This document shows, piece after piece, positions 1-64,000 of a stretch of DNA of 64,000 nucleotides; position 1 is the stretch's first letter; every line of letters begins with the position of its first letter. The notes under the pieces were generated by a model. It was not told where the DNA came from. It worked only from the letters and a program-made list of their open reading frames with translations, and searched no databases. Source of the DNA: Staphylococcus capitis subsp. capitis (lineage in GTDB: Bacteria > Bacillota > Bacilli > Staphylococcales > Staphylococcaceae). Location: positions 1,736,001 to 1,800,000 of the forward strand of contig NZ_CP145263.1 in assembly GCF_040739495.1 (NCBI RefSeq), written 5' to 3'. Position numbers and translations under genes: made by a program.

Positions 1-1
1 A

Positions 2-3000
2 TACGATGCCTCACTAGATGAATTAAACGATTCTTCAAGTAAAACTTCTCAAGATCAATCGAACAATTCAACTCAAAAAGAACAACAAACTCAAGATGCT
101 AACGAAACAACTTCTAATACAGAAGTCGCTAACACGCAAGATGCTGATAATGAAAATTCACAATCTGAACAACAAGCACAAGAAGCAACTAATAGTTCAA
201 CTAAAGAAGACTTAAAACCAAATAATAGTGAAGATGCTTCACAACCTGATCAACAAAACAGTGAATCTATTTCAGATAAAAATGAGGTTACTTCACAATC
301 TAAAGAAGCAACTCAGCCATCAAATACTGATAATTCAAGTTCAAATGATGATCAACAAGTAAATAACCAATCTACAAACGACCAAGATACAGCTCAAACG
401 CAAGGTACTAAAAACAAGGAGTCAGATGCTACTCAATCATCATCAAACCAAGTTGATGATGATGAAAATAACGAGACTACTGTTACTACATCAAGTAATT
501 CTGATGAACAAACAACTAAAAATTCTAATCATCAGCAATCAAGTGATGAAAAAACTGAACAATCAAGTACTAAAGTAAGTAACACTAATAAATCAGGTTA
601 TAATTTTGACTATGATGATGACACTACTGAAGATACAGATACAACTGATGTTCAAGATTTAAAATCAAATGGTGCAAAATCTCAAACTACTCGAGCTACT
701 AATGATAAACAGCCTCAAATCGCATCATTAACGGCTCAAGCTAAAGACGACAATAGTCAGAAGCCTAAAACTGAATCTAATAATACTAAAAATAATGAAA
801 TAACAAATAAAACTACAACACCTAGTGTGAAAGCTACTAATAATAACGCAACAACTCGTTCAAACCAATCAACTAATGAAAAAGCCACTTCTAGTAATAA
901 TAAAAAAGTGACTACATTCGGTTCAGTAACTAAACCTAGAATGATGTATTCAGTAAATAAGAAAACTACATCTAAAGCCACTTCTTCTTTACCTAAATAC
1001 ACGCCACAAGTTAAATCATCAATCAATGATTATATTCGTAAAAATAATTTCAAAGCACCTCAAATTGAAGAAAACTACACTTCATATTTCCCTAAATATG
1101 GATATAGATATGGTGTAGGTCGTCCTGAGGGTATCGTTGTACATGACACTGCTAACGATAATTCTACAATTGATGGCGAAATTAACTTTATGAAGAACAA
1201 TTATGAATCAGCATTTGTACATGCATTTGTGGATGGTAATAGAATTATTGAAACTGCACCAACTGACTATTTATCTTGGGGTGCAGGTCCAGCTGGTAAC
1301 GAGCGCTTTATTAATGTCGAAATCGTCCATACACACGATTACGCTTCATTTGCACGCTCTATGAATAACTATGCAGACTATGCTGCAACTCAACTTGTTT
1401 ATTACGGTTTAAAACCAGATAGTGCTGAAAATGACGGTCAAGGAACAGTGTGGACGCACTATGCAATTAGCCGATGGTTAGGTGGTACAGACCACGCCGA
1501 CCCTCATCAATACTTCAGAGATCATAACTATAGCTATGCTGAACTTTATGATTTAATTAATGAAAAATACTTAATTAAAACTGGACAAGTTGCACCTTGG
1601 GGAACTACTTCTTCAAGCTCTACTAAACCATCAGGTGGTTCTAGTTCTTCATCAAGTAGCGATAAATTAACTGTAAGTGCTAATAGTGGTGTTGCTCAAA
1701 TTAAACCTAGCAATAGTGGATTATATACTACAGTCTATGATTCTAAAGGACATTCTACAGACCAATCTCAAAAGACTTTATCTGTAACTAAATCTGCGAC
1801 TTTAGGTAATAATAAATTCTATCTTGTTGAAGATTATAATAGTGGCAAAAAATATGGTTGGGTTAAACAAAGTGATGTTGTGTATAATACAGCGAAATCA
1901 CCTGTCAAAGTGAACGAAACTTATAATATTAAACCTGGCGTTAAGTTATATACGGTACCTTGGGGTACATTTAATCAAGAAGCTAGTAAAGTTTCAGGTT
2001 CTGGCAACCAAACATTCAAAGCTACGAAAAAACAACAAATTGACAAAGCTATTTATTTATACGGCACGGTCAACGGTAAATCTGGTTGGGTAAGTAAATA
2101 TTATTTAACTGCCCCAACTCAATCTAAAGCTGCAACGAACACTAAAGTAACAACAGCAAATAGAGCTGCTTCAACTCAATCAACACCTAAAGCAACTCAA
2201 AGTGCAACGACGCAAACTATAAATAAAATAGCGCAAGTTAAAGCTAATAATTCAGGCATCAGAACATCTGTTTATGATAAAAAAGCTAAGAGCGGTGCTA
2301 AATATGCTAATCGTACCTTTATCGTTAGCAAACAACGTACTGAAGGAAATAACACTTATGTTTTACTTCAAGATGGCACACAAAATACACCATTAGGTTG
2401 GGTAAACATTAAAGATGTCACAAGCCAAAACATTGGTAAACAAACGAAATCTTCTGGTCAATATAAAGTTAATTCATCTAATGACGGATTATACTCTATT
2501 GCCTGGGGTACGAAGAATCAACAACTTCTTCCATCAAACATGATTTCTAACAAATCATTTAAAGCTTCTAAATCAGTATATGTTGGAAAAGAATTATTCT
2601 TATACGGAACTGTTAATAGCAGAACTGGTTGGGTTGCAGCAAAAGACTTAACTCAAAACGGTAATGATACTCAAGCAACTCCATATCATTACACATTTGT
2701 TGTTAATAATAATAAGGGGTACTACTATAATGACTTTGCGAATAATGCACATTATTCACTCAATTCTTATTACAATCAACCATTCATTGTATCGAAACAA
2801 ATGCAAGTCAATGGCGTAACTTGGTATTATGGTCAATTAACAAATGGTAAATATGTATGGATTAAACCAACGGACTTATCTAAAGAGTCAATTAAATACG
2901 TTAGAACTGGTATGACTTTAACAAAAGCAGCAAATATTCAAAATAATTCTTACTATAACCCTCAAGTTCAAAGAACAGCAGGAAAATGGGAAGATGCGAA

Positions 3001-3616
3001 TTATGATGAAATTAAAAATGCTATGGATCCTGTTAGATTAGCTAAAGACGATGAGTATAAATATCAATTCTTACTTTTAGATCAACCACAATACTTACCA
3101 GTTTCAGCACTTAATAAATTGTTAGAAGGTAAAGGTGTGCTGGAAGGACAAGGCGCATCATTTAGCCAAGCAGCTAAAAAGTATGGTATTAATGAAATTT
3201 ATTTAATATCTCACGCTTTAATAGAAACTGGCAATGGTACTTCTGATTTAGCTAAAGGTGGAGACATTGTTAATGGTAAATTCACAAATAAATCAGCTAA
3301 AAAATATCACAACGTATTTGGTATAGGCGCATATGATAATAATCCTTTAGTAGAGGGTATTAAATATGCAAAAGAAGCTGGTTGGGATTCAGTATCGAAA
3401 GCTATTATTGGCGGAGCGAAATTTATCGGTCAATCTTATGTCAAAGCAGGACAAAATACGCTTTATAAAATGCGTTGGAACCCTGCACATCCAGGTACAC
3501 ATCAATATGCTACAGATATTAACTGGGCTAATTTAAACGCTCAAGTTATTAAAGGATTTTACGATAAAATGGGTGAAGTTGGTAAATACTTTGAAATCCC
3601 ACAATATAATAAATAA
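2..3616 (+). CDS. atl: Bifunctional autolysin Atl (amidase + glucosaminidase), 5' end outside window
   Basis: This is the major staphylococcal murein hydrolase, secreted and cleaved into an N-acetylmuramoyl-L-alanine amidase and an endo-beta-N-acetylglucosaminidase that act in daughter-cell separation. The frame is open from base 2, so the gene enters from the left and the ATG at 827 is internal. The signal peptide is not visible. Of 1204 visible residues, about 1-330 are a Ser/Thr/Asn/Gln-rich propeptide. Residues about 340-530 are an Amidase_2 domain (VVHDT, WTHYAIS and TDHADPHQYF carry zinc-ligand positions). Residues about 550-960 are GW-type repeats ending in motifs such as YGWVK, SGWVS and YVWIK, which bind lipoteichoic acid. 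Residues about 965-1204 are the glucosaminidase, with likely catalytic Glu1075 in HALIETGNG. Domain order and size match AtlA/AtlE. Confidence 0.97.
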   Translation, partial: YDASLDELNDSSSKTSQDQSNNSTQKEQQTQDANETTSNTEVANTQDADNENSQSEQQAQEATNSSTKEDLKPNNSEDASQPDQQNSESISDKNEVTSQSKEATQPSNTDNSSSNDDQQVNNQSTNDQDTAQTQGTKNKESDATQSSSNQVDDDENNETTVTTSSNSDEQTTKNSNHQQSSDEKTEQSSTKVSNTNKSGYNFDYDDDTTEDTDTTDVQDLKSNGAKSQTTRATNDKQPQIASLTAQAKDDNSQKPKTESNNTKNNEITNKTTTPSVKATNNNATTRSNQSTNEKATSSNNKKVTTFGSVTKPRMMYSVNKKTTSKATSSLPKYTPQVKSSINDYIRKNNFKAPQIEENYTSYFPKYGYRYGVGRPEGIVVHDTANDNSTIDGEINFMKNNYESAFVHAFVDGNRIIETAPTDYLSWGAGPAGNERFINVEIVHTHDYASFARSMNNYADYAATQLVYYGLKPDSAENDGQGTVWTHYAISRWLGGTDHADPHQYFRDHNYSYAELYDLINEKYLIKTGQVAPWGTTSSSSTKPSGGSSSSSSSDKLTVSANSGVAQIKPSNSGLYTTVYDSKGHSTDQSQKTLSVTKSATLGNNKFYLVEDYNSGKKYGWVKQSDVVYNTAKSPVKVNETYNIKPGVKLYTVPWGTFNQEASKVSGSGNQTFKATKKQQIDKAIYLYGTVNGKSGWVSKYYLTAPTQSKAATNTKVTTANRAASTQSTPKATQSATTQTINKIAQVKANNSGIRTSVYDKKAKSGAKYANRTFIVSKQRTEGNNTYVLLQDGTQNTPLGWVNIKDVTSQNIGKQTKSSGQYKVNSSNDGLYSIAWGTKNQQLLPSNMISNKSFKASKSVYVGKELFLYGTVNSRTGWVAAKDLTQNGNDTQATPYHYTFVVNNNKGYYYNDFANNAHYSLNSYYNQPFIVSKQMQVNGVTWYYGQLTNGKYVWIKPTDLSKESIKYVRTGMTLTKAANIQNNSYYNPQVQRTAGKWEDANYDEIKNAMDPVRLAKDDEYKYQFLLLDQPQYLPVSALNKLLEGKGVLEGQGASFSQAAKKYGINEIYLISHALIETGNGTSDLAKGGDIVNGKFTNKSAKKYHNVFGIGAYDNNPLVEGIKYAKEAGWDSVSKAIIGGAKFIGQSYVKAGQNTLYKMRWNPAHPGTHQYATDINWANLNAQVIKGFYDKMGEVGKYFEIPQYNK

Positions 3617-3633
3617 ACAGTAATTAATACTAA

Positions 3634-3674
3634 GGCATCTCTTAAGTAAAATAACTAAGAGATGCCCTTTTTTC
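3634..3674 (+). terminator. Rho-independent terminator of atl
   Basis: GGCATCTCTTA pairs with TAAGAGATGCC around a short A-rich loop and is followed by a T-run, 18 bases after the atl stop codon. Confidence 0.85.
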
Positions 3675-3711
3675 GTTTTATATCTAAAATCTAACATACG
3701 TCTCACTTTGA

Positions 3712-3766
3712 ATATAAAAAATAAGCAACTTATATCAGTAATAAAATATTACTTATAAGTTACTTA
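3712..3766 (-). terminator. Terminator of the atlR-like gene
   Basis: A long imperfect hairpin (arms around TAAGTAACTTATA and TATAAGTTGCTTA in the minus sense) is followed by T-rich sequence on the minus strand, downstream of the MarR-type gene. It lies back to back with the atl terminator. Confidence 0.6.
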
Positions 3767-3834
3767 CCTTTTTAGTCAAATATTTGTTTAAATGTATATT
3801 GCACTTTAAAGCAAAAATTAAAATATTTACTAAA

Positions 3835-4254
3835 CTAAATATAAATATGTCTACTGTTCAATTTATCTAATAATTGATTAAGACTTTCTATTTCTTTAGG
3901 TGTTAAACATTGGCATCTTGCTTCGATTAATTCACATCTCGCTGTATTAATTTGTTGAATAAGTGCACGAGCCTCATCAGTTAATATTAACTCCTTGCAA
4001 CGTAAGTCCTCATGAGATTGTTGACTCGTAATATAACCTTTAAGTACAAGCTTTTTAATCCATCGTGAGACAATCGATTGTTCTCTACTAATCTTCATAG
4101 TTAAATCATACTGTGATAAGCGATCATAATTATATAAAATACGTAATAATTCTAACTGTTCAGAGGTTATATCTGTGCGTTGTCCAAAACGTCTGTTTAC
4201 TAAATTTAAATCATTATTTGTGAGTGTTATAAGTTTTTCAAGTTGTTTATACAT
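3835..4254 (-). CDS. atlR: MarR-family transcriptional regulator (AtlR-like)
   Basis: The 139-residue protein has the usual length and winged-helix pattern of MarR regulators: an N-terminal dimerisation helix, a helix-turn-helix at about residues 50-75 (LTMKISREQSIVSRWIKKL), and a wing followed by C-terminal helices. It is convergent with atl and divergent from the acyltransferase gene. In staphylococci the MarR-type gene next to atl has been described as a repressor of autolysin expression (AtlR). I use that symbol from position and family, not from a sequence comparison. The ligand is unknown. Confidence 0.75.
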   Translation of the reverse strand: MYKQLEKLITLTNNDLNLVNRRFGQRTDITSEQLELLRILYNYDRLSQYDLTMKISREQSIVSRWIKKLVLKGYITSQQSHEDLRCKELILTDEARALIQQINTARCELIEARCQCLTPKEIESLNQLLDKLNSRHIYI

Positions 4255-4407
4255 GTTGTTCTACTCCACTATTTAATGTTTTTAATATTATATTCTTTAT
4301 TTATAAAATATACAATACTATTATACACTTTGCACAAATTCGTTGCATATCTACCTAAAAGTATACTAAATTATAATAAGTCTATTTAGAGAAAAAGGAG
4401 ACGCTTT

Positions 4408-5415
4408 ATGACAGCTATCAAAGATAGGGATTATTTTTTCGATAATGCCCGAGCATTTTTAATATTTCTAGTTGTCTTTGGACATCTTTTACAACCTTAT
4501 ACTTCCGAAGATAAATTTTTATCAGCATTATACCTTTTAATTTATAGTTTTCATATGCCTACGTTCTTATTTATTTCGGGATATTTTGCGAAGAATCTTG
4601 ATAAACCACATTATTTAGAGAAAATCGCTAAAAAATTACTTGTACCTTATATCATTTTTTTCGCATTCTTTTCTATATATTATTACTTAACTGGCAAAGA
4701 AGACGCTATACAGTTAGATCCATTTAATCCAGTCTTTGCCCTATGGTTCTTACTCACGCTATTCTTCTTCCATGTTGTATTAGTGATTGTACGAAGATAC
4801 AATCCATATATTGTTTTATCTGTGTCTATATTAGTTTCTGTGCTTGCGGGTTTTTCAGGTAATATAGATAGTTATATGAGTATTTCAAGAACAATCGTCT
4901 TCTTTCCTATCTTTTATATAGGCCATTTAGTCACTAAAGAACAAACAATGAAATTAAGAAATAAAAAATGGGTACCTATATCAATCATCATTCTTATAGG
5001 CTTCTTTATAGGATATGTTCTACACCCTATTAATGGTGATTGGTTACTAGGCAGTTCACCCTATATATCACTCGAAAATCATGGTGGCGATATGTATAGT
5101 CCATTTAAACGTTTAATACACTATATAATTATTCTAGTCACTATGGGGGCATTCTTAAATCTGACATCGCAAAAGAAGCGCTTCTACACGTATATAGGAC
5201 GAAGAACGATGTTTGTATATTTATTACATGGCATTGTTATTGGTGTATTAAGAGGCTTTGCTATATATCCGTTTAAAGATACGATTTCAATATTCACTTA
5301 TTTATTCTTAATCATTACTACACTAATCATCGTACTCGTATTATCATCAAGATTTGTGTGTAAATGGACCAATCCTGTTATCAACTTACGGAAACCAGCT
5401 GATTTCAGAGACTAA
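4408..5415 (+). CDS. Acyltransferase 3 family membrane protein
   Basis: A 335-residue polytopic membrane protein with about ten hydrophobic segments. The N-terminal pattern DYFFDNARAFLIFLVVFGH resembles the start of Acyl_transf_3 proteins (IcaC/OatA membrane-domain type), in which an early His is important. It has no extracellular SGNH domain and so is not OatA. A good RBS (AAAAAGGAG) precedes the ATG. It probably modifies an envelope polymer or small molecule, but the substrate cannot be told. It is the conserved neighbour of atl in staphylococci. Confidence 0.8.
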   Translation: MTAIKDRDYFFDNARAFLIFLVVFGHLLQPYTSEDKFLSALYLLIYSFHMPTFLFISGYFAKNLDKPHYLEKIAKKLLVPYIIFFAFFSIYYYLTGKEDAIQLDPFNPVFALWFLLTLFFFHVVLVIVRRYNPYIVLSVSILVSVLAGFSGNIDSYMSISRTIVFFPIFYIGHLVTKEQTMKLRNKKWVPISIIILIGFFIGYVLHPINGDWLLGSSPYISLENHGGDMYSPFKRLIHYIIILVTMGAFLNLTSQKKRFYTYIGRRTMFVYLLHGIVIGVLRGFAIYPFKDTISIFTYLFLIITTLIIVLVLSSRFVCKWTNPVINLRKPADFRD

Positions 5416-5446
5416 CAATCTAATTATTAATCATAGATGTATTTTT

Positions 5447-5546
5447 ATACCGAAATGTAGTACTCAAAATATGTTATGATAGTAATAATTTGAAAGAATT
5501 ATGAGACTATTTTAACAATTCAAATACTACATTTTGGTATTTTTTT
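5447..5546 (+). promoter_or_regulatory. Extended -10 promoter framed by a 17-bp inverted repeat, upstream of the aminotransferase gene
   Basis: ATACCGAAATGTAGTAC (from 5447) is mirrored by ATACTACATTTTGGTAT (5524-5540) with one mismatch. The arms enclose about 60 bases that contain an extended -10 element (TG at 5472, TATGAT at 5475-5480). The right arm runs directly into a T-run and then the RBS AGAGGTG. The arms could be operator half-sites. Alternatively, in transcripts reading through from the upstream gene, they could form a long-looped terminator. Confidence 0.5.
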
Positions 5547-5563
5547 AGAGGTGTTTTTCGAAA

Positions 5564-6736
5564 ATGAAGTTATCATTAAATACAAATTCAAAATTTTTAA
5601 GAGCGCCAAGTATACGTCAATTTTCAAACAGAATGAAACACATTGATGATTGTGTGAACTTAACTATCGGACAACCAGATTTTCCAATGCCTGATGTTGT
5701 TAAAGAAGCTTATATCAGTGCAATTAAAGAAGATAAGACAAGTTATTCCCACAATAAAGGCCTCCCAGAAACACGACAAGCAATTAGTAATTATTTCAAA
5801 AAGAAATACGGTTTCGAATATAGTGAAGAAGAAATTATTATTACGAATGGAGCTAGTGAAGCGCTTGATACATCATTAAGAAGTATGATTGAACCTGGTG
5901 ATGAAATATTAATTCCTGGTCCAGTGTATGCAGGTTATATACCATTGATTGAAACACTCGGTGGTACACCTATTTATATGGATACTACACAATCCGAATT
6001 CAAAGTGACACCCGAACTCATTAATAGCCATATTACAGAAAAAACGAAAGCTATTTTACTCAACTACCCTACTAACCCTACTGGCGTTATACTTGAACGT
6101 TCTGAGGTCAAAGCCATAGTAAATACACTTGTTGATAAACATCTTTTTATCATTAGCGATGAAATCTACGCTGAAAATACTTTTAAAGGCACCCATACAT
6201 CCTTTGCGGAATTCACAGAGATTCGTGATCAATTGTTACTTATTGGTGGTTTAAGTAAATCTCATTCAGCTACAGGTATTCGTATTGGTTTCCTCATTGG
6301 CCCAGAATATTTAATTGAAAAGTTAACATTTATGCATGCGTATAATTGTATTTGTGCAAATGTACCTGCTCAAATTGCTTGTATTGCAGCTTTAAACGAG
6401 GGATTAGAAGCACCACAATATATGAACGATGCTTACATTAAACGTCGCGATTATTTAAAAAATAAACTTGAATCACTTGGTTTTGAATTAACTGCTCAAC
6501 CGGAAGGCGCATTTTATATTTTCCCAAGTATTAAAAAATTCACTGAAAATGACTTCGATTTCTGTGTAGATGTATTAGAACAAGCACATGTCGCAATGGT
6601 TCCTGGATCATCATTTACAGATATGGGTAAAGGATATATTAGAATTTCATATGCTTATGAGATGGATATGCTTAAAGAAGGAATGCGTCGCTTAGAAAAT
6701 TATTTAAATCAAAATTATCCTGATAAGATGAAATAA
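5564..6736 (+). CDS. PLP-dependent class I/II aminotransferase (PatA-like)
   Basis: The 390-residue protein is a full-length fold-type I aminotransferase. NYPTNPTG (about residue 167) and SDEIYAE are cofactor-pocket motifs. The PLP lysine lies in GLSKSHSATGIRIGF (about residues 223-238), and the C-terminal part contains YIRISYA, with the carboxylate-binding Arg. The closest family by motif is Bacillus PatA/DapX, the N-acetyl-LL-diaminopimelate aminotransferase group. A role in lysine/DAP metabolism is an inference, and other amino-acid substrates are possible. It is preceded by an unusual inverted-repeat leader. Confidence 0.85.
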   Translation: MKLSLNTNSKFLRAPSIRQFSNRMKHIDDCVNLTIGQPDFPMPDVVKEAYISAIKEDKTSYSHNKGLPETRQAISNYFKKKYGFEYSEEEIIITNGASEALDTSLRSMIEPGDEILIPGPVYAGYIPLIETLGGTPIYMDTTQSEFKVTPELINSHITEKTKAILLNYPTNPTGVILERSEVKAIVNTLVDKHLFIISDEIYAENTFKGTHTSFAEFTEIRDQLLLIGGLSKSHSATGIRIGFLIGPEYLIEKLTFMHAYNCICANVPAQIACIAALNEGLEAPQYMNDAYIKRRDYLKNKLESLGFELTAQPEGAFYIFPSIKKFTENDFDFCVDVLEQAHVAMVPGSSFTDMGKGYIRISYAYEMDMLKEGMRRLENYLNQNYPDKMK

Positions 6737-6783
6737 TTACTTGTAAGGTAATTCATTTTTAAATAAAATACTTACAAATACAA

Positions 6784-6823
6784 AAATCCACTTGATTGAT
6801 ATTCTACAATCAAGTGGATTTAT
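6784..6823. terminator. Bidirectional terminator between aminotransferase gene and menB
   Basis: AAATCCACTTGATTG and CAATCAAGTGGATTT form a perfect 15-bp stem with a 7-base loop, A-rich on one side and T-rich on the other. It lies between two convergent genes. Confidence 0.9.
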
Positions 6824-6842
6824 TTATATTCTCACTAAACGC

Positions 6843-7661
6843 TTATGGGAATTTAGGGAATTGGTCAAAGTCAGGATCACGTTTTTCTTTGAAAGCGTCG
6901 CGTCCTTCTTTCGCTTCATCAGTTGTGTAGTAAAGTAGTGTTGCGTCTCCAGCCATTTGTTGTAAACCAGCTAAACCGTCTGTATCGGCATTCATAGCTG
7001 CTTTTAAGAAACGTAAAGCAGTTGGTGAATGTTTCATCATGTCTTTACACCATTGAACTGTTTCGTCTTCAACTTTATCTAAAGGTACTACTGTATTAAC
7101 TAAGCCCATATCTAAAGCTTCTTGAGCATTGTATTGACGGCATAAGTACCAAATTTCTCTCGCTTTTTTATGACCAACGATACGCGCTAAGTAACCAGAA
7201 CCATAACCAGCATCGAATGAACCTACTTTAGGTCCAGTTTGACCAAAGATTGCATTGTCTGCAGCGATAGTTAAGTCACAAACTACATTTAATACGTTAC
7301 CGCCACCAATAGCATAGCCTCTAACCATTGCGATAACCGGTTTTGGAATAACGCGAATTAAACGTTGTAAATCTAATACATTTAAACGAGGAATCTCATC
7401 TTCACCTACATAACCACCGTGACCACGTTTCTTTTGATCTCCGCCTGAACAGAATGCTTTGTCTCCTTCACCAGTTAAGATAATAACTGATACATTTTGA
7501 TCATCACGTGCACGTGAGAATGCATCAATCATTTCAGCGACTGTTTTAGGTGTAAACGCATTACGTACTTCAGGACGATTAATCGTTACCTTTGCAATCC
7601 CTTCGAAAAATTCATATTTAATTTCATCATATTCTCTAAGTGTTTCCCACTGTCTAGTCAT
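6843..7661 (-). CDS. menB: 1,4-dihydroxy-2-naphthoyl-CoA synthase
   Basis: MenB closes the second ring of the naphthoquinone nucleus, converting o-succinylbenzoyl-CoA to DHNA-CoA in menaquinone synthesis. The 272-residue protein shows the crotonase fold: EVRNAFTP near residue 35, the oxyanion-hole segment [15 protein letters not shown] (about residues 70-85), AIGGGNVL, and the [20 protein letters not shown] block typical of MenB. It overlaps menH by 8 bases and is the last gene of menF-D-H-B. Confidence 0.97.
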
Positions 7662-8457
7662 TTTGCTCCTCCTTTAAAAAACCTAATATTATTGTATCAA
7701 ATTCCGCACTATCTTCCACATGAATTGTATGCCCAACATCTGAAACTTGCACAGTATGACTATTAGGTATTTCCTCTTTTAATTTCTGTCCTATTTGAAC
7801 AAACTTTTCGTCTTTTTCACCAGTTAAAATTAACGTACGAACACTTAGCGACGACACGTGTGGCCAAAGATTCGGCATATTGCCCGTACCATAATCACGA
7901 AGCGCTTTAGCCAACCTCACAGGGTTCTGGCTCATTCGATTCGCCCTAATAGCCTTTCGCACCTCAGCATCCAATTCATACTGCGACCGGAAAAGCGGCA
8001 ACTTCTCCCAATCATTCACAAAGATTTCCAATCCAGCAATTTCAAGCACCTTCGCACGAGCAGCATCCACTTGAACACGTTCCACTTTATCCGCTTCCGA
8101 TTGAATCCCCGCTGAAGTACTTTCTAAGAGCAGCCCACGTAGCGCTACACTGCCATTCAAAGCATAGTATAGCGCTACGCGGCCGCCCATAGAATAACCA
8201 AGTAGGTACACGTCATACATGTCATATTGAGACAATACCTCATCAAGTGCATGAGCAATATACGGGAAATCCCAAGTATCATTCATGTCTGAAGTATCCT
8301 TACCATGTCCGGGTAAATCAATAGTTAATACGTTCACATGTTGGCTAAGTTGTTCAATATGACTGTCATACGTCGTTGAATCACTAATAAACCCATGCAA
8401 CATCACAAGTAATTGTTTGCTATCATTTTGAGATTTAAAAAAATTATAATTTAACAT
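7654..8457 (-). CDS. menH: MenH, SHCHC synthase (alpha/beta hydrolase)
   Basis: MenH removes pyruvate from SEPHCHC to give SHCHC. It is an alpha/beta-hydrolase: MLHGF near residue 25 (oxyanion hole), the nucleophile elbow [11 protein letters not shown], and the catalytic His in VGHTIHVED near the C-terminus. The frame can begin at a GTG at 8469, but GAGTG is better spaced for the ATG at 8457 (MLNYNFFK), which I prefer. That gives 267 residues and a 14-base overlap with menD. Confidence 0.93.
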
Positions 8458-10117
8458 TAACGATATCACTCAATTTCTTATATAAAATTTGATGTTGTTG
8501 TAAATTATCTTCTCGACTTGTTAATACTTCATATATATGAGAACCCATCGCTGATAATTCCATGTATTTAAAATCTGTTAAGTTTTCAAAGCGATCAAAA
8601 GTAAAATCATATAATAGCGCAGTATGCTCGAAGTCTAAACCTGTAGGTGTGCCGAATAATTTCTCGAAATATTCATTCGCTGAATCTTTTTGTGGTAAAT
8701 AAGAGAAGATACCACCACCATCGTTATTAACAAGCACAATATTAATATGAATATCATTTAATTTCGCCATTAATAAACCATTCATATCATGATAAAAAGA
8801 TAAATCTCCAATCAAGAGCGTCACATTCTTATGAACTGCCATACCTATCGCGGTTGAGACAACGCCATCAATACCATTTGCGCCGCGATTTGCATAAACT
8901 TCCGCTTCAGTTTCAAACATTAAATTATCAACATCTCGAATCGGCATACTATTTCCAACGAAAAACGCATCTTCTTTTGATAATTTATGAATCAGTTCAC
9001 CCACATAAGCAGCTTCATCAGTTGCATGATTCAAGTAATCTTTAATTTCAATGCGAGATTGTTGTTCTAATGATTGCCACAATTCTAACCAATCTTTACG
9101 TTGAACACTCTCTTCCTCAATTAATGATCTAAAGAAATCGTTCGCTGAAATTTCATAAGATATATGTGGTGGTGTTGGAAATACATCAATTTTATCATTA
9201 TTTTGTACTAATATTTGATAAGCTGATGTTCGTTTAAGCCATTGATTTAACTTTTTAGAAATCACAGGTTTACCAACACGAATAACAAAGTCTACATCTA
9301 AATCCAAACCTGCACGATAGAGTAAATCATATGTGGTAATCACATTAGGATGGTTATATTTACGTAATTGGCTCAATGGATCAGCCAATATAGGCAAGTC
9401 ATAAATTGTAGAGTATTTCAGAATTTGATCGACCTCTTGATGTTGCATATCTCCAACAATAATAAGTCCCTTTTTCTTCTGTAATGTCGCACTAATATCA
9501 TGTACAGCAATACTCTTTTGATAGTGTGGTAATGTTTTATTCTCGGATGTGAGTAAATCAACACGATTCATATCAGGAGTCAGAGGCTCCCTAAATGGCA
9601 TGTTGAAATGTATTGGACCACGATGCGGTCCATATAGATATTGGCTTGCAATCTGCATCTGATAATGTATCGTGTCTAGCAATTGCGTACTACCATCTGC
9701 GATAGGTAAATCAAATTGGAAATTAACATAGTTACTAAACATGTTCACTTGATTAATCGCTTGAGGTGCACCCACACTACGCAATTCATGAGGTCTATCG
9801 CTTGTTAATACGATTAAAGGCAATCTACTAATCTGGCTTTCAGCGATGGCTGGTGTATAGTTCGCAGCTGCTGTTCCTGACGTACATAATATCGCGACTG
9901 GTTTTTTACTTCCTTTAATAAGTCCTAATGCGAAAAATGCTGCGCTTCGTTCATCAGGATGTATCCAGGTTTTAATTTTCGGATGTGCCTCAAATGCAAG
10001 AGCTAACGGCGTTGAACGTGAACCCGGGCTAATCACCACTTCACGTACGCCATATGCATATAATTCCGACGCAAATGTGAAAACTTGTTGCGTCAATGCA
10101 TCGCTATGATTTGTCAT
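8444..10117 (-). CDS. menD: SEPHCHC synthase
   Basis: MenD is a ThDP-dependent enzyme that adds the succinic-semialdehyde unit from 2-oxoglutarate to isochorismate. The 557-residue protein has the N-terminal pyrimidine-binding domain ([31 protein letters not shown]), a central domain, and the C-terminal diphosphate-binding domain. In the latter the motif starts at [13 protein letters not shown] and ends at VNNDGGGIF. It overlaps menF by 14 bases and menH by 14 bases, so the four genes are translationally coupled. Confidence 0.96.
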
Positions 10118-11474
10118 AATTATCTACTCCTAATGCATTCATCATTGGTGAAAATTTAACTGCCGTTTCAGCGACTTCGCTATCAGGATCAGAATTCTTA
10201 ACAATTCCGCAACCTGCAAATAATGTAGCTTGGTCTCCTTTAATTAACATCGAACGAATCGCGACTATAAATTCGCAATCATCATAAACGTCAATGTAGC
10301 CTACCGGAGAACCATACAGTCCTCGCGTTCCAAATTCTTTATTCTCAATAAATTCTAATGCCTCGTCCTTTGGATAACCACCTAAAGCTGGTGTAGGATG
10401 TAAGCAATCAATTAATCCAATGTATGATTTATCGTTTAAATGACCCTTGATCTCTGTGTATAAATGATATAAATGATCATTTTTTAAAATATTAGGTGTT
10501 TCATTGTACTCTACATCTTGTACGAACGGCTTAATATCATTCAAGATACTTTCCACTACAAATTGATGTTCACCTAAGTTTTTCTTATCTTTTAAGAAAG
10601 CTTTAATATTCGCTTCATCTTCTACTTCGTTGTGCGAACGTTTAATCGTTCCCGCGACAGCCTTTGTCGAAAGCACGCCATCTTGAACTTTAATCAATTG
10701 TTCAGGCGTTTGTGAAAAGAATATAGATTGATTTGATTCTAATAAGAACATATAGCTATTCTTCTCATTTTTTAAAGCTTGATTTAGAACGTAAGGAATA
10801 TTAATATCTTTATCAAATTTTATTAAACGTCTACGTGCGAGTACGATTTTTTTCGTTTCATCAATTGTGTCAATCGCTTCTTCAACGAGTTCTCGCCAGT
10901 CATCTTTGTAGATGTCTTCTACACGTGTGACATCTCCCAGGCTATCTTCTGTTTCGTTAACTTCAGTATTTTCAAAATATGAAACTACTTCTTTGAAAGT
11001 TTCAATATTAAAATCTTGACGTTCAGTAGTATAAGTGATGAATGTGCGGTCCCCTTCAATAGATATCAATACTTTAGGTAATACAAAGTGATTTAATCCA
11101 TACTCTCGCCACTCATCGTCTGATTTATGACTTGAAAATTGAAATCCACCACATAATCTTAAGTGATGTTGACTTGTATTAGGATGTATCAATTCAATCT
11201 CATTTTTTAATTTTTCCCATTCCCTAAAGATAGACTGCTTATTTTCAAAGTTATTTTTAAACCTTTGAACTTCATGATATCCAAAATATGAAGAATGATT
11301 GTCATTCAAGCGCATATAAAAGCGGTCGCCAGCATCTTGTTCTGTTAAATGAAATAAAGTACTTGGATCAATTGTTCTATTTAATTCAGTTTCAACAGAT
11401 ACCCAGTCCTTGGTACTCGCATACAACTTATCGACAATGTCTTCTTCTTTTACATTCACAGCCATTCTTTTCAC
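10104..11474 (-). CDS. menF: Isochorismate synthase
   Basis: MenF converts chorismate to isochorismate, the entry step of menaquinone synthesis. The 456-residue protein has the chorismate-binding domain in its C-terminal two thirds: [47 protein letters not shown] and the closing [13 protein letters not shown]. The start is a GTG at 11474, because AAGGAG lies 6 bases before it. The next ATG, three codons in, would be 15 bases from the RBS. It is first in menF-D-H-B and divergent from menA. Confidence 0.95.
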
Positions 11475-11574
11475 TTCTTTCTCCTTCGAATTTTACTCAT
11501 TAGTATATTGTATCATTTTTGTATTAATGTGTTATCATTCTTGCTTAAACTAAACATGCAATTTTTCACGTCAA

Positions 11575-11603
11575 TTGACCTTTATCTACGATTCTTTTAA
11601 AAT
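11575..11603 (+). promoter_or_regulatory. Candidate menA promoter
   Basis: TTGACC (11575-11580), a 17-base spacer and TAAAAT (11598-11603), about 40 bases before the menA start, fit a sigma-A promoter. Confidence 0.6.
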
Positions 11604-11643
11604 ATTTATGTTAAAACTATATAAATAAGAGGTTATGCATATT

Positions 11644-12582
11644 ATGGCAGATCAATATCAACAATATTCAACTGTTAAGAAATACTGGCAATTGATGAGA
11701 CCTCATACTTTAACCGCTGCAGTTATCCCGGTCTTAGTCGGAACAGCTACAGCAAAGATTTACCTACTTGGTAGTGAAGACCATTTGAAATTCAGCTTAT
11801 TCCTAGCTATGCTTCTTGCATGTTTATTAATACAAGCTGCAACAAACATGTTTAATGAATATTATGATTTCAAAAAAGGTCTTGATGATCATAACTCTGT
11901 AGGTATTGGTGGCGCTATCGTACGCAATGGTATGAGTCCAAAACTTGTCATGAACATAGCGATTGCATTTTATATTATTGCAGCATTATTAGGTATCTTT
12001 TTAGCTATACAAAGTTCATTCTGGATTATTCCAGTCGGTATCGTTTGTATGGCAATTGGTTATCTTTATACTGGTGGACCTATTCCTATTTCATGGACAC
12101 CATTTGGCGAACTATTTTCCGGTTTATTTATGGGAATGATTATTATAGTGTTATCATTCTTTATTCAAACTGGAAATGTTCAAGGTTATGCCTTTTGGAT
12201 TAGTATTCCAATCGTTATTACAATTGGACTTATTAATATGGCAAACAATATCCGTGATCGTGTTAAAGATAAAGAAAGCGGCAGAAAAACTTTACCTATT
12301 TTATTAGGTAAACGTGCCTCTGTGATTTTCATGGCAGCCATGTATATAGTTGCTTATGTGTTCGTAATTTTCACAGCACTATTCAAAGCTCCAGGATCAC
12401 TATTTTACTTATTAGTGTTATTATCTTTCCCTATGCCAATTAAAGCTGTAAGACGTTTCAATAAGAACGATACGCCAGCTACTATGATGCCAGCTATGGC
12501 AGCTACAGGTAAGACCAACACAATATTTGGTCTTTTATATGCATTAGGAATATATATTAGTGCACTTTTAGGCGCAATTTAA
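11644..12582 (+). CDS. menA: 1,4-dihydroxy-2-naphthoate polyprenyltransferase
   Basis: MenA attaches the polyprenyl tail to DHNA at the membrane. The 312-residue protein is a UbiA-type prenyltransferase with about eight to nine membrane segments and two Asp-rich motifs. The first is NMFNEYYDFKKGLD and the second NNIRDRVKDKESGRKTLP. The AAGAGG sequence is only 2 bases from the first ATG (11635) but about 11 from the second (11644, MADQYQQYSTVKK), which I choose. It is divergent from menFDHB. Confidence 0.95.
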   Translation: MADQYQQYSTVKKYWQLMRPHTLTAAVIPVLVGTATAKIYLLGSEDHLKFSLFLAMLLACLLIQAATNMFNEYYDFKKGLDDHNSVGIGGAIVRNGMSPKLVMNIAIAFYIIAALLGIFLAIQSSFWIIPVGIVCMAIGYLYTGGPIPISWTPFGELFSGLFMGMIIIVLSFFIQTGNVQGYAFWISIPIVITIGLINMANNIRDRVKDKESGRKTLPILLGKRASVIFMAAMYIVAYVFVIFTALFKAPGSLFYLLVLLSFPMPIKAVRRFNKNDTPATMMPAMAATGKTNTIFGLLYALGIYISALLGAI

Positions 12583-12601
12583 TTTAATACTTTTGAAAAT
12601 G

Positions 12602-12640
12602 AACTCGGCAATGAAATGATATTTCAATGTCGAGTTTTTT
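12602..12640. terminator. Terminator between menA and the GNAT gene
   Basis: AACTCGGCAATGAAAT pairs with ATTTCAATGTCGAGTT (two mismatches) and is followed by TTTTTT, between convergent genes. Confidence 0.8.
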
Positions 12641-13193
12641 AATTTAATGTCATGTGATGATACTGATGTCCATACAAATCAATATCTCCATTTTCTTTAA
12701 AACCTAATTTACTATAAAGTTTAAAAGCACCCTCATTGTCATAATCACAATTCAAACTCCATTTCGCATGTTTATCAGTATCAATTAAATGTTTTAACAA
12801 TTGCGTAGCGATACCTTGACCTCTGTATTCAGGAAAAGTAGCTACCGCTTCAATATAAATTTCATCATTATAAGCTTCTTGTTGCGGTAATGGTGTGCCT
12901 AGTTCACGAATATCCTCTTCAAGCGGTAAATTCAACCATTGTCGCTCTAAATCTAGCTCTTTTTCACCTGGATAAGCAATGATACAACCAGCCACGACAC
13001 CTTCTTTTTCATATACCCAAATATGCTCATAATACGTACGGTATTTAACATTCACAATGCTTAGTTCTATCGCCTCAATGACACGTTCTTTGGTAAACGT
13101 TTGTGTAAGTTCTAGCTCCATATCTTGCCATATGATGTAACACAATTTAGCAATTTGCCTATTATCACTTGGACGCGCTCTTCTAATCATCAT
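12639..13193 (-). CDS. GNAT-family N-acetyltransferase
   Basis: The 184-residue protein has the acetyl-CoA-binding motif A of GNAT enzymes, EAVATFPEYRGQGIATQLLKHLI (R-G-Q-G-I-A near residues 125-130). It also has the motif B segment LNCDYDNEGAFKLYSKLGFKE. The acceptor is not evident. AAAGGGG precedes the ATG by 5-6 bases. It sits at the left border of the accessory region, convergent with menA. Confidence 0.88.
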   Translation of the reverse strand: MMIRRARPSDNRQIAKLCYIIWQDMELELTQTFTKERVIEAIELSIVNVKYRTYYEHIWVYEKEGVVAGCIIAYPGEKELDLERQWLNLPLEEDIRELGTPLPQQEAYNDEIYIEAVATFPEYRGQGIATQLLKHLIDTDKHAKWSLNCDYDNEGAFKLYSKLGFKENGDIDLYGHQYHHMTLN

Positions 13194-13389
13194 TCATTCC
13201 CCTTTTTAAATAGGTTGCAATGCTATTATATATAATCTCTGTGATTTAATAAAATTATTACTAACTTGGGACTAAATTGAAGAGTGAATTAAACTATGGA
13301 TTTTTTAAAAAATTCTTAAAATTACTTTTAATAAACTACAATCAGGGGTAAGTATGAATAATAAATCAATTATATAAGGGAGAATAATT

Positions 13390-13518
13390 ATGGATATTAT
13401 AAGAAGAGTGTTTAGAATTTTAATCACAGGCTATATTGTCAAAGCCATAAGAAACCTCATATCTGGGAAATCTGGAAAATCAGACAACAGCAATAACAAT
13501 GAGAACAAAGAAAAGTAA
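13390..13518 (+). CDS. Small basic amphipathic peptide, 42 residues, function unknown
   Basis: A short ORF with a strong RBS (AAGGGAG, 7-base spacing) and its own terminator. Residues 1-24 alternate hydrophobic and Arg/Lys residues (MDIIRRVFRILITGYIVKAI...) and could form an amphipathic or membrane helix. Residues 25-42 are a polar Gly/Ser/Asn/Lys tail. A 7-codon ORF (MNNKSII) ends 12 bases before its start, right at its RBS. I do not recognise the family. Possibilities include a small membrane protein, an immunity-type peptide for the nearby lantibiotic locus, or a toxin-like peptide. None is established. Confidence 0.65.
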   Translation: MDIIRRVFRILITGYIVKAIRNLISGKSGKSDNSNNNENKEK

Positions 13519-13578
13519 AACCTTATAAGTTTAATTAATGGGAATATGTTTTAGGTGTAAAAACACTATATTTATTTT

Positions 13579-13615
13579 AAGTCGAACTAATCACATGCGG
13601 TTAGTTCGACTTTTT
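13579..13615 (+). terminator. Terminator after the 42-residue peptide gene
   Basis: AAGTCGAACTAA and TTAGTTCGACTT form a perfect 12-bp stem around a 10-base loop, followed by TTT. Confidence 0.88.
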
Positions 13616-13937
13616 ATTAAATAAAAATATGTATTAATAATTAAAAGATATTCATTGAAGTAATGTAATAAAAATGTCGAAATCTTTATTTAAAATTTTA
13701 TGGAATATTCGATTGAAAACCCTTACAATATATAATGTAAAATTCAGATAAAATATTAGTGTAAGAGGACCAATTCAATCTAATCAAGTCATGCTAGTTG
13801 TTATAGCAATTTATTAATATTAAAGAGTTGCATTTATTAGTAATTATGATTAATAATCGGAATTTTCTAAATAATGATTTTATTTCCCCTTATCTACCGA
13901 GATTTCTTAAATTACTAAAATCAAATGAGGTGAAAAA

Positions 13938-14054
13938 ATGCTAAAAGAAAAAGATAGAGAGAGTAAGTACTACAATGACATATTAAATATTTCAAAGTTT
14001 ATTAAAGGAGTGAGTAGTTATAAGTGTTTAATATTCAAATTTTGCCTTCTTTAA
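13938..14054 (+). CDS. Candidate 38-residue leader ORF overlapping the EpiQ-like gene
   Basis: A short ORF (MLKEKDRESKYYND..., ending KFCLL) with a good RBS (GAGGTG, 5-base spacing). Its 3' end overlaps the start of the EpiQ-like gene by 31 bases in another frame. Because the downstream gene uses a GTG start with a distant RBS, translation of this ORF could couple to it. No homology is recognised, and it may equally be a remnant. The stretch between 13616 and 13937 is AT-rich and I see no gene in it. Confidence 0.35.
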   Translation: MLKEKDRESKYYNDILNISKFIKGVSSYKCLIFKFCLL

Positions 14055-14638
14055 ATAAAATAACAAAAGAAAAAATACTAGAAATCAATGATTGCATTGT
14101 CATTAATTCAAAAACCACCAATCCAGATTTGCTTATCATTTGGGAATCAAGTAATGAATATGATCAAATGATAGAAAATAAAGTTAGTTCATTACCTATC
14201 ATCGTAATAACTAAAAATAATAATAGAGACAGAAAGTATTATTTTTATGAAAAAGGTGTAGCTTTGTATGTCATCATCAATGACGAAGATGATTGTTCGA
14301 TAGAGTGTCTCATTATTAACGAAATAAAAAAGCATTTACATTACCTTAGACCTAAATTGCTCATCGATTTTGAGAAACAATTATTTATTTTTAATGATAA
14401 AAAATATGCACTATCTCACATTGAACTGCAAATTTTAAATTACCTATATCAACATATGAATCAATACGTCTCTAGCAAAGATTTAAAAATTCAAGTTTGG
14501 GATACCCTAGAATATGTAGACTCTAATACAATAAATGTTTACATTCACAGATTAAGATATCATCTTCAAACTTGCAATAATTTGGAAATTGTCAACAAAA
14601 GGTCTACAGGCTACAAATTAGTAATAAAAGATAGGTAA
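14024..14638 (+). CDS. EpiQ-like transcriptional activator (OmpR-type DNA-binding domain)
   Basis: The 204-residue protein has a degenerate receiver-like N-terminal half without an obvious phospho-acceptor Asp motif. Its C-terminal OmpR/PhoB winged helix (about residues 115-202) includes ALSHIELQILNYL, the recognition-helix region SNTINVYIHRLRYHL and the wing RSTGYKL. Length and architecture match EpiQ, which activates the epiA promoter without a partner kinase. It converges tail to tail with lanABC, as epiQ does with epiABCD. The start is GTG, with AAAGGAG 13 bases upstream. Its probable target is the palindromic lanA promoter. Confidence 0.8.
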   Translation: MFNIQILPSLNKITKEKILEINDCIVINSKTTNPDLLIIWESSNEYDQMIENKVSSLPIIVITKNNNRDRKYYFYEKGVALYVIINDEDDCSIECLIINEIKKHLHYLRPKLLIDFEKQLFIFNDKKYALSHIELQILNYLYQHMNQYVSSKDLKIQVWDTLEYVDSNTINVYIHRLRYHLQTCNNLEIVNKRSTGYKLVIKDR

Positions 14639-14668
14639 TTGTACTTGCCATCAGTACATAATCAAAAA

Positions 14669-14712
14669 TAATCCTCAAAGTAATTGAAGTCTTAATACTT
14701 TGAGGATTTAAT
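14669..14712. terminator. Terminator between EpiQ-like gene and lanC
   Basis: ATCCTCAAAGTA pairs with TACTTTGAGGAT around a 16-base loop, between convergent genes. The remaining bases up to 14890 hold only a 30-codon minus-frame stretch without a convincing identity. Confidence 0.7.
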
Positions 14713-14890
14713 ATTTAAAATTAAACGTCTAGAGTACTTGTTCCGATGAATGAAGTTCATAATCTTAGATATTGAGTTAAAAAGTTTTATTTTCAAAAAA
14801 ATAAAAAACATTGTTATTTAATAAACTATTATATTGCGATTGAAGCCCTAATCTTTCACGAGCCATCAATATATTAACGCGTCCTCATAA

Positions 14891-16135
14891 CTAGCTAATT
14901 AAAAACATGTTTTTCCAACCTTTTTCTAAATAGTCAGTGTGCCTACTTTGATAATCTAATAATGATAAAAGAACACCTATCTGTCCTTCTAATAAACCAA
15001 CCTTATTTTTAAATAGTTTCTGTTTATTATCTAACTCGATATCATGAAACATAAACTGATTTCCATAAGAATAAAGTGACAATATCTTTTCTTGGATTAA
15101 TTCAAGATAACTATTAACTTCTTCTATATTAAAATATCTATTTACATTATTTAAAATAGTTAAATGAGATGAAAGAACATGACAAAACGTTGGACTCACT
15201 AAATTATCATTATTTAATCTAACAATTTTAATTATTAGATTTTTAGCTTTTTCTATGAGCGTATCATTATTTAAAGCTAAACCTAATAGCCAAATTGTAT
15301 TCATTATTCCAGTATCTCCATAACACCAGCCATTTCTTACGGAGTACGTTGGATAATACTTTTCTGCTATATCATAGCGATCAAGCCATCCCAACTTATT
15401 TTGGAATTCTGTCCTAAATAAATATTCCGTAATATCAGACAGTAACCTCGTATGATTATCTATTTCTACTCCTTTTAATTTGCTAAGAGCTAAGAGCGAG
15501 AATGGACCTAATATTCCATGAGCTAAACCTAAATTAATATTTCCTAAAGAAAACCTTTCTTTATCTATATCTAAAAACTGGTTTTCTCTTGAAACAATCC
15601 AGTGGCTTTTTGAATAATGTATATCTCTAAAATGATTCATTATTTTTATTAAACTAGATATAACCTTTGGATTAGCCTCTACTCTATTTAGCAAATACCT
15701 ACCCATACCGGCTAAGCCTCTTACCACATCATATTCTTTTGGATTTGCGTCCATATCTAAACATTTCATTTTTCTATTGATAAACTCGATTAAATAATCA
15801 TCTAGTGTCTGTAAAATGCTTTGATAGTGCATAGTATTATCTGAAATCACGTCAATTGAGAATGCTACACCTGATATACCGCTAAACAATGAATAACCTT
15901 CTATTCCTCTTTCTAATTCTTTACCTAATCTCGACACATATTTATGTATTAATTCATCAAGGTTAACGTTGTATAAATTTTGAAATTCATTTAAGAACAA
16001 TATCACTCCAGGGTAACCATGAGACAATGTATAAGAACTCCAACACTCACTCTTATTCTCAAATTGAGATGTAGCACTTCCAAAGTGAGATAAGAATTTT
16101 ACTTCTCTTTTCATTATTTCTTCGATGTTATTCAT
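14891..16135 (-). CDS. lanC: Lantibiotic cyclase LanC (EpiC/NisC type)
   Basis: LanC adds Cys thiols to dehydrated Ser/Thr to form (methyl)lanthionine rings. The 414-residue protein has the (alpha/alpha)6-barrel LanC motifs: GLAHGILGPFSLL with the catalytic His, WCYGDTGIMN with zinc ligand Cys271, and FCHV with zinc ligands Cys318 and His319. The Gly that normally follows Cys-His is Val320 here. The start codon overlaps the end of the lanB frame by 8 bases. No decarboxylase gene (lanD) follows. The reading frame is intact, but its usefulness is doubtful because lanA and lanB are interrupted. Confidence 0.88.
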   Translation of the reverse strand: MNNIEEIMKREVKFLSHFGSATSQFENKSECWSSYTLSHGYPGVILFLNEFQNLYNVNLDELIHKYVSRLGKELERGIEGYSLFSGISGVAFSIDVISDNTMHYQSILQTLDDYLIEFINRKMKCLDMDANPKEYDVVRGLAGMGRYLLNRVEANPKVISSLIKIMNHFRDIHYSKSHWIVSRENQFLDIDKERFSLGNINLGLAHGILGPFSLLALSKLKGVEIDNHTRLLSDITEYLFRTEFQNKLGWLDRYDIAEKYYPTYSVRNGWCYGDTGIMNTIWLLGLALNNDTLIEKAKNLIIKIVRLNNDNLVSPTFCHVLSSHLTILNNVNRYFNIEEVNSYLELIQEKILSLYSYGNQFMFHDIELDNKQKLFKNKVGLLEGQIGVLLSLLDYQSRHTDYLEKGWKNMFLIS

Positions 16136-19109
16136 TTACTGTCTCACCACGCCAGTATTTCTTAGTCTTCTCTATTTCGTTAAAAATAGAAAGTACAAAT
16201 TTCTCTTTATCTCTATTAACTCCAAATATTCTATTACATCTCATATGAATTATACTGCCAATTATATGTGTTCTAGGTGTAGATAAATTTTTACTTAAAG
16301 CAACTTTCAATTTTTCTATTTCTTTATAGTTGTTATATAAAATTTGATGAAGTTTGGGTAGCTTTTCATGTAAATAGTGATAATTATCCTTAGGGTTCGT
16401 AAGTTTAACCATCTCATTTTTATATTCTCTTATCTCATTATTACGATATAGATTTTCAACATTGTTATATCTAATTTCATTTATTTCTTCTTGGCTTATT
16501 TATAATTCATTCACTAAGAAAATAAGACTTATAGCTACAATAAATTCTTTAGGGTAATTAAATGTTTGATCAATTATTTGAATTGCCAACCAACTATCAT
16601 ACATAAAATAATCCTCAATAACTTCAATTGTTTCAATGCCACCATACCTGTTGAATTCTGGTTGGTAATCAACAATTGCAGAATTAGATAATTCAGATTC
16701 ATTAAGCCACTTTTGTTTCCGTTGCAACATAACATAATACAAATGCATTGAGTTATTTTGTTTACTTAATAATCGGAGTTTAATGAAATGTTCATTTTCT
16801 TTATATTTAATGAAAAAGAAACTTTCTACATGATTATTATCTAAAAGTTCTCTTAAACACGGTAAGATATGTTGAATTATAAAATCATTTTGGTAGTTTT
16901 CATCAATGTATAAATGTATTGAAAACCATTTCCTCTTAGTCTCCAATCGCTTATAAATATTTTTAGGAATAGATATTCTTTTTTCATTGGGTTTAACTTT
17001 TCTATATATTGGTGTCACAATTTCTATAACTCTATCATTGTTAGACTTTGATATAAAATCCTCTAACAGACTTAGCCTACCTTGCTTTTCAATTTCCTTT
17101 TTCAATATAGAAATATGTGCATAATTAGACAAATCAATAGTTAACCTATTATCTCCATAAGCCATCGTGACATCATTGGGAATATTATAATATTGTTGAA
17201 TCTTTCGAAATTGTTCAATCCAATTTTCTTTTTCACTACTGGTGAACATATCTTTATTTAATTTCCATGTTGCTGGTTTTAAAATTACATTTTTATATCT
17301 AATTCTAGGACAATAATTAAACCCCTCAATTCCATTGTCCTTGATAGGTTGAATAAATCTTGTATTACCTATAGACACTTCTCTCAAAAACCTATATAAA
17401 TTAGAACATAAAACATAGTTCAACATAGAATGTGTTATAAATATAACCCTTGAATTTAAAGTTTTAGAAAATAAATATAATTGATCAAAAGTACTTCCAA
17501 CGAATAAATCATCTAACACAAATGAATTATACGGCATATCTAAATCTAATTCTTTGAATTGAGTAGTACCAGAATGATTGATATTTAAATTTCTAGCATA
17601 TTTAGGTATCTCATTTATATGGATAACCTCAGTATCATTTTTATTACTATATTGAAGGTATTGTTCATATATTTCGTTATCTAATTGACTACGTAAATCT
17701 CTATCAATTTCTTGTGAAAATCGTCCCATCGTTGCTCCGGCATTGAAAGAAGATACGATAGGACTAATTACTAAAAATTCATCATATCCATTTATCATAT
17801 TTCCATAATAAAATTCACTATATATTTCTGTAGTTAAAGGTGCTCTTTCCACAGGAACAGTGTTTTTCTTTTCTAAATCTAAGAGTTCTTTCTCAGTGAT
17901 TTCTATCTCTTCATTATGAGATAGTGCATAATAATATTTATCTTTCAAAAATGGAATATCATTTTTTATTGGCTTATCTTCATTTGTGGAATAACCCATA
18001 CCATTGATATCAGAAAGTAATTCCTTTAAATTTACAATTTGTTCTAAACCGTATTTTTCCAAAAAATTATAATGGAAATCATTATTAGTGCTAATTTCCA
18101 AGTCATTAGGAGAAAGTAACCAAAGTAGATATGCCGCTTCACTTATATTTTCAGCAATTTCGTTACTTAAATAATTATTTTTAGTTTGAATTTTAGTATC
18201 AATTTGAATATATTCTTTAGCTTTAAATAAACCGCTCATCAACTCTCTAATTCTTAAAAAGGTCGTCTTCCCCTCTCCAATTTCCATAATTTGGTACTTC
18301 ATAATTTCAAAATGTATCAACTGAAGTGATCTTATAAAATCATTATTAACGTCTCTATAAAGGCATAATAGATAATCTAACAGGTTTTCTTTTTTTAAGG
18401 CAGTCCTCAAGCTAGTAAAGATTATTTCTTTGTCTAATAAACTTTGTATAAAACGTTTTATTTCATTCTCATCCTCAATTAAAAACTTCTCTGAAATTAA
18501 TTTTATTAGGTCTTTAAATGTTAAATCTTCATGCAAACTTTGTTTAATGAACTTAAGTAAATCATTATTTTTGATAGAGACGCGTTCTTTATTATTTTCT
18601 TGAATTAAACATGTTTGATTATCTAAATAAATGCGCTGCTCAGTAATGTAATTTCTTTCATTCCAAATGACTAAACTATCTTGATAATAATCATAATTTC
18701 TTTCTAAAAAATGAATTAATTTACATAACCATGAACCATCGATTTTAACGCTTTTATAATAGTAATTAATATCTTCTTGTATTTGAATATTAGGTTTCTC
18801 ATCAAATTGCCCTAAAGATATACCACTTAACAATCCATATGGCGTTCCTCTCGTACTCATTCTAATAAGATACTTTAAAAAGCTCTCTTTAGCATTACGC
18901 GCTTTTTTAGTCTCACTATCATATGAAATTTTAGTTAAGCTTTTGTATAAATGATATGTAGTAGTCATAATGGTTTCTTCAATAATTTTGTTTTTGAAAA
19001 AAGAGGAGTAATCTATTTCATCATTTTTTAAATAATTTTTATAAATAGATACAGGAAGTAAAGGGGCTCTAATAATGTAATAATTCGATGTATTAAAAAT
19101 ACTTTTCAT
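16128..19109 (-). pseudogene. lanB: Lantibiotic dehydratase LanB interrupted by an in-frame TAA
   Basis: LanB uses glutamyl-tRNA to dehydrate Ser/Thr of the precursor. The first ORF (869 codons, 19109-16500) starts with NYYIIRAPLLPVSIYKNYL, as in EpiB/NisB, and contains the Lant_dehydr_N region. It runs into the elimination domain (FNRYGGIETIE) and stops at SLIFLVNEL. A TAA at 16502-16500 is followed in the same frame by 29 sense codons and then the 94-codon ORF 16412-16128. That ORF carries IIHMRCNRIFGVNR, equivalent to the conserved C-terminal His region of NisB (codon 955 here). The restored frame is 993 codons, the normal LanB size. The 869-residue product would lack this His. RBS GAGGTG lies 5 bases before the ATG. 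Confidence 0.9.
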
Positions 19110-19116
19110 CTATTCA

Positions 19117-19157
19117 CCTCTAAAAATAAAGCAGAGCCCTTTATAAGGAACTCTGCT
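19117..19157 (-). promoter_or_regulatory. Stem-loop between lanA and lanB (partial terminator)
   Basis: In the minus sense AGCAGAGTTCC pairs with AAGGGCTCTGCT, followed by TTTATTTTT and then the lanB RBS. Lantibiotic operons typically have such a weak terminator so that lanA is transcribed more than lanB. Its conservation here suggests the operon once worked. Confidence 0.75.
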
Positions 19158-19174
19158 CAAACATTGCACTTAAA

Positions 19175-19333
19175 TCAACACTTTTTACTAGAGAATTACA
19201 AGTTTTTAGCGCAACCTGGTGTACACCAAATTAAACTTGTATTTGGCGGATCTGATTCTGAATTACTGATTTCTCTCGCATTTACTTTAACGTCAAGATC
19301 AAAAAGTTCTTTCTTTTCTTTAACAGCTTTCAT
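19175..19333 (-). pseudogene. lanA: Gallidermin/epidermin-type lantibiotic precursor with in-frame TAA
   Basis: An ATG at 19333 with RBS AAGGAGTGG opens a precursor frame. The 30-residue leader begins MKAVKEKKELFDLDVKVNAR and contains the FNLD-type box (FDLDV). It aligns residue for residue with the epidermin leader as I remember it. The core begins NTSLIWCTPGCAKNL. Ser3-Cys7 and Thr8-Cys11 match rings A and B of gallidermin. Codon 46 (core position 16, a Ser in gallidermin) is TAA at 19198-19196. The frame then reads FSSKKC and stops at 19177-19175, making the core exactly 22 positions. The leader ends Pro-Pro instead of Pro-Arg, and ring C Cys21 is Lys. As it stands the product is 45 residues. 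Confidence 0.87.
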
Positions 19334-19414
19334 TGAACCACTCCTTAAAATTTTTAAAAGAATATTTAAATTCTTTTCAGTTACATATTAATACGAGTTT
19401 AAAAATATTTCTAT

Positions 19415-19447
19415 ATTTTATCATTATTATTACATATGTGTAATAAT
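19415..19447 (-). promoter_or_regulatory. Candidate lanA promoter with palindromic activator site
   Basis: ATTATTAC (19426-19433) and GTAATAAT (19440-19447) form a palindrome with a 6-base centre. Reading on the minus strand it covers the -35 position, 17 bases before a TAAAAT-type -10 (19420-19415). There is no good -35 hexamer. This is the layout of an activator-dependent promoter such as that of epiA, so it is the likely site of the EpiQ-like protein. Confidence 0.5.
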
Positions 19448-19535
19448 ATAATAATTTGATTTAGGATTAACTTTATTAAATAACAAGAATACAATGCTAT
19501 CTTACATACTCTCTAAAAAAATTACATATTAAAAA

Positions 19536-19563
19536 AGCCATGACTATAAAGTCATGGCTCCAA
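19536..19563 (-). terminator. Minus-strand terminator below a gene remnant
   Basis: AGCCATGACT and AGTCATGGCT form a perfect 10-bp stem with a 4-base loop, with the T-run on the minus strand. No complete minus-strand gene lies directly above it, only the remnant at 19615-19692. Confidence 0.8.
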
Positions 19564-19614
19564 CTAAAAATTAAGATATTCAATTCAAGTATTTATATTA
19601 AAATAAAATCTTAA

Positions 19615-19692
19615 TTAAGAAAGTTTCATACTCATTAACCCTATAATAGTCACTAACATAATAGCGGCACCTAACAAATCAAGTTTAAATGT
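19615..19692 (-). pseudogene. C-terminal remnant of a membrane (transporter-like) protein
   Basis: A 25-codon minus-strand tail contains KLDLLGAAIMLVTIIGLMSM and ends KLS, with a stop just upstream in frame. It looks like the last membrane helix of a small transporter (DMT/EamA or SMR type) and is followed by a terminator. The rest of the gene is not recognisable. The 19700-20210 stretch shows only a 41-codon plus-strand open stretch at 19769-19894 without a start codon. Confidence 0.45.
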
Positions 19693-20212
19693 TCATATTC
19701 AATGACAACTCATAATAAATTTATCTTACAAATTATCATCATCTTTATCTTTTTATAAACCACAATAAAGGTTAGGTGGCTTTATAGTACGTGAAGCTGA
19801 AAAATTTCTTGACAAGACTAACTTATTTGAATTGCTTTATATACTATATGCCTATTTACCATTAGCAACTCAATCCCTCAATACTAAAGATTAATAACCA
19901 TAACTCGTTTTAGTCCTTTAATTTTAACTGTTGTTTGAACACTTTAAATTTTTTATTTCACTATTAAACAAAAGTTTCACAATGTTTTAATTTCATATTC
20001 TAGAATTTTCTTATCGAACTTTTGTTTAATATTATATATAATATGCTCATAGGCTTTAAGTAGGTTCTTAAATAAGAATTATCATTAGTAATCGACTAAA
20101 AAAGTCTTAAAGTAAAATTATTACTACACATTTAACTGACTATATATTTTTTACAAAGCGATGAGAAATTCATAAATATCTTAGAATTAAAAATCTAAAT
20201 ATAGCTAAAAAT

Positions 20213-20270
20213 AAAGAGAACGCTAATTTACTAATAAATAACCATTAGTATGAGTGTGTTCTCTTTTTTA
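20213..20270. terminator. Terminator-like hairpin in the accessory region
   Basis: AAAGAGAACGC pairs with GTGTTCTCTTT, extended by ACTAA/TTAGT, and is followed by TTTTTT on the plus strand. No intact gene lies immediately upstream on the plus strand. Confidence 0.6.
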
Positions 20271-20368
20271 TATAAAAATTATGCATAATTTGAACTTTTA
20301 ATAGGAGTTGATGTTTAAAAACAAATAATAAATATACAATTTCTAAAACTAAAAAAGGTATGAGAACT

Positions 20369-20527
20369 ATGCATGAATACAAGGAGCTGATTGATAATAT
20401 TAAATATATAGAGATGTTTACCAAATTAGAATATTTAATCTTAGAAAATGATTTATATACTGATGAAAGCTTATCATTGACTGCTTACATTAGAGAAACA
20501 TCTGATTCTTATTATTCAAAACAATAA
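20369..20527 (+). CDS. Small acidic protein of unknown function, probably 5'-frameshifted
   Basis: The clear reading frame runs MHEYKELIDNIKYIEMFTKL... to DSYYSKQ (52 residues), mostly helical and acidic. The same frame stays open upstream to about 20315. A better start exists at ATG 20311 behind AGGAG, but that start leads to a stop after MFKNK. Removing one A from the AAAAA run at about 20317 would join it to the long frame and give a protein of about 70 residues. I therefore suspect a homopolymer frameshift or sequencing slip. No family is recognised. Confidence 0.5.
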   Translation: MHEYKELIDNIKYIEMFTKLEYLILENDLYTDESLSLTAYIRETSDSYYSKQ

Positions 20528-20742
20528 AGTATTTTTTTAATCTCTTTAAATCAAATAGAGTATGTAGTTATATCCAACAACTGCACTATCCTACTTAAAC
20601 TGAGTATGTTTTCCAAACTTCCCACTACTTTGATTTAAATCTTTATTTGTATACTATTAAATATTCTAATTTACCTTTTCTCAATATATTACAATTTAAA
20701 AAACTAACAATTTATCAAATTGATACATAGGAGGATATTTTT

Positions 20743-21414
20743 ATGCAACAAGAATCAACACCGTGGTACAAGCAAGAATGGTTTATAGTTTTAACTTTAA
20801 TATTCATTTTTCCACTAGGTTTATTTTTAATGTGGCGATATAGTAAATGGCCATCTGTTGCAAAGACAATTGTAACAGTGGCAATAGTGGTTATAGCGTT
20901 ATCTAGTACAACTTATGTTGGTAGCATCAAAACCGATAATCATGAAACACAATCTACCGAAACTACTGATAATGAAACTAAAGATAACGCTAATGAAACA
21001 AAAAATATAAATTCTGATGATAATAGTAAAGATGAAGAAACAAATGATAATTCTAAACAGGATAATAATACTACAATTAAAGAAGATGATGACAAAAATA
21101 TTGAAGGTACACGTTTAGAAAAAGCAGCACTTGAAAAAGCAAAATCATACTCTAAAGATATGCATATGTCTAAACTAGGAATATATGACATTTTAACTTC
21201 GGAATATGGGGAAAAGTTTAATAAAGAAGATGCACAATTTGCTATTGATCATCTAAAAGCTAATTATGAGAAAAATGCTTTAGAAAAAGCGAAATCGTAT
21301 GCTAAAGATATGAACATGTCTAATGATGCAATTTACGATATATTAATATCTGAATATGGCGAAAAATTCACTGAATCAGAGGCAAAATATGCTGTAGACC
21401 ATCTAGATAATTAG
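20743..21414 (+). CDS. Membrane protein with two Ltp repeats (superinfection-exclusion-like), paralogue 1
   Basis: The 223-residue protein starts with a short polar segment and two hydrophobic helices (about residues 13-30 and 38-60; FPLGLFLMWRYSKWP lies between). A low-complexity Asn/Asp/Glu/Thr linker (about 65-120) follows. The C-terminus has two copies of a motif of about 47 residues (KSYSKDMHMSKLGIYDIL..., KSYAKDMNMSNDAIYDIL...). These match the host cell surface-exposed lipoprotein repeat (Pfam Lipoprotein_Ltp), known from the Ltp protein of phage TP-J34, which blocks phage DNA injection. The topology places the repeats outside the cell. The RBS is AGGAGG. A role in phage exclusion is inferred. 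Confidence 0.75.
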   Translation: MQQESTPWYKQEWFIVLTLIFIFPLGLFLMWRYSKWPSVAKTIVTVAIVVIALSSTTYVGSIKTDNHETQSTETTDNETKDNANETKNINSDDNSKDEETNDNSKQDNNTTIKEDDDKNIEGTRLEKAALEKAKSYSKDMHMSKLGIYDILTSEYGEKFNKEDAQFAIDHLKANYEKNALEKAKSYAKDMNMSNDAIYDILISEYGEKFTESEAKYAVDHLDN

Positions 21415-21647
21415 TTCTTGAGGACGAATTACTGTCTCTATAACACTTAAAATGAGAGTAATTATAAGAATGAGCATAGGAAATTAATAGTAAACTTCGC
21501 CTATTTTAATTTTAAAATAGAATATGTCAAACGCTTTTTAAATTTAAAGTAGCAAAAAATCTATAAAATGAGTTTTATTCTTCTTAATCTAAGTAAAATA
21601 AATTAAGTGAGAATAACCAATAGTTAATGAAACATTAATAAAAAACG

Positions 21648-21677
21648 TTAACTTATCTGCTGATATTTTGGTATAAT
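21648..21677 (+). promoter_or_regulatory. Candidate promoter of the second Ltp-repeat gene
   Basis: TTAACT (21648-21653), an 18-base spacer and TATAAT (21672-21677) with an extended TGG. It lies about 340 bases before the start at 22019. Apart from this promoter I see nothing certain in the 600-base gap 21415-22018. Confidence 0.5.
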
Positions 21678-22018
21678 AAATCCATATTATTTTTTTATAA
21701 AGTTTACCACTATATTTCTAATATATATAAATTAAAGCAAGCAATACTCTTAGTTTCGTTGTTTTATAGAAATATCTAAAATAAAATTTATAAAGAAGGA
21801 ATATTTTGAATGTGATGCTGTTACCAATTAATTATTCATTGAAATATGGTTACACCTTTCATTCAAATAGATACATCTCAATAATGACAATATCATCTTT
21901 TAATAGGTAATAAACAAATTAGATTTTAACCTCAAATCTCAACATGAAGTTGATGTAATGTGATTATTGATGATTTCAGTGTGCATGACTTTAAAACTTA
22001 TTAAAAGGGAGTAAAAAG

Positions 22019-22543
22019 ATGGAAGAAAACTACAATAAGTATCAACAAGAAAGACATCAGGAACAATTTCAAGAATATCAGAAAATGAATGGACAAAAAA
22101 AGAATTCTAAGAAAGGTTGGCTATGGGGTTGCGGTGGATGTTTAGTTTTAGTTATTTTAATCATTATAGGCATTTCAGCTTGTACAGCCAGTATAACTAC
22201 CACTAACTCAAACAATAGTCCAAATGATACTAATGCTACTTCTCAGGAAAAAGCCGCTTTGAATAAAGCAAAAATATATTCAGATACAATGCACATGTCA
22301 AAACAAGGAATATATGATCAATTAACATCTGATGCAGGTGAGAAATTTAAAGAAAAAGATGCCAATTATGCAATAGAACATTTAAAAGCGAACTACAAAG
22401 AAAACGCTAAGAAGAAGGCAAAGGATTACGTTGAACAACAAAATATGTCAAAAGATGCGGTATTTAACCAACTAACTTCATCTTACGGTGAGAAATTTAC
22501 TAAAGAAGAAGCGCAATATGCTGTAGATCATCTAGAAAAATAA
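22019..22543 (+). CDS. Membrane protein with two Ltp repeats, paralogue 2
   Basis: The 174-residue protein has a Gln-rich cytoplasmic start (about 1-35). One membrane helix (about 38-57) is preceded by GWLWGCGGC and ends ISACTAS. A Ser/Asn/Thr linker follows, then two Ltp-type repeats (KIYSDTMHMSKQGIYDQL..., KDYVEQQNMSKDAVFNQL...). It is a paralogue of the preceding gene but has a different N-terminal anchor. RBS AAGGGAG. It is a candidate surface-exposed factor affecting phage entry, by family inference only. Confidence 0.75.
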   Translation: MEENYNKYQQERHQEQFQEYQKMNGQKKNSKKGWLWGCGGCLVLVILIIIGISACTASITTTNSNNSPNDTNATSQEKAALNKAKIYSDTMHMSKQGIYDQLTSDAGEKFKEKDANYAIEHLKANYKENAKKKAKDYVEQQNMSKDAVFNQLTSSYGEKFTKEEAQYAVDHLEK

Positions 22544-22553
22544 TTCCATTTTA

Positions 22554-22580
22554 GGGTAGCACGTCTACCCTTATTTTTTT
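22554..22580 (+). terminator. Terminator of the second Ltp-repeat gene
   Basis: GGGTAG-CACGT-CTACCC followed by TTATTTTTTT, 10 bases after the stop codon. The following 400 bases up to the tRNA terminator contain no gene I can support. Confidence 0.85.
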
Positions 22581-22981
22581 ATCATTTTTATAGAAAAGAA
22601 TTTATAGAGAAGAACATAACAAGTAGCATAAAAGCTTGATACAAAATAGATTATGAAAAAAGAGGTTAAAACATATACTCAATTTTTAACACAGATAATT
22701 TATTTAGCCAAAACTATACGGCAATATTTGACCAGGTTACTTTCAAAATTTTACATTTCAATTTGTATGTAAAAAACACGATTATGACAGTATTTAAATA
22801 ACATGACATATTTATCACCATTTATAGGAAGTACTAAAAAAGTGAAAAACTTACAAAGCTAGATAATATGAAAAAAATTTAAACCGTCAAAGAGACCGAC
22901 AATTTAACAAAAACTCAAGTAATATTGACCACGAATTGACCAAAATGTTTAAAACAGACTTTTACAGATTTTTACCAAAAT

Positions 22982-23010
22982 AAAAAAGAACGTTGATTTA
23001 ACAACGTTCT
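22982..23010 (-). terminator. Terminator of the tRNA-Asn/tRNA-Ser transcript
   Basis: AGAACGTTG and CAACGTTCT form a perfect 9-bp stem, with T-run TTTTTT on the minus strand, about 45 bases below the 3' end of tRNA-Ser. Confidence 0.85.
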
Positions 23011-23055
23011 AACAAAATTTAGTAAAATAAAAGTCTATTAATTTTTACTATTGTA

Positions 23056-23144
23056 CGGAAACGGAGGGATTCGAACCCTCGCGCCGCTCTCGCGACCTAC
23101 ACCCTTAGCAGGGGCGCCTCTTCAGCCAACTTGAGTACGTTTCC
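23056..23144 (-). tRNA. tRNA-Ser (anticodon GCU)
   Basis: The acceptor arms GGAAACG and CGTTTCC enclose a class II tRNA with a long variable arm and T-loop GGTTCGAATCC. The anticodon loop CTGCTAA gives GCU. The CCA end is not encoded. Its 3' end faces the accessory region. Confidence 0.95.
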
Positions 23145-23147
23145 ATA

Positions 23148-23222
23148 TGGCTCCGCAGGTAGGATTCGAACCTACGACCGATCGGTTAACAGCCGATAGC
23201 TCTACCACTGAGCTACTGCGGA
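23148..23222 (-). tRNA. tRNA-Asn (anticodon GUU)
   Basis: TCCGCAG and CTGCGGA form the acceptor stem. The anticodon loop CTGTTAA gives GUU, and the T-loop is GGTTCGAATCC. The 3' end is followed by an encoded CCA. It lies 3 bases upstream of tRNA-Ser in the same transcript. Confidence 0.96.
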
Positions 23223-23256
23223 TTAATGTAATTTATCTCTATCAAGCACAAATATT

Positions 23257-23284
23257 ATTATATCAATCCTGTTCAGTTTTTCAA
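23257..23284 (-). promoter_or_regulatory. Promoter of the tRNA-Asn/tRNA-Ser unit
   Basis: In the minus sense TTGAAA (23284-23279), a 16-base spacer and a perfect TATAAT (23262-23257), 35 bases above the tRNA-Asn 5' end. Confidence 0.75.
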
Positions 23285-23292
23285 GAGAAATC

Positions 23293-23348
23293 TTAAAAAA
23301 ATATACGGAACATTTACACTAATTTAATATTAACGTTCCGCATATTTT
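23293..23348 (-). terminator. Terminator of comK
   Basis: Minus-strand arms AATATGCGGAACGTT and TGTTCCGTATATT form an imperfect hairpin followed by TTTTTTT. Confidence 0.7.
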
Positions 23349-23405
23349 AAAATTAAACAAACAATTTTATGCTAAATATGAGTAGCTAAAGTATTAAAAA
23401 AGTGT

Positions 23406-23981
23406 CTACTTATCATCTAAAAGTGAATACCTTGAAAGAGCTTCAAATATATTTAACGATGATTGGTTATAATCAATGAGTTGTTCTGGGTTATTTGATT
23501 TCATACGTGCATGTTTATCTACCATATAATAATAAATAATCGCGTTCGTATATTGATGCCATAAGCTATGATAAGAAACGTTTAATATAAATGATTCACT
23601 ATTAGCAAATATCACTTTACTTTTACGATTTTTTAGTTCTTTGATGCTATCAATATAATGCATGTTTATCCAGATGTTTTCATCTTGACGATCAGAATGT
23701 GTTGGGAAAAAATAAGTTGGAAATAATGGAGTAAGTAAAATAGGTGGTTTACTAGAGATACCTGTAATTCTATTAGTTTCAGATTTTTTACTTAGATAGC
23801 TATTACCATAAAATTTGCAGGACCTTTCAATAATTCTTTGTACTTTAAATGGACTTTCCTTTCGTGATTTATCAAATCTTATAATTTCTGCCCCTGAAGT
23901 TTGTTGATATTCATCATACCTTGGTCGAATTAACATATCACCTTTTCTAATAACATAGATTGATTCACTAAAATTAGTCAT
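23406..23981 (-). CDS. comK: Competence transcription factor ComK
   Basis: ComK activates DNA-uptake and recombination genes. The 191-residue protein is full length. It has the family features YVIRKGDMLIRP (residues 9-20), VQRIIERSCKFYGNSYLSK (about 47-65), TGISSKPPILLTP and the central Trp/His-rich block. No truncation or frameshift is seen. GAGGTAATC precedes the ATG. It is divergent from the IDEAL-domain gene, and coiA and mecA lie elsewhere in the window. In Bacillus MecA targets ComK for ClpCP; whether this holds here is inference. Confidence 0.93.
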   Translation of the reverse strand: MTNFSESIYVIRKGDMLIRPRYDEYQQTSGAEIIRFDKSRKESPFKVQRIIERSCKFYGNSYLSKKSETNRITGISSKPPILLTPLFPTYFFPTHSDRQDENIWINMHYIDSIKELKNRKSKVIFANSESFILNVSYHSLWHQYTNAIIYYYMVDKHARMKSNNPEQLIDYNQSSLNIFEALSRYSLLDDK

Positions 23982-24199
23982 TCGATTACCTCACTTCACA
24001 AAAAATTAATTATTGTTACTATTTTCTTTTAATAATAATAACTTAATATTATTTTATACGAGCTTCAAATTAAGTCAAGTTATACTTTTATTTTCTTTTT
24101 ACACATATTTCTTTTAAAATGTCAGAATATTCATTGATTTCAAAAATTAAAAACTGTATACTACTCATATATCAATAAAAAAGAAAGGTAGTGATTTTC

Positions 24200-24418
24200 A
24201 TGAATCATAATACAAATGTAAAATACACTACACTTGAAGACTTTGTAACAACGGTAAATGATTTAGGTGTAGAACTTGTAATTGATGAAGCATTACGAGA
24301 AGCTAGGAAGAAAAAACTCGAGACTCTTATCGATGAAGCACTAGTAAATAAGAATGAGAAAGATTTCAGACAGTATACGGATGAATATAAAAAATTGGAG
24401 GCTTTTCTCAGTGAATAA
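24200..24418 (+). CDS. IDEAL-domain protein
   Basis: A 72-residue protein whose C-terminal half (LETLIDEALVNKNEKDFRQYTDEYKKL) matches the IDEAL domain named after the I-D-E-A-L core. The domain occurs in small Firmicutes regulatory or adaptor proteins. The frame can begin at a GTG (24191), but AAAGG is better spaced for the ATG at 24200 (MNHNTNVKY). It is divergent from comK, and a functional link with ComK is only suggested by position. Confidence 0.8.
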   Translation: MNHNTNVKYTTLEDFVTTVNDLGVELVIDEALREARKKKLETLIDEALVNKNEKDFRQYTDEYKKLEAFLSE

Positions 24419-24441
24419 ATTAGATTCGAGTCACTCATTAT

Positions 24442-24492
24442 AAAAGGTCTATTCCCTACTTAATTTAAGTGTTGAGAATAGACCTTTTTTAT
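24442..24492. terminator. Bidirectional terminator, IDEAL gene / lplA
   Basis: AAAGGTCTATTC and GAATAGACCTTT form a 12-bp stem with a long loop and A/T flanks between convergent genes. Confidence 0.85.
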
Positions 24493-24497
24493 AATAT

Positions 24498-25484
24498 TTA
24501 AGACATTAATCTTATAATTTCATATTTATCAATATCACCAAAATAATGATAAAGATCATAATTGGATAATGCTTCCTCGATATGCTCGAAATCATGTAAA
24601 CAACCTTCCAATGCATATTCAAGTTCAGTTACATCACCTTCACCAAAGAAGTCTCCAAATATTTTCGCATGTTCAATACGTCCCTTTTTAACATCAAATT
24701 TAATTTGAATAAATCCCTTTTCAAATTTTTCTTCACGCTCAAAATTATATTTAGGATTTTTACCATAATTCCATTCCCAAGTGCGGTATTTTTCGTCGCT
24801 TAACTGTTTGATTTTAGTCCAATCGTCATCAGTTAATACATATTCTTCTACTTCATTTTCCCCAAAAATAGTCTTTAGAATAATTTGTTTAAACTCATTA
24901 ATATCTAGTGGTTCTTCTAAAAATTCATCAATGTTAGCCACTCTTTTTCTAACAGATTTAACACCTTTAGATTTAATTTTAGCAGGATTTACTTTTAAAG
25001 CATTTTGAACTTCATCAAGTTCGCAATTTAACATTAGCGTGCCATGACTAAACATTCTATTTTTAACTTTTACCATCGCATTCCCTGAAATTTTAGCTTC
25101 ACCAACTTGAATATCATTACGACCCGTCATTTCAGCATTAACACCTAAAGATTGTAAAGCTTGTACAATTGGCATTGTAAATTTTTTAAAATTGTGAAAG
25201 CTATTTCCATCGTCATCAGTGATAAAGCTGAAGTTCAGATTACCTGTATCGTGATAAACGGCACCACCGCCGGATATACGACGTACAACATCAATATTAT
25301 TTTTATCAATATATTCTTTATTAACTTCCTCAATTGTATTCTGATTCTTACCTACTATGATTGAAGGTCTATTAATGTAGAATAAAAAGTAACTTTCTTC
25401 AGCTGGAAGATGCTTAAGAACATATTCCTCCATAGCTAGATTGAGCGTTGGATCAGTAATATTATTATTACTAATAAACTTCAT
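24498..25484 (-). CDS. lplA: Lipoate-protein ligase A
   Basis: LplA activates lipoate with ATP and attaches it to lipoyl domains of 2-oxoacid dehydrogenases and GcvH. The 328-residue protein has VRRISGGGAVYHDTGNLNFSF (about residues 67-87), VGRNDIQVGEAKISGNA-type motifs and the C-terminal accessory domain of bacterial LplA. The numerous motifs and length leave little doubt about the class. It may act in either scavenging or relay. Confidence 0.94.
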   Translation of the reverse strand: MKFISNNNITDPTLNLAMEEYVLKHLPAEESYFLFYINRPSIIVGKNQNTIEEVNKEYIDKNNIDVVRRISGGGAVYHDTGNLNFSFITDDDGNSFHNFKKFTMPIVQALQSLGVNAEMTGRNDIQVGEAKISGNAMVKVKNRMFSHGTLMLNCELDEVQNALKVNPAKIKSKGVKSVRKRVANIDEFLEEPLDINEFKQIILKTIFGENEVEEYVLTDDDWTKIKQLSDEKYRTWEWNYGKNPKYNFEREEKFEKGFIQIKFDVKKGRIEHAKIFGDFFGEGDVTELEYALEGCLHDFEHIEEALSNYDLYHYFGDIDKYEIIRLMS

Positions 25485-25688
25485 AACATTCCTCTCCTTA
25501 AAGTGTCTTTCTATATGCCCTTACCCTAGTTATGAATGATTTATATTAAAAATTCCAATTATTTACTCATTTATGTCTTACTTTTCATATTTATATATAA
25601 CAATCTTAGTTTTTTAAGGATATTAGTTTATTTGTTATGTAAATTTTAGTACAATATTATCTAGCTATGATTTAAGGGAGGAGTCATT

Positions 25689-25874
25689 ATGACTGTTGCA
25701 GAAGTAGGTAATATTGTAGAATTTTATGACGGTTTAAGAGGCCGTGTAGAGAAAATTAATGACAATTCTGTTATTGTAGACTTAACAATTATGGAAAACT
25801 TTAATGAATTAGATTTACCTGAGAAAACTGTCATTAATCATAAGCGATATAAAATCGTTGAACAAGAAGGTTAA
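25689..25874 (+). CDS. DUF2187 (YkvS-type) small protein
   Basis: A 61-residue KOW-like small beta protein, with AEVGNIVEFYDGLRGRVEKI followed by SVIVDLTIMENF and HKRYKIV. This is the full-length pattern of DUF2187. RBS GGGAGG. The function is unknown. It lies 5 bases before the next membrane-protein gene, so the two form an operon. Confidence 0.85.
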   Translation: MTVAEVGNIVEFYDGLRGRVEKINDNSVIVDLTIMENFNELDLPEKTVINHKRYKIVEQEG

Positions 25875-25879
25875 TTATA

Positions 25880-26482
25880 ATGAAAAATGTTTCTAAAGCT
25901 TTAATTTGGTTTATTATAAGCTTCATCGTCTTTCACGCAATTTTATTTGTGATGTGGGGTGAACACCAAGAGTACTGGTACTTATATACTGGCATTATGC
26001 TAATAGCAGGAATAAGTTATGTTTTTTATCAAAGAGACATTGTATCAAAACGATTATTAACTTCAATTGGAATTGGTATAATTACAAGTATTGTACTTAT
26101 AATCGTACAACTCATTTTTTCACTTATTTCATCAGAATTATCGTACGCATCATTAATCAAAGAATTATCAAGAACAGGCGTTTATTTCAAATGGCAAATG
26201 CTCGTTACATTACTATTTGTAATTCCATGCCATGAGTTATATATGCGAACTGTTTTACAAAAGGAATTAATTCGTTTCAATTTACCTAAATGGGTAAGCA
26301 TATTAATTGTCGCAATCTGTTCAAGTTCATTATTTATCTATCTTGATAATTGGTGGATTGTATTCTTTATCTTTGTAACTCAAATCATTTTATCATTAAG
26401 TTATGAATATACTAGACGAATAGCAACAACTTCTATAGCTCAAATTGTTGCTATCATATTATTATTAATATTTCATGGATAA
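25880..26482 (+). CDS. CPBP-like integral membrane protein
   Basis: A 200-residue protein with about six membrane helices. CHELYMRTVLQKEL (about residues 116-129) resembles motif 1 of CPBP/Abi intramembrane proteases (EExxxR), with His in place of the first Glu. The later conserved His motifs are not clear. It may be a divergent CPBP protein or a non-catalytic relative. It is co-transcribed with the DUF2187 gene. Confidence 0.6.
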   Translation: MKNVSKALIWFIISFIVFHAILFVMWGEHQEYWYLYTGIMLIAGISYVFYQRDIVSKRLLTSIGIGIITSIVLIIVQLIFSLISSELSYASLIKELSRTGVYFKWQMLVTLLFVIPCHELYMRTVLQKELIRFNLPKWVSILIVAICSSSLFIYLDNWWIVFFIFVTQIILSLSYEYTRRIATTSIAQIVAIILLLIFHG

Positions 26483-26528
26483 AAAGCATTTCTTAACCCT
26501 ACTCTTGCGGGTTAAGAAATGCTTTTTT
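26482..26528 (+). terminator. Terminator after the CPBP-like gene
   Basis: AAAGCATTTCTTAACCC and GGGTTAAGAAATGCTTT form a perfect 17-bp stem followed by T residues. Confidence 0.93.
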
Positions 26529-26577
26529 ATTGAAGTAATTTCATTGCTTATACCGTTGTTATATATATAGAGGAAAA

Positions 26578-28086
26578 TTAAAGATTAACCTTAAAATTAT
26601 TCGTTACTTTAATATTGTAATCTGCTTTTTTTAAATTATTTCTAATCAGTCCCCCCATTGTTTCATCATGGGTTTCATGAACAATCGCATCTTTCAAGTA
26701 ATCTTTGTAATTTCTATAACAGTAATCTGTCATTGTAATTCTATACATTTGTTCTTCATCTATATTTTCTATTTTAACTCGTTGGTATGGTTCTTGATTC
26801 ATGTCGACTGTATAATTAATTCCTTGCCAGAATGTAAATAACGTTTCATCAACAATTGTTAAACTTAATTTTCCTTGTTCAAATTCTATGTGGGAGTAGC
26901 TATACTCTAAAATGTCTTTGATATTTTTTCCTCTAACTGTCAGATCAACAGGTTTGTCTGGATGAGGATATGCCTCATATAAATCCCTATTACGAACTAC
27001 GCCACTTAGTCCTTCCTCACCATTTATAGGTAGATGTACACATGAGATTTCATGATTATAAGCAGTTTTTATGCCATCATGAAGCAATTGTGCAAATGGA
27101 TGTGGCTGACAAATAATGTCTTCAATACTATCAATTGCCAAGTTAAATTTGTTATTAGATATAATTTCATCTGCCCAATACTCAACAGCTTTACGATCAT
27201 AATGTGTCTCATTTAATAAAGCTTCATCTTCATTATAGTCATTTAAATCTATCACTTTAGATTCAATATTATCTATTTCATATGAACTAGTCCGCTTTTT
27301 AAAATGAATTGATAAATGTACTAACTCTTCAGCATTTTGACCTGCTTGTACATAAACTGTTTCATGATCTTTACCAACAATGGTTTGATGTTGATGAGCT
27401 GTAATAATTAAATCAATAACACCTAATTCTTCCATAATTTTTTCAGCTTCATTAGCATTTCTTTCGTTTCTTTTATTCTGATTACTAATTTTATTAAGAC
27501 CACCGTGATAAATGACTATAAGAAAATCTGGTTCCTCAACCTCATGAATATATCTAATCCAACGCTTAGCTGATAGAAGCGTCTTTTCAATACTAACATC
27601 GTCTTCCATTTCAGCATATTCATTTTTCATTAAACCATCAGCTGTTAATCCTACAATGGCTATCTTTAAATCATCATAATTTTTTATTGTATACGGTGTT
27701 GAAAAATATGGTTCTCGAGTCACAGTGTATTCTATATTTGCAGATAACCAAGGAAAACGGGCTAACGCAACTGAACGTGTCAAGAATGATAAACCAAATT
27801 TAAATTCATTAGGACTTATACCACTAGCATCGTATTGCATAGCGTTCATTAATTTAATCATAGGATGACGCTTATAAGGAGCTACTACAGCATAATAAAA
27901 TGCTGCCAATGAGCCAGCTAAACTGCCTCCACTATCTAGTAAAATAACATGTTTATTTTGATTACGTGCATCTTTTACATACGTACCAGCTCTGTATATA
28001 TTTGATCCATAGTCCCCATTTAAGAAGTGACTATGCATATCAGATGTTGCAATCACATCCACTGTAATATTTTCATTTTTTTCCAT
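26578..28086 (-). CDS. 5'-nucleotidase/UshA-family protein with altered metal site
   Basis: The 502-residue protein has the two-domain layout of UshA/YunD proteins: an N-terminal metallophosphoesterase domain (about 1-280) and a C-terminal 5'-nucleotidase substrate-binding domain (about 310-500). There is no signal peptide, so it is cytoplasmic. Asp16 and His18 (SDMHSH) and AHQHQ remain. The usual GD motif is SGG (Gly54 in place of Asp), and the GNHEF motif is SPNEF (residues 91-95), so a metal-binding Asn and the catalytic His are replaced. It may be a non-catalytic or re-purposed member. Confidence 0.8.
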   Translation of the reverse strand: MEKNENITVDVIATSDMHSHFLNGDYGSNIYRAGTYVKDARNQNKHVILLDSGGSLAGSLAAFYYAVVAPYKRHPMIKLMNAMQYDASGISPNEFKFGLSFLTRSVALARFPWLSANIEYTVTREPYFSTPYTIKNYDDLKIAIVGLTADGLMKNEYAEMEDDVSIEKTLLSAKRWIRYIHEVEEPDFLIVIYHGGLNKISNQNKRNERNANEAEKIMEELGVIDLIITAHQHQTIVGKDHETVYVQAGQNAEELVHLSIHFKKRTSSYEIDNIESKVIDLNDYNEDEALLNETHYDRKAVEYWADEIISNNKFNLAIDSIEDIICQPHPFAQLLHDGIKTAYNHEISCVHLPINGEEGLSGVVRNRDLYEAYPHPDKPVDLTVRGKNIKDILEYSYSHIEFEQGKLSLTIVDETLFTFWQGINYTVDMNQEPYQRVKIENIDEEQMYRITMTDYCYRNYKDYLKDAIVHETHDETMGGLIRNNLKKADYNIKVTNNFKVNL

Positions 28087-28215
28087 CTAGCCACTCCTCT
28101 CATTAAAGTTAGTTTAACATGTAAATATCTTGTAGTGTAATTAATATAAAAGTATTTCAAATAATGCCTTCGGGAAACAAAATAGAATGTATAATTAAAT
28201 ACTTATCAAAACATA

Positions 28216-28256
28216 AAAACACTTCTGATAAATAATATTCATTTACCAGAAGTATT
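28216..28256 (-). terminator. Terminator of the htrA-ktrD unit
   Basis: Minus-strand arms TACTTCTGGTAAATG and ATTTATCAGAAGTG pair and are followed by a T-run, just below the ktrD stop codon. Confidence 0.75.
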
Positions 28257-28266
28257 GATATAACAA

Positions 28267-29625
28267 TTATCCAATTTGTATCCGTTCTTTAGGATAGCTA
28301 AATTTATCAGGTTCTTTACGTCCAGCTAAAATAATGATAAACGATATTAAGCCGACACGTCCGATGAACATCAGAATCATAAGTACAATTTTAGTTAAAT
28401 TACTGATATCGTCTGTAGCACCTAAACTCAAGCCACAAGTACCGAAAGCTGACATCACTTCGAAAAATATTTGAATAAACGTCAGTTTACCTTGTTCAGT
28501 AGCAGCAATAATAATCATACTTACAAACGTTAAAATTGAAGCCATTGTAAATACTGCAAACGAACGCTGAATATCCATAATATGAATTTCTCTATTAAAG
28601 GCTTTGATACCTGTTTTGTCAGCAGTATTATTAAAATTGATAATAAAAAGAATAAGGATAGCAAATGTCGTAGTACGGATACCTCCACCAACTGAACTTG
28701 GAGAAGACCCAATGAACATTAATATACTCATTATAATATTTGTGGCATCACTGAAATGTGACACATCAATTGTCTGTAAGCCAGCACTACGTGTAGTCGC
28801 AGACTGAAATAATGAATCAAATAGAGCCTGATGCCAACTCAAACCCTTGAAGGCATGATTATGTTCCAATAACAATATAGATAACACACCAAATACGAAT
28901 AGAAATAGATATGTAGAAGTTGTTATTTTAGTAAATAATGAAAATCTAAAATTAGTCACTCTATTCTTTATGTATGCTTTAAGTTCAAGAAGCACCGGAA
29001 ATCCTATAGAGCCTAAAACAATTAAAAACATAACTATTGTTTGCACAAAATAATCTTTTGCATATGGCACGAGAGATTCCCCCGTTATATCTAAACCACC
29101 ATTAGTTGTGGCTGAAACCGATACAAATACACCTTGCATAAAAGCATGTTTTAAATCAGGATTATCTCGATAAAAGTAAAAAGCTAATAATAATGCGCCT
29201 ACCAGTTCAATTACAAATATTGTTCTCACAATTTCTAAAATTAATTTTACTGTACCACTCATCGTGTCTTTATTGTTATCTAACATGATAAGTTGACGTT
29301 CTCTTATACCAATGTGCTTACCTAACACTACCCAGAGTAATGTACCAATAGCCATGACACCTATTCCACCGATATTTAATATAATCAAAATTATTATTTG
29401 TCCAAAGGTAGAATAAGTATCAACTATATTTACTGGTGTTAACCCGGTAACACTAATTCCAGAAACCGCGACAAATAGTGTATCTATAGGATTTACATCC
29501 ACTCCTTGTTTGTGCACATAAGGTAAATTTAATAATAGAAATGCAACCACAATGGCAAAGAGATAATAAAGAACAATCCCTTGTTGAGGACTTGATTTCT
29601 TAAGTAATTGACTTAATATAGACAT
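28267..29625 (-). CDS. ktrD: Ktr-type K+ uptake channel subunit (KtrD)
   Basis: This is the membrane subunit of a Na+-dependent K+ uptake system. It has four M1-P-M2 repeats with selectivity-filter motifs SVTGLT, TTNGGLD, TRSAGLQ and GTCGLS, about 452 residues. It needs a cytosolic RCK partner (KtrA/C), which is not in this window. In S. aureus the Ktr subunit next to the htrA-like gene is KtrD, and the symbol rests on that synteny. GAGGTG is 6 bases before the ATG at 29625. The GTG three codons upstream is part of the RBS itself. Confidence 0.88.
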   Translation of the reverse strand: MSILSQLLKKSSPQQGIVLYYLFAIVVAFLLLNLPYVHKQGVDVNPIDTLFVAVSGISVTGLTPVNIVDTYSTFGQIIILIILNIGGIGVMAIGTLLWVVLGKHIGIRERQLIMLDNNKDTMSGTVKLILEIVRTIFVIELVGALLLAFYFYRDNPDLKHAFMQGVFVSVSATTNGGLDITGESLVPYAKDYFVQTIVMFLIVLGSIGFPVLLELKAYIKNRVTNFRFSLFTKITTSTYLFLFVFGVLSILLLEHNHAFKGLSWHQALFDSLFQSATTRSAGLQTIDVSHFSDATNIIMSILMFIGSSPSSVGGGIRTTTFAILILFIINFNNTADKTGIKAFNREIHIMDIQRSFAVFTMASILTFVSMIIIAATEQGKLTFIQIFFEVMSAFGTCGLSLGATDDISNLTKIVLMILMFIGRVGLISFIIILAGRKEPDKFSYPKERIQIG

Positions 29626-29642
29626 AAATTTCACCTCAACGT

Positions 29643-31556
29643 TTATTTCAATTTAATTTTAATATTTTTTTCAGTACCATTTCTATAAATTTTAGCTGTT
29701 AAAGTTTTCAAATCATCTCTATGGCTAAAAATAATTTGTCTATAGCGTAAATTATCTTCAACAGTTTTACCATCTAATTCTACTATGACATCATCTTTTT
29801 TCAACCCTGATTTTTCACCTAGGCTATTTTCTTTAACATCATTGATGAGTACACCATTATTTATACTTGGTGGAAGCTTAGTTTCCTCACGCTCTTCACT
29901 TGAAATATCTGCTACATTTTTAATGTTTATACCAGTATTAGGGTATTGGACTTTACCTTTATCTTCTAATTGTTGTGCTATTTTACGTACATCATTAATC
30001 GGAATTGCAAAAGCCATACCTTCTACATTTTCCATATCTATCTTCAACGAAACTATACCTATAAGTCTACCATCTTTATCAATGACTGCTCCTCCAGAGT
30101 TTCCTGGATTAACAGGGGCATCAATTTGAAATGCTTTCATCAATACATCATAGCTATCATCTTTAACTATATCTACAGGTACATGACGTTCTAAACCTGA
30201 AATAATTCCTTTAGAGACGCTACCTTTAAAATCTACTCCTAAAGGATTACCAACTACCAATATTGACTGTCCCAATACTAAGTTATTTGAATCACCTAAA
30301 GTTATTGGTTTCATACTATCATCTGTTAACTTAGCTTTAACAACAGCAATATCAGACCATTTATCTTTGCCTATCACCTTTCCTTCAACAGACTTATTGT
30401 TATTGTATGTAACTTTTTGTTTATCTTTGTCTCCTACTACGTGAGCATTCGTTAATATATAAATAGAGTCGCCTACTTTTTTGTAGACGACACCTGAACC
30501 AATTTCATTATCTGATCCTGATTTACTTTTAGGAATAGTAGTATTATTAGATACATTGTTTTGAACAGTTACTACTGATTTGACAGAGTTATTAGCATTT
30601 TTCATTGTAGTTGTATAATTCTTGTCATTTCCGTTAAAAGCACTATCATTAGTATGATCATTTTTATTAACTGTTGTAAATATAGCATTTAATATAAGTA
30701 ACAATAAGATAATACCTATGATAATTAAAAATTTTGGCCAGTGTTCTTTTAAAAAAGAAGTTATTATATTCTTGATGTGTTCAAAATTATCATTTTCATT
30801 ACTCGTTTTTGCAGTATCTTTCGTAGCATGTTTATCATAATCTTTGTCACCATAGTTATCACTTTCATCTGAATGATTATTTATAGATGAATATGGCTTT
30901 TCTTTATTTTGTTCAGAATCTCTTCGAAGCTCATCATTATCTATTCTTTTATCTGTTTTGCCTTTAGAGGTCTCTGTCTGATTATTTTTCTTATAATTAC
31001 TATCTTTAGTGCTGATCTCATTTTTATCAGATGTTTTATTAAGATTAGATTGTTCTTGTTGAATAGTGTCATCATTCTTTTTAGCTCTCTCTAAGTCATT
31101 AGGTTGGTTAGTGATAGAATATGGTACTCGTTGTTCTTTATGAACATTAATTACTTGTTCATCTTCAACTTCATTTTGTTTTTCAGTATCTGAAGTTAAA
31201 TGTGATTGAATGTTGTTACCTATTTCATCAGAAGTAGACGATTTTGAGCTTGTGGAAGAATGTTTAATTGTATCATTCTTATTTGTATTAACATTTCTAC
31301 CTTTTTGTCTTTGATTTGCCAACTCGTGTTGTTGTTGAATTTCTTCTTGGGTTAATTTCTCAATTCTTGCTTTACGTAAATTATCTTTAACACGCTCTTC
31401 GTTAACTTTTGATTGTTGTTGTTCTTTAACAACTTGCTGTTTTTGAGCTTCACGTTCACGTTTAATACGCTCTTCTCTTTCTTCATTATGGAAAAATTCA
31501 CGTCGCTTTCGACGATACTGACTACGGGGTATGACTTGTTTTTTATCATTATCCAA
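29643..31556 (-). CDS. htrA: HtrA-like membrane serine protease
   Basis: The protein of about 637 residues has a long charged, low-complexity cytoplasmic region (1 to about 275). One membrane helix follows ([19 protein letters not shown]), then a trypsin-like protease domain with NAHVVGD (His), WSDIAVVK (Asp) and NPGNSGGAV (Ser). A C-terminal PDZ domain ends the protein ([12 protein letters not shown]). The protease faces outward and acts in surface stress and protein quality control. The best start is TTG at 31556, with AGGAG 11 bases upstream. This lines the N-terminus up with the S. aureus HtrA-like protein ([20 protein letters not shown]). A GTG at 31580 also exists. Confidence 0.9.
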
Positions 31557-31716
31557 TTGATGACCCACTCCTATATTCACTTATATTAATTATATATGTA
31601 AAATTATTAAATTTAGTTATTTCTAAGATTTTTAATACACTATTATCGAGTTTGTTTATAGTTTAAATTTTAATATTTTAACTATAAAACTGCAATGTTC
31701 AATATAATAAAGTTAA

Positions 31717-31753
31717 AAATAAACTCCACTCAAAAACTTTAATGAGTGGAGCG
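31717..31753 (-). terminator. Terminator of the terC gene
   Basis: GCTCCACTCA and TGAGTGGAGT pair around a 12-base loop, with T-rich sequence on the minus strand. Confidence 0.85.
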
Positions 31754-31770
31754 AAATTTAAAATAATAAA

Positions 31771-32580
31771 CTAATTATTCTTCTTTTTGTTTTTAATGAC
31801 AGAAGTAAACCATCCTATAATTACTAGTAAAATAAGCACTGCCCAGAAAATGGATTGCCATAAAGCACCATGAGGGAATTCTTCTGGTAATACGCCAATA
31901 TCAGGATGCGCAAGAACCATTACAACTAATTTAATACCAACCCAGCCAACAATGGCAAAGGCTGCTCCCTCTAAACCTGGATATTTATTTAATAATTCAA
32001 CGAACCAATTTGCAGCAAATCTCATTAGGATGACGCCAATCATGCCACCTAGGAACATGACTATAAATTGACCTAAATCCATCCCACCGAAGTGAATACC
32101 CATCTTAGGTAATGTCACTGCTATAGCTAAGGCAGCTAACATTGAATCAATAGCAAATGCAATATCTGCAAATTCTACTTTGAAAACTGTACCCCAAAAA
32201 GCTTTAGGCCCAACTTTCTTCTCATTTCCAGAATCATCATAGTGATGGTCATCACCTGAGTCTTTATGATGCTCTTCATCTGATTTATGAAAGAAATCCC
32301 ATAAATTCTTAATAGACATATAGATTAAATAGATTGCACCTGCAGCTTGAATCCACCAGAAATTAGCGATGATACTAATTAAGAATAAGGCAATAAATCT
32401 AAATATAAATGCTCCTAATAAACCATAAAACAATGCCTTCTTACGTTGTTCTGGTGGTAAATGTTTTACCATTACAGCCATAACTATTGCGTTATCAGCT
32501 GCCAATAAACCTTCTAAGAATACAAGCACTAAAAGCACCCATAAATAAGGTAAAATCAAACTTGGATCCATAGTGGACAA
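31771..32580 (-). CDS. TerC-family membrane protein, probable Mn2+ exporter
   Basis: A 269-residue protein with seven to eight membrane helices. It carries the TerC signatures LEGLLAADNAIVMAVMVKH (about residues 22-40) and EFADIAFAIDSMLAALA, whose acidic residues are likely metal ligands. A His/Asp-rich cytoplasmic loop (residues about 98-120) may bind metal. A yybP-ykoY manganese riboswitch precedes it. In Bacillus the riboswitch-controlled TerC proteins export Mn2+ to metalate secreted enzymes. The same role here is inferred, with good support from the regulation. Confidence 0.9.
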   Translation of the reverse strand: MSTMDPSLILPYLWVLLVLVFLEGLLAADNAIVMAVMVKHLPPEQRKKALFYGLLGAFIFRFIALFLISIIANFWWIQAAGAIYLIYMSIKNLWDFFHKSDEEHHKDSGDDHHYDDSGNEKKVGPKAFWGTVFKVEFADIAFAIDSMLAALAIAVTLPKMGIHFGGMDLGQFIVMFLGGMIGVILMRFAANWFVELLNKYPGLEGAAFAIVGWVGIKLVVMVLAHPDIGVLPEEFPHGALWQSIFWAVLILLVIIGWFTSVIKNKKKNN

Positions 32581-32599
32581 CTCCTTTATTTAAGAAATA

Positions 32600-32790
32600 C
32601 AAATAAAGAGACCTATGCTAAATCATAGCAAAGGTCTCACTAAGCAATTGTATTGCCCACTTTACCGGAAGACTTACCTTCGTAATGACGATAAAGTGTT
32701 AAATAGTAGTTACTAATAATTAAAGTTCTACTATCCTCAAGTTACTCCCCTCTGACAAAGTTGTCATAGGTATTCATTTGTTAATAATAG
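32600..32790 (-). promoter_or_regulatory. yybP-ykoY manganese riboswitch
   Basis: In the minus sense the leader of terC contains AGAGGGGAGTAAC (32753-32741), the central TCGTCATTACGAAGG and CCGGTAAAGTGGG segments, and finally GTGAGACCTTTGC. GAGACCTTTGCTATG pairs with CATAGGTCTC and is followed by TTTA, forming the expression-platform terminator (32638-32604). These blocks and their order match the yybP-ykoY class, which senses Mn2+ and turns on exporter genes when Mn2+ is high. Confidence 0.88.
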
Positions 32791-32888
32791 TATACATAGA
32801 TTGTACAAGTTACACAATCTAAATCGTACTTACTTCGTTTAATATGTTCTTAAAGAATACCCTTTGTCAATAAAGTTAAACTCAAAAC

Positions 32889-34451
32889 TTATAATAAACT
32901 GTATAACTTAATATCAGGGAATTTCTCTTCAAACCAACGTGTCGCAAATTCATTTTCAAATAAGAAGACGAAGTTATCATAACGGTCTTTCACTAAAATA
33001 GAACGTGATGTGTTCATATTATTTTTAATATCTTCTTCATTTTCTATCCAACGTGCAATTTTTCTGCCTACTGGTTCCATCACTACATCAACATTGTATT
33101 CATTCTTCATACGGTGCTCAAACACTTCAAATTGTAATTGACCTACAGCACCTAGAATGATTTGATTCGTGTGTAGTGTTTTATAGTATTGGATTGCACC
33201 TTCTTGTACAAGTTGCTCAATACCTTTGTGGAAATGCTTTTGTTTCATTACGTTTTTAGCTGAAACTTTCATAAAGATTTCAGGTGTAAATTGAGGTAAA
33301 TCTTGGAAACTATATTTTTGCTTAGCACCGACAAGCGTATCGCCGATTTGATAATTACCAGTATCATATAGACCGATTATATCTCCAGCTACTGCGTGGT
33401 TAACAGTTTCTTTATCATCTGCCATAAATGAAGTAGATCGTGTTATCTTTTGTTTCTTATTTGTTCTTTGTAATGTAACATCCATACCACGTTCAAATGC
33501 ACCGCTTACAACACGCATAAAGGCAATGCGGTCTCTATGTTTAGGATCCATATTTGCCTGTATTTTGAAAATAAATCCTGAAAAGTCTGTATCAAATGGA
33601 CTTACTTCAACATCTTCATTTGTTTGACGAGCGTTAGGCATAGGTGCGTGGTCAACATAAGCATTTAAGAAGTTTTGTACACCAAAGTTAGCTAAAGCTG
33701 AACCAAAGAAAACTGGTGTGAGCTCACCGTTTAGTAACGCATCATTATCAAATTCTTCGCCCGCTTCTTCCACAAGCATCATTTCTTCAATAGCTTGTTC
33801 AAAAGCACTATCATTTTTAATATCATGATCTTCTTCTAATTCATAATCATCATTTAAATGTATTAAATTTTCTTCATCTCTAAATGGTTCGATAGTTTTA
33901 GTCGCTCTATCTATAATACCGAAGAAGTTTTGACCCATACCAACAGGCCAGTTCATTGGATACGTTTCAATATTTAATGTTTCTTCAATTTCATCTAATA
34001 ATTCAAATGGTTCTTTACCAACTCGGTCAAGTTTATTGATGAACGTAAAAATAGGAATACCTCTCATTTTACATACTTTGAAAAGTTTTAGAGTTTGAGG
34101 CTCAATACCTTTTGCACAGTCAATTACCATGACAGCACTATCAACAGCCATTAGAGTACGGTAAGTATCTTCAGAGAAGTCTTCGTGTCCTGGTGTATCT
34201 AAAATGTTAATTTTATAATCATCATAATCAAATTGCATAACTGAACTAGTCACGGAAATACCACGTTCTTGTTCAACCTTCATCCAGTCACTTGTAGCAA
34301 ATTTCCCTGTCTTTTTACCTTTAACAGTACCAGCTTCTCTAATCGCTCCACTGAAGTATAATAATTTTTCAGTTAAGGTAGTTTTACCAGCATCTGGGTG
34401 TGAGATGATGGCAAAAGTTTTTCTTGACTCTACTTCTTCCTTTAAATTCAT
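32889..34451 (-). CDS. prfC: Peptide chain release factor 3
   Basis: RF3 is a GTPase that releases RF1/RF2 from the ribosome after termination. The 520-residue protein has G1 [10 protein letters not shown] (residues 17-26), GISVTSS, G3 [13 protein letters not shown]4 NKLD and the elongation-factor-like domains II/III. RBS AGGAG. It lies downstream of murE and the YueH-like gene on the same strand. Confidence 0.96.
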
Positions 34452-34465
34452 TCATCATTCTCCTT

Positions 34466-34630
34466 TTAGTTTGTTGCTATCCAATCACTAATGTCACGTG
34501 CGAGTGCATCGGCTTCATTTTCCGTATATAGATTAAATAATTGCATTAATAATTCTTCATGTAATTCATCTTTAGTTAAGTCGAGAGGTAATTCTGTTGA
34601 CCAGAATATATCGGGAATCGCAATTATCAT
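34466..34630 (-). CDS. YueH-family small protein
   Basis: A 54-residue acidic protein (MIIAIPDIFWSTELPLD... DISDWIATN). The frame is open further upstream into murE, but AGAGAGG sits directly before the ATG at 34630, which I take as the start. It resembles the small YueH family of Firmicutes. The function is unknown. Its place between murE and prfC is conserved in staphylococci. Confidence 0.75.
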   Translation of the reverse strand: MIIAIPDIFWSTELPLDLTKDELHEELLMQLFNLYTENEADALARDISDWIATN

Positions 34631-34694
34631 TACGCCTCTCTCTATATATTGACAGAAATAAATATTTATCGTTAGTTCATTATACTGAAGTTGC

Positions 34695-36179
34695 TTAATC
34701 TTCAACAGGGCCACCGCCGAATTTCTTATAAGCAGCATCTAATCCAATTAAATCATCCCTATGAGGGACTTTCACATGTCCTGGCATTATTTGATAAGGT
34801 TCTCTACCTTTAGACGCCAATACTACTGTATCTCCGGGTTCAGCAACCTCTATTGCATGTCTAATACCTTCAGCACGATCATCAAATTCAACATAATTAT
34901 CATGTGTTGCACCTTTAGCTAATTCAGCTGTTAGCATTTTAGGATCGTCATTTGCAGGGTTATCAGGAGTGAAGATAACATAATCTGCACGGCAAGCTAC
35001 GCTACCCATCTCAGGCGTTTTAGTCATATCTCTTTCTCCAGCCATACCAACTAAGAAAATCAATTTCTGTTTAACAAACGGTTTTACAGCGTCAATTAAT
35101 TTATTCATACCATCAGCAGTATGCGCATAATCAATAATTAAATCAATTGGTAATGATGGGTCCAGCACTTCTAATCGTCCTTCTACGGGTTCTAGAGAAG
35201 TTACCGCATTAATAATTTCTTCCATAGAAGCACCTTTACTCCAAACTGCAATGATAGCAGCCATAATGTTAGAGATATTAAATCGCCCTACATATGGTGA
35301 TTTAACCCGATAATCTCCAAATGGTGTGCTTAAATCGAATTCTACACCCTGCAACGATTCATTAATATTTTTAGCCATAAATTGAGCTTCATTATCAATG
35401 CCATATGTAAACACTTCATAAGGTGTCACGCTTGCTAGGTAATGAGAAAATTCATCATCATTATTAAGAACAACGTATTTTTCTTTCGCTAAATCTTCAC
35501 CAAGTTGGCTAAATAAAAGTGATTTTGCATGGCCGTATGCTTCCATAGTACCGTGAAAATCTAAGTGATCTTGTGTTAGATTTGAGAAGATTGCTACATC
35601 AAATTCTACACCTCGTAATCGGCCAAGCGATAAACCATGACTTGAGACTTCCATTGTCATTGCTTCCGCGTTAGCATCAACTGCTTCTTTAATTTTTTTA
35701 GTTAGTGAAACAGTTTCTGGCGTAGTGTTAGCTCCTTTAGTCTTCGTTTCATTAATTTGGAAACCATTGGTACCTAAATAAGCGCTATTTTTATTTAATT
35801 TTCTATAAATGAGATGAATCATTGTTGCAATTGATGTTTTACCGTTAGTACCTGTTACACCATAAGTCGTCAACTGATGACTTGGAAAATCAAATAACGT
35901 ATGTGCTAGTAAACTAGCTACTCTCAATGTATCTGGAACAATAACTTGAGTCACTTCTCCTTCAAGTTCGAGTTCCCTATTTACAACTACAATACTACAA
36001 CCTTGCTCAATTACATTTTGACAAAAATTATGACTATCTACCGTATATCCTTTTGATGCTACGAAAATACTTCCTTCTCTAGCTGTACGTGAATCAGTAG
36101 TAATATCGTCTACATTTTTATCTAGTGTTCCAATTACATTTTTTACTCTTATTTTCTCGAACAACGCACTCGCATTCAA
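34695..36179 (-). CDS. murE: UDP-MurNAc-L-Ala-D-Glu:L-lysine ligase
   Basis: MurE adds the third residue of the peptidoglycan stem peptide in the cytoplasm. The 494-residue protein has the Mur-ligase P-loop [15 protein letters not shown] (about residues 108-122), the central ligase domain and a C-terminal domain. The substrate-selecting motif in the C-terminal domain is DNPANDDP instead of the DNPR of meso-DAP enzymes, which marks it as L-lysine-adding. This agrees with staphylococcal peptidoglycan. Confidence 0.96.
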
Positions 36180-36528
36180 AATGTATCGCTCCTTTATTTA
36201 CAATAATTCTATTATACACATTTTACTTGTGTTGATAAATTTATTCTTATTTATTAAGGGTAGTTAATAAAATTATGTACTTCTGTATTAAATAGGAAGT
36301 AAAAATCCAATGAAAAATATACTTCAATGTAAAATTTAGGCAATTTTTATTAAGCTTAAGTAAAAATATCTTAAAAATATTTCTATAGCCCCAATCATCC
36401 CAATACATTTCCCTTAATTAATGCTAGTATGAAAGTAGATTAAGAAAATATAAAGTTTTTAATAAGTTTATTTTGAGTTAGCACGAAGTTTTGATTGAGT
36501 AATTAAAAATTTATTTTGAAGATGAGTA

Positions 36529-36537
36529 TGGTATAAT
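36529..36537 (+). promoter_or_regulatory. Extended -10 element in the murE-ugtP intergenic region
   Basis: TGGTATAAT (TG at 36529, TATAAT at 36532-36537) about 180 bases before ugtP, without a strong -35. The 540-base gap 36180-36718 holds the divergent promoters of murE and ugtP. I see no gene or terminator in it. Confidence 0.4.
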
Positions 36538-36718
36538 GCATAAATAAAAATTTAAAATTACTTAGTTTACAAAGTTAACATACAGCCAAAAAATGTGTTG
36601 CACACTGTATTTATTGTGCTACGAAACGGCACCTTGTTGTCACTTAATTTCTTTTATAATGTATGAAAATACGTTACACTTATTATAAATTTTAAAAATT
36701 AATGGAGGGTGGCTATAA

Positions 36719-37894
36719 ATGGTTACTCAAAATAAAAAGATATTGATTATTACTGGATCATTTGGTAACGGTCATATGCAAGTCACACAAAGTATTGTCA
36801 ACCAATTGAACGAAATGAATTTAGATCATTTATCAGTAATACAACATGATTTATTTATGGAAGCTCACCCAATTATGACTTCTATATGTAAAAAATGGTA
36901 TATCAATAGCTTTAAATATTTTAGAAATATGTATAAACGTTTTTATTATAGCCGCCCTAACGAGCTTGATAAATGTTTTTATAAATATTACGGATTAAAT
37001 AAATTAATCAATTTACTCATCAAAGAGAAACCAGATTTAATTCTTTTAACATTCCCTACACCTGTAATGTCAGTCTTAACTGAGCAGTTTAATATTAATA
37101 TTCCAATTGCGACTGTTATGACAGATTATCGCATGCATAAAAATTGGATTACTCCAGATTCTCAAAGATATTACGTTGCTACAGAAGATACCAAAGATGA
37201 TTTCGTTGAAGCAGGCGTTCCTGCCTCTCATATAAAGGTAACAGGGATTCCTATTGCTGATAAGTTTGAAGACTCCATTGATAAAGAGGCTTGGTTATCT
37301 AAACATCATTTAGACCCAAACAAACCAACGATTCTAATGTCAGCAGGTGCATTTGGAGTTTCTAAAGGTTTCGATTATATGATTAATGAAATTTTAGAAA
37401 AAAGCCCTCATTCACAAGTCGTTATGATATGCGGACGTAGTAAAGAACTCAAACGTTCTTTAAAAGCTAAATTTAAACATAATCCAAACGTTTTAATTCT
37501 AGGTTATACAAACTATATGAATGAGTGGATGGCTTCAAGTCAATTAATGATTACTAAACCAGGTGGAATAACAATCTCTGAGGGACTTACTCGTTGCATC
37601 CCAATGATCTTCTTAAATCCTGCACCTGGTCAAGAACTTGAAAATGCTCATTATTTCGAAGATAAAGGATTTGGCAAAATTGCTGACACGCCAAATGAAG
37701 CCATTGATATCGTATCACATTTAACAAATCATGAAGATAGACTAGAAGCTATGACAAATCAAATGCGAATATCCAAAGTAAGTTATTCAACTCAGAAGTT
37801 ATGTAGAGATTTATTAGATTTAATTGGTCATTCATCTCAACCAGAAGAAATCTACGGAAAGGTTCCTTTATATGCAAGATTCTTCGTTAAATAA
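36719..37894 (+). CDS. ugtP: Processive diacylglycerol beta-glucosyltransferase
   Basis: UgtP (YpfP) makes diglucosyl-diacylglycerol, the glycolipid anchor of lipoteichoic acid, from UDP-glucose. The 391-residue protein has the GT28/MGDG-synthase layout: N-terminal [14 protein letters not shown] (residues 12-25) for acceptor binding, and a C-terminal nucleotide-binding domain with [11 protein letters not shown] and [20 protein letters not shown]. It overlaps ltaA by 23 bases. Confidence 0.96.
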
Positions 37895-39062
37895 TTACTC
37901 CAATAACAAAAATTTTGTTATTATGTTAGTTATTTTGTTCTTAATGGAATTTGCACGAGGCATGTACATACTTAGCTATATCAACTTCTTGCCTACAGTG
38001 ACGTCTATTGCAATCGCAATTACTTCATTCGCATTTTCTATACATTTTATAGCTGATGCGGCGACAAACTTTGTTATCGGATTTTTATTAAAGAAATTTG
38101 GTGCTAAAATTGTCTTAACTGCAGGCTTTTTACTCGCGTTTGTTAGTTTGTTTCTAGTCATCTGGTTCCCGGCATCACCATTCGTAATCATCTTTAGTTC
38201 GATTATGCTAGGAATAGCCGTTAGTCCTATTTGGGTTATCATGTTATCAAGTGTTGAAGAGAATAATCGTGGTAAACAAATGGGTTATGTATACTTCTCA
38301 TGGTTACTCGGTTTATTAGTCGGTATGGTCGTTATGAATTTATTAATCAAAGTGCATCCGACCCACTTTGCTTTCATGATGTCTCTTGTAGTTCTTATCG
38401 CATGGGTATTATATTACTTTGTTAATATACAATTGACGAACTATAATACGAAGCCTGTTTCTGAACAGCTTAAACAAATCGTGGATGTAACTAAACGACA
38501 TCTCGTACTGTTTCCTGGGATATTACTACAAGGTGCTGCAATTTCAGCGTTAGTGCCTATACTACCTAAATACGCTACAAAAGTAATCAAAGTTTCTACC
38601 GTTGAATACACCATTGCAATTATTATTGGTGGTATCGGTTGTGCATTTTCAATGTTATTTTTATCAAAAATTATTGATAATAACAGTCGTGGATTTATGT
38701 ACACCATCATCTTCGGTGGCTTCATACTATATACGTTATTAATTTTTGCTTTATCATTGGTAACAAATATTTACTTAGTTTGGGTAATCGGTCTATTTAT
38801 TGGATTAATGTATGGAATTCTTTTACCTGCGTGGAATACTTTTATGGCGGGTCATATTAATCCTGAAGAACAAGAGGAAACTTGGGGCGTATTTAATAGC
38901 GTTCAAGGTTTTGGATCTATGATTGGACCATTAGTTGGTGGATTAATCACTCAATTTACAAACAATTTAAATAATACATTTTACTTCTCAGCTATGATTT
39001 TCTTATCTTTAGCTGTATTTTATGGATATTACTTCATAAGCGGTAAACAAAAAAAGAAATAG
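37872..39062 (+). CDS. ltaA: Glycolipid flippase LtaA
   Basis: LtaA is an MFS protein that moves diglucosyl-diacylglycerol to the outer leaflet for LTA assembly. The 396-residue protein has 12 membrane helices with [14 protein letters not shown] in helix 1 and [16 protein letters not shown]. The frame is open upstream to 37824, but the ATG at 37872 ([15 protein letters not shown]) reproduces the known N-terminus and length of S. aureus LtaA. It overlaps ugtP, so translation is coupled. Confidence 0.96.
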
Positions 39063-39067
39063 ATTAT

Positions 39068-39108
39068 TCGAAGCCTATTGATGAATTTCATTGATAGGCT
39101 TTTATTCG
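39068..39108 (+). terminator. Terminator of ugtP-ltaA
   Basis: AAGCCTATTGATGAA and TTCATTGATAGGCTT pair with one mismatch and are followed by TTTAT. Confidence 0.85.
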
Positions 39109-39158
39109 ACCTAATGAGAAGCTAGATTTTCATATGTGATACATATAATATTCCGCTA

Positions 39159-39199
39159 CAAAAAAAGGATGAATCGACACCCCTGTACAATTCATCCAA
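39159..39199 (-). terminator. Terminator of the yjcG-like gene
   Basis: GGATGAATTG and GATTCATCC form a hairpin with TTTTTT on the minus strand, just below the yjcG stop codon. Confidence 0.75.
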
Positions 39200-39212
39200 T
39201 CATTTATATTAA

Positions 39213-39722
39213 TTAACCTAACTCAAATGTTTCCACTACTGTCCATTTATCGTCTGCTTCATTATATTGTAGTAAAGAAAGTTCATTAATTGTCTCTTTA
39301 TGGTCTACCCCTGCTAATTTTACTTGACCATAAATATCTTCAAATTCTTGACTTGAAAGCCCTTGTGCAATTGTAAAATGCGGAACAAATGGATGTTCAG
39401 CCTTACCATAAAATTCATCAGTATTGAATTTATCAAAAAGTTTTTCTAAAGAATCAGTTTTAGCTACTTTAAAGTAAATAACATTAGTTGTTGGAGCAAA
39501 ACTTGAAGCTTTTGTTGCATGAACATCCACCGGTTGAATGTCATTAATACGTTTTTTCACTTCTTCTTTAATAGAATCTAATTCATTATCATCAATTTCA
39601 AATTGAGATTTGATAGTAATATGAGGCATAATTTGTGCATAATGCGTATCATAACGTTTACGATAAGCATTTACCTCTTCTTGGAATGACTTAGACGGAA
39701 CTAATGCTAATCCTAGAATCAT
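39213..39722 (-). CDS. YjcG-like 2H phosphoesterase (2'-5' RNA ligase family)
   Basis: The 169-residue protein has two H-x-T motifs, PHITIKS (about residues 34-40) and PHFTIAQ (about 115-121), the catalytic pairs of the 2H phosphoesterase fold. The size and neighbourhood (esterase upstream) match Bacillus YjcG/YjcH. The substrate is unknown; RNA 2',3'-cyclic or 2'-5' ends are usual in the family. RBS AAGGAGG. Confidence 0.88.
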
Positions 39723-39881
39723 TTAAATTCCTCCTTTGTTTAACATATTTCCATTATATCAAAATTTTTTGAAAACCGTTACTTTTAAAGTGAAAACAAT
39801 TACATATCTGAAATTTCTACATTTAGTAAAATTTATATTTATAATCCCTTTATGATTAGAATACTAAAATAGGAAGAACAC

Positions 39882-40628
39882 TTAATCTGGTATGACATCA
39901 CTTAAAAAATATTCAAGAATTTCACCTAATAATGGCTTCCATGATTTCCAACTATGCCCGCCCTCAAACTCAGTGTAATAATAATCAATATCATAATCTC
40001 TAATAAGTCCAGCTAATTCTCGATTAGGCGTAAGGAAATTAGCACGTTTACCATTTGTAGGTAATGTGAAATCTTCCTCTTCTAAACCAATTGCATGCCA
40101 TAGTGTAAGTTGATTTCTATTATCACAATTAACTACTTTCTGTTTTACATTATCATCATACATTGGACTTAGCATTGCTGCCTGACTAAATATAGTTGGA
40201 TAAGTGAGCGCAGTCATTAAAGCGATACTACCAGCCAAACTATCTCCAATTAATAATCTAGCATTACCTACTTTATAAGTTGGAAAAGTAGAATCAATGA
40301 ACGGTAATATTTCCTTACCTATTGCTTGAACTGTCAAATGCGAGCGACTACCTGATGGATGAAACTCTTCTCGTCGTTTATCAACATCTTCATAATGAAA
40401 ACCAACGATAATTGCTCTTTGAATAGAATTATCCTTTCTCAATTGTTCATACGTACGTTGAATTCTACCGAATCTTAAGAAATCTAAACCATCAAAGCAT
40501 AAAATCACTTGATACTTAAACAACTCAGTATATTCTTCAGGTAAATAAATGGAGAGTGTCACATCCCTATCTAGAATGTCACTGTGTATTATTTTTTTAT
40601 TTATCTTTCCAGCGTTAAACTCTGTCAT
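39882..40628 (-). CDS. YjcH-like esterase (Esterase_D / Fes-type alpha/beta hydrolase)
   Basis: The 248-residue alpha/beta hydrolase has the nucleophile motif GDSLAGSIAL and a C-terminal EGGHSWKSW carrying the catalytic His. These are typical of the D-type esterases that include enterochelin esterase and S-formylglutathione hydrolase relatives. GAGGGGG stands 9 bases before ATG 40628; an earlier ATG at 40646 overlaps the RBS. It pairs with the YjcG-like gene. No iron-uptake genes adjoin it, so a siderophore role is not supported here. Confidence 0.82.
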   Translation of the reverse strand: MTEFNAGKINKKIIHSDILDRDVTLSIYLPEEYTELFKYQVILCFDGLDFLRFGRIQRTYEQLRKDNSIQRAIIVGFHYEDVDKRREEFHPSGSRSHLTVQAIGKEILPFIDSTFPTYKVGNARLLIGDSLAGSIALMTALTYPTIFSQAAMLSPMYDDNVKQKVVNCDNRNQLTLWHAIGLEEEDFTLPTNGKRANFLTPNRELAGLIRDYDIDYYYTEFEGGHSWKSWKPLLGEILEYFLSDVIPD

Positions 40629-40892
40629 ATGCGTATGCCCCCTCATAGTAGTATTATCATTGTATCAAGACTTACACTACATTTAAATTCTCTATAGTAA
40701 TTTTATGCATATACGTTAGTAGCATATTATTAATTTTAAAGATATAATAATCTTTCTTTATAAATTAAGTAAAAGCTTATTTATGCCGTCTTTGAGTATG
40801 ATTTATAAAGTATTTTCTCTTTTTTAAGATATAGTTTTAAGATATACTTATTAAGAATAAATAAAAGTATTACTATAGGAGGAAAGAGGTTT

Positions 40893-41984
40893 ATGTTAAA
40901 TAAAGTTTGGTTTAGAACCGGCATATTTATTATAATGCTGTTCATACTCATCAAACTATTTATGGAAGTACATGAAGTATTTACACCAATCGCGACGATT
41001 ATCGGCTCTGTATTCCTTCCATTCCTTATTAGTGGTTTTCTATTTTACATATGTTTACCTTTCCAAAATATTTTGGAAAGATGGGGATTTCCACGTTGGG
41101 CAAGTATTTTAACAATATTTATCGGGTTAATTGCAATTATTGCTATTGTAGTGTCATTCATCGCACCGATAATTATTTCAAACATCAATAATTTAATTAA
41201 GCAGACACCTGCTTTACAAAAAGAAGCTGAACATATTATTAATTTCTCTTTAAAACAAATGGATAAATTACCTGATGACGTGACGCATCGTATTAATAAG
41301 GCAGTTAAATCTGTAGGTGATGGTGCAACATCCGTTTTATCTAACTCAGTCACTTACATCACATCATTTATTTCAACAGTTTTCTTATTAATTATGGTAC
41401 CTTTCTTCTTAATTTATATGTTGAAGGATCATGAGAAATTTATTCCAGCTATAGGGAAATTTTTCAAAGGTGAACGTAAAGTATTCATCGTTGATTTATT
41501 AAAAGATTTAAACTTCACTTTAAAATCTTATATTCAAGGTCAAGTGACAGTTAGTGTGATTCTAGGTATTATTCTTTACATTGGCTATTCAATTATAGGA
41601 CTACCATACACACCATTACTTGTACTATTTGCAGGTGTAGCAAATTTAATTCCTTTCTTAGGCCCATGGCTTTCATTTACACCCGCGGCTATTTTAGGCA
41701 TCATTGAAGGTCCTACAACATTTATATGGGTTTGTGTAGTTACATTAATAGCACAACAACTTGAAGGAAATGTGATTACTCCTAATGTTATGGGTAAATC
41801 TTTAAGTATTCACCCTCTAACAATTATTGTTGTAATCTTAGCTGCAGGAGATTTAGGTGGCTTCACTTTAATTCTAATAGCTGTTCCTTTATATGCGGTA
41901 ATTAAAACGTTAGTTAGCAACATCTTTAAATATCGTCAAAGAATTATTGATAAAGCTAACAGTGACGTTAAAGATACGAAATAA
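40893..41984 (+). CDS. AI-2E family transporter
   Basis: The 363-residue protein has eight membrane segments in the AI-2E/PerM arrangement. An amphipathic region (about 105-155) follows helix 3, and helices 5-8 contain GLPYTPLLVLFAGVANLIPFLGPW and GNVITPNVMGKSLSIHPL. Family members include autoinducer-2 exporters and Na+/H+ antiporters, so the substrate is open. RBS AGGAGG. Confidence 0.88.
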   Translation: MLNKVWFRTGIFIIMLFILIKLFMEVHEVFTPIATIIGSVFLPFLISGFLFYICLPFQNILERWGFPRWASILTIFIGLIAIIAIVVSFIAPIIISNINNLIKQTPALQKEAEHIINFSLKQMDKLPDDVTHRINKAVKSVGDGATSVLSNSVTYITSFISTVFLLIMVPFFLIYMLKDHEKFIPAIGKFFKGERKVFIVDLLKDLNFTLKSYIQGQVTVSVILGIILYIGYSIIGLPYTPLLVLFAGVANLIPFLGPWLSFTPAAILGIIEGPTTFIWVCVVTLIAQQLEGNVITPNVMGKSLSIHPLTIIVVILAAGDLGGFTLILIAVPLYAVIKTLVSNIFKYRQRIIDKANSDVKDTK

Positions 41985-41993
41985 ACATTCTAA

Positions 41994-42030
41994 ACATCGC
42001 TTACTATTAACGAGTAAGCGATGTTTTTTT
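41994..42030 (+). terminator. Terminator of the AI-2E transporter gene
   Basis: ACATCGCTTACT and AGTAAGCGATGT form a perfect 12-bp stem followed by TTTTTTT. Confidence 0.93.
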
Positions 42031-42116
42031 ATTGAAAATGATTAAACTTACGAGTGCGATTGTACGAGCAATTAAAAGTTAAAAATCTCATGTTGATTTA
42101 TGGTTGAAAATAATAT

Positions 42117-42151
42117 AAAAAAGCGATTGAGCTTGTTACTCAACCGCTTCA
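42117..42151 (-). terminator. Terminator of fabI
   Basis: GAAGCGGTTGAGT and GCTCAATCGCTTT pair imperfectly and end in TTTTTT on the minus strand. Confidence 0.82.
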
Positions 42152-42165
42152 AATAATATAAATTG

Positions 42166-42936
42166 TTATTTAATTGCGTGGAATCCACTATCAACATGGA
42201 TATTTTCACCAGTTACACCACTTGATAAATCACTTAATAAGTACGCTGCTGTTTTACCTACTTCTTCTTGATCAACGTTTCGTTTTAATGGTGCACGTTC
42301 TTCAATCTCTTTAAGAATTGTATTAAAGCCTCCTACACCTTTCGCACTTAAAGTACGAATTGGACCTGCTGAAATGGCATTTACACGAATATTATCTTCG
42401 CCTAAATCAAGTGCTAAATATTTTACATTTGCTTCTAAGCTAGCTTTAGCAACACCCATGACGTTATAGTTTTGAACAGCAAACTCACCGCCAAGGTAAG
42501 TTGTTGCAACGATACTTCCACCTTCTGGCATAAGCTTTTTAGCTTCATGTGCAACAATAGTTAAAGAATAAGAACTAATATCTTGAGCAAGTAAGAAACC
42601 GTCACGTGAAGTTTCATTGAAACGGCCTCTTAAGTCTTCCATATTGGCAAATGCAATTGAATGATAAACTCCGTCAATATTTCCTACTTCTTCGCCAATT
42701 TTTGCGAATCCGTTAATAACATCTTCATCACTTTGTACATCAATTTGATATAAATAATGTTCAGATTGATTGAGTTGTTCTAATAATTTTTCTAATTCTT
42801 TACGGCTACGTTCTTTACGGTATGTAAATACTAACTTTGCACCTAATTTGTCCAATACTTTAGCTACACCAAATCCGATACTACGTTTGTTTGCAATACC
42901 CATGATGACATATGTTTTATTCTCTAAATTTAACAT
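42166..42936 (-). CDS. fabI: Enoyl-[acyl-carrier-protein] reductase
   Basis: FabI reduces trans-2-enoyl-ACP in the last step of each fatty-acid elongation cycle and is the triclosan target. The 256-residue protein is an SDR: GIANKRSIGFGVAKVL (residues 13-28) for the nucleotide, the catalytic Tyr-x6-Lys in YNVMGVAKASLE, and ISAGPIRTLSAKG near the substrate loop. It is monocistronic between two terminators, with a FapR operator about 95 bases upstream. Confidence 0.97.
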   Translation of the reverse strand: MLNLENKTYVIMGIANKRSIGFGVAKVLDKLGAKLVFTYRKERSRKELEKLLEQLNQSEHYLYQIDVQSDEDVINGFAKIGEEVGNIDGVYHSIAFANMEDLRGRFNETSRDGFLLAQDISSYSLTIVAHEAKKLMPEGGSIVATTYLGGEFAVQNYNVMGVAKASLEANVKYLALDLGEDNIRVNAISAGPIRTLSAKGVGGFNTILKEIEERAPLKRNVDQEEVGKTAAYLLSDLSSGVTGENIHVDSGFHAIK

Positions 42937-43031
42937 TACAGTATAACTCCTTAATAAAAAATCAATTCTTTTTTCAATGGTTATAAACTTGTTTCTTAAA
43001 TAACCCCTTTACCATAATTAGTTTAACACTT

Positions 43032-43048
43032 TTAGTACCTGATAATAA
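43032..43048. promoter_or_regulatory. FapR operator upstream of fabI
   Basis: TTAGTACCTGATAATAA differs at one position from the FapR consensus (TTAGTACCTGNTACTAA). It lies just downstream of a TAAAAT -10 on the minus strand, where binding would block fabI transcription until malonyl-CoA releases FapR. A weaker similar sequence lies at about 43107-43122. Confidence 0.78.
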
Positions 43049-43195
43049 AGTATTTTAGACCTTCATCATTATTCGAAACTTATGGATAATTTTTTGAAAA
43101 AACATTCTTACGAGTACTAAAAAATTCTAGAAGATTAACACACAAATTCAACACTTTTTAGAAACTCAATAGATTAATAAATACCTAATTAAAAA

Positions 43196-43243
43196 TTATG
43201 CCTACAACTGGATCGTTTTCAAACCCAATTATAGGCATTAATA
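43196..43243 (-). terminator. Terminator of cpaA
   Basis: Minus-strand arms ATGCCTATAATTGGGT and ATCCAGTTGTAGGCAT pair with a few mismatches and are followed by TTTTTAAT. Confidence 0.65.
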
Positions 43244-43292
43244 ATATATTTATTCTCTGACTTACTTTTTAAAGATCTTTGAAATCATAAAT

Positions 43293-45137
43293 CTAATAAT
43301 AGAATTCTAATTCTTGTTTAAGTTCATCAACATATTCTTTTGAACCAGTAACAATAAGACGGTCTTTATAACGAAGTTGAGTATCACCATGAGGAACGAT
43401 GGATTCATTATTACGTACTATTCGTACGAATATGATATCTCCGCCAAATGGGAAATTACGTAATTGCATATTTTCATAATGATGATTTAACATTTGAATT
43501 TCGTATAATGAAGTTTCTACATTGCTTAAAAGGTTTAACATATTTGGAGTTTCAATTAGACCTTTTAATAAAATTTTATTACTTAAATAATTACTAAACA
43601 CTTCAATACCTTGAGCTTTAATTTCCGCATCTTCATTGGAGCTCTCTAATCTACAAATAACACGATCGACTCCGTATTTCTTGGCCATTAATGCTACATT
43701 CCTATTAATTTCATCATCATTAGTTGCACACACCATAATGTCTCTTTCGAACAAACCTAAACGGGCTAATAAACTTTCTTCATAATCGGCAATTTCTACC
43801 ATTGTAATTTCGTCTGATAATTTCCTGCTATCACTTAAATCCTTACGATAATACAACGAAATGTTATACAACTGAGATGTTAAGTTTTGAGCAATCGGAA
43901 TAGTTAACTGATTCTTACCAATTAAACTCACTTCAATTCGACGATTAACCTCATTAGGTATTGGGAACATCTTTTTAAAAATAATAGGCACAAATACACA
44001 AGTAATCACGGCACTTAAAATTAATATACCTGATGTCTCTGCTGAAATCGTTTTAAGTTGTTCTGCGATTTTCGCTGCAGCAATAACTAAAGATAATGTA
44101 GAAGTTAATAAAAATGCTGAAGCAATCGTCGTTTTAGTATCAAACCAACGTTTTATAAATAAAACTGGGATAAGCTTCGATACTATAAAAGCTAAAATAA
44201 GCACTGGAATGATTAAGAGTAGAGATGGTTCTTTAATTAAAGAAGGTATATTTAAATCGACACCGACCATAATAAAGAATATTGGAATAAAGAACCCATA
44301 CCCAAATGAGTCCAATTTCTCCACCATTTCTTCATCTGGATTTAATAACGAAACAACAACACCAGCTAGGAATGCACCTAAAATATACTCAGCACCTACA
44401 CCTTCAGCAAGTGCTACTAATAAAATAATTAATGCAAAAACTGCACGGATTCCAATTTGAGTTGTTCCGTCCATTAACTTTTGTAAAAATGACATACGTT
44501 TAAATAGACCACCGATTATGTAGAAAATGATTGTAAATACGATTAGTATTCCCGTTAACCATATCGTACTGCCACCATGACCATTTATCGCTCCATAAAC
44601 AGTTAATAAAAGCATCGTTACTAAATCAGCTAAAACTGCTACTAAAAGTATAAATTGACCTATTGTTGTACGCATTATATTCATTTCTTTAAGCGTTGGT
44701 ACTACAACACCTAAAGAAATAGTTGAAATAATGATGACCATTAATAATACATCATCTACTAAACCTAGCCATTTGAAGGCGTAAGCCAAGATAATTGAGA
44801 TCAACATGATAAAACCAAATACAGTTAAAGCTAAGTTTAAATGACTTGGTAAATTCTTTTCTTGTTTATTCTTTCCTTGTCTGGAACGTGAATCTTTTTT
44901 AAATGCTTTAAAATCAATTTCTAATCCACTTAAAAACATTAGAAATATAAAGCCTAAGGTAGATAATATATTTAATACAGAATCTCTTTCAACTAGATTA
45001 AGGAAAGAATGACCAATGATAATTCCCATCAAAATTTCTGCCACTACCACAGGTAGAAAATTGATGTTAAGTCGGTTAACGATAATAGGAGTTAAAAATG
45101 CAGCAACAACTACAATAACTAAAGATAAAAACCCCAT
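43293..45137 (-). CDS. cpaA: CPA2-family cation/proton antiporter CpaA
   Basis: The 614-residue protein has about 12-13 membrane helices (1-390), an RCK/TrkA-N domain (about 400-520) and an RCK_C/TrkA-C domain (about 530-614). In S. aureus the antiporter next to fabI is CpaA, whose RCK_C domain binds c-di-AMP and controls K+ export. The identical gene order supports the same identity. It lies 8 bases below mgtE and is probably co-transcribed with it. Confidence 0.9.
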   Translation of the reverse strand: MGFLSLVIVVVAAFLTPIIVNRLNINFLPVVVAEILMGIIIGHSFLNLVERDSVLNILSTLGFIFLMFLSGLEIDFKAFKKDSRSRQGKNKQEKNLPSHLNLALTVFGFIMLISIILAYAFKWLGLVDDVLLMVIIISTISLGVVVPTLKEMNIMRTTIGQFILLVAVLADLVTMLLLTVYGAINGHGGSTIWLTGILIVFTIIFYIIGGLFKRMSFLQKLMDGTTQIGIRAVFALIILLVALAEGVGAEYILGAFLAGVVVSLLNPDEEMVEKLDSFGYGFFIPIFFIMVGVDLNIPSLIKEPSLLLIIPVLILAFIVSKLIPVLFIKRWFDTKTTIASAFLLTSTLSLVIAAAKIAEQLKTISAETSGILILSAVITCVFVPIIFKKMFPIPNEVNRRIEVSLIGKNQLTIPIAQNLTSQLYNISLYYRKDLSDSRKLSDEITMVEIADYEESLLARLGLFERDIMVCATNDDEINRNVALMAKKYGVDRVICRLESSNEDAEIKAQGIEVFSNYLSNKILLKGLIETPNMLNLLSNVETSLYEIQMLNHHYENMQLRNFPFGGDIIFVRIVRNNESIVPHGDTQLRYKDRLIVTGSKEYVDELKQELEFYY

Positions 45138-45145
45138 GAGACCTC

Positions 45146-46531
45146 CTAAGTTAAATATGACATAAATGACGTTGCTAAACCGAAGTAAATTAACATACTT
45201 ACAATATCATTTATAGTTGTAATGAAAGGACCACTTGCAACTGCTGGGTCAATTTTAAATTTATTCATGATTAATGGAATCATAGAACCCACTAATGTTC
45301 CGACAGTCATCGCACATGTCAGACTGCCACCTACTATTAGTGCTAATAAAGGTTGTCTATATATAACTACAATGATTAGGAATAGTACCACTGAACAAAC
45401 TAAACCAGATAAAAATCCACTACCAGCTTCTCTTAAAGCTAATTTAAATTTACTCTGTTCGTTAATTTCACCAGTAGAAATATTACGTACAGAAACGGCT
45501 AAGGATTGTGTACCTGAATTACCAGACATACCACTAATAATAGGGATAAATGCCGCTAATAAAGCGACTTGAGATAATGTATCTTCAAAACTGCCTAAAA
45601 TAGTGGCAGTAATCATTCCTAAGAAAGTTAAGACAATTAACCAAGGAAGTCGTTTGCTGGCTGTCTTGATAACTGAGTCACTTGTAGAGTCGATATCAGA
45701 CACACCGGCTAAACGAGAATAGTCTTCACTCGCCTCTTCATCCATTACATCTAAAATATCATCAATAGTAATGATACCTAATAAGTGAGTCTGATAATCA
45801 ACAACTGGTACCGCAATAAAATCATAATCTCTTATAACTTGAGCAACATCTTCTTGGTCATCAGCCACATTCACACTAATTACACGTTCACTCATGACAT
45901 CTTCGATATACGAATCATTTTCAGCTGTGATTAAATCTCTTAAAGAGAGGACCCCTACCAGTTGCCCCGCTTCATTTACAGCGAAGATAACATAAATCGT
46001 TTCAGCATCAGGTGCTTGTTCTTTGACATGCATCAATGCTTCTTTCACAGGTGTTGTAGTTTTTAATGAGATATATTCCGTTGTCATGATACCGCCAGCA
46101 GTATCTTCTTCATAATGTAATAAAGCCTTTATTTCATTAGCTTCATCTTTATCCATTAATGTTAGTAAACTAGCAACTTTTGGTTTTGACAGCTTATTTA
46201 AAATATCTACCGAATTATCATAAGACATTTCCTCTAAGACATGACTTGCATAATTGGCATTTATTTTATCGAATAGTTCTTCATAATCTTCATCATCAAT
46301 ATCTAATTGATCAAAGAAATTAGCAACTTCTTTTGGAGATAAGAACTCAAATATTTTTTGTCTATTATTTTCATCTGTGTCTTCAAAGTATTCACTTTGT
46401 TCGTAATTATGCATAGATAAAAATTCATCTCTAAATTGGTCGATGTCATTTTCATCTAATAATCTATTTAATAATTCTTCATCATAAACGTCTTCGCGCA
46501 CTTTATCTTTAATCTCTGTGTCGTTAGACAA
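45146..46531 (-). CDS. mgtE: Magnesium transporter MgtE
   Basis: The protein of about 461 residues has an N-terminal superhelical MgtE_N domain (about 20-135), a CBS pair (about 140-260) that senses cytosolic Mg2+, and a C-terminal channel of five helices. The channel includes ISGMSGNSGTQSLAVSVR and PFITTINDIVSMLIYF. The ideal GGAGGTG lies 6 bases before a TTG at 46531, which I take as the start. The more upstream TTG at 46546 overlaps the RBS. Confidence 0.93.
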   Translation of the reverse strand: MSNDTEIKDKVREDVYDEELLNRLLDENDIDQFRDEFLSMHNYEQSEYFEDTDENNRQKIFEFLSPKEVANFFDQLDIDDEDYEELFDKINANYASHVLEEMSYDNSVDILNKLSKPKVASLLTLMDKDEANEIKALLHYEEDTAGGIMTTEYISLKTTTPVKEALMHVKEQAPDAETIYVIFAVNEAGQLVGVLSLRDLITAENDSYIEDVMSERVISVNVADDQEDVAQVIRDYDFIAVPVVDYQTHLLGIITIDDILDVMDEEASEDYSRLAGVSDIDSTSDSVIKTASKRLPWLIVLTFLGMITATILGSFEDTLSQVALLAAFIPIISGMSGNSGTQSLAVSVRNISTGEINEQSKFKLALREAGSGFLSGLVCSVVLFLIIVVIYRQPLLALIVGGSLTCAMTVGTLVGSMIPLIMNKFKIDPAVASGPFITTINDIVSMLIYFGLATSFMSYLT

Positions 46532-46556
46532 TATACACACCTCCAAAGCATATTTA

Positions 46557-47411
46557 TTATAGCACGTTAAATAATTGAATTAATTGTTTGTAATCAATAT
46601 TTATTGATATTTTGTTATGATTTATAGGATGAACAAACTTAAGTGAACAACATTGTAAACTCTGTCCCTTAACTAAATGATGTACGCCACCATATAAATC
46701 ATCCCCTACTATAGGATGCCCCATAAATTGAAAATGCACTCTAATTTGATGTGTTCGTCCTGTATGAAGTTTTACTTTGCACAAACTCAAGGTATTATTT
46801 TGAACAATAGTATAATAACTTGTCTTGGCATATTTCCCTTTGTCCGAGACCTTTCTTGTAATAATACTATCGCTATCTCTAGCAATTGGTGCTTCTACAA
46901 CACCTTCAGGTTGAGTACGACCATAATCCAAACATATATATTCTTTTTCAAATTTTACTTTAGAAAATAAATGATGGATGTGTCCAAACTTAGCAAATAA
47001 GACCAGGCCTGATGTATTGCGGTCTAATCTAGTTACAATATGAGGGTTTGTCTGCACATCTTTATTCATTAAATAAGCTAATACTTGCTCTACTAAACTC
47101 TCATGTGGATGTTCTCTTGAAGGTGCACAATTTTGAGATTGGGGTTTATTGACGATAAGAATAAATTCATCTTCGAATACAATATCTAATGGTTTGGGAT
47201 AAGGTAACAAATTGGAACTGGGTTCCTCAATAGGCATGTGAACTTCAAATTGATCCCCAACAGTCATCTCTTTTCTAACTGTTACAGGATGCCCGTTTAC
47301 TAATAAAGCGCCATTATGTTTAATGGCGCTAATAGTCTTTTTAGAGTAATCATGTCTTTGTAAAAAAGATTTAACAGTTTCTGATTTCTTGATAACATAC
47401 TTGAAAATCAT
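46557..47411 (-). CDS. RluA/RluD-family pseudouridine synthase
   Basis: The 284-residue protein has an S4-like RNA-binding N-terminus (about 10-60) and a synthase domain with the catalytic Asp in [19 protein letters not shown]. The second conserved block is [24 protein letters not shown]. It probably modifies 23S rRNA, but the exact uridine cannot be predicted. It overlaps nadK by 4 bases in the operon UPF0738-relQ-nadK-rlu. Confidence 0.92.
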
Positions 47412-48217
47412 CTTTCATCATCACTTGAAATGAATGAATCATGAACTCTTTTCCAAAAAGGAAATGGTCGAAATCTAGCAAACCTTACTTTCTCATTTGC
47501 TACTCTAAATTGAATGGCATTTACATTTTTGTGTTTAATACTTACATGATCAATAGTTGTCCTAATCGTGTCATGATTAACAGGTGTAATCAAACATGTA
47601 TGATGTTTAGGTAAAACCAAAGGAGATCCTACAGTTCTAAACACTCTATTATTAATAGAAGCTATTTCAGCAATTTGCATTGCTTCTAAGGATGGATGTA
47701 TCAGCGCTCCACCTAAGGCTTTATTATAAGCGGTTGAACCAGACGGTGTTGATATACATAATCCATCTCCTCTAAATCGCTCAAAATGTTTACCACGTAT
47801 ATTAACGTCCACAACTAATGTTGAACCATTTTCAGTTTTCATTGTTGCTTCGTTCAAAGCAAGGTATCGTGTTTCGTATCCATTATCGTTGTACCTTACA
47901 ATTAATTCTAATAACGGATATTCAATCACTTGAAATTCAGTATTATTTATTTCAATGATTAACTTCTCAACTTCATGAGGTAACCAGTCTGCATAAAAAC
48001 CCAAGTGACCAGTATGAATCCCTACAAAGGCGACTTTAGATAACATATGACTATATTGATGAAACGCCTGTAGTAACGTACCATCACCACCAACAGATAT
48101 GACAATTTCAGGATTTTCACTATCCTCTACCATTTGAAAATCCTTCATATGATTAATCATTTTATGCTTTAATGCATTCGATTTCGAATCACCTTTAGCT
48201 AGGATTGTATAACGCAT
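47408..48217 (-). CDS. nadK: NAD kinase
   Basis: This enzyme phosphorylates NAD to NADP. The 269-residue protein has the [12 protein letters not shown] motif (about residues 43-54) and the substrate-binding blocks NEATMKTE and [25 protein letters not shown]. It lies between relQ and the pseudouridine synthase gene, with coupled translation to the latter. Confidence 0.96.
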
Positions 48218-48230
48218 TATCTACACCTCA

Positions 48231-48866
48231 TTAGTCATTTTCATGTTTCTTAGCACGTTTCTGAGTATAATATTTCTGTGCCTCTTGAATTTCGTCTTTT
48301 ATTTCAGACATTTCTTCATCTAATAAATAAGCTGCTTCTGCTGCTCTCTCCAAGCGATGTTGTATTTCATCAGGATAGTCTCCATCATATTTATAACGTA
48401 GAGTATGTTCTATTGTTGCCCAGAAATTCATAGCTAATGTTCTTATTTGAATCTCAGCTAGAATATGTTTCTGTCCATTTAACGTTTCAATTGGATATTC
48501 AATAATCACATGATATGAACGATAGCCACTTTCTTTCGTATTACGGATATAATCTCGTTCTTCTACGACTTTGAAATCTCTTCGTTGCCTTAATATATTA
48601 ACAACAATATCGATATCATCTACGAACTGGCACATCATTCTTAATCCAGCAATGTCATACATTTCTTCATGTAAGCGGTCGAACGGAATACCTCTTTTAT
48701 TAGCCTTATCGATAACACTTGAAATGGGTTTAACTCTTCCTGTTACAAACTCGATAGGTGACGTGTGTTCACCCACTTCATATTGTTTACGCAAACCTTT
48801 AAGTTTTACCTTTAATTCATCTACCGCTTGTTTATAAGGTGTTAAAAATTGATCCCACTGGTTCAT
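48231..48866 (-). CDS. relQ: Small alarmone synthetase RelQ
   Basis: RelQ (YjbM) makes (p)ppGpp without the hydrolase domain found in Rel. The 211-residue protein contains the synthetase fold: RVKPISSVIDKANKRG (about 45-60), DIAGLRMMCQFVDDI (about 71-85), ESGYRSYHVIIEYP and EIQIRTLAMNFWATIEH. The C-terminal helices (about 170-211) drive tetramerisation. It lies just upstream of nadK. Confidence 0.95.
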   Translation of the reverse strand: MNQWDQFLTPYKQAVDELKVKLKGLRKQYEVGEHTSPIEFVTGRVKPISSVIDKANKRGIPFDRLHEEMYDIAGLRMMCQFVDDIDIVVNILRQRRDFKVVEERDYIRNTKESGYRSYHVIIEYPIETLNGQKHILAEIQIRTLAMNFWATIEHTLRYKYDGDYPDEIQHRLERAAEAAYLLDEEMSEIKDEIQEAQKYYTQKRAKKHEND

Positions 48867-48882
48867 TTTGTTTCACTCCGCT

Positions 48883-49230
48883 TCACTCTAGTTCGAAAGT
48901 TTTTTCAACAGTTGAAACAAACTCCTTACCATAGTTATTATTTCCTTCTATATTATCTATTATGTAATCTAGTTCTTCTTGGAAGTGTTTTAATTCTAAA
49001 TCGTTATTAATGATAATCTTTTTATCTCTATTTTCATGTAACAACGACCATGTCTCTTGCACAAAAATTAGATAAGAATACGATTCACCGTCATCTAATA
49101 TATATGCGAATCCATAATTATCACTATCAACAAGCATTTGTCCAACTTCTTCTAGACCATCTGTAGAGTCCTCTGAGAAGCAATAAATGCCATCTTCTTT
49201 AACTTTAATTTCATTTATATAAATACGCAT
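48883..49230 (-). CDS. UPF0738 family protein (YjbL-like)
   Basis: A 115-residue acidic protein ([20 protein letters not shown]..., TVEKTFELE) with no signal peptide or membrane helix. The length and place upstream of relQ match UPF0738/YjbL. The function is unknown. Confidence 0.82.
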
Positions 49231-49520
49231 GCCTGTTTTCCTCCTTATTCCATACTAGTTTAACATAATATACACTTACAAAACACGCCACAACTTGCAT
49301 TGAAATTCTAGATTAAATCACAGATTTCCACTTTCTTTAAAGTTATTTTCATATATATAAATTGAAATACGTTATAAATTAATTTTCAGAGTTAAAAAGA
49401 CTACAGATAATTTTTCACTACCTTAAAACAGTTATTAAATTACTTTAATTTAAAGGTAAAATTCGTCATAATTATAAATGCTTTAAATATCAACAAAAGT
49501 AAATGATTGAGGTGTTAACT

Positions 49521-50108
49521 ATGGCAACAAATAATGAGATCGAGTTCAAGCAAATCTTAACCAAAGATTTATACGATAAGATTTTTAACACTTATTTTAA
49601 AAATGAAAAACCCTTTAGCCAAACTAATTATTATATTGATACTAAGGGTTTCAAACTTAGAGATCATCGTTCAGCATTACGTATCAGAGTAAAAGATAAC
49701 TCATATGAGATGACTTTGAAAGTCCCTGCTGAAGTTGGATTAATGGAGTATAATCATCCAACTAATGTTAAACTAAAGATGAATGATACTCTTTCAAACT
49801 CCAAACTACCAGATGATATAAGAAATATTATTGAAGGACAATTTAATGTTTCAGAAGATGAATTAATTATTTTAGGGGATTTAACAACACTTAGAGTAGA
49901 AACTCATTATCAAAATGAATTACTTGTATTAGATAAAAGTGAATACCTAAATAAAGTTGACTATGAGCTAGAATTTGAAGTTGATTCATACAATGAAGGT
50001 TATGAAAAGTTTAAACAATTACTTCAGGAATTCGATATTAAACATGAGAAACCATTAAATAAGGTACAAAGATTTTTTGAAGAAAAGCAAAATGCAAGCA
50101 ATAAGTAG
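49521..50108 (+). CDS. CYTH-domain protein (YjbK-like)
   Basis: The 195-residue protein begins with the CYTH signature E-I-E-F-K (residues 6-10). It has alternating basic and acidic residues lining a triphosphate tunnel (SALRIRVK, YEMTLKVP, YELEFEVD). CYTH proteins hydrolyse inorganic triphosphate or act on nucleotides. GAGGTG lies 6 bases before ATG 49521; the ATG at 49503 precedes the RBS. It is divergent from the relQ operon and first of yjbK-yjbI-yjbH. Confidence 0.9.
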   Translation: MATNNEIEFKQILTKDLYDKIFNTYFKNEKPFSQTNYYIDTKGFKLRDHRSALRIRVKDNSYEMTLKVPAEVGLMEYNHPTNVKLKMNDTLSNSKLPDDIRNIIEGQFNVSEDELIILGDLTTLRVETHYQNELLVLDKSEYLNKVDYELEFEVDSYNEGYEKFKQLLQEFDIKHEKPLNKVQRFFEEKQNASNK

Positions 50109-50192
50109 CAATATTTTCCTAAAAGGCAAATTACTTTCAAATGTAAAAATTCATGTTATATTAGATATATATTAATGGAACACGGTGATATT

Positions 50193-50564
50193 ATGTCTAA
50201 AACACCTTATGAGATAATAGGTCAAGACGCTTTGTATCAAATGATCGACTATTTCTATTACCTAGTCGAAAGAGATAATCGTATTAATTATTTATTTCCA
50301 GGGGACTTTAATGAAACAAGCCGAAAGCAGAAACAGTTTTTAACTCAATTTCTTGGCGGCCCTGACTTATATACTCAAGAACATGGCCACCCCATGTTAA
50401 AAAGAAGACATATGGAATTTACAATTACTGAATATGAGCGAGATGCATGGTTAGAAAATATGCATACTGCAATTCAATATGCAAATTTCCCCGCAGGCGT
50501 TGGTGATTATTTATTTGAAAGATTACGCTTAACTGCAAACCACATGGTAAATTCCGAAAAATAA
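50193..50564 (+). CDS. Truncated haemoglobin (YjbI-like, group II)
   Basis: The 123-residue protein is a 2-on-2 globin. PYEIIGQDALYQMIDYFYYLVERD is the helix A-B region, LTQFLGGPDLYTQEHGHPML contains the E/F region with proximal His, and AWLENMHTA has the G-helix Trp. It binds haem and O2 or NO. I take ATG 50193 as the start, with GGTGATATT before it. It lies directly upstream of yjbH, as in other Firmicutes. Confidence 0.93.
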   Translation: MSKTPYEIIGQDALYQMIDYFYYLVERDNRINYLFPGDFNETSRKQKQFLTQFLGGPDLYTQEHGHPMLKRRHMEFTITEYERDAWLENMHTAIQYANFPAGVGDYLFERLRLTANHMVNSEK

Positions 50565-50580
50565 TTGTAGGTGAAAATAC

Positions 50581-51378
50581 ATGGCTGAAGAATTAAGAAT
50601 ATTGGATAACAAGAGTCGTGAAGATGCTAATCTATCACCTGTAAGCAAAATAGAAATTTATTCTTTTTTTGATCCTTTTAGCAAAGACTGTTTTAAGCTA
50701 TCAGCTATATTATCAAAATTAAGAATTGAATATAATCAATATATCCGAGTAAGACACATCTTAAACCCTTCTTTAAAAGTTTTAACTAAGTGCCAAGCTC
50801 AAAGTACATCCGATTTCGATAACATTGCCCTTGCATATAAAGCAGCTGAATTACAAGGACGTTTGAGAGCTGAAAGATTTATTCACTTAATGCAAAATGA
50901 AATCATACCTAAACGCGATATCATTACTGAAGATATGATTTGCGATTGTATTAATAATGCAGGTATTGATTATCAAGTATTTAAGGAAGATTTACAAAAG
51001 AGTAAACTTACTGATAGTTTGAAAGTAGATCTCCACATTGCAAGAGAAATGGACATCGAACAAGCGCCCTCTCTTGTTTTCTTTAGTGAAGACGTCCAAG
51101 AAGAAGGTTTAAAAGTAGAAGGTCTATACCCATATCATATTTACACTTACATCATAAATGAATTAATGGGAAAACCTATTGAGAAGAATCTCCCACCTAA
51201 ATTAGAAGTGTACATTCAAAAGAAACAATTAGTAACGATGGAAGAACTTCTAACCATTTATGAATGGCCAGAAAAATTACTCAATAAGGAGTTAAAAAAA
51301 CTTTCATTACAACAAAAAGTTGAGAAATTACAATATCCAGAAGGCGAATTTTGGAAATCAAAAATGCCCCAATGCTAA
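50581..51378 (+). CDS. yjbH: ClpXP adaptor YjbH (SpxH)
   Basis: YjbH delivers Spx to ClpXP. The 265-residue protein has a DsbA-like thioredoxin fold. EIYSFFDPFSKDCFKLS (about residues 24-40) is the degenerate active site with a single Cys, and APSLVFF is the cis-Pro loop. Its substrate gene spxA lies 4 kb away in the same window. Confidence 0.94.
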   Translation: MAEELRILDNKSREDANLSPVSKIEIYSFFDPFSKDCFKLSAILSKLRIEYNQYIRVRHILNPSLKVLTKCQAQSTSDFDNIALAYKAAELQGRLRAERFIHLMQNEIIPKRDIITEDMICDCINNAGIDYQVFKEDLQKSKLTDSLKVDLHIAREMDIEQAPSLVFFSEDVQEEGLKVEGLYPYHIYTYIINELMGKPIEKNLPPKLEVYIQKKQLVTMEELLTIYEWPEKLLNKELKKLSLQQKVEKLQYPEGEFWKSKMPQC

Positions 51379-51398
51379 TTAAAACAAATTTAATGTAT

Positions 51399-51437
51399 AA
51401 AGACGGCTAGTCAAATGAGGACTAGCCGTCTTTTAAT
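51399..51437 (+). terminator. Terminator of the yjbK-yjbI-yjbH unit
   Basis: AAAGACGGCTAGTC and GACTAGCCGTCTTT form a perfect 14-bp stem followed by TAATAT. Confidence 0.93.
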
Positions 51438-51527
51438 ATTTATATAGAGAATCATCTTATACTCTTTTTTGTATAAGAACTGCATAATTTACACATAAGA
51501 AAATTGTATTTTTAAAATTGAACATAA

Positions 51528-51623
51528 AAAAACGCCGTGTCTGATTACACGACGCTAAACAAAGGGGATGGGAGAAATTTTTCACTTCAAACAAAGGGGT
51601 ATGTTTGTTATGTGATTAATTTC
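51528..51623 (-). ncRNA. rsaE: Small regulatory RNA RsaE (RoxS homologue)
   Basis: The minus strand reads GAAATTAATCACATAAC at the 5' end. Two C-rich seed loops follow (ACCCCTTTGTTTG and TCCCATCCCCTTTG), then the terminator stem GCGTCGTGT/ACACGGCG and TTTTTTT. This matches staphylococcal RsaE as I know it, including its position between yjbH and pepF. RsaE base-pairs through the UCCC loops with mRNAs of central carbon and amino-acid metabolism. Confidence 0.93.
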
Positions 51624-51631
51624 ATGTTCAT

Positions 51632-51660
51632 AATATAACACGGTGTATACCCCTTTTCAA
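51632..51660 (-). promoter_or_regulatory. RsaE promoter
   Basis: On the minus strand TTGAAA (51660-51655), a 17-base spacer and TATATT (51637-51632), ending about 8 bases before the RNA 5' end. Confidence 0.8.
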
Positions 51661-51724
51661 CCTTTGTTTAATTATATATTTAAATTGTCACAATCTGTTC
51701 AAATTGTAAGCGAATTCACTCATA

Positions 51725-53533
51725 CTAAGCTTTCATTAGTTTTTCAAATGCATCTAATTTTTGTTCAAAAACTTCACATGCTTCTTCAATAGGTTTAGGC
51801 GTAGTCATATCTACACCTGCATTTTTTAAGATCTCGATTGGGTAGTTTGAGCTACCTTTTTTCAAGAATTCATTAATATATCTTTCAACAGCTGGTTTGC
51901 CTTCTGATAAAATTTGGTGACTTAAACTCTGAGCTGCACTATAACCTGTAGCGTATTGATATACATAATAATTCATATAGAAATGTGGTATACGAGACCA
52001 TTCTTTACTAATATCTTCATCTGTTTCAACAGCATCTCCGAAGTATTGTTTATTAAGTTTCGCATACTCTTCATTCATTCGGTTAGGTGTTAATGGTTCT
52101 CCCGCTTCCTCATTTTGGTGAATTTTATGCTCAAATTCAGCAAACATAGTTTGACGGAATAAAGTAGCTCTGAAGCGCTCTAATTCTTGGTTTAACAACA
52201 ATAATCGACGCTCATCATCTAAATGTTTATCCATATAGTCACTTAAAAGTGCCTCGTTACATGTAGATGCGACTTCTGCAACGAAAATTGTATAATCACT
52301 TAAGTTTGAAGGTTGATTTTGACGACTGAAATAACTGTGAGCAGAATGACCAAATTCATGTACTAAAGTGTATAAATCTGAAACAGTATCTGACCAGTTT
52401 AATAGAATGAAAGGATTCGTTAGATGCGCACCTGAAGAATAACCTCCAGAACGTTTACCTTTATTTTCATAAACATCAACCCATCGATTGTCTAAACCTT
52501 CTTTAACTACGTTTAAATACTCTTCGCCCATTGGTTCTAAAGCTTTCAACATCCATGATTTAGCTTCCTCATAAGGCATTTCAAATTTAACATCCTTAAC
52601 TAGAGGTGTGTATAAATCATACATTTTAAGATCTTCAATACCTAAAAGCTCTTTTCTTAATTTAGTGTATCTGTGAAGTAATGGAAGATATTTATGCACT
52701 GTTTTAACTAAATTATCATACACGGCCTCAGGGATATGATTATTACTTAAAGCACGCTCCCGAGCTGAATTATAATGATGAGTTCTAGCATTAAATACAT
52801 TTTTCTTCACTTCTCCTGCAAGTGTTGCGCCTAATGTATTGTTATGCGAACCATAAGCTTTATAAACATTTCTAAATGCTGATTCTCTTAACTTACGATC
52901 ATCAGACTCTAAATATTTTATAAAAGTTCCTTGTGTTAATGGATGTGCTTCCCCGTTTTTATCAATAGCATCCTCGAATTCCAAGTCTGCATTACTAAAC
53001 ATTCCATAAACATTCGAAGGCGTTGATAAAGCATCTTGTGCTTCTGTTAAAAGCTTTTCTGTATCTGCATCTAAAATGTGTGGACGTTTCTCATTAATTA
53101 ATTTTAAGTCAAACTCATATTGTTTTAATTTATCAAATGAAGAAATAAACTGTTCAATTGTCGATTGATCTAACTGTAATATTTCAGGCACTAAAAAGCT
53201 CCATGCTGAGCTATATTTAATAAGTAATTGATGTGCACGTGCTTCTAAACCAGTATATTTATCATTCGCAGTATCTTGGTCTTGTTTTAAATGAGCATAG
53301 ACATAGACTTTTTCTAGTTTAGTTCCTAATTCATCTTCAGTTGCCAAGGCATTATATAAAGTTTCAGCACTATCACCTAAATGCCCTTTGAACTGTTCTT
53401 CTTTACCTAACTCATTTTCTACTTCCTTGAACGCCTCCTCAAAAGCTTCATCATTTTCGAAAATTGTTGTTAAGTCCCACGTATACTCAGGATATTTACG
53501 TTCCTGCTCTTCTCTTGTTAATTGTTGACTCAT
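51725..53533 (-). CDS. pepF: Oligoendopeptidase F
   Basis: A cytoplasmic M3B zinc metallopeptidase that cleaves oligopeptides. The 602-residue protein has the zinc motif HEFGH with His392 and His396 and the downstream Glu region VAEVASTCNEALL. The C-terminal block is HFYMNYYVYQYATGYSAAQSL. RBS AGGAGG. It can degrade peptides imported by the nearby Opp system, which is an inference from function. Confidence 0.96.
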   Translation of the reverse strand: MSQQLTREEQERKYPEYTWDLTTIFENDEAFEEAFKEVENELGKEEQFKGHLGDSAETLYNALATEDELGTKLEKVYVYAHLKQDQDTANDKYTGLEARAHQLLIKYSSAWSFLVPEILQLDQSTIEQFISSFDKLKQYEFDLKLINEKRPHILDADTEKLLTEAQDALSTPSNVYGMFSNADLEFEDAIDKNGEAHPLTQGTFIKYLESDDRKLRESAFRNVYKAYGSHNNTLGATLAGEVKKNVFNARTHHYNSARERALSNNHIPEAVYDNLVKTVHKYLPLLHRYTKLRKELLGIEDLKMYDLYTPLVKDVKFEMPYEEAKSWMLKALEPMGEEYLNVVKEGLDNRWVDVYENKGKRSGGYSSGAHLTNPFILLNWSDTVSDLYTLVHEFGHSAHSYFSRQNQPSNLSDYTIFVAEVASTCNEALLSDYMDKHLDDERRLLLLNQELERFRATLFRQTMFAEFEHKIHQNEEAGEPLTPNRMNEEYAKLNKQYFGDAVETDEDISKEWSRIPHFYMNYYVYQYATGYSAAQSLSHQILSEGKPAVERYINEFLKKGSSNYPIEILKNAGVDMTTPKPIEEACEVFEQKLDAFEKLMKA

Positions 53534-53577
53534 AAAGTAAACCTCCTTGATTATATCAATAGTTCAATTTTCTCATT

Positions 53578-54567
53578 TTAGGATTCGTTTTGCACGCTTA
53601 AACATCTGCTATAATACATTTTCTCGAAGTCGTTTACTAATTCTCTTAATATAGTCAACTTATTATAGTTATAATATGCGAAATACCTAAATTTAATGAT
53701 AGGTAATAACAATTCACAACTTTGATGACTGTCATATTTCCGTCTTAATAATAGATATTTAAGTTGCCATTCAACTGGGTGCGTTTCTATATAAATTTGA
53801 TTTAGAAATATAAAGCCCGTACTTATGCATACTTTACTATCGTTCATTTTTAACTGATACATAGCACTTAAAGTTGGTTCGAGAACCGAATTCTTTCTTC
53901 TACACTGTAGAATATAATTATTAATTGTTCTCTTAGATAATTTATAAACTCTTACTTGTTTTGATTTATATGTATTGAAAAGCTCATTAGGAGATATTGG
54001 CTGTCTTTTGCAAATAAATTTTTTACCAGCGATATTTTGAATGTGTGTATAAACTATGAGGTTAGATTCACTAAAGTTCCAAGTTATCAGTGTACGTTGA
54101 ATAGGATTAATAAAAGTAGTCTGAAATTGGGTGAGTTCAATTAACCTTCCTCTTATTTTCACATCATTTATCAACCAAAAAACCTTTAAGCCTATACTTT
54201 CTAAACCAAGTGTTCTTTCTATTATTTCTGCCGAACTAATTGTGGAACACTGAATTTCAATGGCGTTACTTTGGTTTATTACTAAATCAGGATATTGCTT
54301 AATACTTTTAATGAAGGGTTCTATATCAACATGGCAATTCAATGCTGCAAATTTTTGAGCTAATAGCATTTTTAATTGGTAATGATTATACGTTTCAGCT
54401 TTATAACAAGGGCTATTGCTTTTAACTTTGTGTGCAAAGTGGGGTATAACTTTAACTCCGTGACGTAATATCACCTCTCCACGACAATAAGGGCAATAAT
54501 ATTCTTGATTTCTCTTTGCATTTTTTGCTAAAACTCGCTCCTCCATATTATTCATTGCTATTAACAT
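53578..54567 (-). CDS. coiA: Competence protein CoiA
   Basis: The 329-residue protein has the N-terminal CoiA features: a zinc-ribbon-like YYCPYCRGEVILRHG (about residues 23-37), HFAHK, and a nuclease-like domain with PDLVINQSNAIEIQCS (about 108-123). CoiA is needed for recombination of incoming DNA during natural transformation. It lies downstream of mecA. Together with the intact comK it suggests the competence genes are maintained. Confidence 0.88.
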   Translation of the reverse strand: MLIAMNNMEERVLAKNAKRNQEYYCPYCRGEVILRHGVKVIPHFAHKVKSNSPCYKAETYNHYQLKMLLAQKFAALNCHVDIEPFIKSIKQYPDLVINQSNAIEIQCSTISSAEIIERTLGLESIGLKVFWLINDVKIRGRLIELTQFQTTFINPIQRTLITWNFSESNLIVYTHIQNIAGKKFICKRQPISPNELFNTYKSKQVRVYKLSKRTINNYILQCRRKNSVLEPTLSAMYQLKMNDSKVCISTGFIFLNQIYIETHPVEWQLKYLLLRRKYDSHQSCELLLPIIKFRYFAYYNYNKLTILRELVNDFEKMYYSRCLSVQNES

Positions 54568-54623
54568 TTCATCACCTCATATATAACAACGAAGAGATAA
54601 ATGTTTTTACTTTAAAATTTAAT

Positions 54624-54657
54624 AAAAAAACAAGGTACCTTGATTCGGTACCTTGTG
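54624..54657 (-). terminator. Terminator of mecA
   Basis: ACAAGGTACC and GGTACCTTGT form a near-perfect stem with a T-run on the minus strand. Confidence 0.88.
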
Positions 54658-54669
54658 AAATAAATTGAG

Positions 54670-55392
54670 TTATTCTTCTGCGTCTGTAAAATATCTACGA
54701 ACTTGAGAAGTAACATTATGGCTCATGATTATTTTAGCATAATCATTTAAATATACTTCCGTTTTATCTGTTGGATAAGCAAACTCTAGCAATTGACTGT
54801 AGCTATCATTGATAGTTTCTTGACTTACAGAGTCATCAAAATGAACTGAATAATAGTAGTGATTATCAATCATATATAATAAATCTTCATATTCAGTCGT
54901 ATTTTGATTATTATGATAAGCATAATTAATAACATGTTCTAAATCATCAAATTTAACAATTACAGTTCTTACGTTAGCACGTTTGTGAGTTCGTTGATTT
55001 TTAGCTTGTTGTTCTGCTTTTTTCTGTTGATTACGTTGTTCAAATAATTCTTCTAAATTATCTTCACCATCTAATGTTTGTGCTAATAATTCATTAACTT
55101 GATCATCAAATTGATCATTTGTATCTTCATCTGACATATTCATTGCGTCTTCATTTTTAGATTTAGAAATGGTCACTTCCACGCCTTTTTCAAAAGCATG
55201 TACTTGAATCCATAATGGACCTTCTACCACAAAATCTTCTTCTTCGTTAATTTCATCCATCATTGACCAGAAGAATTCTTCACCGCGTTTACGGTTAGTC
55301 CATAAGTCTTCACGATTAAATCCTCGTGCTTCAATGTCGCTATATGTGATAAACAATTTAACTGTTGTGTCATCAACGCGTTCTATTCTCAT
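54670..55392 (-). CDS. mecA: ClpC adaptor MecA
   Basis: This is the adaptor protein, not the PBP2a resistance gene of the same name. The 240-residue protein has the N-terminal substrate-binding domain (MRIERVDDTTVKLFITYSDIEARG), an acidic linker (about 80-120) and the C-terminal ClpC-binding domain (about 140-240). It targets proteins to ClpCP. It lies between spxA and coiA. Confidence 0.95.
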   Translation of the reverse strand: MRIERVDDTTVKLFITYSDIEARGFNREDLWTNRKRGEEFFWSMMDEINEEEDFVVEGPLWIQVHAFEKGVEVTISKSKNEDAMNMSDEDTNDQFDDQVNELLAQTLDGEDNLEELFEQRNQQKKAEQQAKNQRTHKRANVRTVIVKFDDLEHVINYAYHNNQNTTEYEDLLYMIDNHYYYSVHFDDSVSQETINDSYSQLLEFAYPTDKTEVYLNDYAKIIMSHNVTSQVRRYFTDAEE

Positions 55393-55564
55393 ATCATCTC
55401 ACTCCTTACAGTCGATGAATAGTAACCATATTGTATTAGAACGGAACGTAAATTACAATCTATTTGTTTGATTAAATTTAACTAATTTTAATTGGTAATC
55501 TATATTAACATATTCCCTATTTATTTACCAAAAAACTACTACTTTAGAAGGGACTATAACATGC

Positions 55565-55602
55565 AAAAAAACAACACTATTAACCATAAATAGTGTTGTT
55601 CT
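55565..55602 (-). terminator. Terminator of spxA
   Basis: AACAACACTATTTA and TTAATAGTGTTGTT pair and are followed by TTTTTTT on the minus strand. Confidence 0.9.
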
Positions 55603-55646
55603 TAATCTTTTAGTAAAGTGATATTATCACATAGTTATGTTAGTTT

Positions 55647-56042
55647 TTAATCAACTAAACGTTGAGCTTCTTGTAATTGGAACGTACGAACTTTTCTTGG
55701 TAAGAAACGTCTAATTTCATCTTCGTTATATCCAACTTGCAAGCGTTTGTCGTCTAAGATAATTGGACGACGTAATAAACCTGGGTTATCTTGAATAATA
55801 GAATATAAGTCTTGTAAAGGTAAAGAATCAATATCTACATTCAATTTTTGATATGTTTTAGAACGAGTTGAAATAATTTCATCTGTTCCGTCTTCAGTCA
55901 TTTTTAAAATTTGTTTAATTTCATCAATTGTTAAATGTTCAGAAAAAATGTTACGCTCCGTATATGGAATGTCATGTTCTTGTAACCATGCTTTCGCTTT
56001 ACGGCAAGATGTGCAACTTGGTGAAGTAAATAATGTTACCAT
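55647..56042 (-). CDS. spxA: Redox-responsive transcription regulator Spx
   Basis: Spx binds the RNA polymerase alpha subunit and activates thiol-stress genes. The protein is exactly 131 residues from ATG 56042 ([13 protein letters not shown]) with the redox switch Cys10-x-x-Cys13 and the ArsC-like fold. [15 protein letters not shown] leads to the C-terminus that YjbH recognises. A GTG at 56051 lies too close to the RBS AGGAGAG. Confidence 0.97.
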
Positions 56043-56323
56043 ACATCTCACTCTCCTATAGAATGAATTAAATTCATTATTTTAATATTATTATCGATTT
56101 AAGAAATTGAATTTTTAAGCTTTCTTAATCTTACACTTAATAGTATAACTATCTAAGATTAAAATTAAATGAGAAAATCCTAATTTTCCTGAGAAATCTT
56201 GAAATTCATCAAATTTTTAATTCGCTTTTAGTATATACCCAGTTATATTAATATTTTAACACAACTTACATTTTAACGAAATACTGTTATAATGTTATCT
56301 AAACAATATTAATAAGAAAGTAG

Positions 56324-57322
<999 letters not shown>

Positions 57323-57330
57323 TTTTAAAT

Positions 57331-57370
57331 AAAAAAGGTACTGGAAATTCTTTTCCAGTACCTTTTTTAT
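57331..57370. terminator. Bidirectional terminator, trpS / oppA
   Basis: AAAAAAGGTACTGGAAA and TTTCCAGTACCTTTTTT form a near-perfect stem between convergent genes. The oppA stop codon abuts it. Confidence 0.93.
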
Positions 57371-59031
57371 TAATTCTTTTTCTTACCTGTATTTCTATCA
57401 ACACTTTTATCAATATAAACATTTTTTAGTGTAGTATCAGGTCCCACTACATGATATATTAGTCCTTTAACTTGAGGATTAGTCAAATGTGCCTCTCCTT
57501 TTTGATATATAGGAGCGATTGGTGCATCACTTACTAATAATTCTTCCATATTTTTCATAGTCTCATTTCTCTTATCTATATATTTCAACAACTTCCCATT
57601 AACTTCATTATATGAATTATCAAAAGATGTATTATTCCATCCAGTATTATTTTGAGGATTGTCTTTAGTCATGGTACCCAAATATGATGTTGGATCTGAA
57701 TAATCTGCGCCCCAACCACTTAATGAAGCTTCATAATTCATCTTGGTTTCTAAAGCTATTCTTTGTTTAAAAGGTAATTGTTTAATTTTTAAAGTAATCC
57801 CAGGTAGATTTTTTTCAACTTGAGATTTTATATACTCTGCGGAAATTTTTGCATCAGGAGTATCTTCAGTATTCATGGTAAATGTAAATTTTTCTATTTT
57901 TAACTCTTTTTTAGCTTTTTGCCAGTTTTCATTAGCTAATTTAGGATTAAAATCTAATGGAGAATTTATAGTTGAAGTATAATCTTTATCTCCTTCTACT
58001 TTGGCTACTCCTTTTGCAGTTAAAGTGTTAGAAGGAGACGAACCATCATTTTTAACTGCATCTACATAACCTTGTTTATTTATTGATCTTGCGATTGCTA
58101 AACGTAAATTCTTATTACTAAATTCTTTTACTTTCTTTTGATTTAATTTAATATAGAAGTTTCCTGAAGTTATTCTCTTTTTTAATGCTGGAGAGTCTTT
58201 ATACTTATTGACTTGATCAGCAGTTATCAAAGTATCATCTATAGAACCTGTCTCATAGAGAGAGGCTCCTACCTGTTTGTCTTTCAAAACTTTGTAGTTA
58301 ACTTTCTCCAACTTTACATTCTTTTTATCCCAGTAATTATTATTTTTTGATAATAAGATTTTATCTTCATGTTTCCATTTATCAACTTTGAAAGGACCAT
58401 TAAAGACTGTTTTTTCTACTTTTGTTCCGTATTTTTCACCATATTTTTTAGAAATTTTTTCGTTCTGAGGATAGAAAGTACTTAATGTTAGAAGTTCATT
58501 AATGTAAGGTATAGGTCTATTTAATTGTATTTCGAGTTTATGTTTATTAATTGCTTTTATACCTAAAGACTCAACCGGCTTTTTTCCAGCATTAATGTCG
58601 TCAGCGTTTTTTATATCTGTCATGATATAAGCATATTCAGATCCTGTTTTAGGATTAACTACTTTTCTCCATGCATAAACAAAATCATTTGCTGTTACAT
58701 CATCACCATTACTCCATTTAGCATTCTCCTTCAAATCAAAAATTAAAGTTTTTCCATCTTTAGATTTTTTAGGCATATTTTTAGCAATGGCCAAAGTTGC
58801 TTTATCATTTTTATCTAACGAGAATAACCCCTCAAAAGCTTGCTCTGCGATATCATTAGATACAGAATCAGTAATCATTGCAGTATCAAGTGTTGTCATG
58901 TCTTGAGGTATAACTTTTCTAAAGACTTGTCCTTCATCAGAATACATACCCTTATTTTGAGAACATGAACTTAAAATTAAAATTGATATAACTAGAATAA
59001 TAGTTGTTCTAAAATATTTATTCAATTCCAT
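57370..59031 (-). CDS. oppA: Oligopeptide ABC transporter, substrate-binding lipoprotein
   Basis: A 553-residue SBP_bac_5 protein. The N-terminus has a lysine start, a hydrophobic segment and lipobox LSSC (Cys23), so it is a lipoprotein. The Opp signature WSNGDDVTANDFVYAWRKV lies at about residues 106-124, and GADYSDPTSYLGTM is in the C-terminal part. It is the last gene of oppBCDFA, 14 bases after oppF, and captures peptides for import. Confidence 0.94.
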   Translation of the reverse strand: MELNKYFRTTIILVISILILSSCSQNKGMYSDEGQVFRKVIPQDMTTLDTAMITDSVSNDIAEQAFEGLFSLDKNDKATLAIAKNMPKKSKDGKTLIFDLKENAKWSNGDDVTANDFVYAWRKVVNPKTGSEYAYIMTDIKNADDINAGKKPVESLGIKAINKHKLEIQLNRPIPYINELLTLSTFYPQNEKISKKYGEKYGTKVEKTVFNGPFKVDKWKHEDKILLSKNNNYWDKKNVKLEKVNYKVLKDKQVGASLYETGSIDDTLITADQVNKYKDSPALKKRITSGNFYIKLNQKKVKEFSNKNLRLAIARSINKQGYVDAVKNDGSSPSNTLTAKGVAKVEGDKDYTSTINSPLDFNPKLANENWQKAKKELKIEKFTFTMNTEDTPDAKISAEYIKSQVEKNLPGITLKIKQLPFKQRIALETKMNYEASLSGWGADYSDPTSYLGTMTKDNPQNNTGWNNTSFDNSYNEVNGKLLKYIDKRNETMKNMEELLVSDAPIAPIYQKGEAHLTNPQVKGLIYHVVGPDTTLKNVYIDKSVDRNTGKKKN

Positions 59032-59045
59032 CAGCCTCTCTTAAT

Positions 59046-59984
59046 CTACTTTGCTATTTTCTTAGATGCCAGTATTTCTTTTGCTCGCTTTTCAGTAGTA
59101 AGTATGAAATGCTGCGAGTTTATCTCATATAGAGATTTTTCAGTGTCTTGGTCAATATCTTCATAACTATTATTGATACGTGATTTTTCATAATTAGGAT
59201 CTAATTTAGGTATTGAATTAAATAATGACTTAGTATACTCGTGCAATGGATTCATAAATATTTCGTCACAAGAACCAATTTCAACAATTTCACCTGCATG
59301 CATTACTGCAACTCTATCGGAGATATATTTAACCATAGATAAATCGTGTGCGATAAATAAAATCGTTAAACCTTCTTGTTCTTGTAAATGTAAAAGTAAA
59401 TTTATTATTTGTGCTTGGATAGAAACATCTAATGCAGATATGGGTTCATCAGCAATTATAAATTCTGGTTCAACCGCTAAAGCTCTAGCAATGCCTATCC
59501 TTTGTCTCTGACCCCCAGAAAATTCGTGTGGATATCTATTAGCATGCTCTTTATTTAATCCTACTTTAGCCAATAATTCATATACTCTTTGTTCTCTTTC
59601 ACTTTTATTTTTGGCTAAGTTATGAATATCTATGCCCTCAGCTACTATATCCATAATTTTCATTCTTGGATTAAGTGAGGCATAAGGATCTTGAAATATC
59701 ATTTGAATACGTTTATTTAATTTCAAAATATCTTTTTTTCTTTTTAAATTATGTATTTCTTGATTATCAAATATGATTTCACCTTTATCATTATTGATTA
59801 AATTTATTATGATTTTTCCTAATGTAGATTTCCCGCATCCTGATTCCCCTACTATTCCAAATGTTTCTCCTTTAAGGATTTTAAATGATACATTATTTAA
59901 AGCTTTCTTTTCATTAAATTTTTTAAAATTATAAGTTTTACTTATATTTTTAACTTCACAAAAAACTTTACTTTTATTCTCCAC
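59046..59984 (-). CDS. oppF: Oligopeptide ABC transporter ATPase OppF
   Basis: A 312-residue ATPase with Walker A GESGCGKSTL, signature FSGGQRQRIGIARAL and Walker B EFIIADEPISALD, plus the Opp-type C-terminal extension. The start is GTG at 59984 (MENKSKVF), 7 bases after GAGGTG, overlapping the end of oppD by 11 bases. An upstream GTG at 59999 overlaps that RBS. Confidence 0.94.
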   Translation of the reverse strand: MENKSKVFCEVKNISKTYNFKKFNEKKALNNVSFKILKGETFGIVGESGCGKSTLGKIIINLINNDKGEIIFDNQEIHNLKRKKDILKLNKRIQMIFQDPYASLNPRMKIMDIVAEGIDIHNLAKNKSEREQRVYELLAKVGLNKEHANRYPHEFSGGQRQRIGIARALAVEPEFIIADEPISALDVSIQAQIINLLLHLQEQEGLTILFIAHDLSMVKYISDRVAVMHAGEIVEIGSCDEIFMNPLHEYTKSLFNSIPKLDPNYEKSRINNSYEDIDQDTEKSLYEINSQHFILTTEKRAKEILASKKIAK

Positions 59985-61056
59985 TAGCTGACACCTCACT
60001 TAGTAACCGTGGCATTTTATAATTTAGTGGCATCTTTCTTCTTTTATTTTTAACAATATTAGGAGGGTCTACCTCAGGTACTCTTTCATCTAACAACCAA
60101 GATTTAACAAAATGTGTTGGAGATATAGCATATAAAGGCGGTTCCTTTCTAAAATCTATCTCCAAAGCATAATCACTACGTCTTGAAAAAGCGTCTCCTT
60201 TAGGAGGATTAAGTAAATCAGGAGGTGTACCAGGTATAGAAATTAAAGTTTCATTATCTTTTGTATCTAAATCCGGCATTGACGACAATAATCCCCAAGT
60301 ATATGGGTGTCTTGAATCATAAAATATTTCCTCAACACTGCCAGTCTCTATAATTTCACCTGCATACATTACAGCTACTCTATCCGCTATGTTCGCTACA
60401 ACACCTAAGTCATGCGTTATAAATATAATAGACGTATTAACCTTCTTTTGTATTTCCTTCATCAAATCTAGAATCTGAATTTGAGTAGTAACATCAAGGG
60501 CTGTAGTTGGTTCGTCAGCAATCAATAACTTCAGTTCACATGCTAAAACAATAGCGATAACAATTCTTTGACGTTGACCACCAGAAAACTGATGTGGATA
60601 TGAATTAAATTTTTCTTCACTTTTATCTAATCCTACTAAATCTAATAGCTCCATTGCTCTATTCTTCGCATCATTTTTATTCAGATTTTTATGATATATT
60701 AAAGGCTCCATTATTTGTTTTCCAATTTTCATGGTAGGATTAAGTGAAGTCATAGGATCCTGAAAAATCATTGAGATTTCTTTCCCTCGTATTTCACTTA
60801 ATTCCTTATTATTTTTAACAGCTAAATTATCTCCTAAAAATAAAATTTCTCCATTCTTTATTTTTCCTATATTAGTATCAAATAATTTAGTAATTGCCTT
60901 AGTAACTACTGATTTTCCAGAACCTGACTCACCTACAATGGCCAATGTTTCTCCCTCTAAAACATGGAAATCTACATTTCTAACTGCTTGTATTTCACCA
61001 TCTTCAATAAAAAAAGAGACTTTCAAATTTTTAACATCTAGTATTTTGTTAACCAT
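59974..61056 (-). CDS. oppD: Oligopeptide ABC transporter ATPase OppD
   Basis: A 360-residue ATPase with Walker A GESGSGKSVV, signature FSGGQRQRIVIAIVL and Walker B LKLLIADEPTTALD. The oligo_HPY extension near residues 235-320 includes HPYTWGLLSSMPDLD and IPGTPPDLLNPPKGDAF. GGAGGT lies 8 bases before ATG 61056. Confidence 0.95.
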   Translation of the reverse strand: MVNKILDVKNLKVSFFIEDGEIQAVRNVDFHVLEGETLAIVGESGSGKSVVTKAITKLFDTNIGKIKNGEILFLGDNLAVKNNKELSEIRGKEISMIFQDPMTSLNPTMKIGKQIMEPLIYHKNLNKNDAKNRAMELLDLVGLDKSEEKFNSYPHQFSGGQRQRIVIAIVLACELKLLIADEPTTALDVTTQIQILDLMKEIQKKVNTSIIFITHDLGVVANIADRVAVMYAGEIIETGSVEEIFYDSRHPYTWGLLSSMPDLDTKDNETLISIPGTPPDLLNPPKGDAFSRRSDYALEIDFRKEPPLYAISPTHFVKSWLLDERVPEVDPPNIVKNKRRKMPLNYKMPRLLSEVSASGE

Positions 61057-61070
61057 CAACTCATACCTCC

Positions 61071-62093
61071 TTACTTACGCATTTTGGGATCAAACGCATC
61101 ACGCAATCCATCACTAAATAAATAAAAGAATAAAATTAATAAACTCAATATTGTTGCAGGTATAAATAGTTCATGTGGGTGAATTAGTAACATTGCTCTA
61201 CCATCGTTCACTAGTGAACCAAGGGAAGTTTTGGGTGCTGGCACACCTATTCCAATAAAACTCAAAAAAGCTTCAAAAAATATTGCATTTGGAATGGTAA
61301 ACATAGAGGTAACTATTACTGCTCCAAGAGTATTCGGTAATATATGTTTAAAAATAATCCTTAAATTTGAAGCACCTAATGTCTTCGATGCTAATACGTA
61401 CTCTTGATTTCTTAACTTTATAAATTCTCCACGAACTACTCTACTCATACCTAACCAACCAGTAACGGTCATTGCTAAAATAATAGTCCAAATAGAAAAT
61501 TCAAATATTAATACAAACAATATCACTATTATCAAAGTAGGGATTGAAGCTAAAATCTCAATGATTCTTTGCATAACTATATCTATCTTGCCACCAAAAT
61601 AACCTGATATAGCAACATACGTAACACCTACACATATATCTAAAATTGCTGCTACTATACCAATAAATAAAGATACTTGAGTACCTTTCCAAGTGCGAGC
61701 CCATAAATCTCTCCCTAATTGATCAGTACCGAACCAAAAATTTTCATTAACATTTCCTTTTTTATATGTATTGTCCCCATTAAAATCAACACCATCGAAT
61801 GGAAGAAATTTCACTTTATCTAAAACCGGCATCTTGGCCGGAAGATTTCTATATTGAATATTTTGATCTGCATAATCATACTTACTTATTGAAGGACCTA
61901 TCAAAGCTAAAAGAATAATTATTATAAGCCCTACTAACCCTACTATAGCTAGTTTATTTCTTTTCATTTGTGTCCAAGCATCTTGCCAAAAATTTTTAGA
62001 TTTTCTAGTTATTATATTATCTTCTACTGTTTTTTTATTTTTGAAGGTAAAGTCTTTATCACTAAACTCATTTATTAAATTACTGTTACTCAT
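61071..62093 (-). CDS. oppC: Oligopeptide ABC transporter permease OppC
   Basis: A 340-residue inner-membrane permease. It has an N-terminal polar extension (about 1-45), six membrane helices, an extracytoplasmic loop after helix 1 and the EAA-type loop LGASNLRIIFKHILPNTLGA that contacts the ATPases. RBS AGGAGG overlaps the end of oppB. Confidence 0.95.
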   Translation of the reverse strand: MSNSNLINEFSDKDFTFKNKKTVEDNIITRKSKNFWQDAWTQMKRNKLAIVGLVGLIIIILLALIGPSISKYDYADQNIQYRNLPAKMPVLDKVKFLPFDGVDFNGDNTYKKGNVNENFWFGTDQLGRDLWARTWKGTQVSLFIGIVAAILDICVGVTYVAISGYFGGKIDIVMQRIIEILASIPTLIIVILFVLIFEFSIWTIILAMTVTGWLGMSRVVRGEFIKLRNQEYVLASKTLGASNLRIIFKHILPNTLGAVIVTSMFTIPNAIFFEAFLSFIGIGVPAPKTSLGSLVNDGRAMLLIHPHELFIPATILSLLILFFYLFSDGLRDAFDPKMRK

Positions 62094-63017
62094 CTATTTA
62101 CCTCCTTTAACTCTAATCCTTGGATCAATTATTCCGTATAAAATATCAACTACAAATATAGATACTATGAAGAATGAACTAAATAATATAGTAATCGCCA
62201 TAATTAAAGAGAAATCATTTGTAGCTATAGATCTTACAAATTGATCACCTAATCCTGGTACACCAAAAATATTTTCAATTGTTAATGTTCCAGTCATTAT
62301 GCTGGCAGTCATAGGAACTATGACAGTAATAACCGGTATTAACGCATTTCTTAAAGCATGTACAAAGATAATTTTATATTGTGGCACTCCTTTAGCATAA
62401 GCTAAAAGAATATAATCAGAATTAAGTACTTCAATCATTTCAGATCTGATATACCTCGAAACAGTAGCCATAACGATAGCTGATAGAGACAAAGATGGTA
62501 AAACTATTGTAGGTAGTCCTTCCCACCCAGCAACTGGAAACCATCTTAATTGAACTGAAAAAACGTTTTGCAATAGTACTGCTAAAACAAATGATGGAAC
62601 TGAGACAGCTATTACTGAAACAGTAGTCGCTAAATAATCTATCCATGTATTTTGTTTTACCGCTGCTATTACACCAAGAAATGAACCTAGTACAATACCA
62701 ATCATTACTGCAATCAATCCCATTTCTAATGAAGGGATTAACTTAGGGCTTATTAAATCCCAAACTGGCTGATTGTGATATTGAAAAGAATTCCCAAAGT
62801 CTCCACTTATAACATTTTTTAAATAGTTTAGATATTGAACACCGACAGGGTCGTTTAATCCATATTTTTCCGCTAATATTTGCTTTTGTTCAGGAGATAA
62901 TTTTGCATCATTGAAAGGTGAACCAGGCATCAATTTCATTAAGAAAAAAGTTATGCTGATAATTATGAATAAAGAAACAAACATATATCCCAAGCGTTTT
63001 AAAAAATATGATTTCAA
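62094..63017 (-). CDS. oppB: Oligopeptide ABC transporter permease OppB
   Basis: A permease of about 307 residues with the start typical of DppB/OppB (SYFLKRLGYMFVSLFIIISI), SGDFGNSFQY, an EAA loop (YAKGVPQYKIIFVHALRNALIP) and the C-terminal DPRIRV. AAGGAG is 8 bases before a TTG at 63017, which I choose. The GTG at 63026 overlaps the RBS. It is first in oppBCDFA, 32 bases below a strong promoter. Confidence 0.92.
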   Translation of the reverse strand: MKSYFLKRLGYMFVSLFIIISITFFLMKLMPGSPFNDAKLSPEQKQILAEKYGLNDPVGVQYLNYLKNVISGDFGNSFQYHNQPVWDLISPKLIPSLEMGLIAVMIGIVLGSFLGVIAAVKQNTWIDYLATTVSVIAVSVPSFVLAVLLQNVFSVQLRWFPVAGWEGLPTIVLPSLSLSAIVMATVSRYIRSEMIEVLNSDYILLAYAKGVPQYKIIFVHALRNALIPVITVIVPMTASIMTGTLTIENIFGVPGLGDQFVRSIATNDFSLIMAITILFSSFFIVSIFVVDILYGIIDPRIRVKGGK

Positions 63018-63049
63018 TATTATCACTCCTTTTTCAGAATATTATGTAT

Positions 63050-63079
63050 ATTATAAATAGCAATATATGTTATTCGCAA
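63050..63079 (-). promoter_or_regulatory. Promoter of the opp operon
   Basis: On the minus strand TTGCGA (63079-63074), an 18-base spacer and a perfect TATAAT (63055-63050), about 32 bases before the oppB start. Confidence 0.7.
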
Positions 63080-63157
63080 TATGTTTTTGATATTTAATTT
63101 AAAATTTCAAAATCTTATAAACAAATTTAACTAAGTGTGGAATCCTCACTAAAATAT

Positions 63158-63300
63158 AAAAAACGATACTGGTTTTAACTAACCAGTACCGTCTATAAAT
63201 TAATTGTTTTATTGTTTTTCGGCTATTTTCCTTTAAATAGATTAATTGATATACATTATTTTAAAGTAATGTCTGTCCTACTTTAGGATAAACAAGTCTC
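63158..63300 (-). ncRNA. Candidate small RNA or leader ending upstream of the opp promoter
   Basis: A minus-strand terminator (ACGGTACTGGTT / AACCAGTATCGT then TTTTTTAT, 63193-63158) has no coding gene above it before the convergent fabF terminator. The sequence above contains a small hairpin (TCCTAAAGTAGGA) and a TATATT -10 near 63312. A short independent transcript of roughly 130-150 bases is possible. The 5' end is a guess. Confidence 0.4.
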
Positions 63301-63378
63301 AAAATTGCAATACAATATATTCGAATTCTTGGCAATAAGGTAAAATATATATACTATTTACAGTGGAGGTCTGCGTAT

Positions 63379-63750
63379 ATGTGTTACAAATCAACATCAA
63401 TAAGAATTGCAATAACACCCTTGCTATCACTCATTATTTGGCAATTCACCGGGCATAGATTTTTAGATTTTATAAATATAATATTTTATGTCTCCTTAAT
63501 CATTTTTATTATAGTTTTCGGCTTATTAGTCATTCAAGAAGGTATCTTTGATGCATCTAGTTATGGTTTTCGTCGTTTAAAATTTCAACTCTCTTCCTCT
63601 AAGAAAAAACAAACTATAGAAGATGATGAGTTTTTTAACCCTAAACATGCCAAAAAGGATCACTACATAATTTCTTCATGGATAATACCTATATTGCTCA
63701 TTAATCTCATATATTTCGTTTTAGCTATTGTTATTTCATTTTCAATATAA
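63379..63750 (+). CDS. DUF3899 membrane protein
   Basis: A 123-residue protein with helices at about 7-24, 30-52 and 98-122 around a charged cytoplasmic loop (KKKQTIEDDEFFNPKH). This resembles the DUF3899 family found between opp and fabF in staphylococci. GGAGGT lies 8 bases before the ATG. The function is unknown. Confidence 0.78.
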   Translation: MCYKSTSIRIAITPLLSLIIWQFTGHRFLDFINIIFYVSLIIFIIVFGLLVIQEGIFDASSYGFRRLKFQLSSSKKKQTIEDDEFFNPKHAKKDHYIISSWIIPILLINLIYFVLAIVISFSI

Positions 63751-63751
63751 A

Positions 63752-63796
63752 AAATCTTCAAGTGAGTTATTTATAAACCCACTTGAAGATTTAATT
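63752..63796. terminator. Bidirectional terminator, DUF3899 gene / fabF
   Basis: AAATCTTCAAGTG and CACTTGAAGATTT form a 13-bp stem with an AT-rich loop between convergent genes. Confidence 0.88.
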
Positions 63797-63808
63797 TTAT
63801 ATGTGACC

Positions 63809-64000
63809 TTAGTCTTCAAATTTCTTAAATACTAACACTGCGTTATGTCCACCGAAACCTAAACTATTACTCATGGCGTAAGTAATATCTAAATCTTCAG
63901 CTTTATTAGGAACGAAATCTAAATCGCATTCTTCATCTGGTGTGACCGCATGGATGGTAGGTGCGACTTTAGAGTCTCTAATTGATAGTGCTGAGAAGAT
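63809..64000 (-). CDS. fabF: 3-oxoacyl-ACP synthase II, C-terminal part
   Basis: The last 63 codons of FabF enter from the right edge. The text includes DLDFVPNKAEDLDITYAMSN and the KAS II hallmark SLGFGGHNAVLVF, then FKKFED and the stop. FabF elongates acyl-ACP and is the usual neighbour of opp in staphylococci. Only the 3' end is visible. Confidence 0.95.
   Translation of the reverse strand: MFSALSIRDSKVAPTIHAVTPDEECDLDFVPNKAEDLDITYAMSNSLGFGGHNAVLVFKKFED

What the first reader, a model, noticed from the sequence alone, without database searches (positions are those of the whole stretch)
14024..19447. Decaying epidermin/gallidermin-type lantibiotic locus with two independent in-frame TAA codons
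Seen: a palindromic promoter, lanA, an inter-gene stem-loop, lanB, lanC and a convergent EpiQ-like regulator stand in the same order as in the epidermin locus. Both lanA and lanB carry one in-frame TAA, after which the frame continues to the family length. lanC has Gly to Val after the Cys-His zinc pair. No lanD, lanP, lanT or lanFEG is present between the flanking core genes. Inference: the cluster was acquired or retained, lost its export, protease and immunity genes, and is being inactivated gene by gene.
Basis: partly seen in the sequence, partly recalled or inferred. Interest (0 to 1): 0.85.

Follow-up and report, generated by a model that had tools for sequence, protein, structure and literature searches.

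The report
Reduced epidermin locus, two-ring peptide
A skin bacterium carries a stripped-down relative of a known bacterial antibiotic locus; the peptide gene that looked broken is simply short, as it is in a related species, while the enzyme gene that should modify the peptide really is cut short here.

Summary
The locus is real: lanA, lanB, lanC and a convergent EpiQ-like regulator in a Staphylococcus capitis chromosome. The "two independent TAA" reading is half right. The lanA TAA is not decay: a second species (G055) has the same locus at the same site with the same ...CTPGCAKNL-stop, though LanB and LanC are only 69% identical. All 8 LanA clusters found, and two further loci, end one or two residues after GCAK. 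LanA is the least changed of the four locus proteins (93% identity to G055; dN/dS 0.09). The lanB TAA is a true truncation: intact alleles exist, and the lost 123 codons hold the equivalent of NisB His961, needed for dehydration. LanC carries Val where 8 other sequences compared have Gly. LanP and LanE relatives were not found in this genome or in G055; LanD and LanT matches are generic only.

Best explanation: an old, reduced epidermin-type locus encoding a short precursor with only the two N-terminal, lipid II-binding rings, long maintained, whose modification enzymes were inactivated more recently in this S. capitis haplotype. The locus was reported before (Kumar 2017); in the papers searched I saw nothing on its two-ring design.

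The parts
14024..14638 (+). EpiQ-like regulator, 204 aa, winged-helix C-terminal domain, convergent to lanC
   Evidence: PF00486 E 9.7e-16; 45-48% identity over 99% to 4 plasmid proteins; 72% to G055
14891..16135 (-). lanC, lanthionine cyclase, 414 aa, Val at residue 320 (codon 15178-15176) after the Cys-His zinc ligands
   Evidence: PF05147 E 2.3e-70; Gly in 7 of 7 outgroup rows and in P0052; NisC alignment
16500..19109 (-). lanB, dehydratase, 869 aa up to an in-frame TAA at 16502-16500
   Evidence: PF04738 and PF14028; intact 993-1004 aa relatives
16128..16499 (-). remainder of the lanB frame after the TAA, 123 codons, with the NisB His961 equivalent
   Evidence: PF14028 C-terminal match of the 94-aa ORF; alignment to NisB through an intact relative; conservation
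19129..19158 (-). lanA-lanB intergenic stem-loop, terminator-like
   Evidence: predicted also in G055 and two plasmid loci
19196..19333 (-). lanA, complete short precursor of 45 aa with FDLD leader, core NTSLIWCTPGCAKNL
   Evidence: PF02052, NF038155, TIGR03731; same end in G055 and related short ends in 8 of 8 clusters
19426..19447 (.). 22-bp inverted repeat (9-bp arms, 4-bp spacer) at the lanA promoter, likely EpiQ site
   Evidence: read; inverted repeat at the same place with other arms in G055 (7-bp perfect arms), pEpi56, pCAPBN22 and S. gallinarum

Best explanation
This is a chromosomal, reduced epidermin/gallidermin-type class I lanthipeptide locus (lanA-lanB-lanC plus convergent epiQ). 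Its authentic precursor is 43-46 aa and ends just after ring B, so the predicted product has only rings A (Ser-Cys) and B (Thr-Cys), the part of nisin and epidermin that wraps the lipid II pyrophosphate. It lacks the C-terminal rings and terminal Cys, the leader-cleavage Arg, and linked genes for decarboxylase, protease, exporter and immunity. The reduced set stayed under purifying selection for much of the divergence between the S. capitis lineage and a second Staphylococcus species. In the haplotype of this window LanB later lost its last 123 residues, including the His961 equivalent of the glutamate-elimination site, and LanC acquired Gly320Val. This strain therefore probably makes unmodified LanA, if any. 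Expected mechanism in lineages with intact genes: EpiQ acts at the palindrome over the lanA promoter; the lanA-lanB hairpin limits read-through; LanB and LanC install two rings; the peptide is at most a lipid II binder without pore formation. Shown: gene content, conserved end, conservation, truncation, absence of partners at the stated sensitivity. Inferred: ring formation, regulation, loss of enzyme function, product activity.
For: Same stop and same site in G055 with open lanB and lanC. All 8 LanA clusters returned end at GCAKNL or GCAKR; L064 and L065 likewise, beside 993-aa LanB. lanA against G055: 3 nonsynonymous changes in about 108 sites, core identical with 2 silent changes; probability of 3 or fewer at the lanB rate 9e-6 by a simple binomial with n=105. 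lanB and lanC dN/dS 0.18 against G055 at dS 1.06-1.08. NisB His961 aligns in the part lost here; NisB H961A gives no dehydration (PMC4341554, passages). LanC Gly320 is invariant in 7 outgroup rows and is Val in the window, P0051, P0054 and P0055. No S8 protease in the genome, no LanP, no LanE, the LanE query finding relatives in 3 of 4 other lantibiotic-bearing genomes; LanD only a 29% match inside a ~400-aa frame; LanT only 29% ABC exporter matches, equally strong in G055.
Against: No transcript, peptide or activity data. lanA is short, so selection estimates rest on few changes. Between the window and the L064 haplotype lanA differs by 9.8 nonsynonymous and 5.2 synonymous changes (dN/dS 0.43), including the ring-B Pro to Asp, which fits relaxed or diversifying selection as well. 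Ten of 11 type-2 LanB fragments examined lack their N-terminus at several different points, two of them on contigs over 100 kb, so lanB loss may be recurrent in S. capitis, which weakens a claim of present-day function there. LanB before the TAA shows no acceleration on the window branch (42:48 and 41:30 by outgroup), and the part after the TAA has fewer unique changes than the intact relative (2:9 and 3:9): the stop is recent, or the tail is still used. The shared absence of partner genes in G055 could be independent loss. LanF had no control genome over its cut-off.
Confidence: 0.75

Rival explanations
1. Whole-locus pseudogenisation: lanA was truncated first, in the common ancestor, and everything since is slow decay.
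For: Accessory genes missing; lanB stop; LanC Val320. Rings A-C are needed for some antimicrobial activity of nisin (PMC4341554, passage), so a two-ring peptide may be useless. N-terminally incomplete LanB proteins in the other haplotype.
Against: Long open lanB and lanC frames in G055 at dS about 1 with dN/dS 0.18; LanA core identical between the species with silent changes only; inverted repeat and hairpin kept.
Confidence: 0.17
2. LanB works as two pieces in this strain: the 869-aa part and a separately started C-terminal piece assemble in trans.
For: The part after the TAA is well conserved and contains a 94-aa ORF matching the C-terminal domain.
Against: The ORF starts 29 codons after the TAA and I see no good ribosome site before its ATG (by eye); no known split LanB of this type was found by me; a recent stop explains the conservation more simply.
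Confidence: 0.04
3. Sequencing or assembly artefact at the TAA positions.
For: None beyond the general possibility.
Against: A distinct LanB sequence with the same end (P0001); LanA end shared by G055 and identical on 442 contigs.
Confidence: 0.01

Closest known systems
Epidermin locus of S. epidermidis KSE56 plasmid pEpi56 (and the similar locus on S. capitis BN2 plasmid pCAPBN22)
   Same: Gene order A-B-C with convergent Q; LanB 48-49% and EpiQ 45-48% identical; FxLD leader; CTPGCAK; inverted repeat before lanA and hairpin after it
   Different: Plasmid loci encode a 52-aa precursor and carry D, P, T and immunity genes; here the precursor is 45 aa and those genes are missing
Gallidermin-like cluster of S. 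capitis TE8 and AYP1020 (Kumar 2017, PMC5585272, passages seen)
   Same: LanC-LanB-short peptide on an S. capitis genome; almost certainly the same locus
   Different: The paper calls it a gallidermin-type cluster; the passages I saw do not discuss the two-ring core, the missing genes or truncated LanB
Cesin of Clostridium estertheticum (PMC10581189, abstract and outline seen)
   Same: Natural shortened member of the nisin-type lipid II binders
   Different: Cesin keeps three rings and is an active antibiotic; here only two rings are predicted and nothing is known of activity
Nisin(1-12), a fragment (PMC6899958, passages seen)
   Same: Rings A and B only
   Different: A laboratory fragment; the present core is genome-encoded, with Trp6 and a short tail

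Membership tests
Epidermin/gallidermin-type class I lantibiotic locus | Gallidermin-family precursor with FxLD leader | tested here: met
   PF02052 57.6 bits (cut-off 21), NF038155 33.4 (cut-off 20), TIGR03731 30.9 (cut-off 29.3)
Epidermin/gallidermin-type class I lantibiotic locus | 22-residue core with four rings and C-terminal Cys for AviCys | tested here: not met
   Core ends after GCAKNL; same or similar end in 8 of 8 clusters
Epidermin/gallidermin-type class I lantibiotic locus | Complete LanB dehydratase | tested here: not met
   869 of about 993 residues; His961 equivalent lost. Met in G055, L064, L065
Epidermin/gallidermin-type class I lantibiotic locus | LanC with zinc ligands Cys-Cys-His | tested here: inconclusive
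   The WCYG Cys and the Cys-His pair align to NisC, but the following Gly is Val
Epidermin/gallidermin-type class I lantibiotic locus | LanD, LanP, LanT, LanFEG | tested here: not met
   None in the interval; genome-wide no LanP or LanE, LanD/LanT generic only, LanF none over cut-off; LanG not searched genome-wide
Epidermin/gallidermin-type class I lantibiotic locus | EpiQ-type regulator and inverted repeat before lanA | tested here: met
   binding itself not testable here
Active two-ring lipid II-binding lanthipeptide | Modified product that binds lipid II | not testable with these tools
   needs mass spectrometry and a binding assay

The most novel reading that the evidence does not exclude
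Skin staphylococci keep a natural two-ring 'lipid II cage' lanthipeptide that does not kill but occupies lipid II (or signals), shielding the producer or its neighbours from nisin/epidermin-type lantibiotics, as the fragment nisin(1-12) antagonises nisin. That would explain why protease, exporter and immunity genes could be lost while lanA, lanB, lanC and the regulator stayed under selection.
Probability: 0.1. Interest if true: 0.75.

Novelty: new variant of a known kind. Interest (0 to 1): 0.42.

Why it matters
If a product is made, it would be shorter than cesin (three rings), the shortest natural nisin/epidermin-type member that I came across, and would let one ask what rings A and B do alone in nature. 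If not, the locus is an ordered series of losses (accessory genes and peptide tail first, dehydratase and cyclase later) in a human skin commensal.

Tried and rejected
Tried without result: two genome-contig scans (one search found no relative; one search found S. gallinarum, S. schweitzeri and two distant MAGs, none of them this locus); Rfam on 12500-26500 gave only two tRNAs; the promoter scan is not above shuffles (37 found, mean 45.9), so the promoter claim rests on the inverted repeat kept across loci; a plasmid search with contig C2 found nothing; a phage-record search with LanC gave two records under 60% identity.

Rejected: sequencing error for the lanB TAA; lanA interruption; LanP or LanE elsewhere in the genome (the LanE control missed G030, one of four genomes where I expected a match); accelerated LanB evolution on the window branch (none). 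For LanC the relative-rate result depends on the outgroup (30:14, p 0.02, with P0053; 20:20 with P0056), so I claim nothing from it. The 136 and 68 member sequences of the window-type LanB and LanC clusters could not be inspected one by one, so I do not claim that the TAA or the Val is fixed in them. Only 9 of the 31 LanC proteins were printed for the CHG/CHV motif; two more (P0068, P0069) stood in its invariant-column count. One search ended with a script error after printing its main results; one search did the unfinished part.

Full report
What is there. The window lies in a Staphylococcus genome of 2.48 Mb in 4 contigs. Its 9,275-base contig C4 is 100% identical over its whole length to an S. 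capitis plasmid, NZ_CP103052.1, so the species is taken as S. capitis. Four genes form the locus: lanA (19333-19196, minus), lanB (19109-16500, minus), lanC (16135-14891, minus) and a convergent regulator (14024-14638, plus). On pEpi56 (S. epidermidis KSE56) and pCAPBN22 (S. capitis BN2) the order is A-B-C-D, then convergent Q and P, with exporter and immunity genes on the other side of A. The window has A-B-C and Q in the same arrangement. tblastn of the plasmid D, P, T, H, F, E and G proteins finds no remnant in the interval (its LanF and LanT matches lie in the oppABC-type ATPases at 59-61 kb).

lanA is not interrupted. PF02052 searched over 84 Staphylococcus genomes matched in 6. One, G055, carries the same four genes between the same neighbours, menA and GNAT on one side and lplA on the other, with lanA ending ...NTSLIWCTPGCAKNL-stop as here. 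G055's LanC resembles a protein named S. saccharolyticus (P0056), so G055 is probably that species (inference). After the stop the two species differ; in G055 that frame closes 5 codons later. A protein search with the 45-aa peptide returned 8 clusters; all 8 end in GCAKNL or GCAKR, the identical one on 442 contigs. Two IMG/VR contigs, L064 and L065, hold a second haplotype whose 44-aa LanA ends ...CTDGCAKR-stop; the stretch from there to lanB is nearly identical to the window's. Against G055, lanA has 3 nonsynonymous and 7 synonymous changes (dN/dS 0.087); lanB before the TAA has dN/dS 0.178 and lanC 0.181; five neighbouring men genes range from 0.025 to 0.186 and GNAT is 0.137; epiQ was saturated at synonymous sites. 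Protein identity is 93% for LanA, 72% for EpiQ, 69% for LanB and LanC. This is conservation of a short peptide rather than drift of a dead one. Against this reading, lanA of the window and of L064 differ by 9.8 nonsynonymous and 5.2 synonymous changes (dN/dS 0.43).

lanB is truncated. Relatives of full length have 993-1004 aa: P0002 and P0003 (named S. capitis), P0004, P0005 and P0006, and L064/L065. At the TAA position these have sense codons. NisB His961 aligns to the His of the IHMRCNR motif, in the 123 codons after the TAA (residue number counted by me from the printed chain coordinates). H961A in NisB abolishes dehydration and secretion (PMC4341554, passages). A second, distinct 869-aa sequence (P0001) shares the end. 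The part after the TAA is still well conserved, which fits a recent stop. Of 11 incomplete type-2 LanB proteins compared, 10 run to the C-terminus but begin only at residue 275, 291, 306, 388, 446 or 447; two of these lie on contigs over 100 kb, several on contigs of a few kb, and the eleventh is a partial piece on a 1.5-kb contig. Gene-calling or assembly error is not excluded, but recurrent loss is plausible.

LanC. Residue 320 follows the Cys-His zinc ligands (NisC Cys330-His331, PMC9889658, passages; alignment). It is Gly in 7 of 7 outgroup rows and in the type-2 S. capitis protein P0052, and Val in the window and in P0051, P0054 and P0055. P0054 also lacks an internal stretch. Loss of function is likely but untested.

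Partners elsewhere. Peptidase S8 (LanP family): none in the genome, with the control matching in 7 of 14 named genomes. LanP and LanE proteins: none in G000 or G055; the LanE query matched 3 of 4 other lantibiotic-bearing genomes and missed G030. LanF family, own genome only: 65 ABC ATPase matches, none over the cut-off of 309.75 bits (best 182.1); no control genome passed the cut-off either. LanD: only a 29% match inside a frame of about 400 aa in both genomes, presumably a coenzyme A enzyme (recalled). LanT: best match 29%, with an equal match in G055, so generic exporters. LanG and LanH were not searched genome-wide. The absences shared with G055 are probably older than the lanB stop. Loss of the decarboxylase fits a peptide without the C-terminal Cys on which it acts (established knowledge of EpiD).

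Regulation. An inverted repeat with perfect 9-bp arms and a 4-bp spacer (19426-19447) overlaps the predicted -35 region. Plasmid and S. gallinarum loci have an inverted repeat at the same place with other arms, and G055 has one with 7-bp perfect arms: the symmetry is kept while the sequence changes. The lanA-lanB hairpin is predicted at -15.7 kcal/mol in window and G055, and a hairpin is predicted in both plasmids. That EpiQ is the regulatory gene of the plasmid loci is stated in PMC5945643 (passages); binding here is inferred.

What it might do. Rings A and B of nisin form the cage around the lipid II pyrophosphate, and nisin(1-12) antagonises nisin (PMC6899958, passages). At least rings A-C are needed for some antimicrobial activity of truncated nisins (PMC4341554, passage). 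Cesin, with three rings, binds lipid II and kills without pores (PMC10581189, abstract). A two-ring peptide is thus unlikely to be a strong antibiotic. Export can be impaired and still occur in an epidermin producer with a broken epiT (PMC5945643 and PMC8765612, passages), so missing linked lanT alone does not prove silence. Gallidermin and epidermin production is a burden even with immunity genes (PMC5945643, passages), which would favour loss.

What is in print. Kumar et al. 2017 (PMC5585272, passages) reported a LanC-LanB-gallidermin cluster in S. capitis TE8 and AYP1020 with a 44-residue peptide. PMC6225691 (passages) found chromosomal lantibiotic genes in all three S. capitis strains it compared. 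PMC3091789 (passage) lists S. capitis SK14 among LanC hits. In the listings and the passages I read, no paper noted the two-ring design, its conservation in a second species, or the mixture of intact and truncated lanB; the library holds open-licence papers only and I read no paper whole.

The site. Of three relatives fetched, none has the lan genes near GNAT in the stretch read; G012 has long phage-like frames there (my reading). G055 has integrase-like frames beside lanA (my reading), and L064/L065 come from contigs that IMG/VR lists as viral. The site is variable; the reduced locus was found in 2 of 84 Staphylococcus genomes at this place, plus protein records of Staphylococcus sp. HMSC036D05 (P0005, P0053) whose surroundings I could not see.

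Noticed in passing
L064 and L065, 5770-5904 against window 19196-19333: Two haplotypes of lanA differ more at amino-acid than silent sites (9.8 against 5.2 changes), with ring-B Pro changed to Asp and a different last residue, while the stretch after the stop is nearly identical.
   Followed up: partly
P0054 (S. capitis-type LanC, 332 aa): In-frame internal deletion between two similar GLA-containing stretches in a window-type LanC, a further sign of cyclase loss.
   Followed up: no
window 19350-19380: Inverted repeat in the lanA 5' leader (AAAAGAAT...ATTCTTTT), with partly changed arms at the same place in the plasmid epidermin loci.
   Followed up: no
window 20743-21414 and 22019-22543: Two Ltp-family lipoprotein-like genes beside the locus (PF07553 tested for the first only), absent from the G055 stretch in the tblastn.
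   Followed up: partly
window 23056-23222: Two adjacent tRNA genes near a variable chromosomal site.
   Followed up: no
G012:C25, L061 about 8200-19900: Phage-like frames next to GNAT in a close relative, at the place where the lan locus stands in the window.
   Followed up: partly
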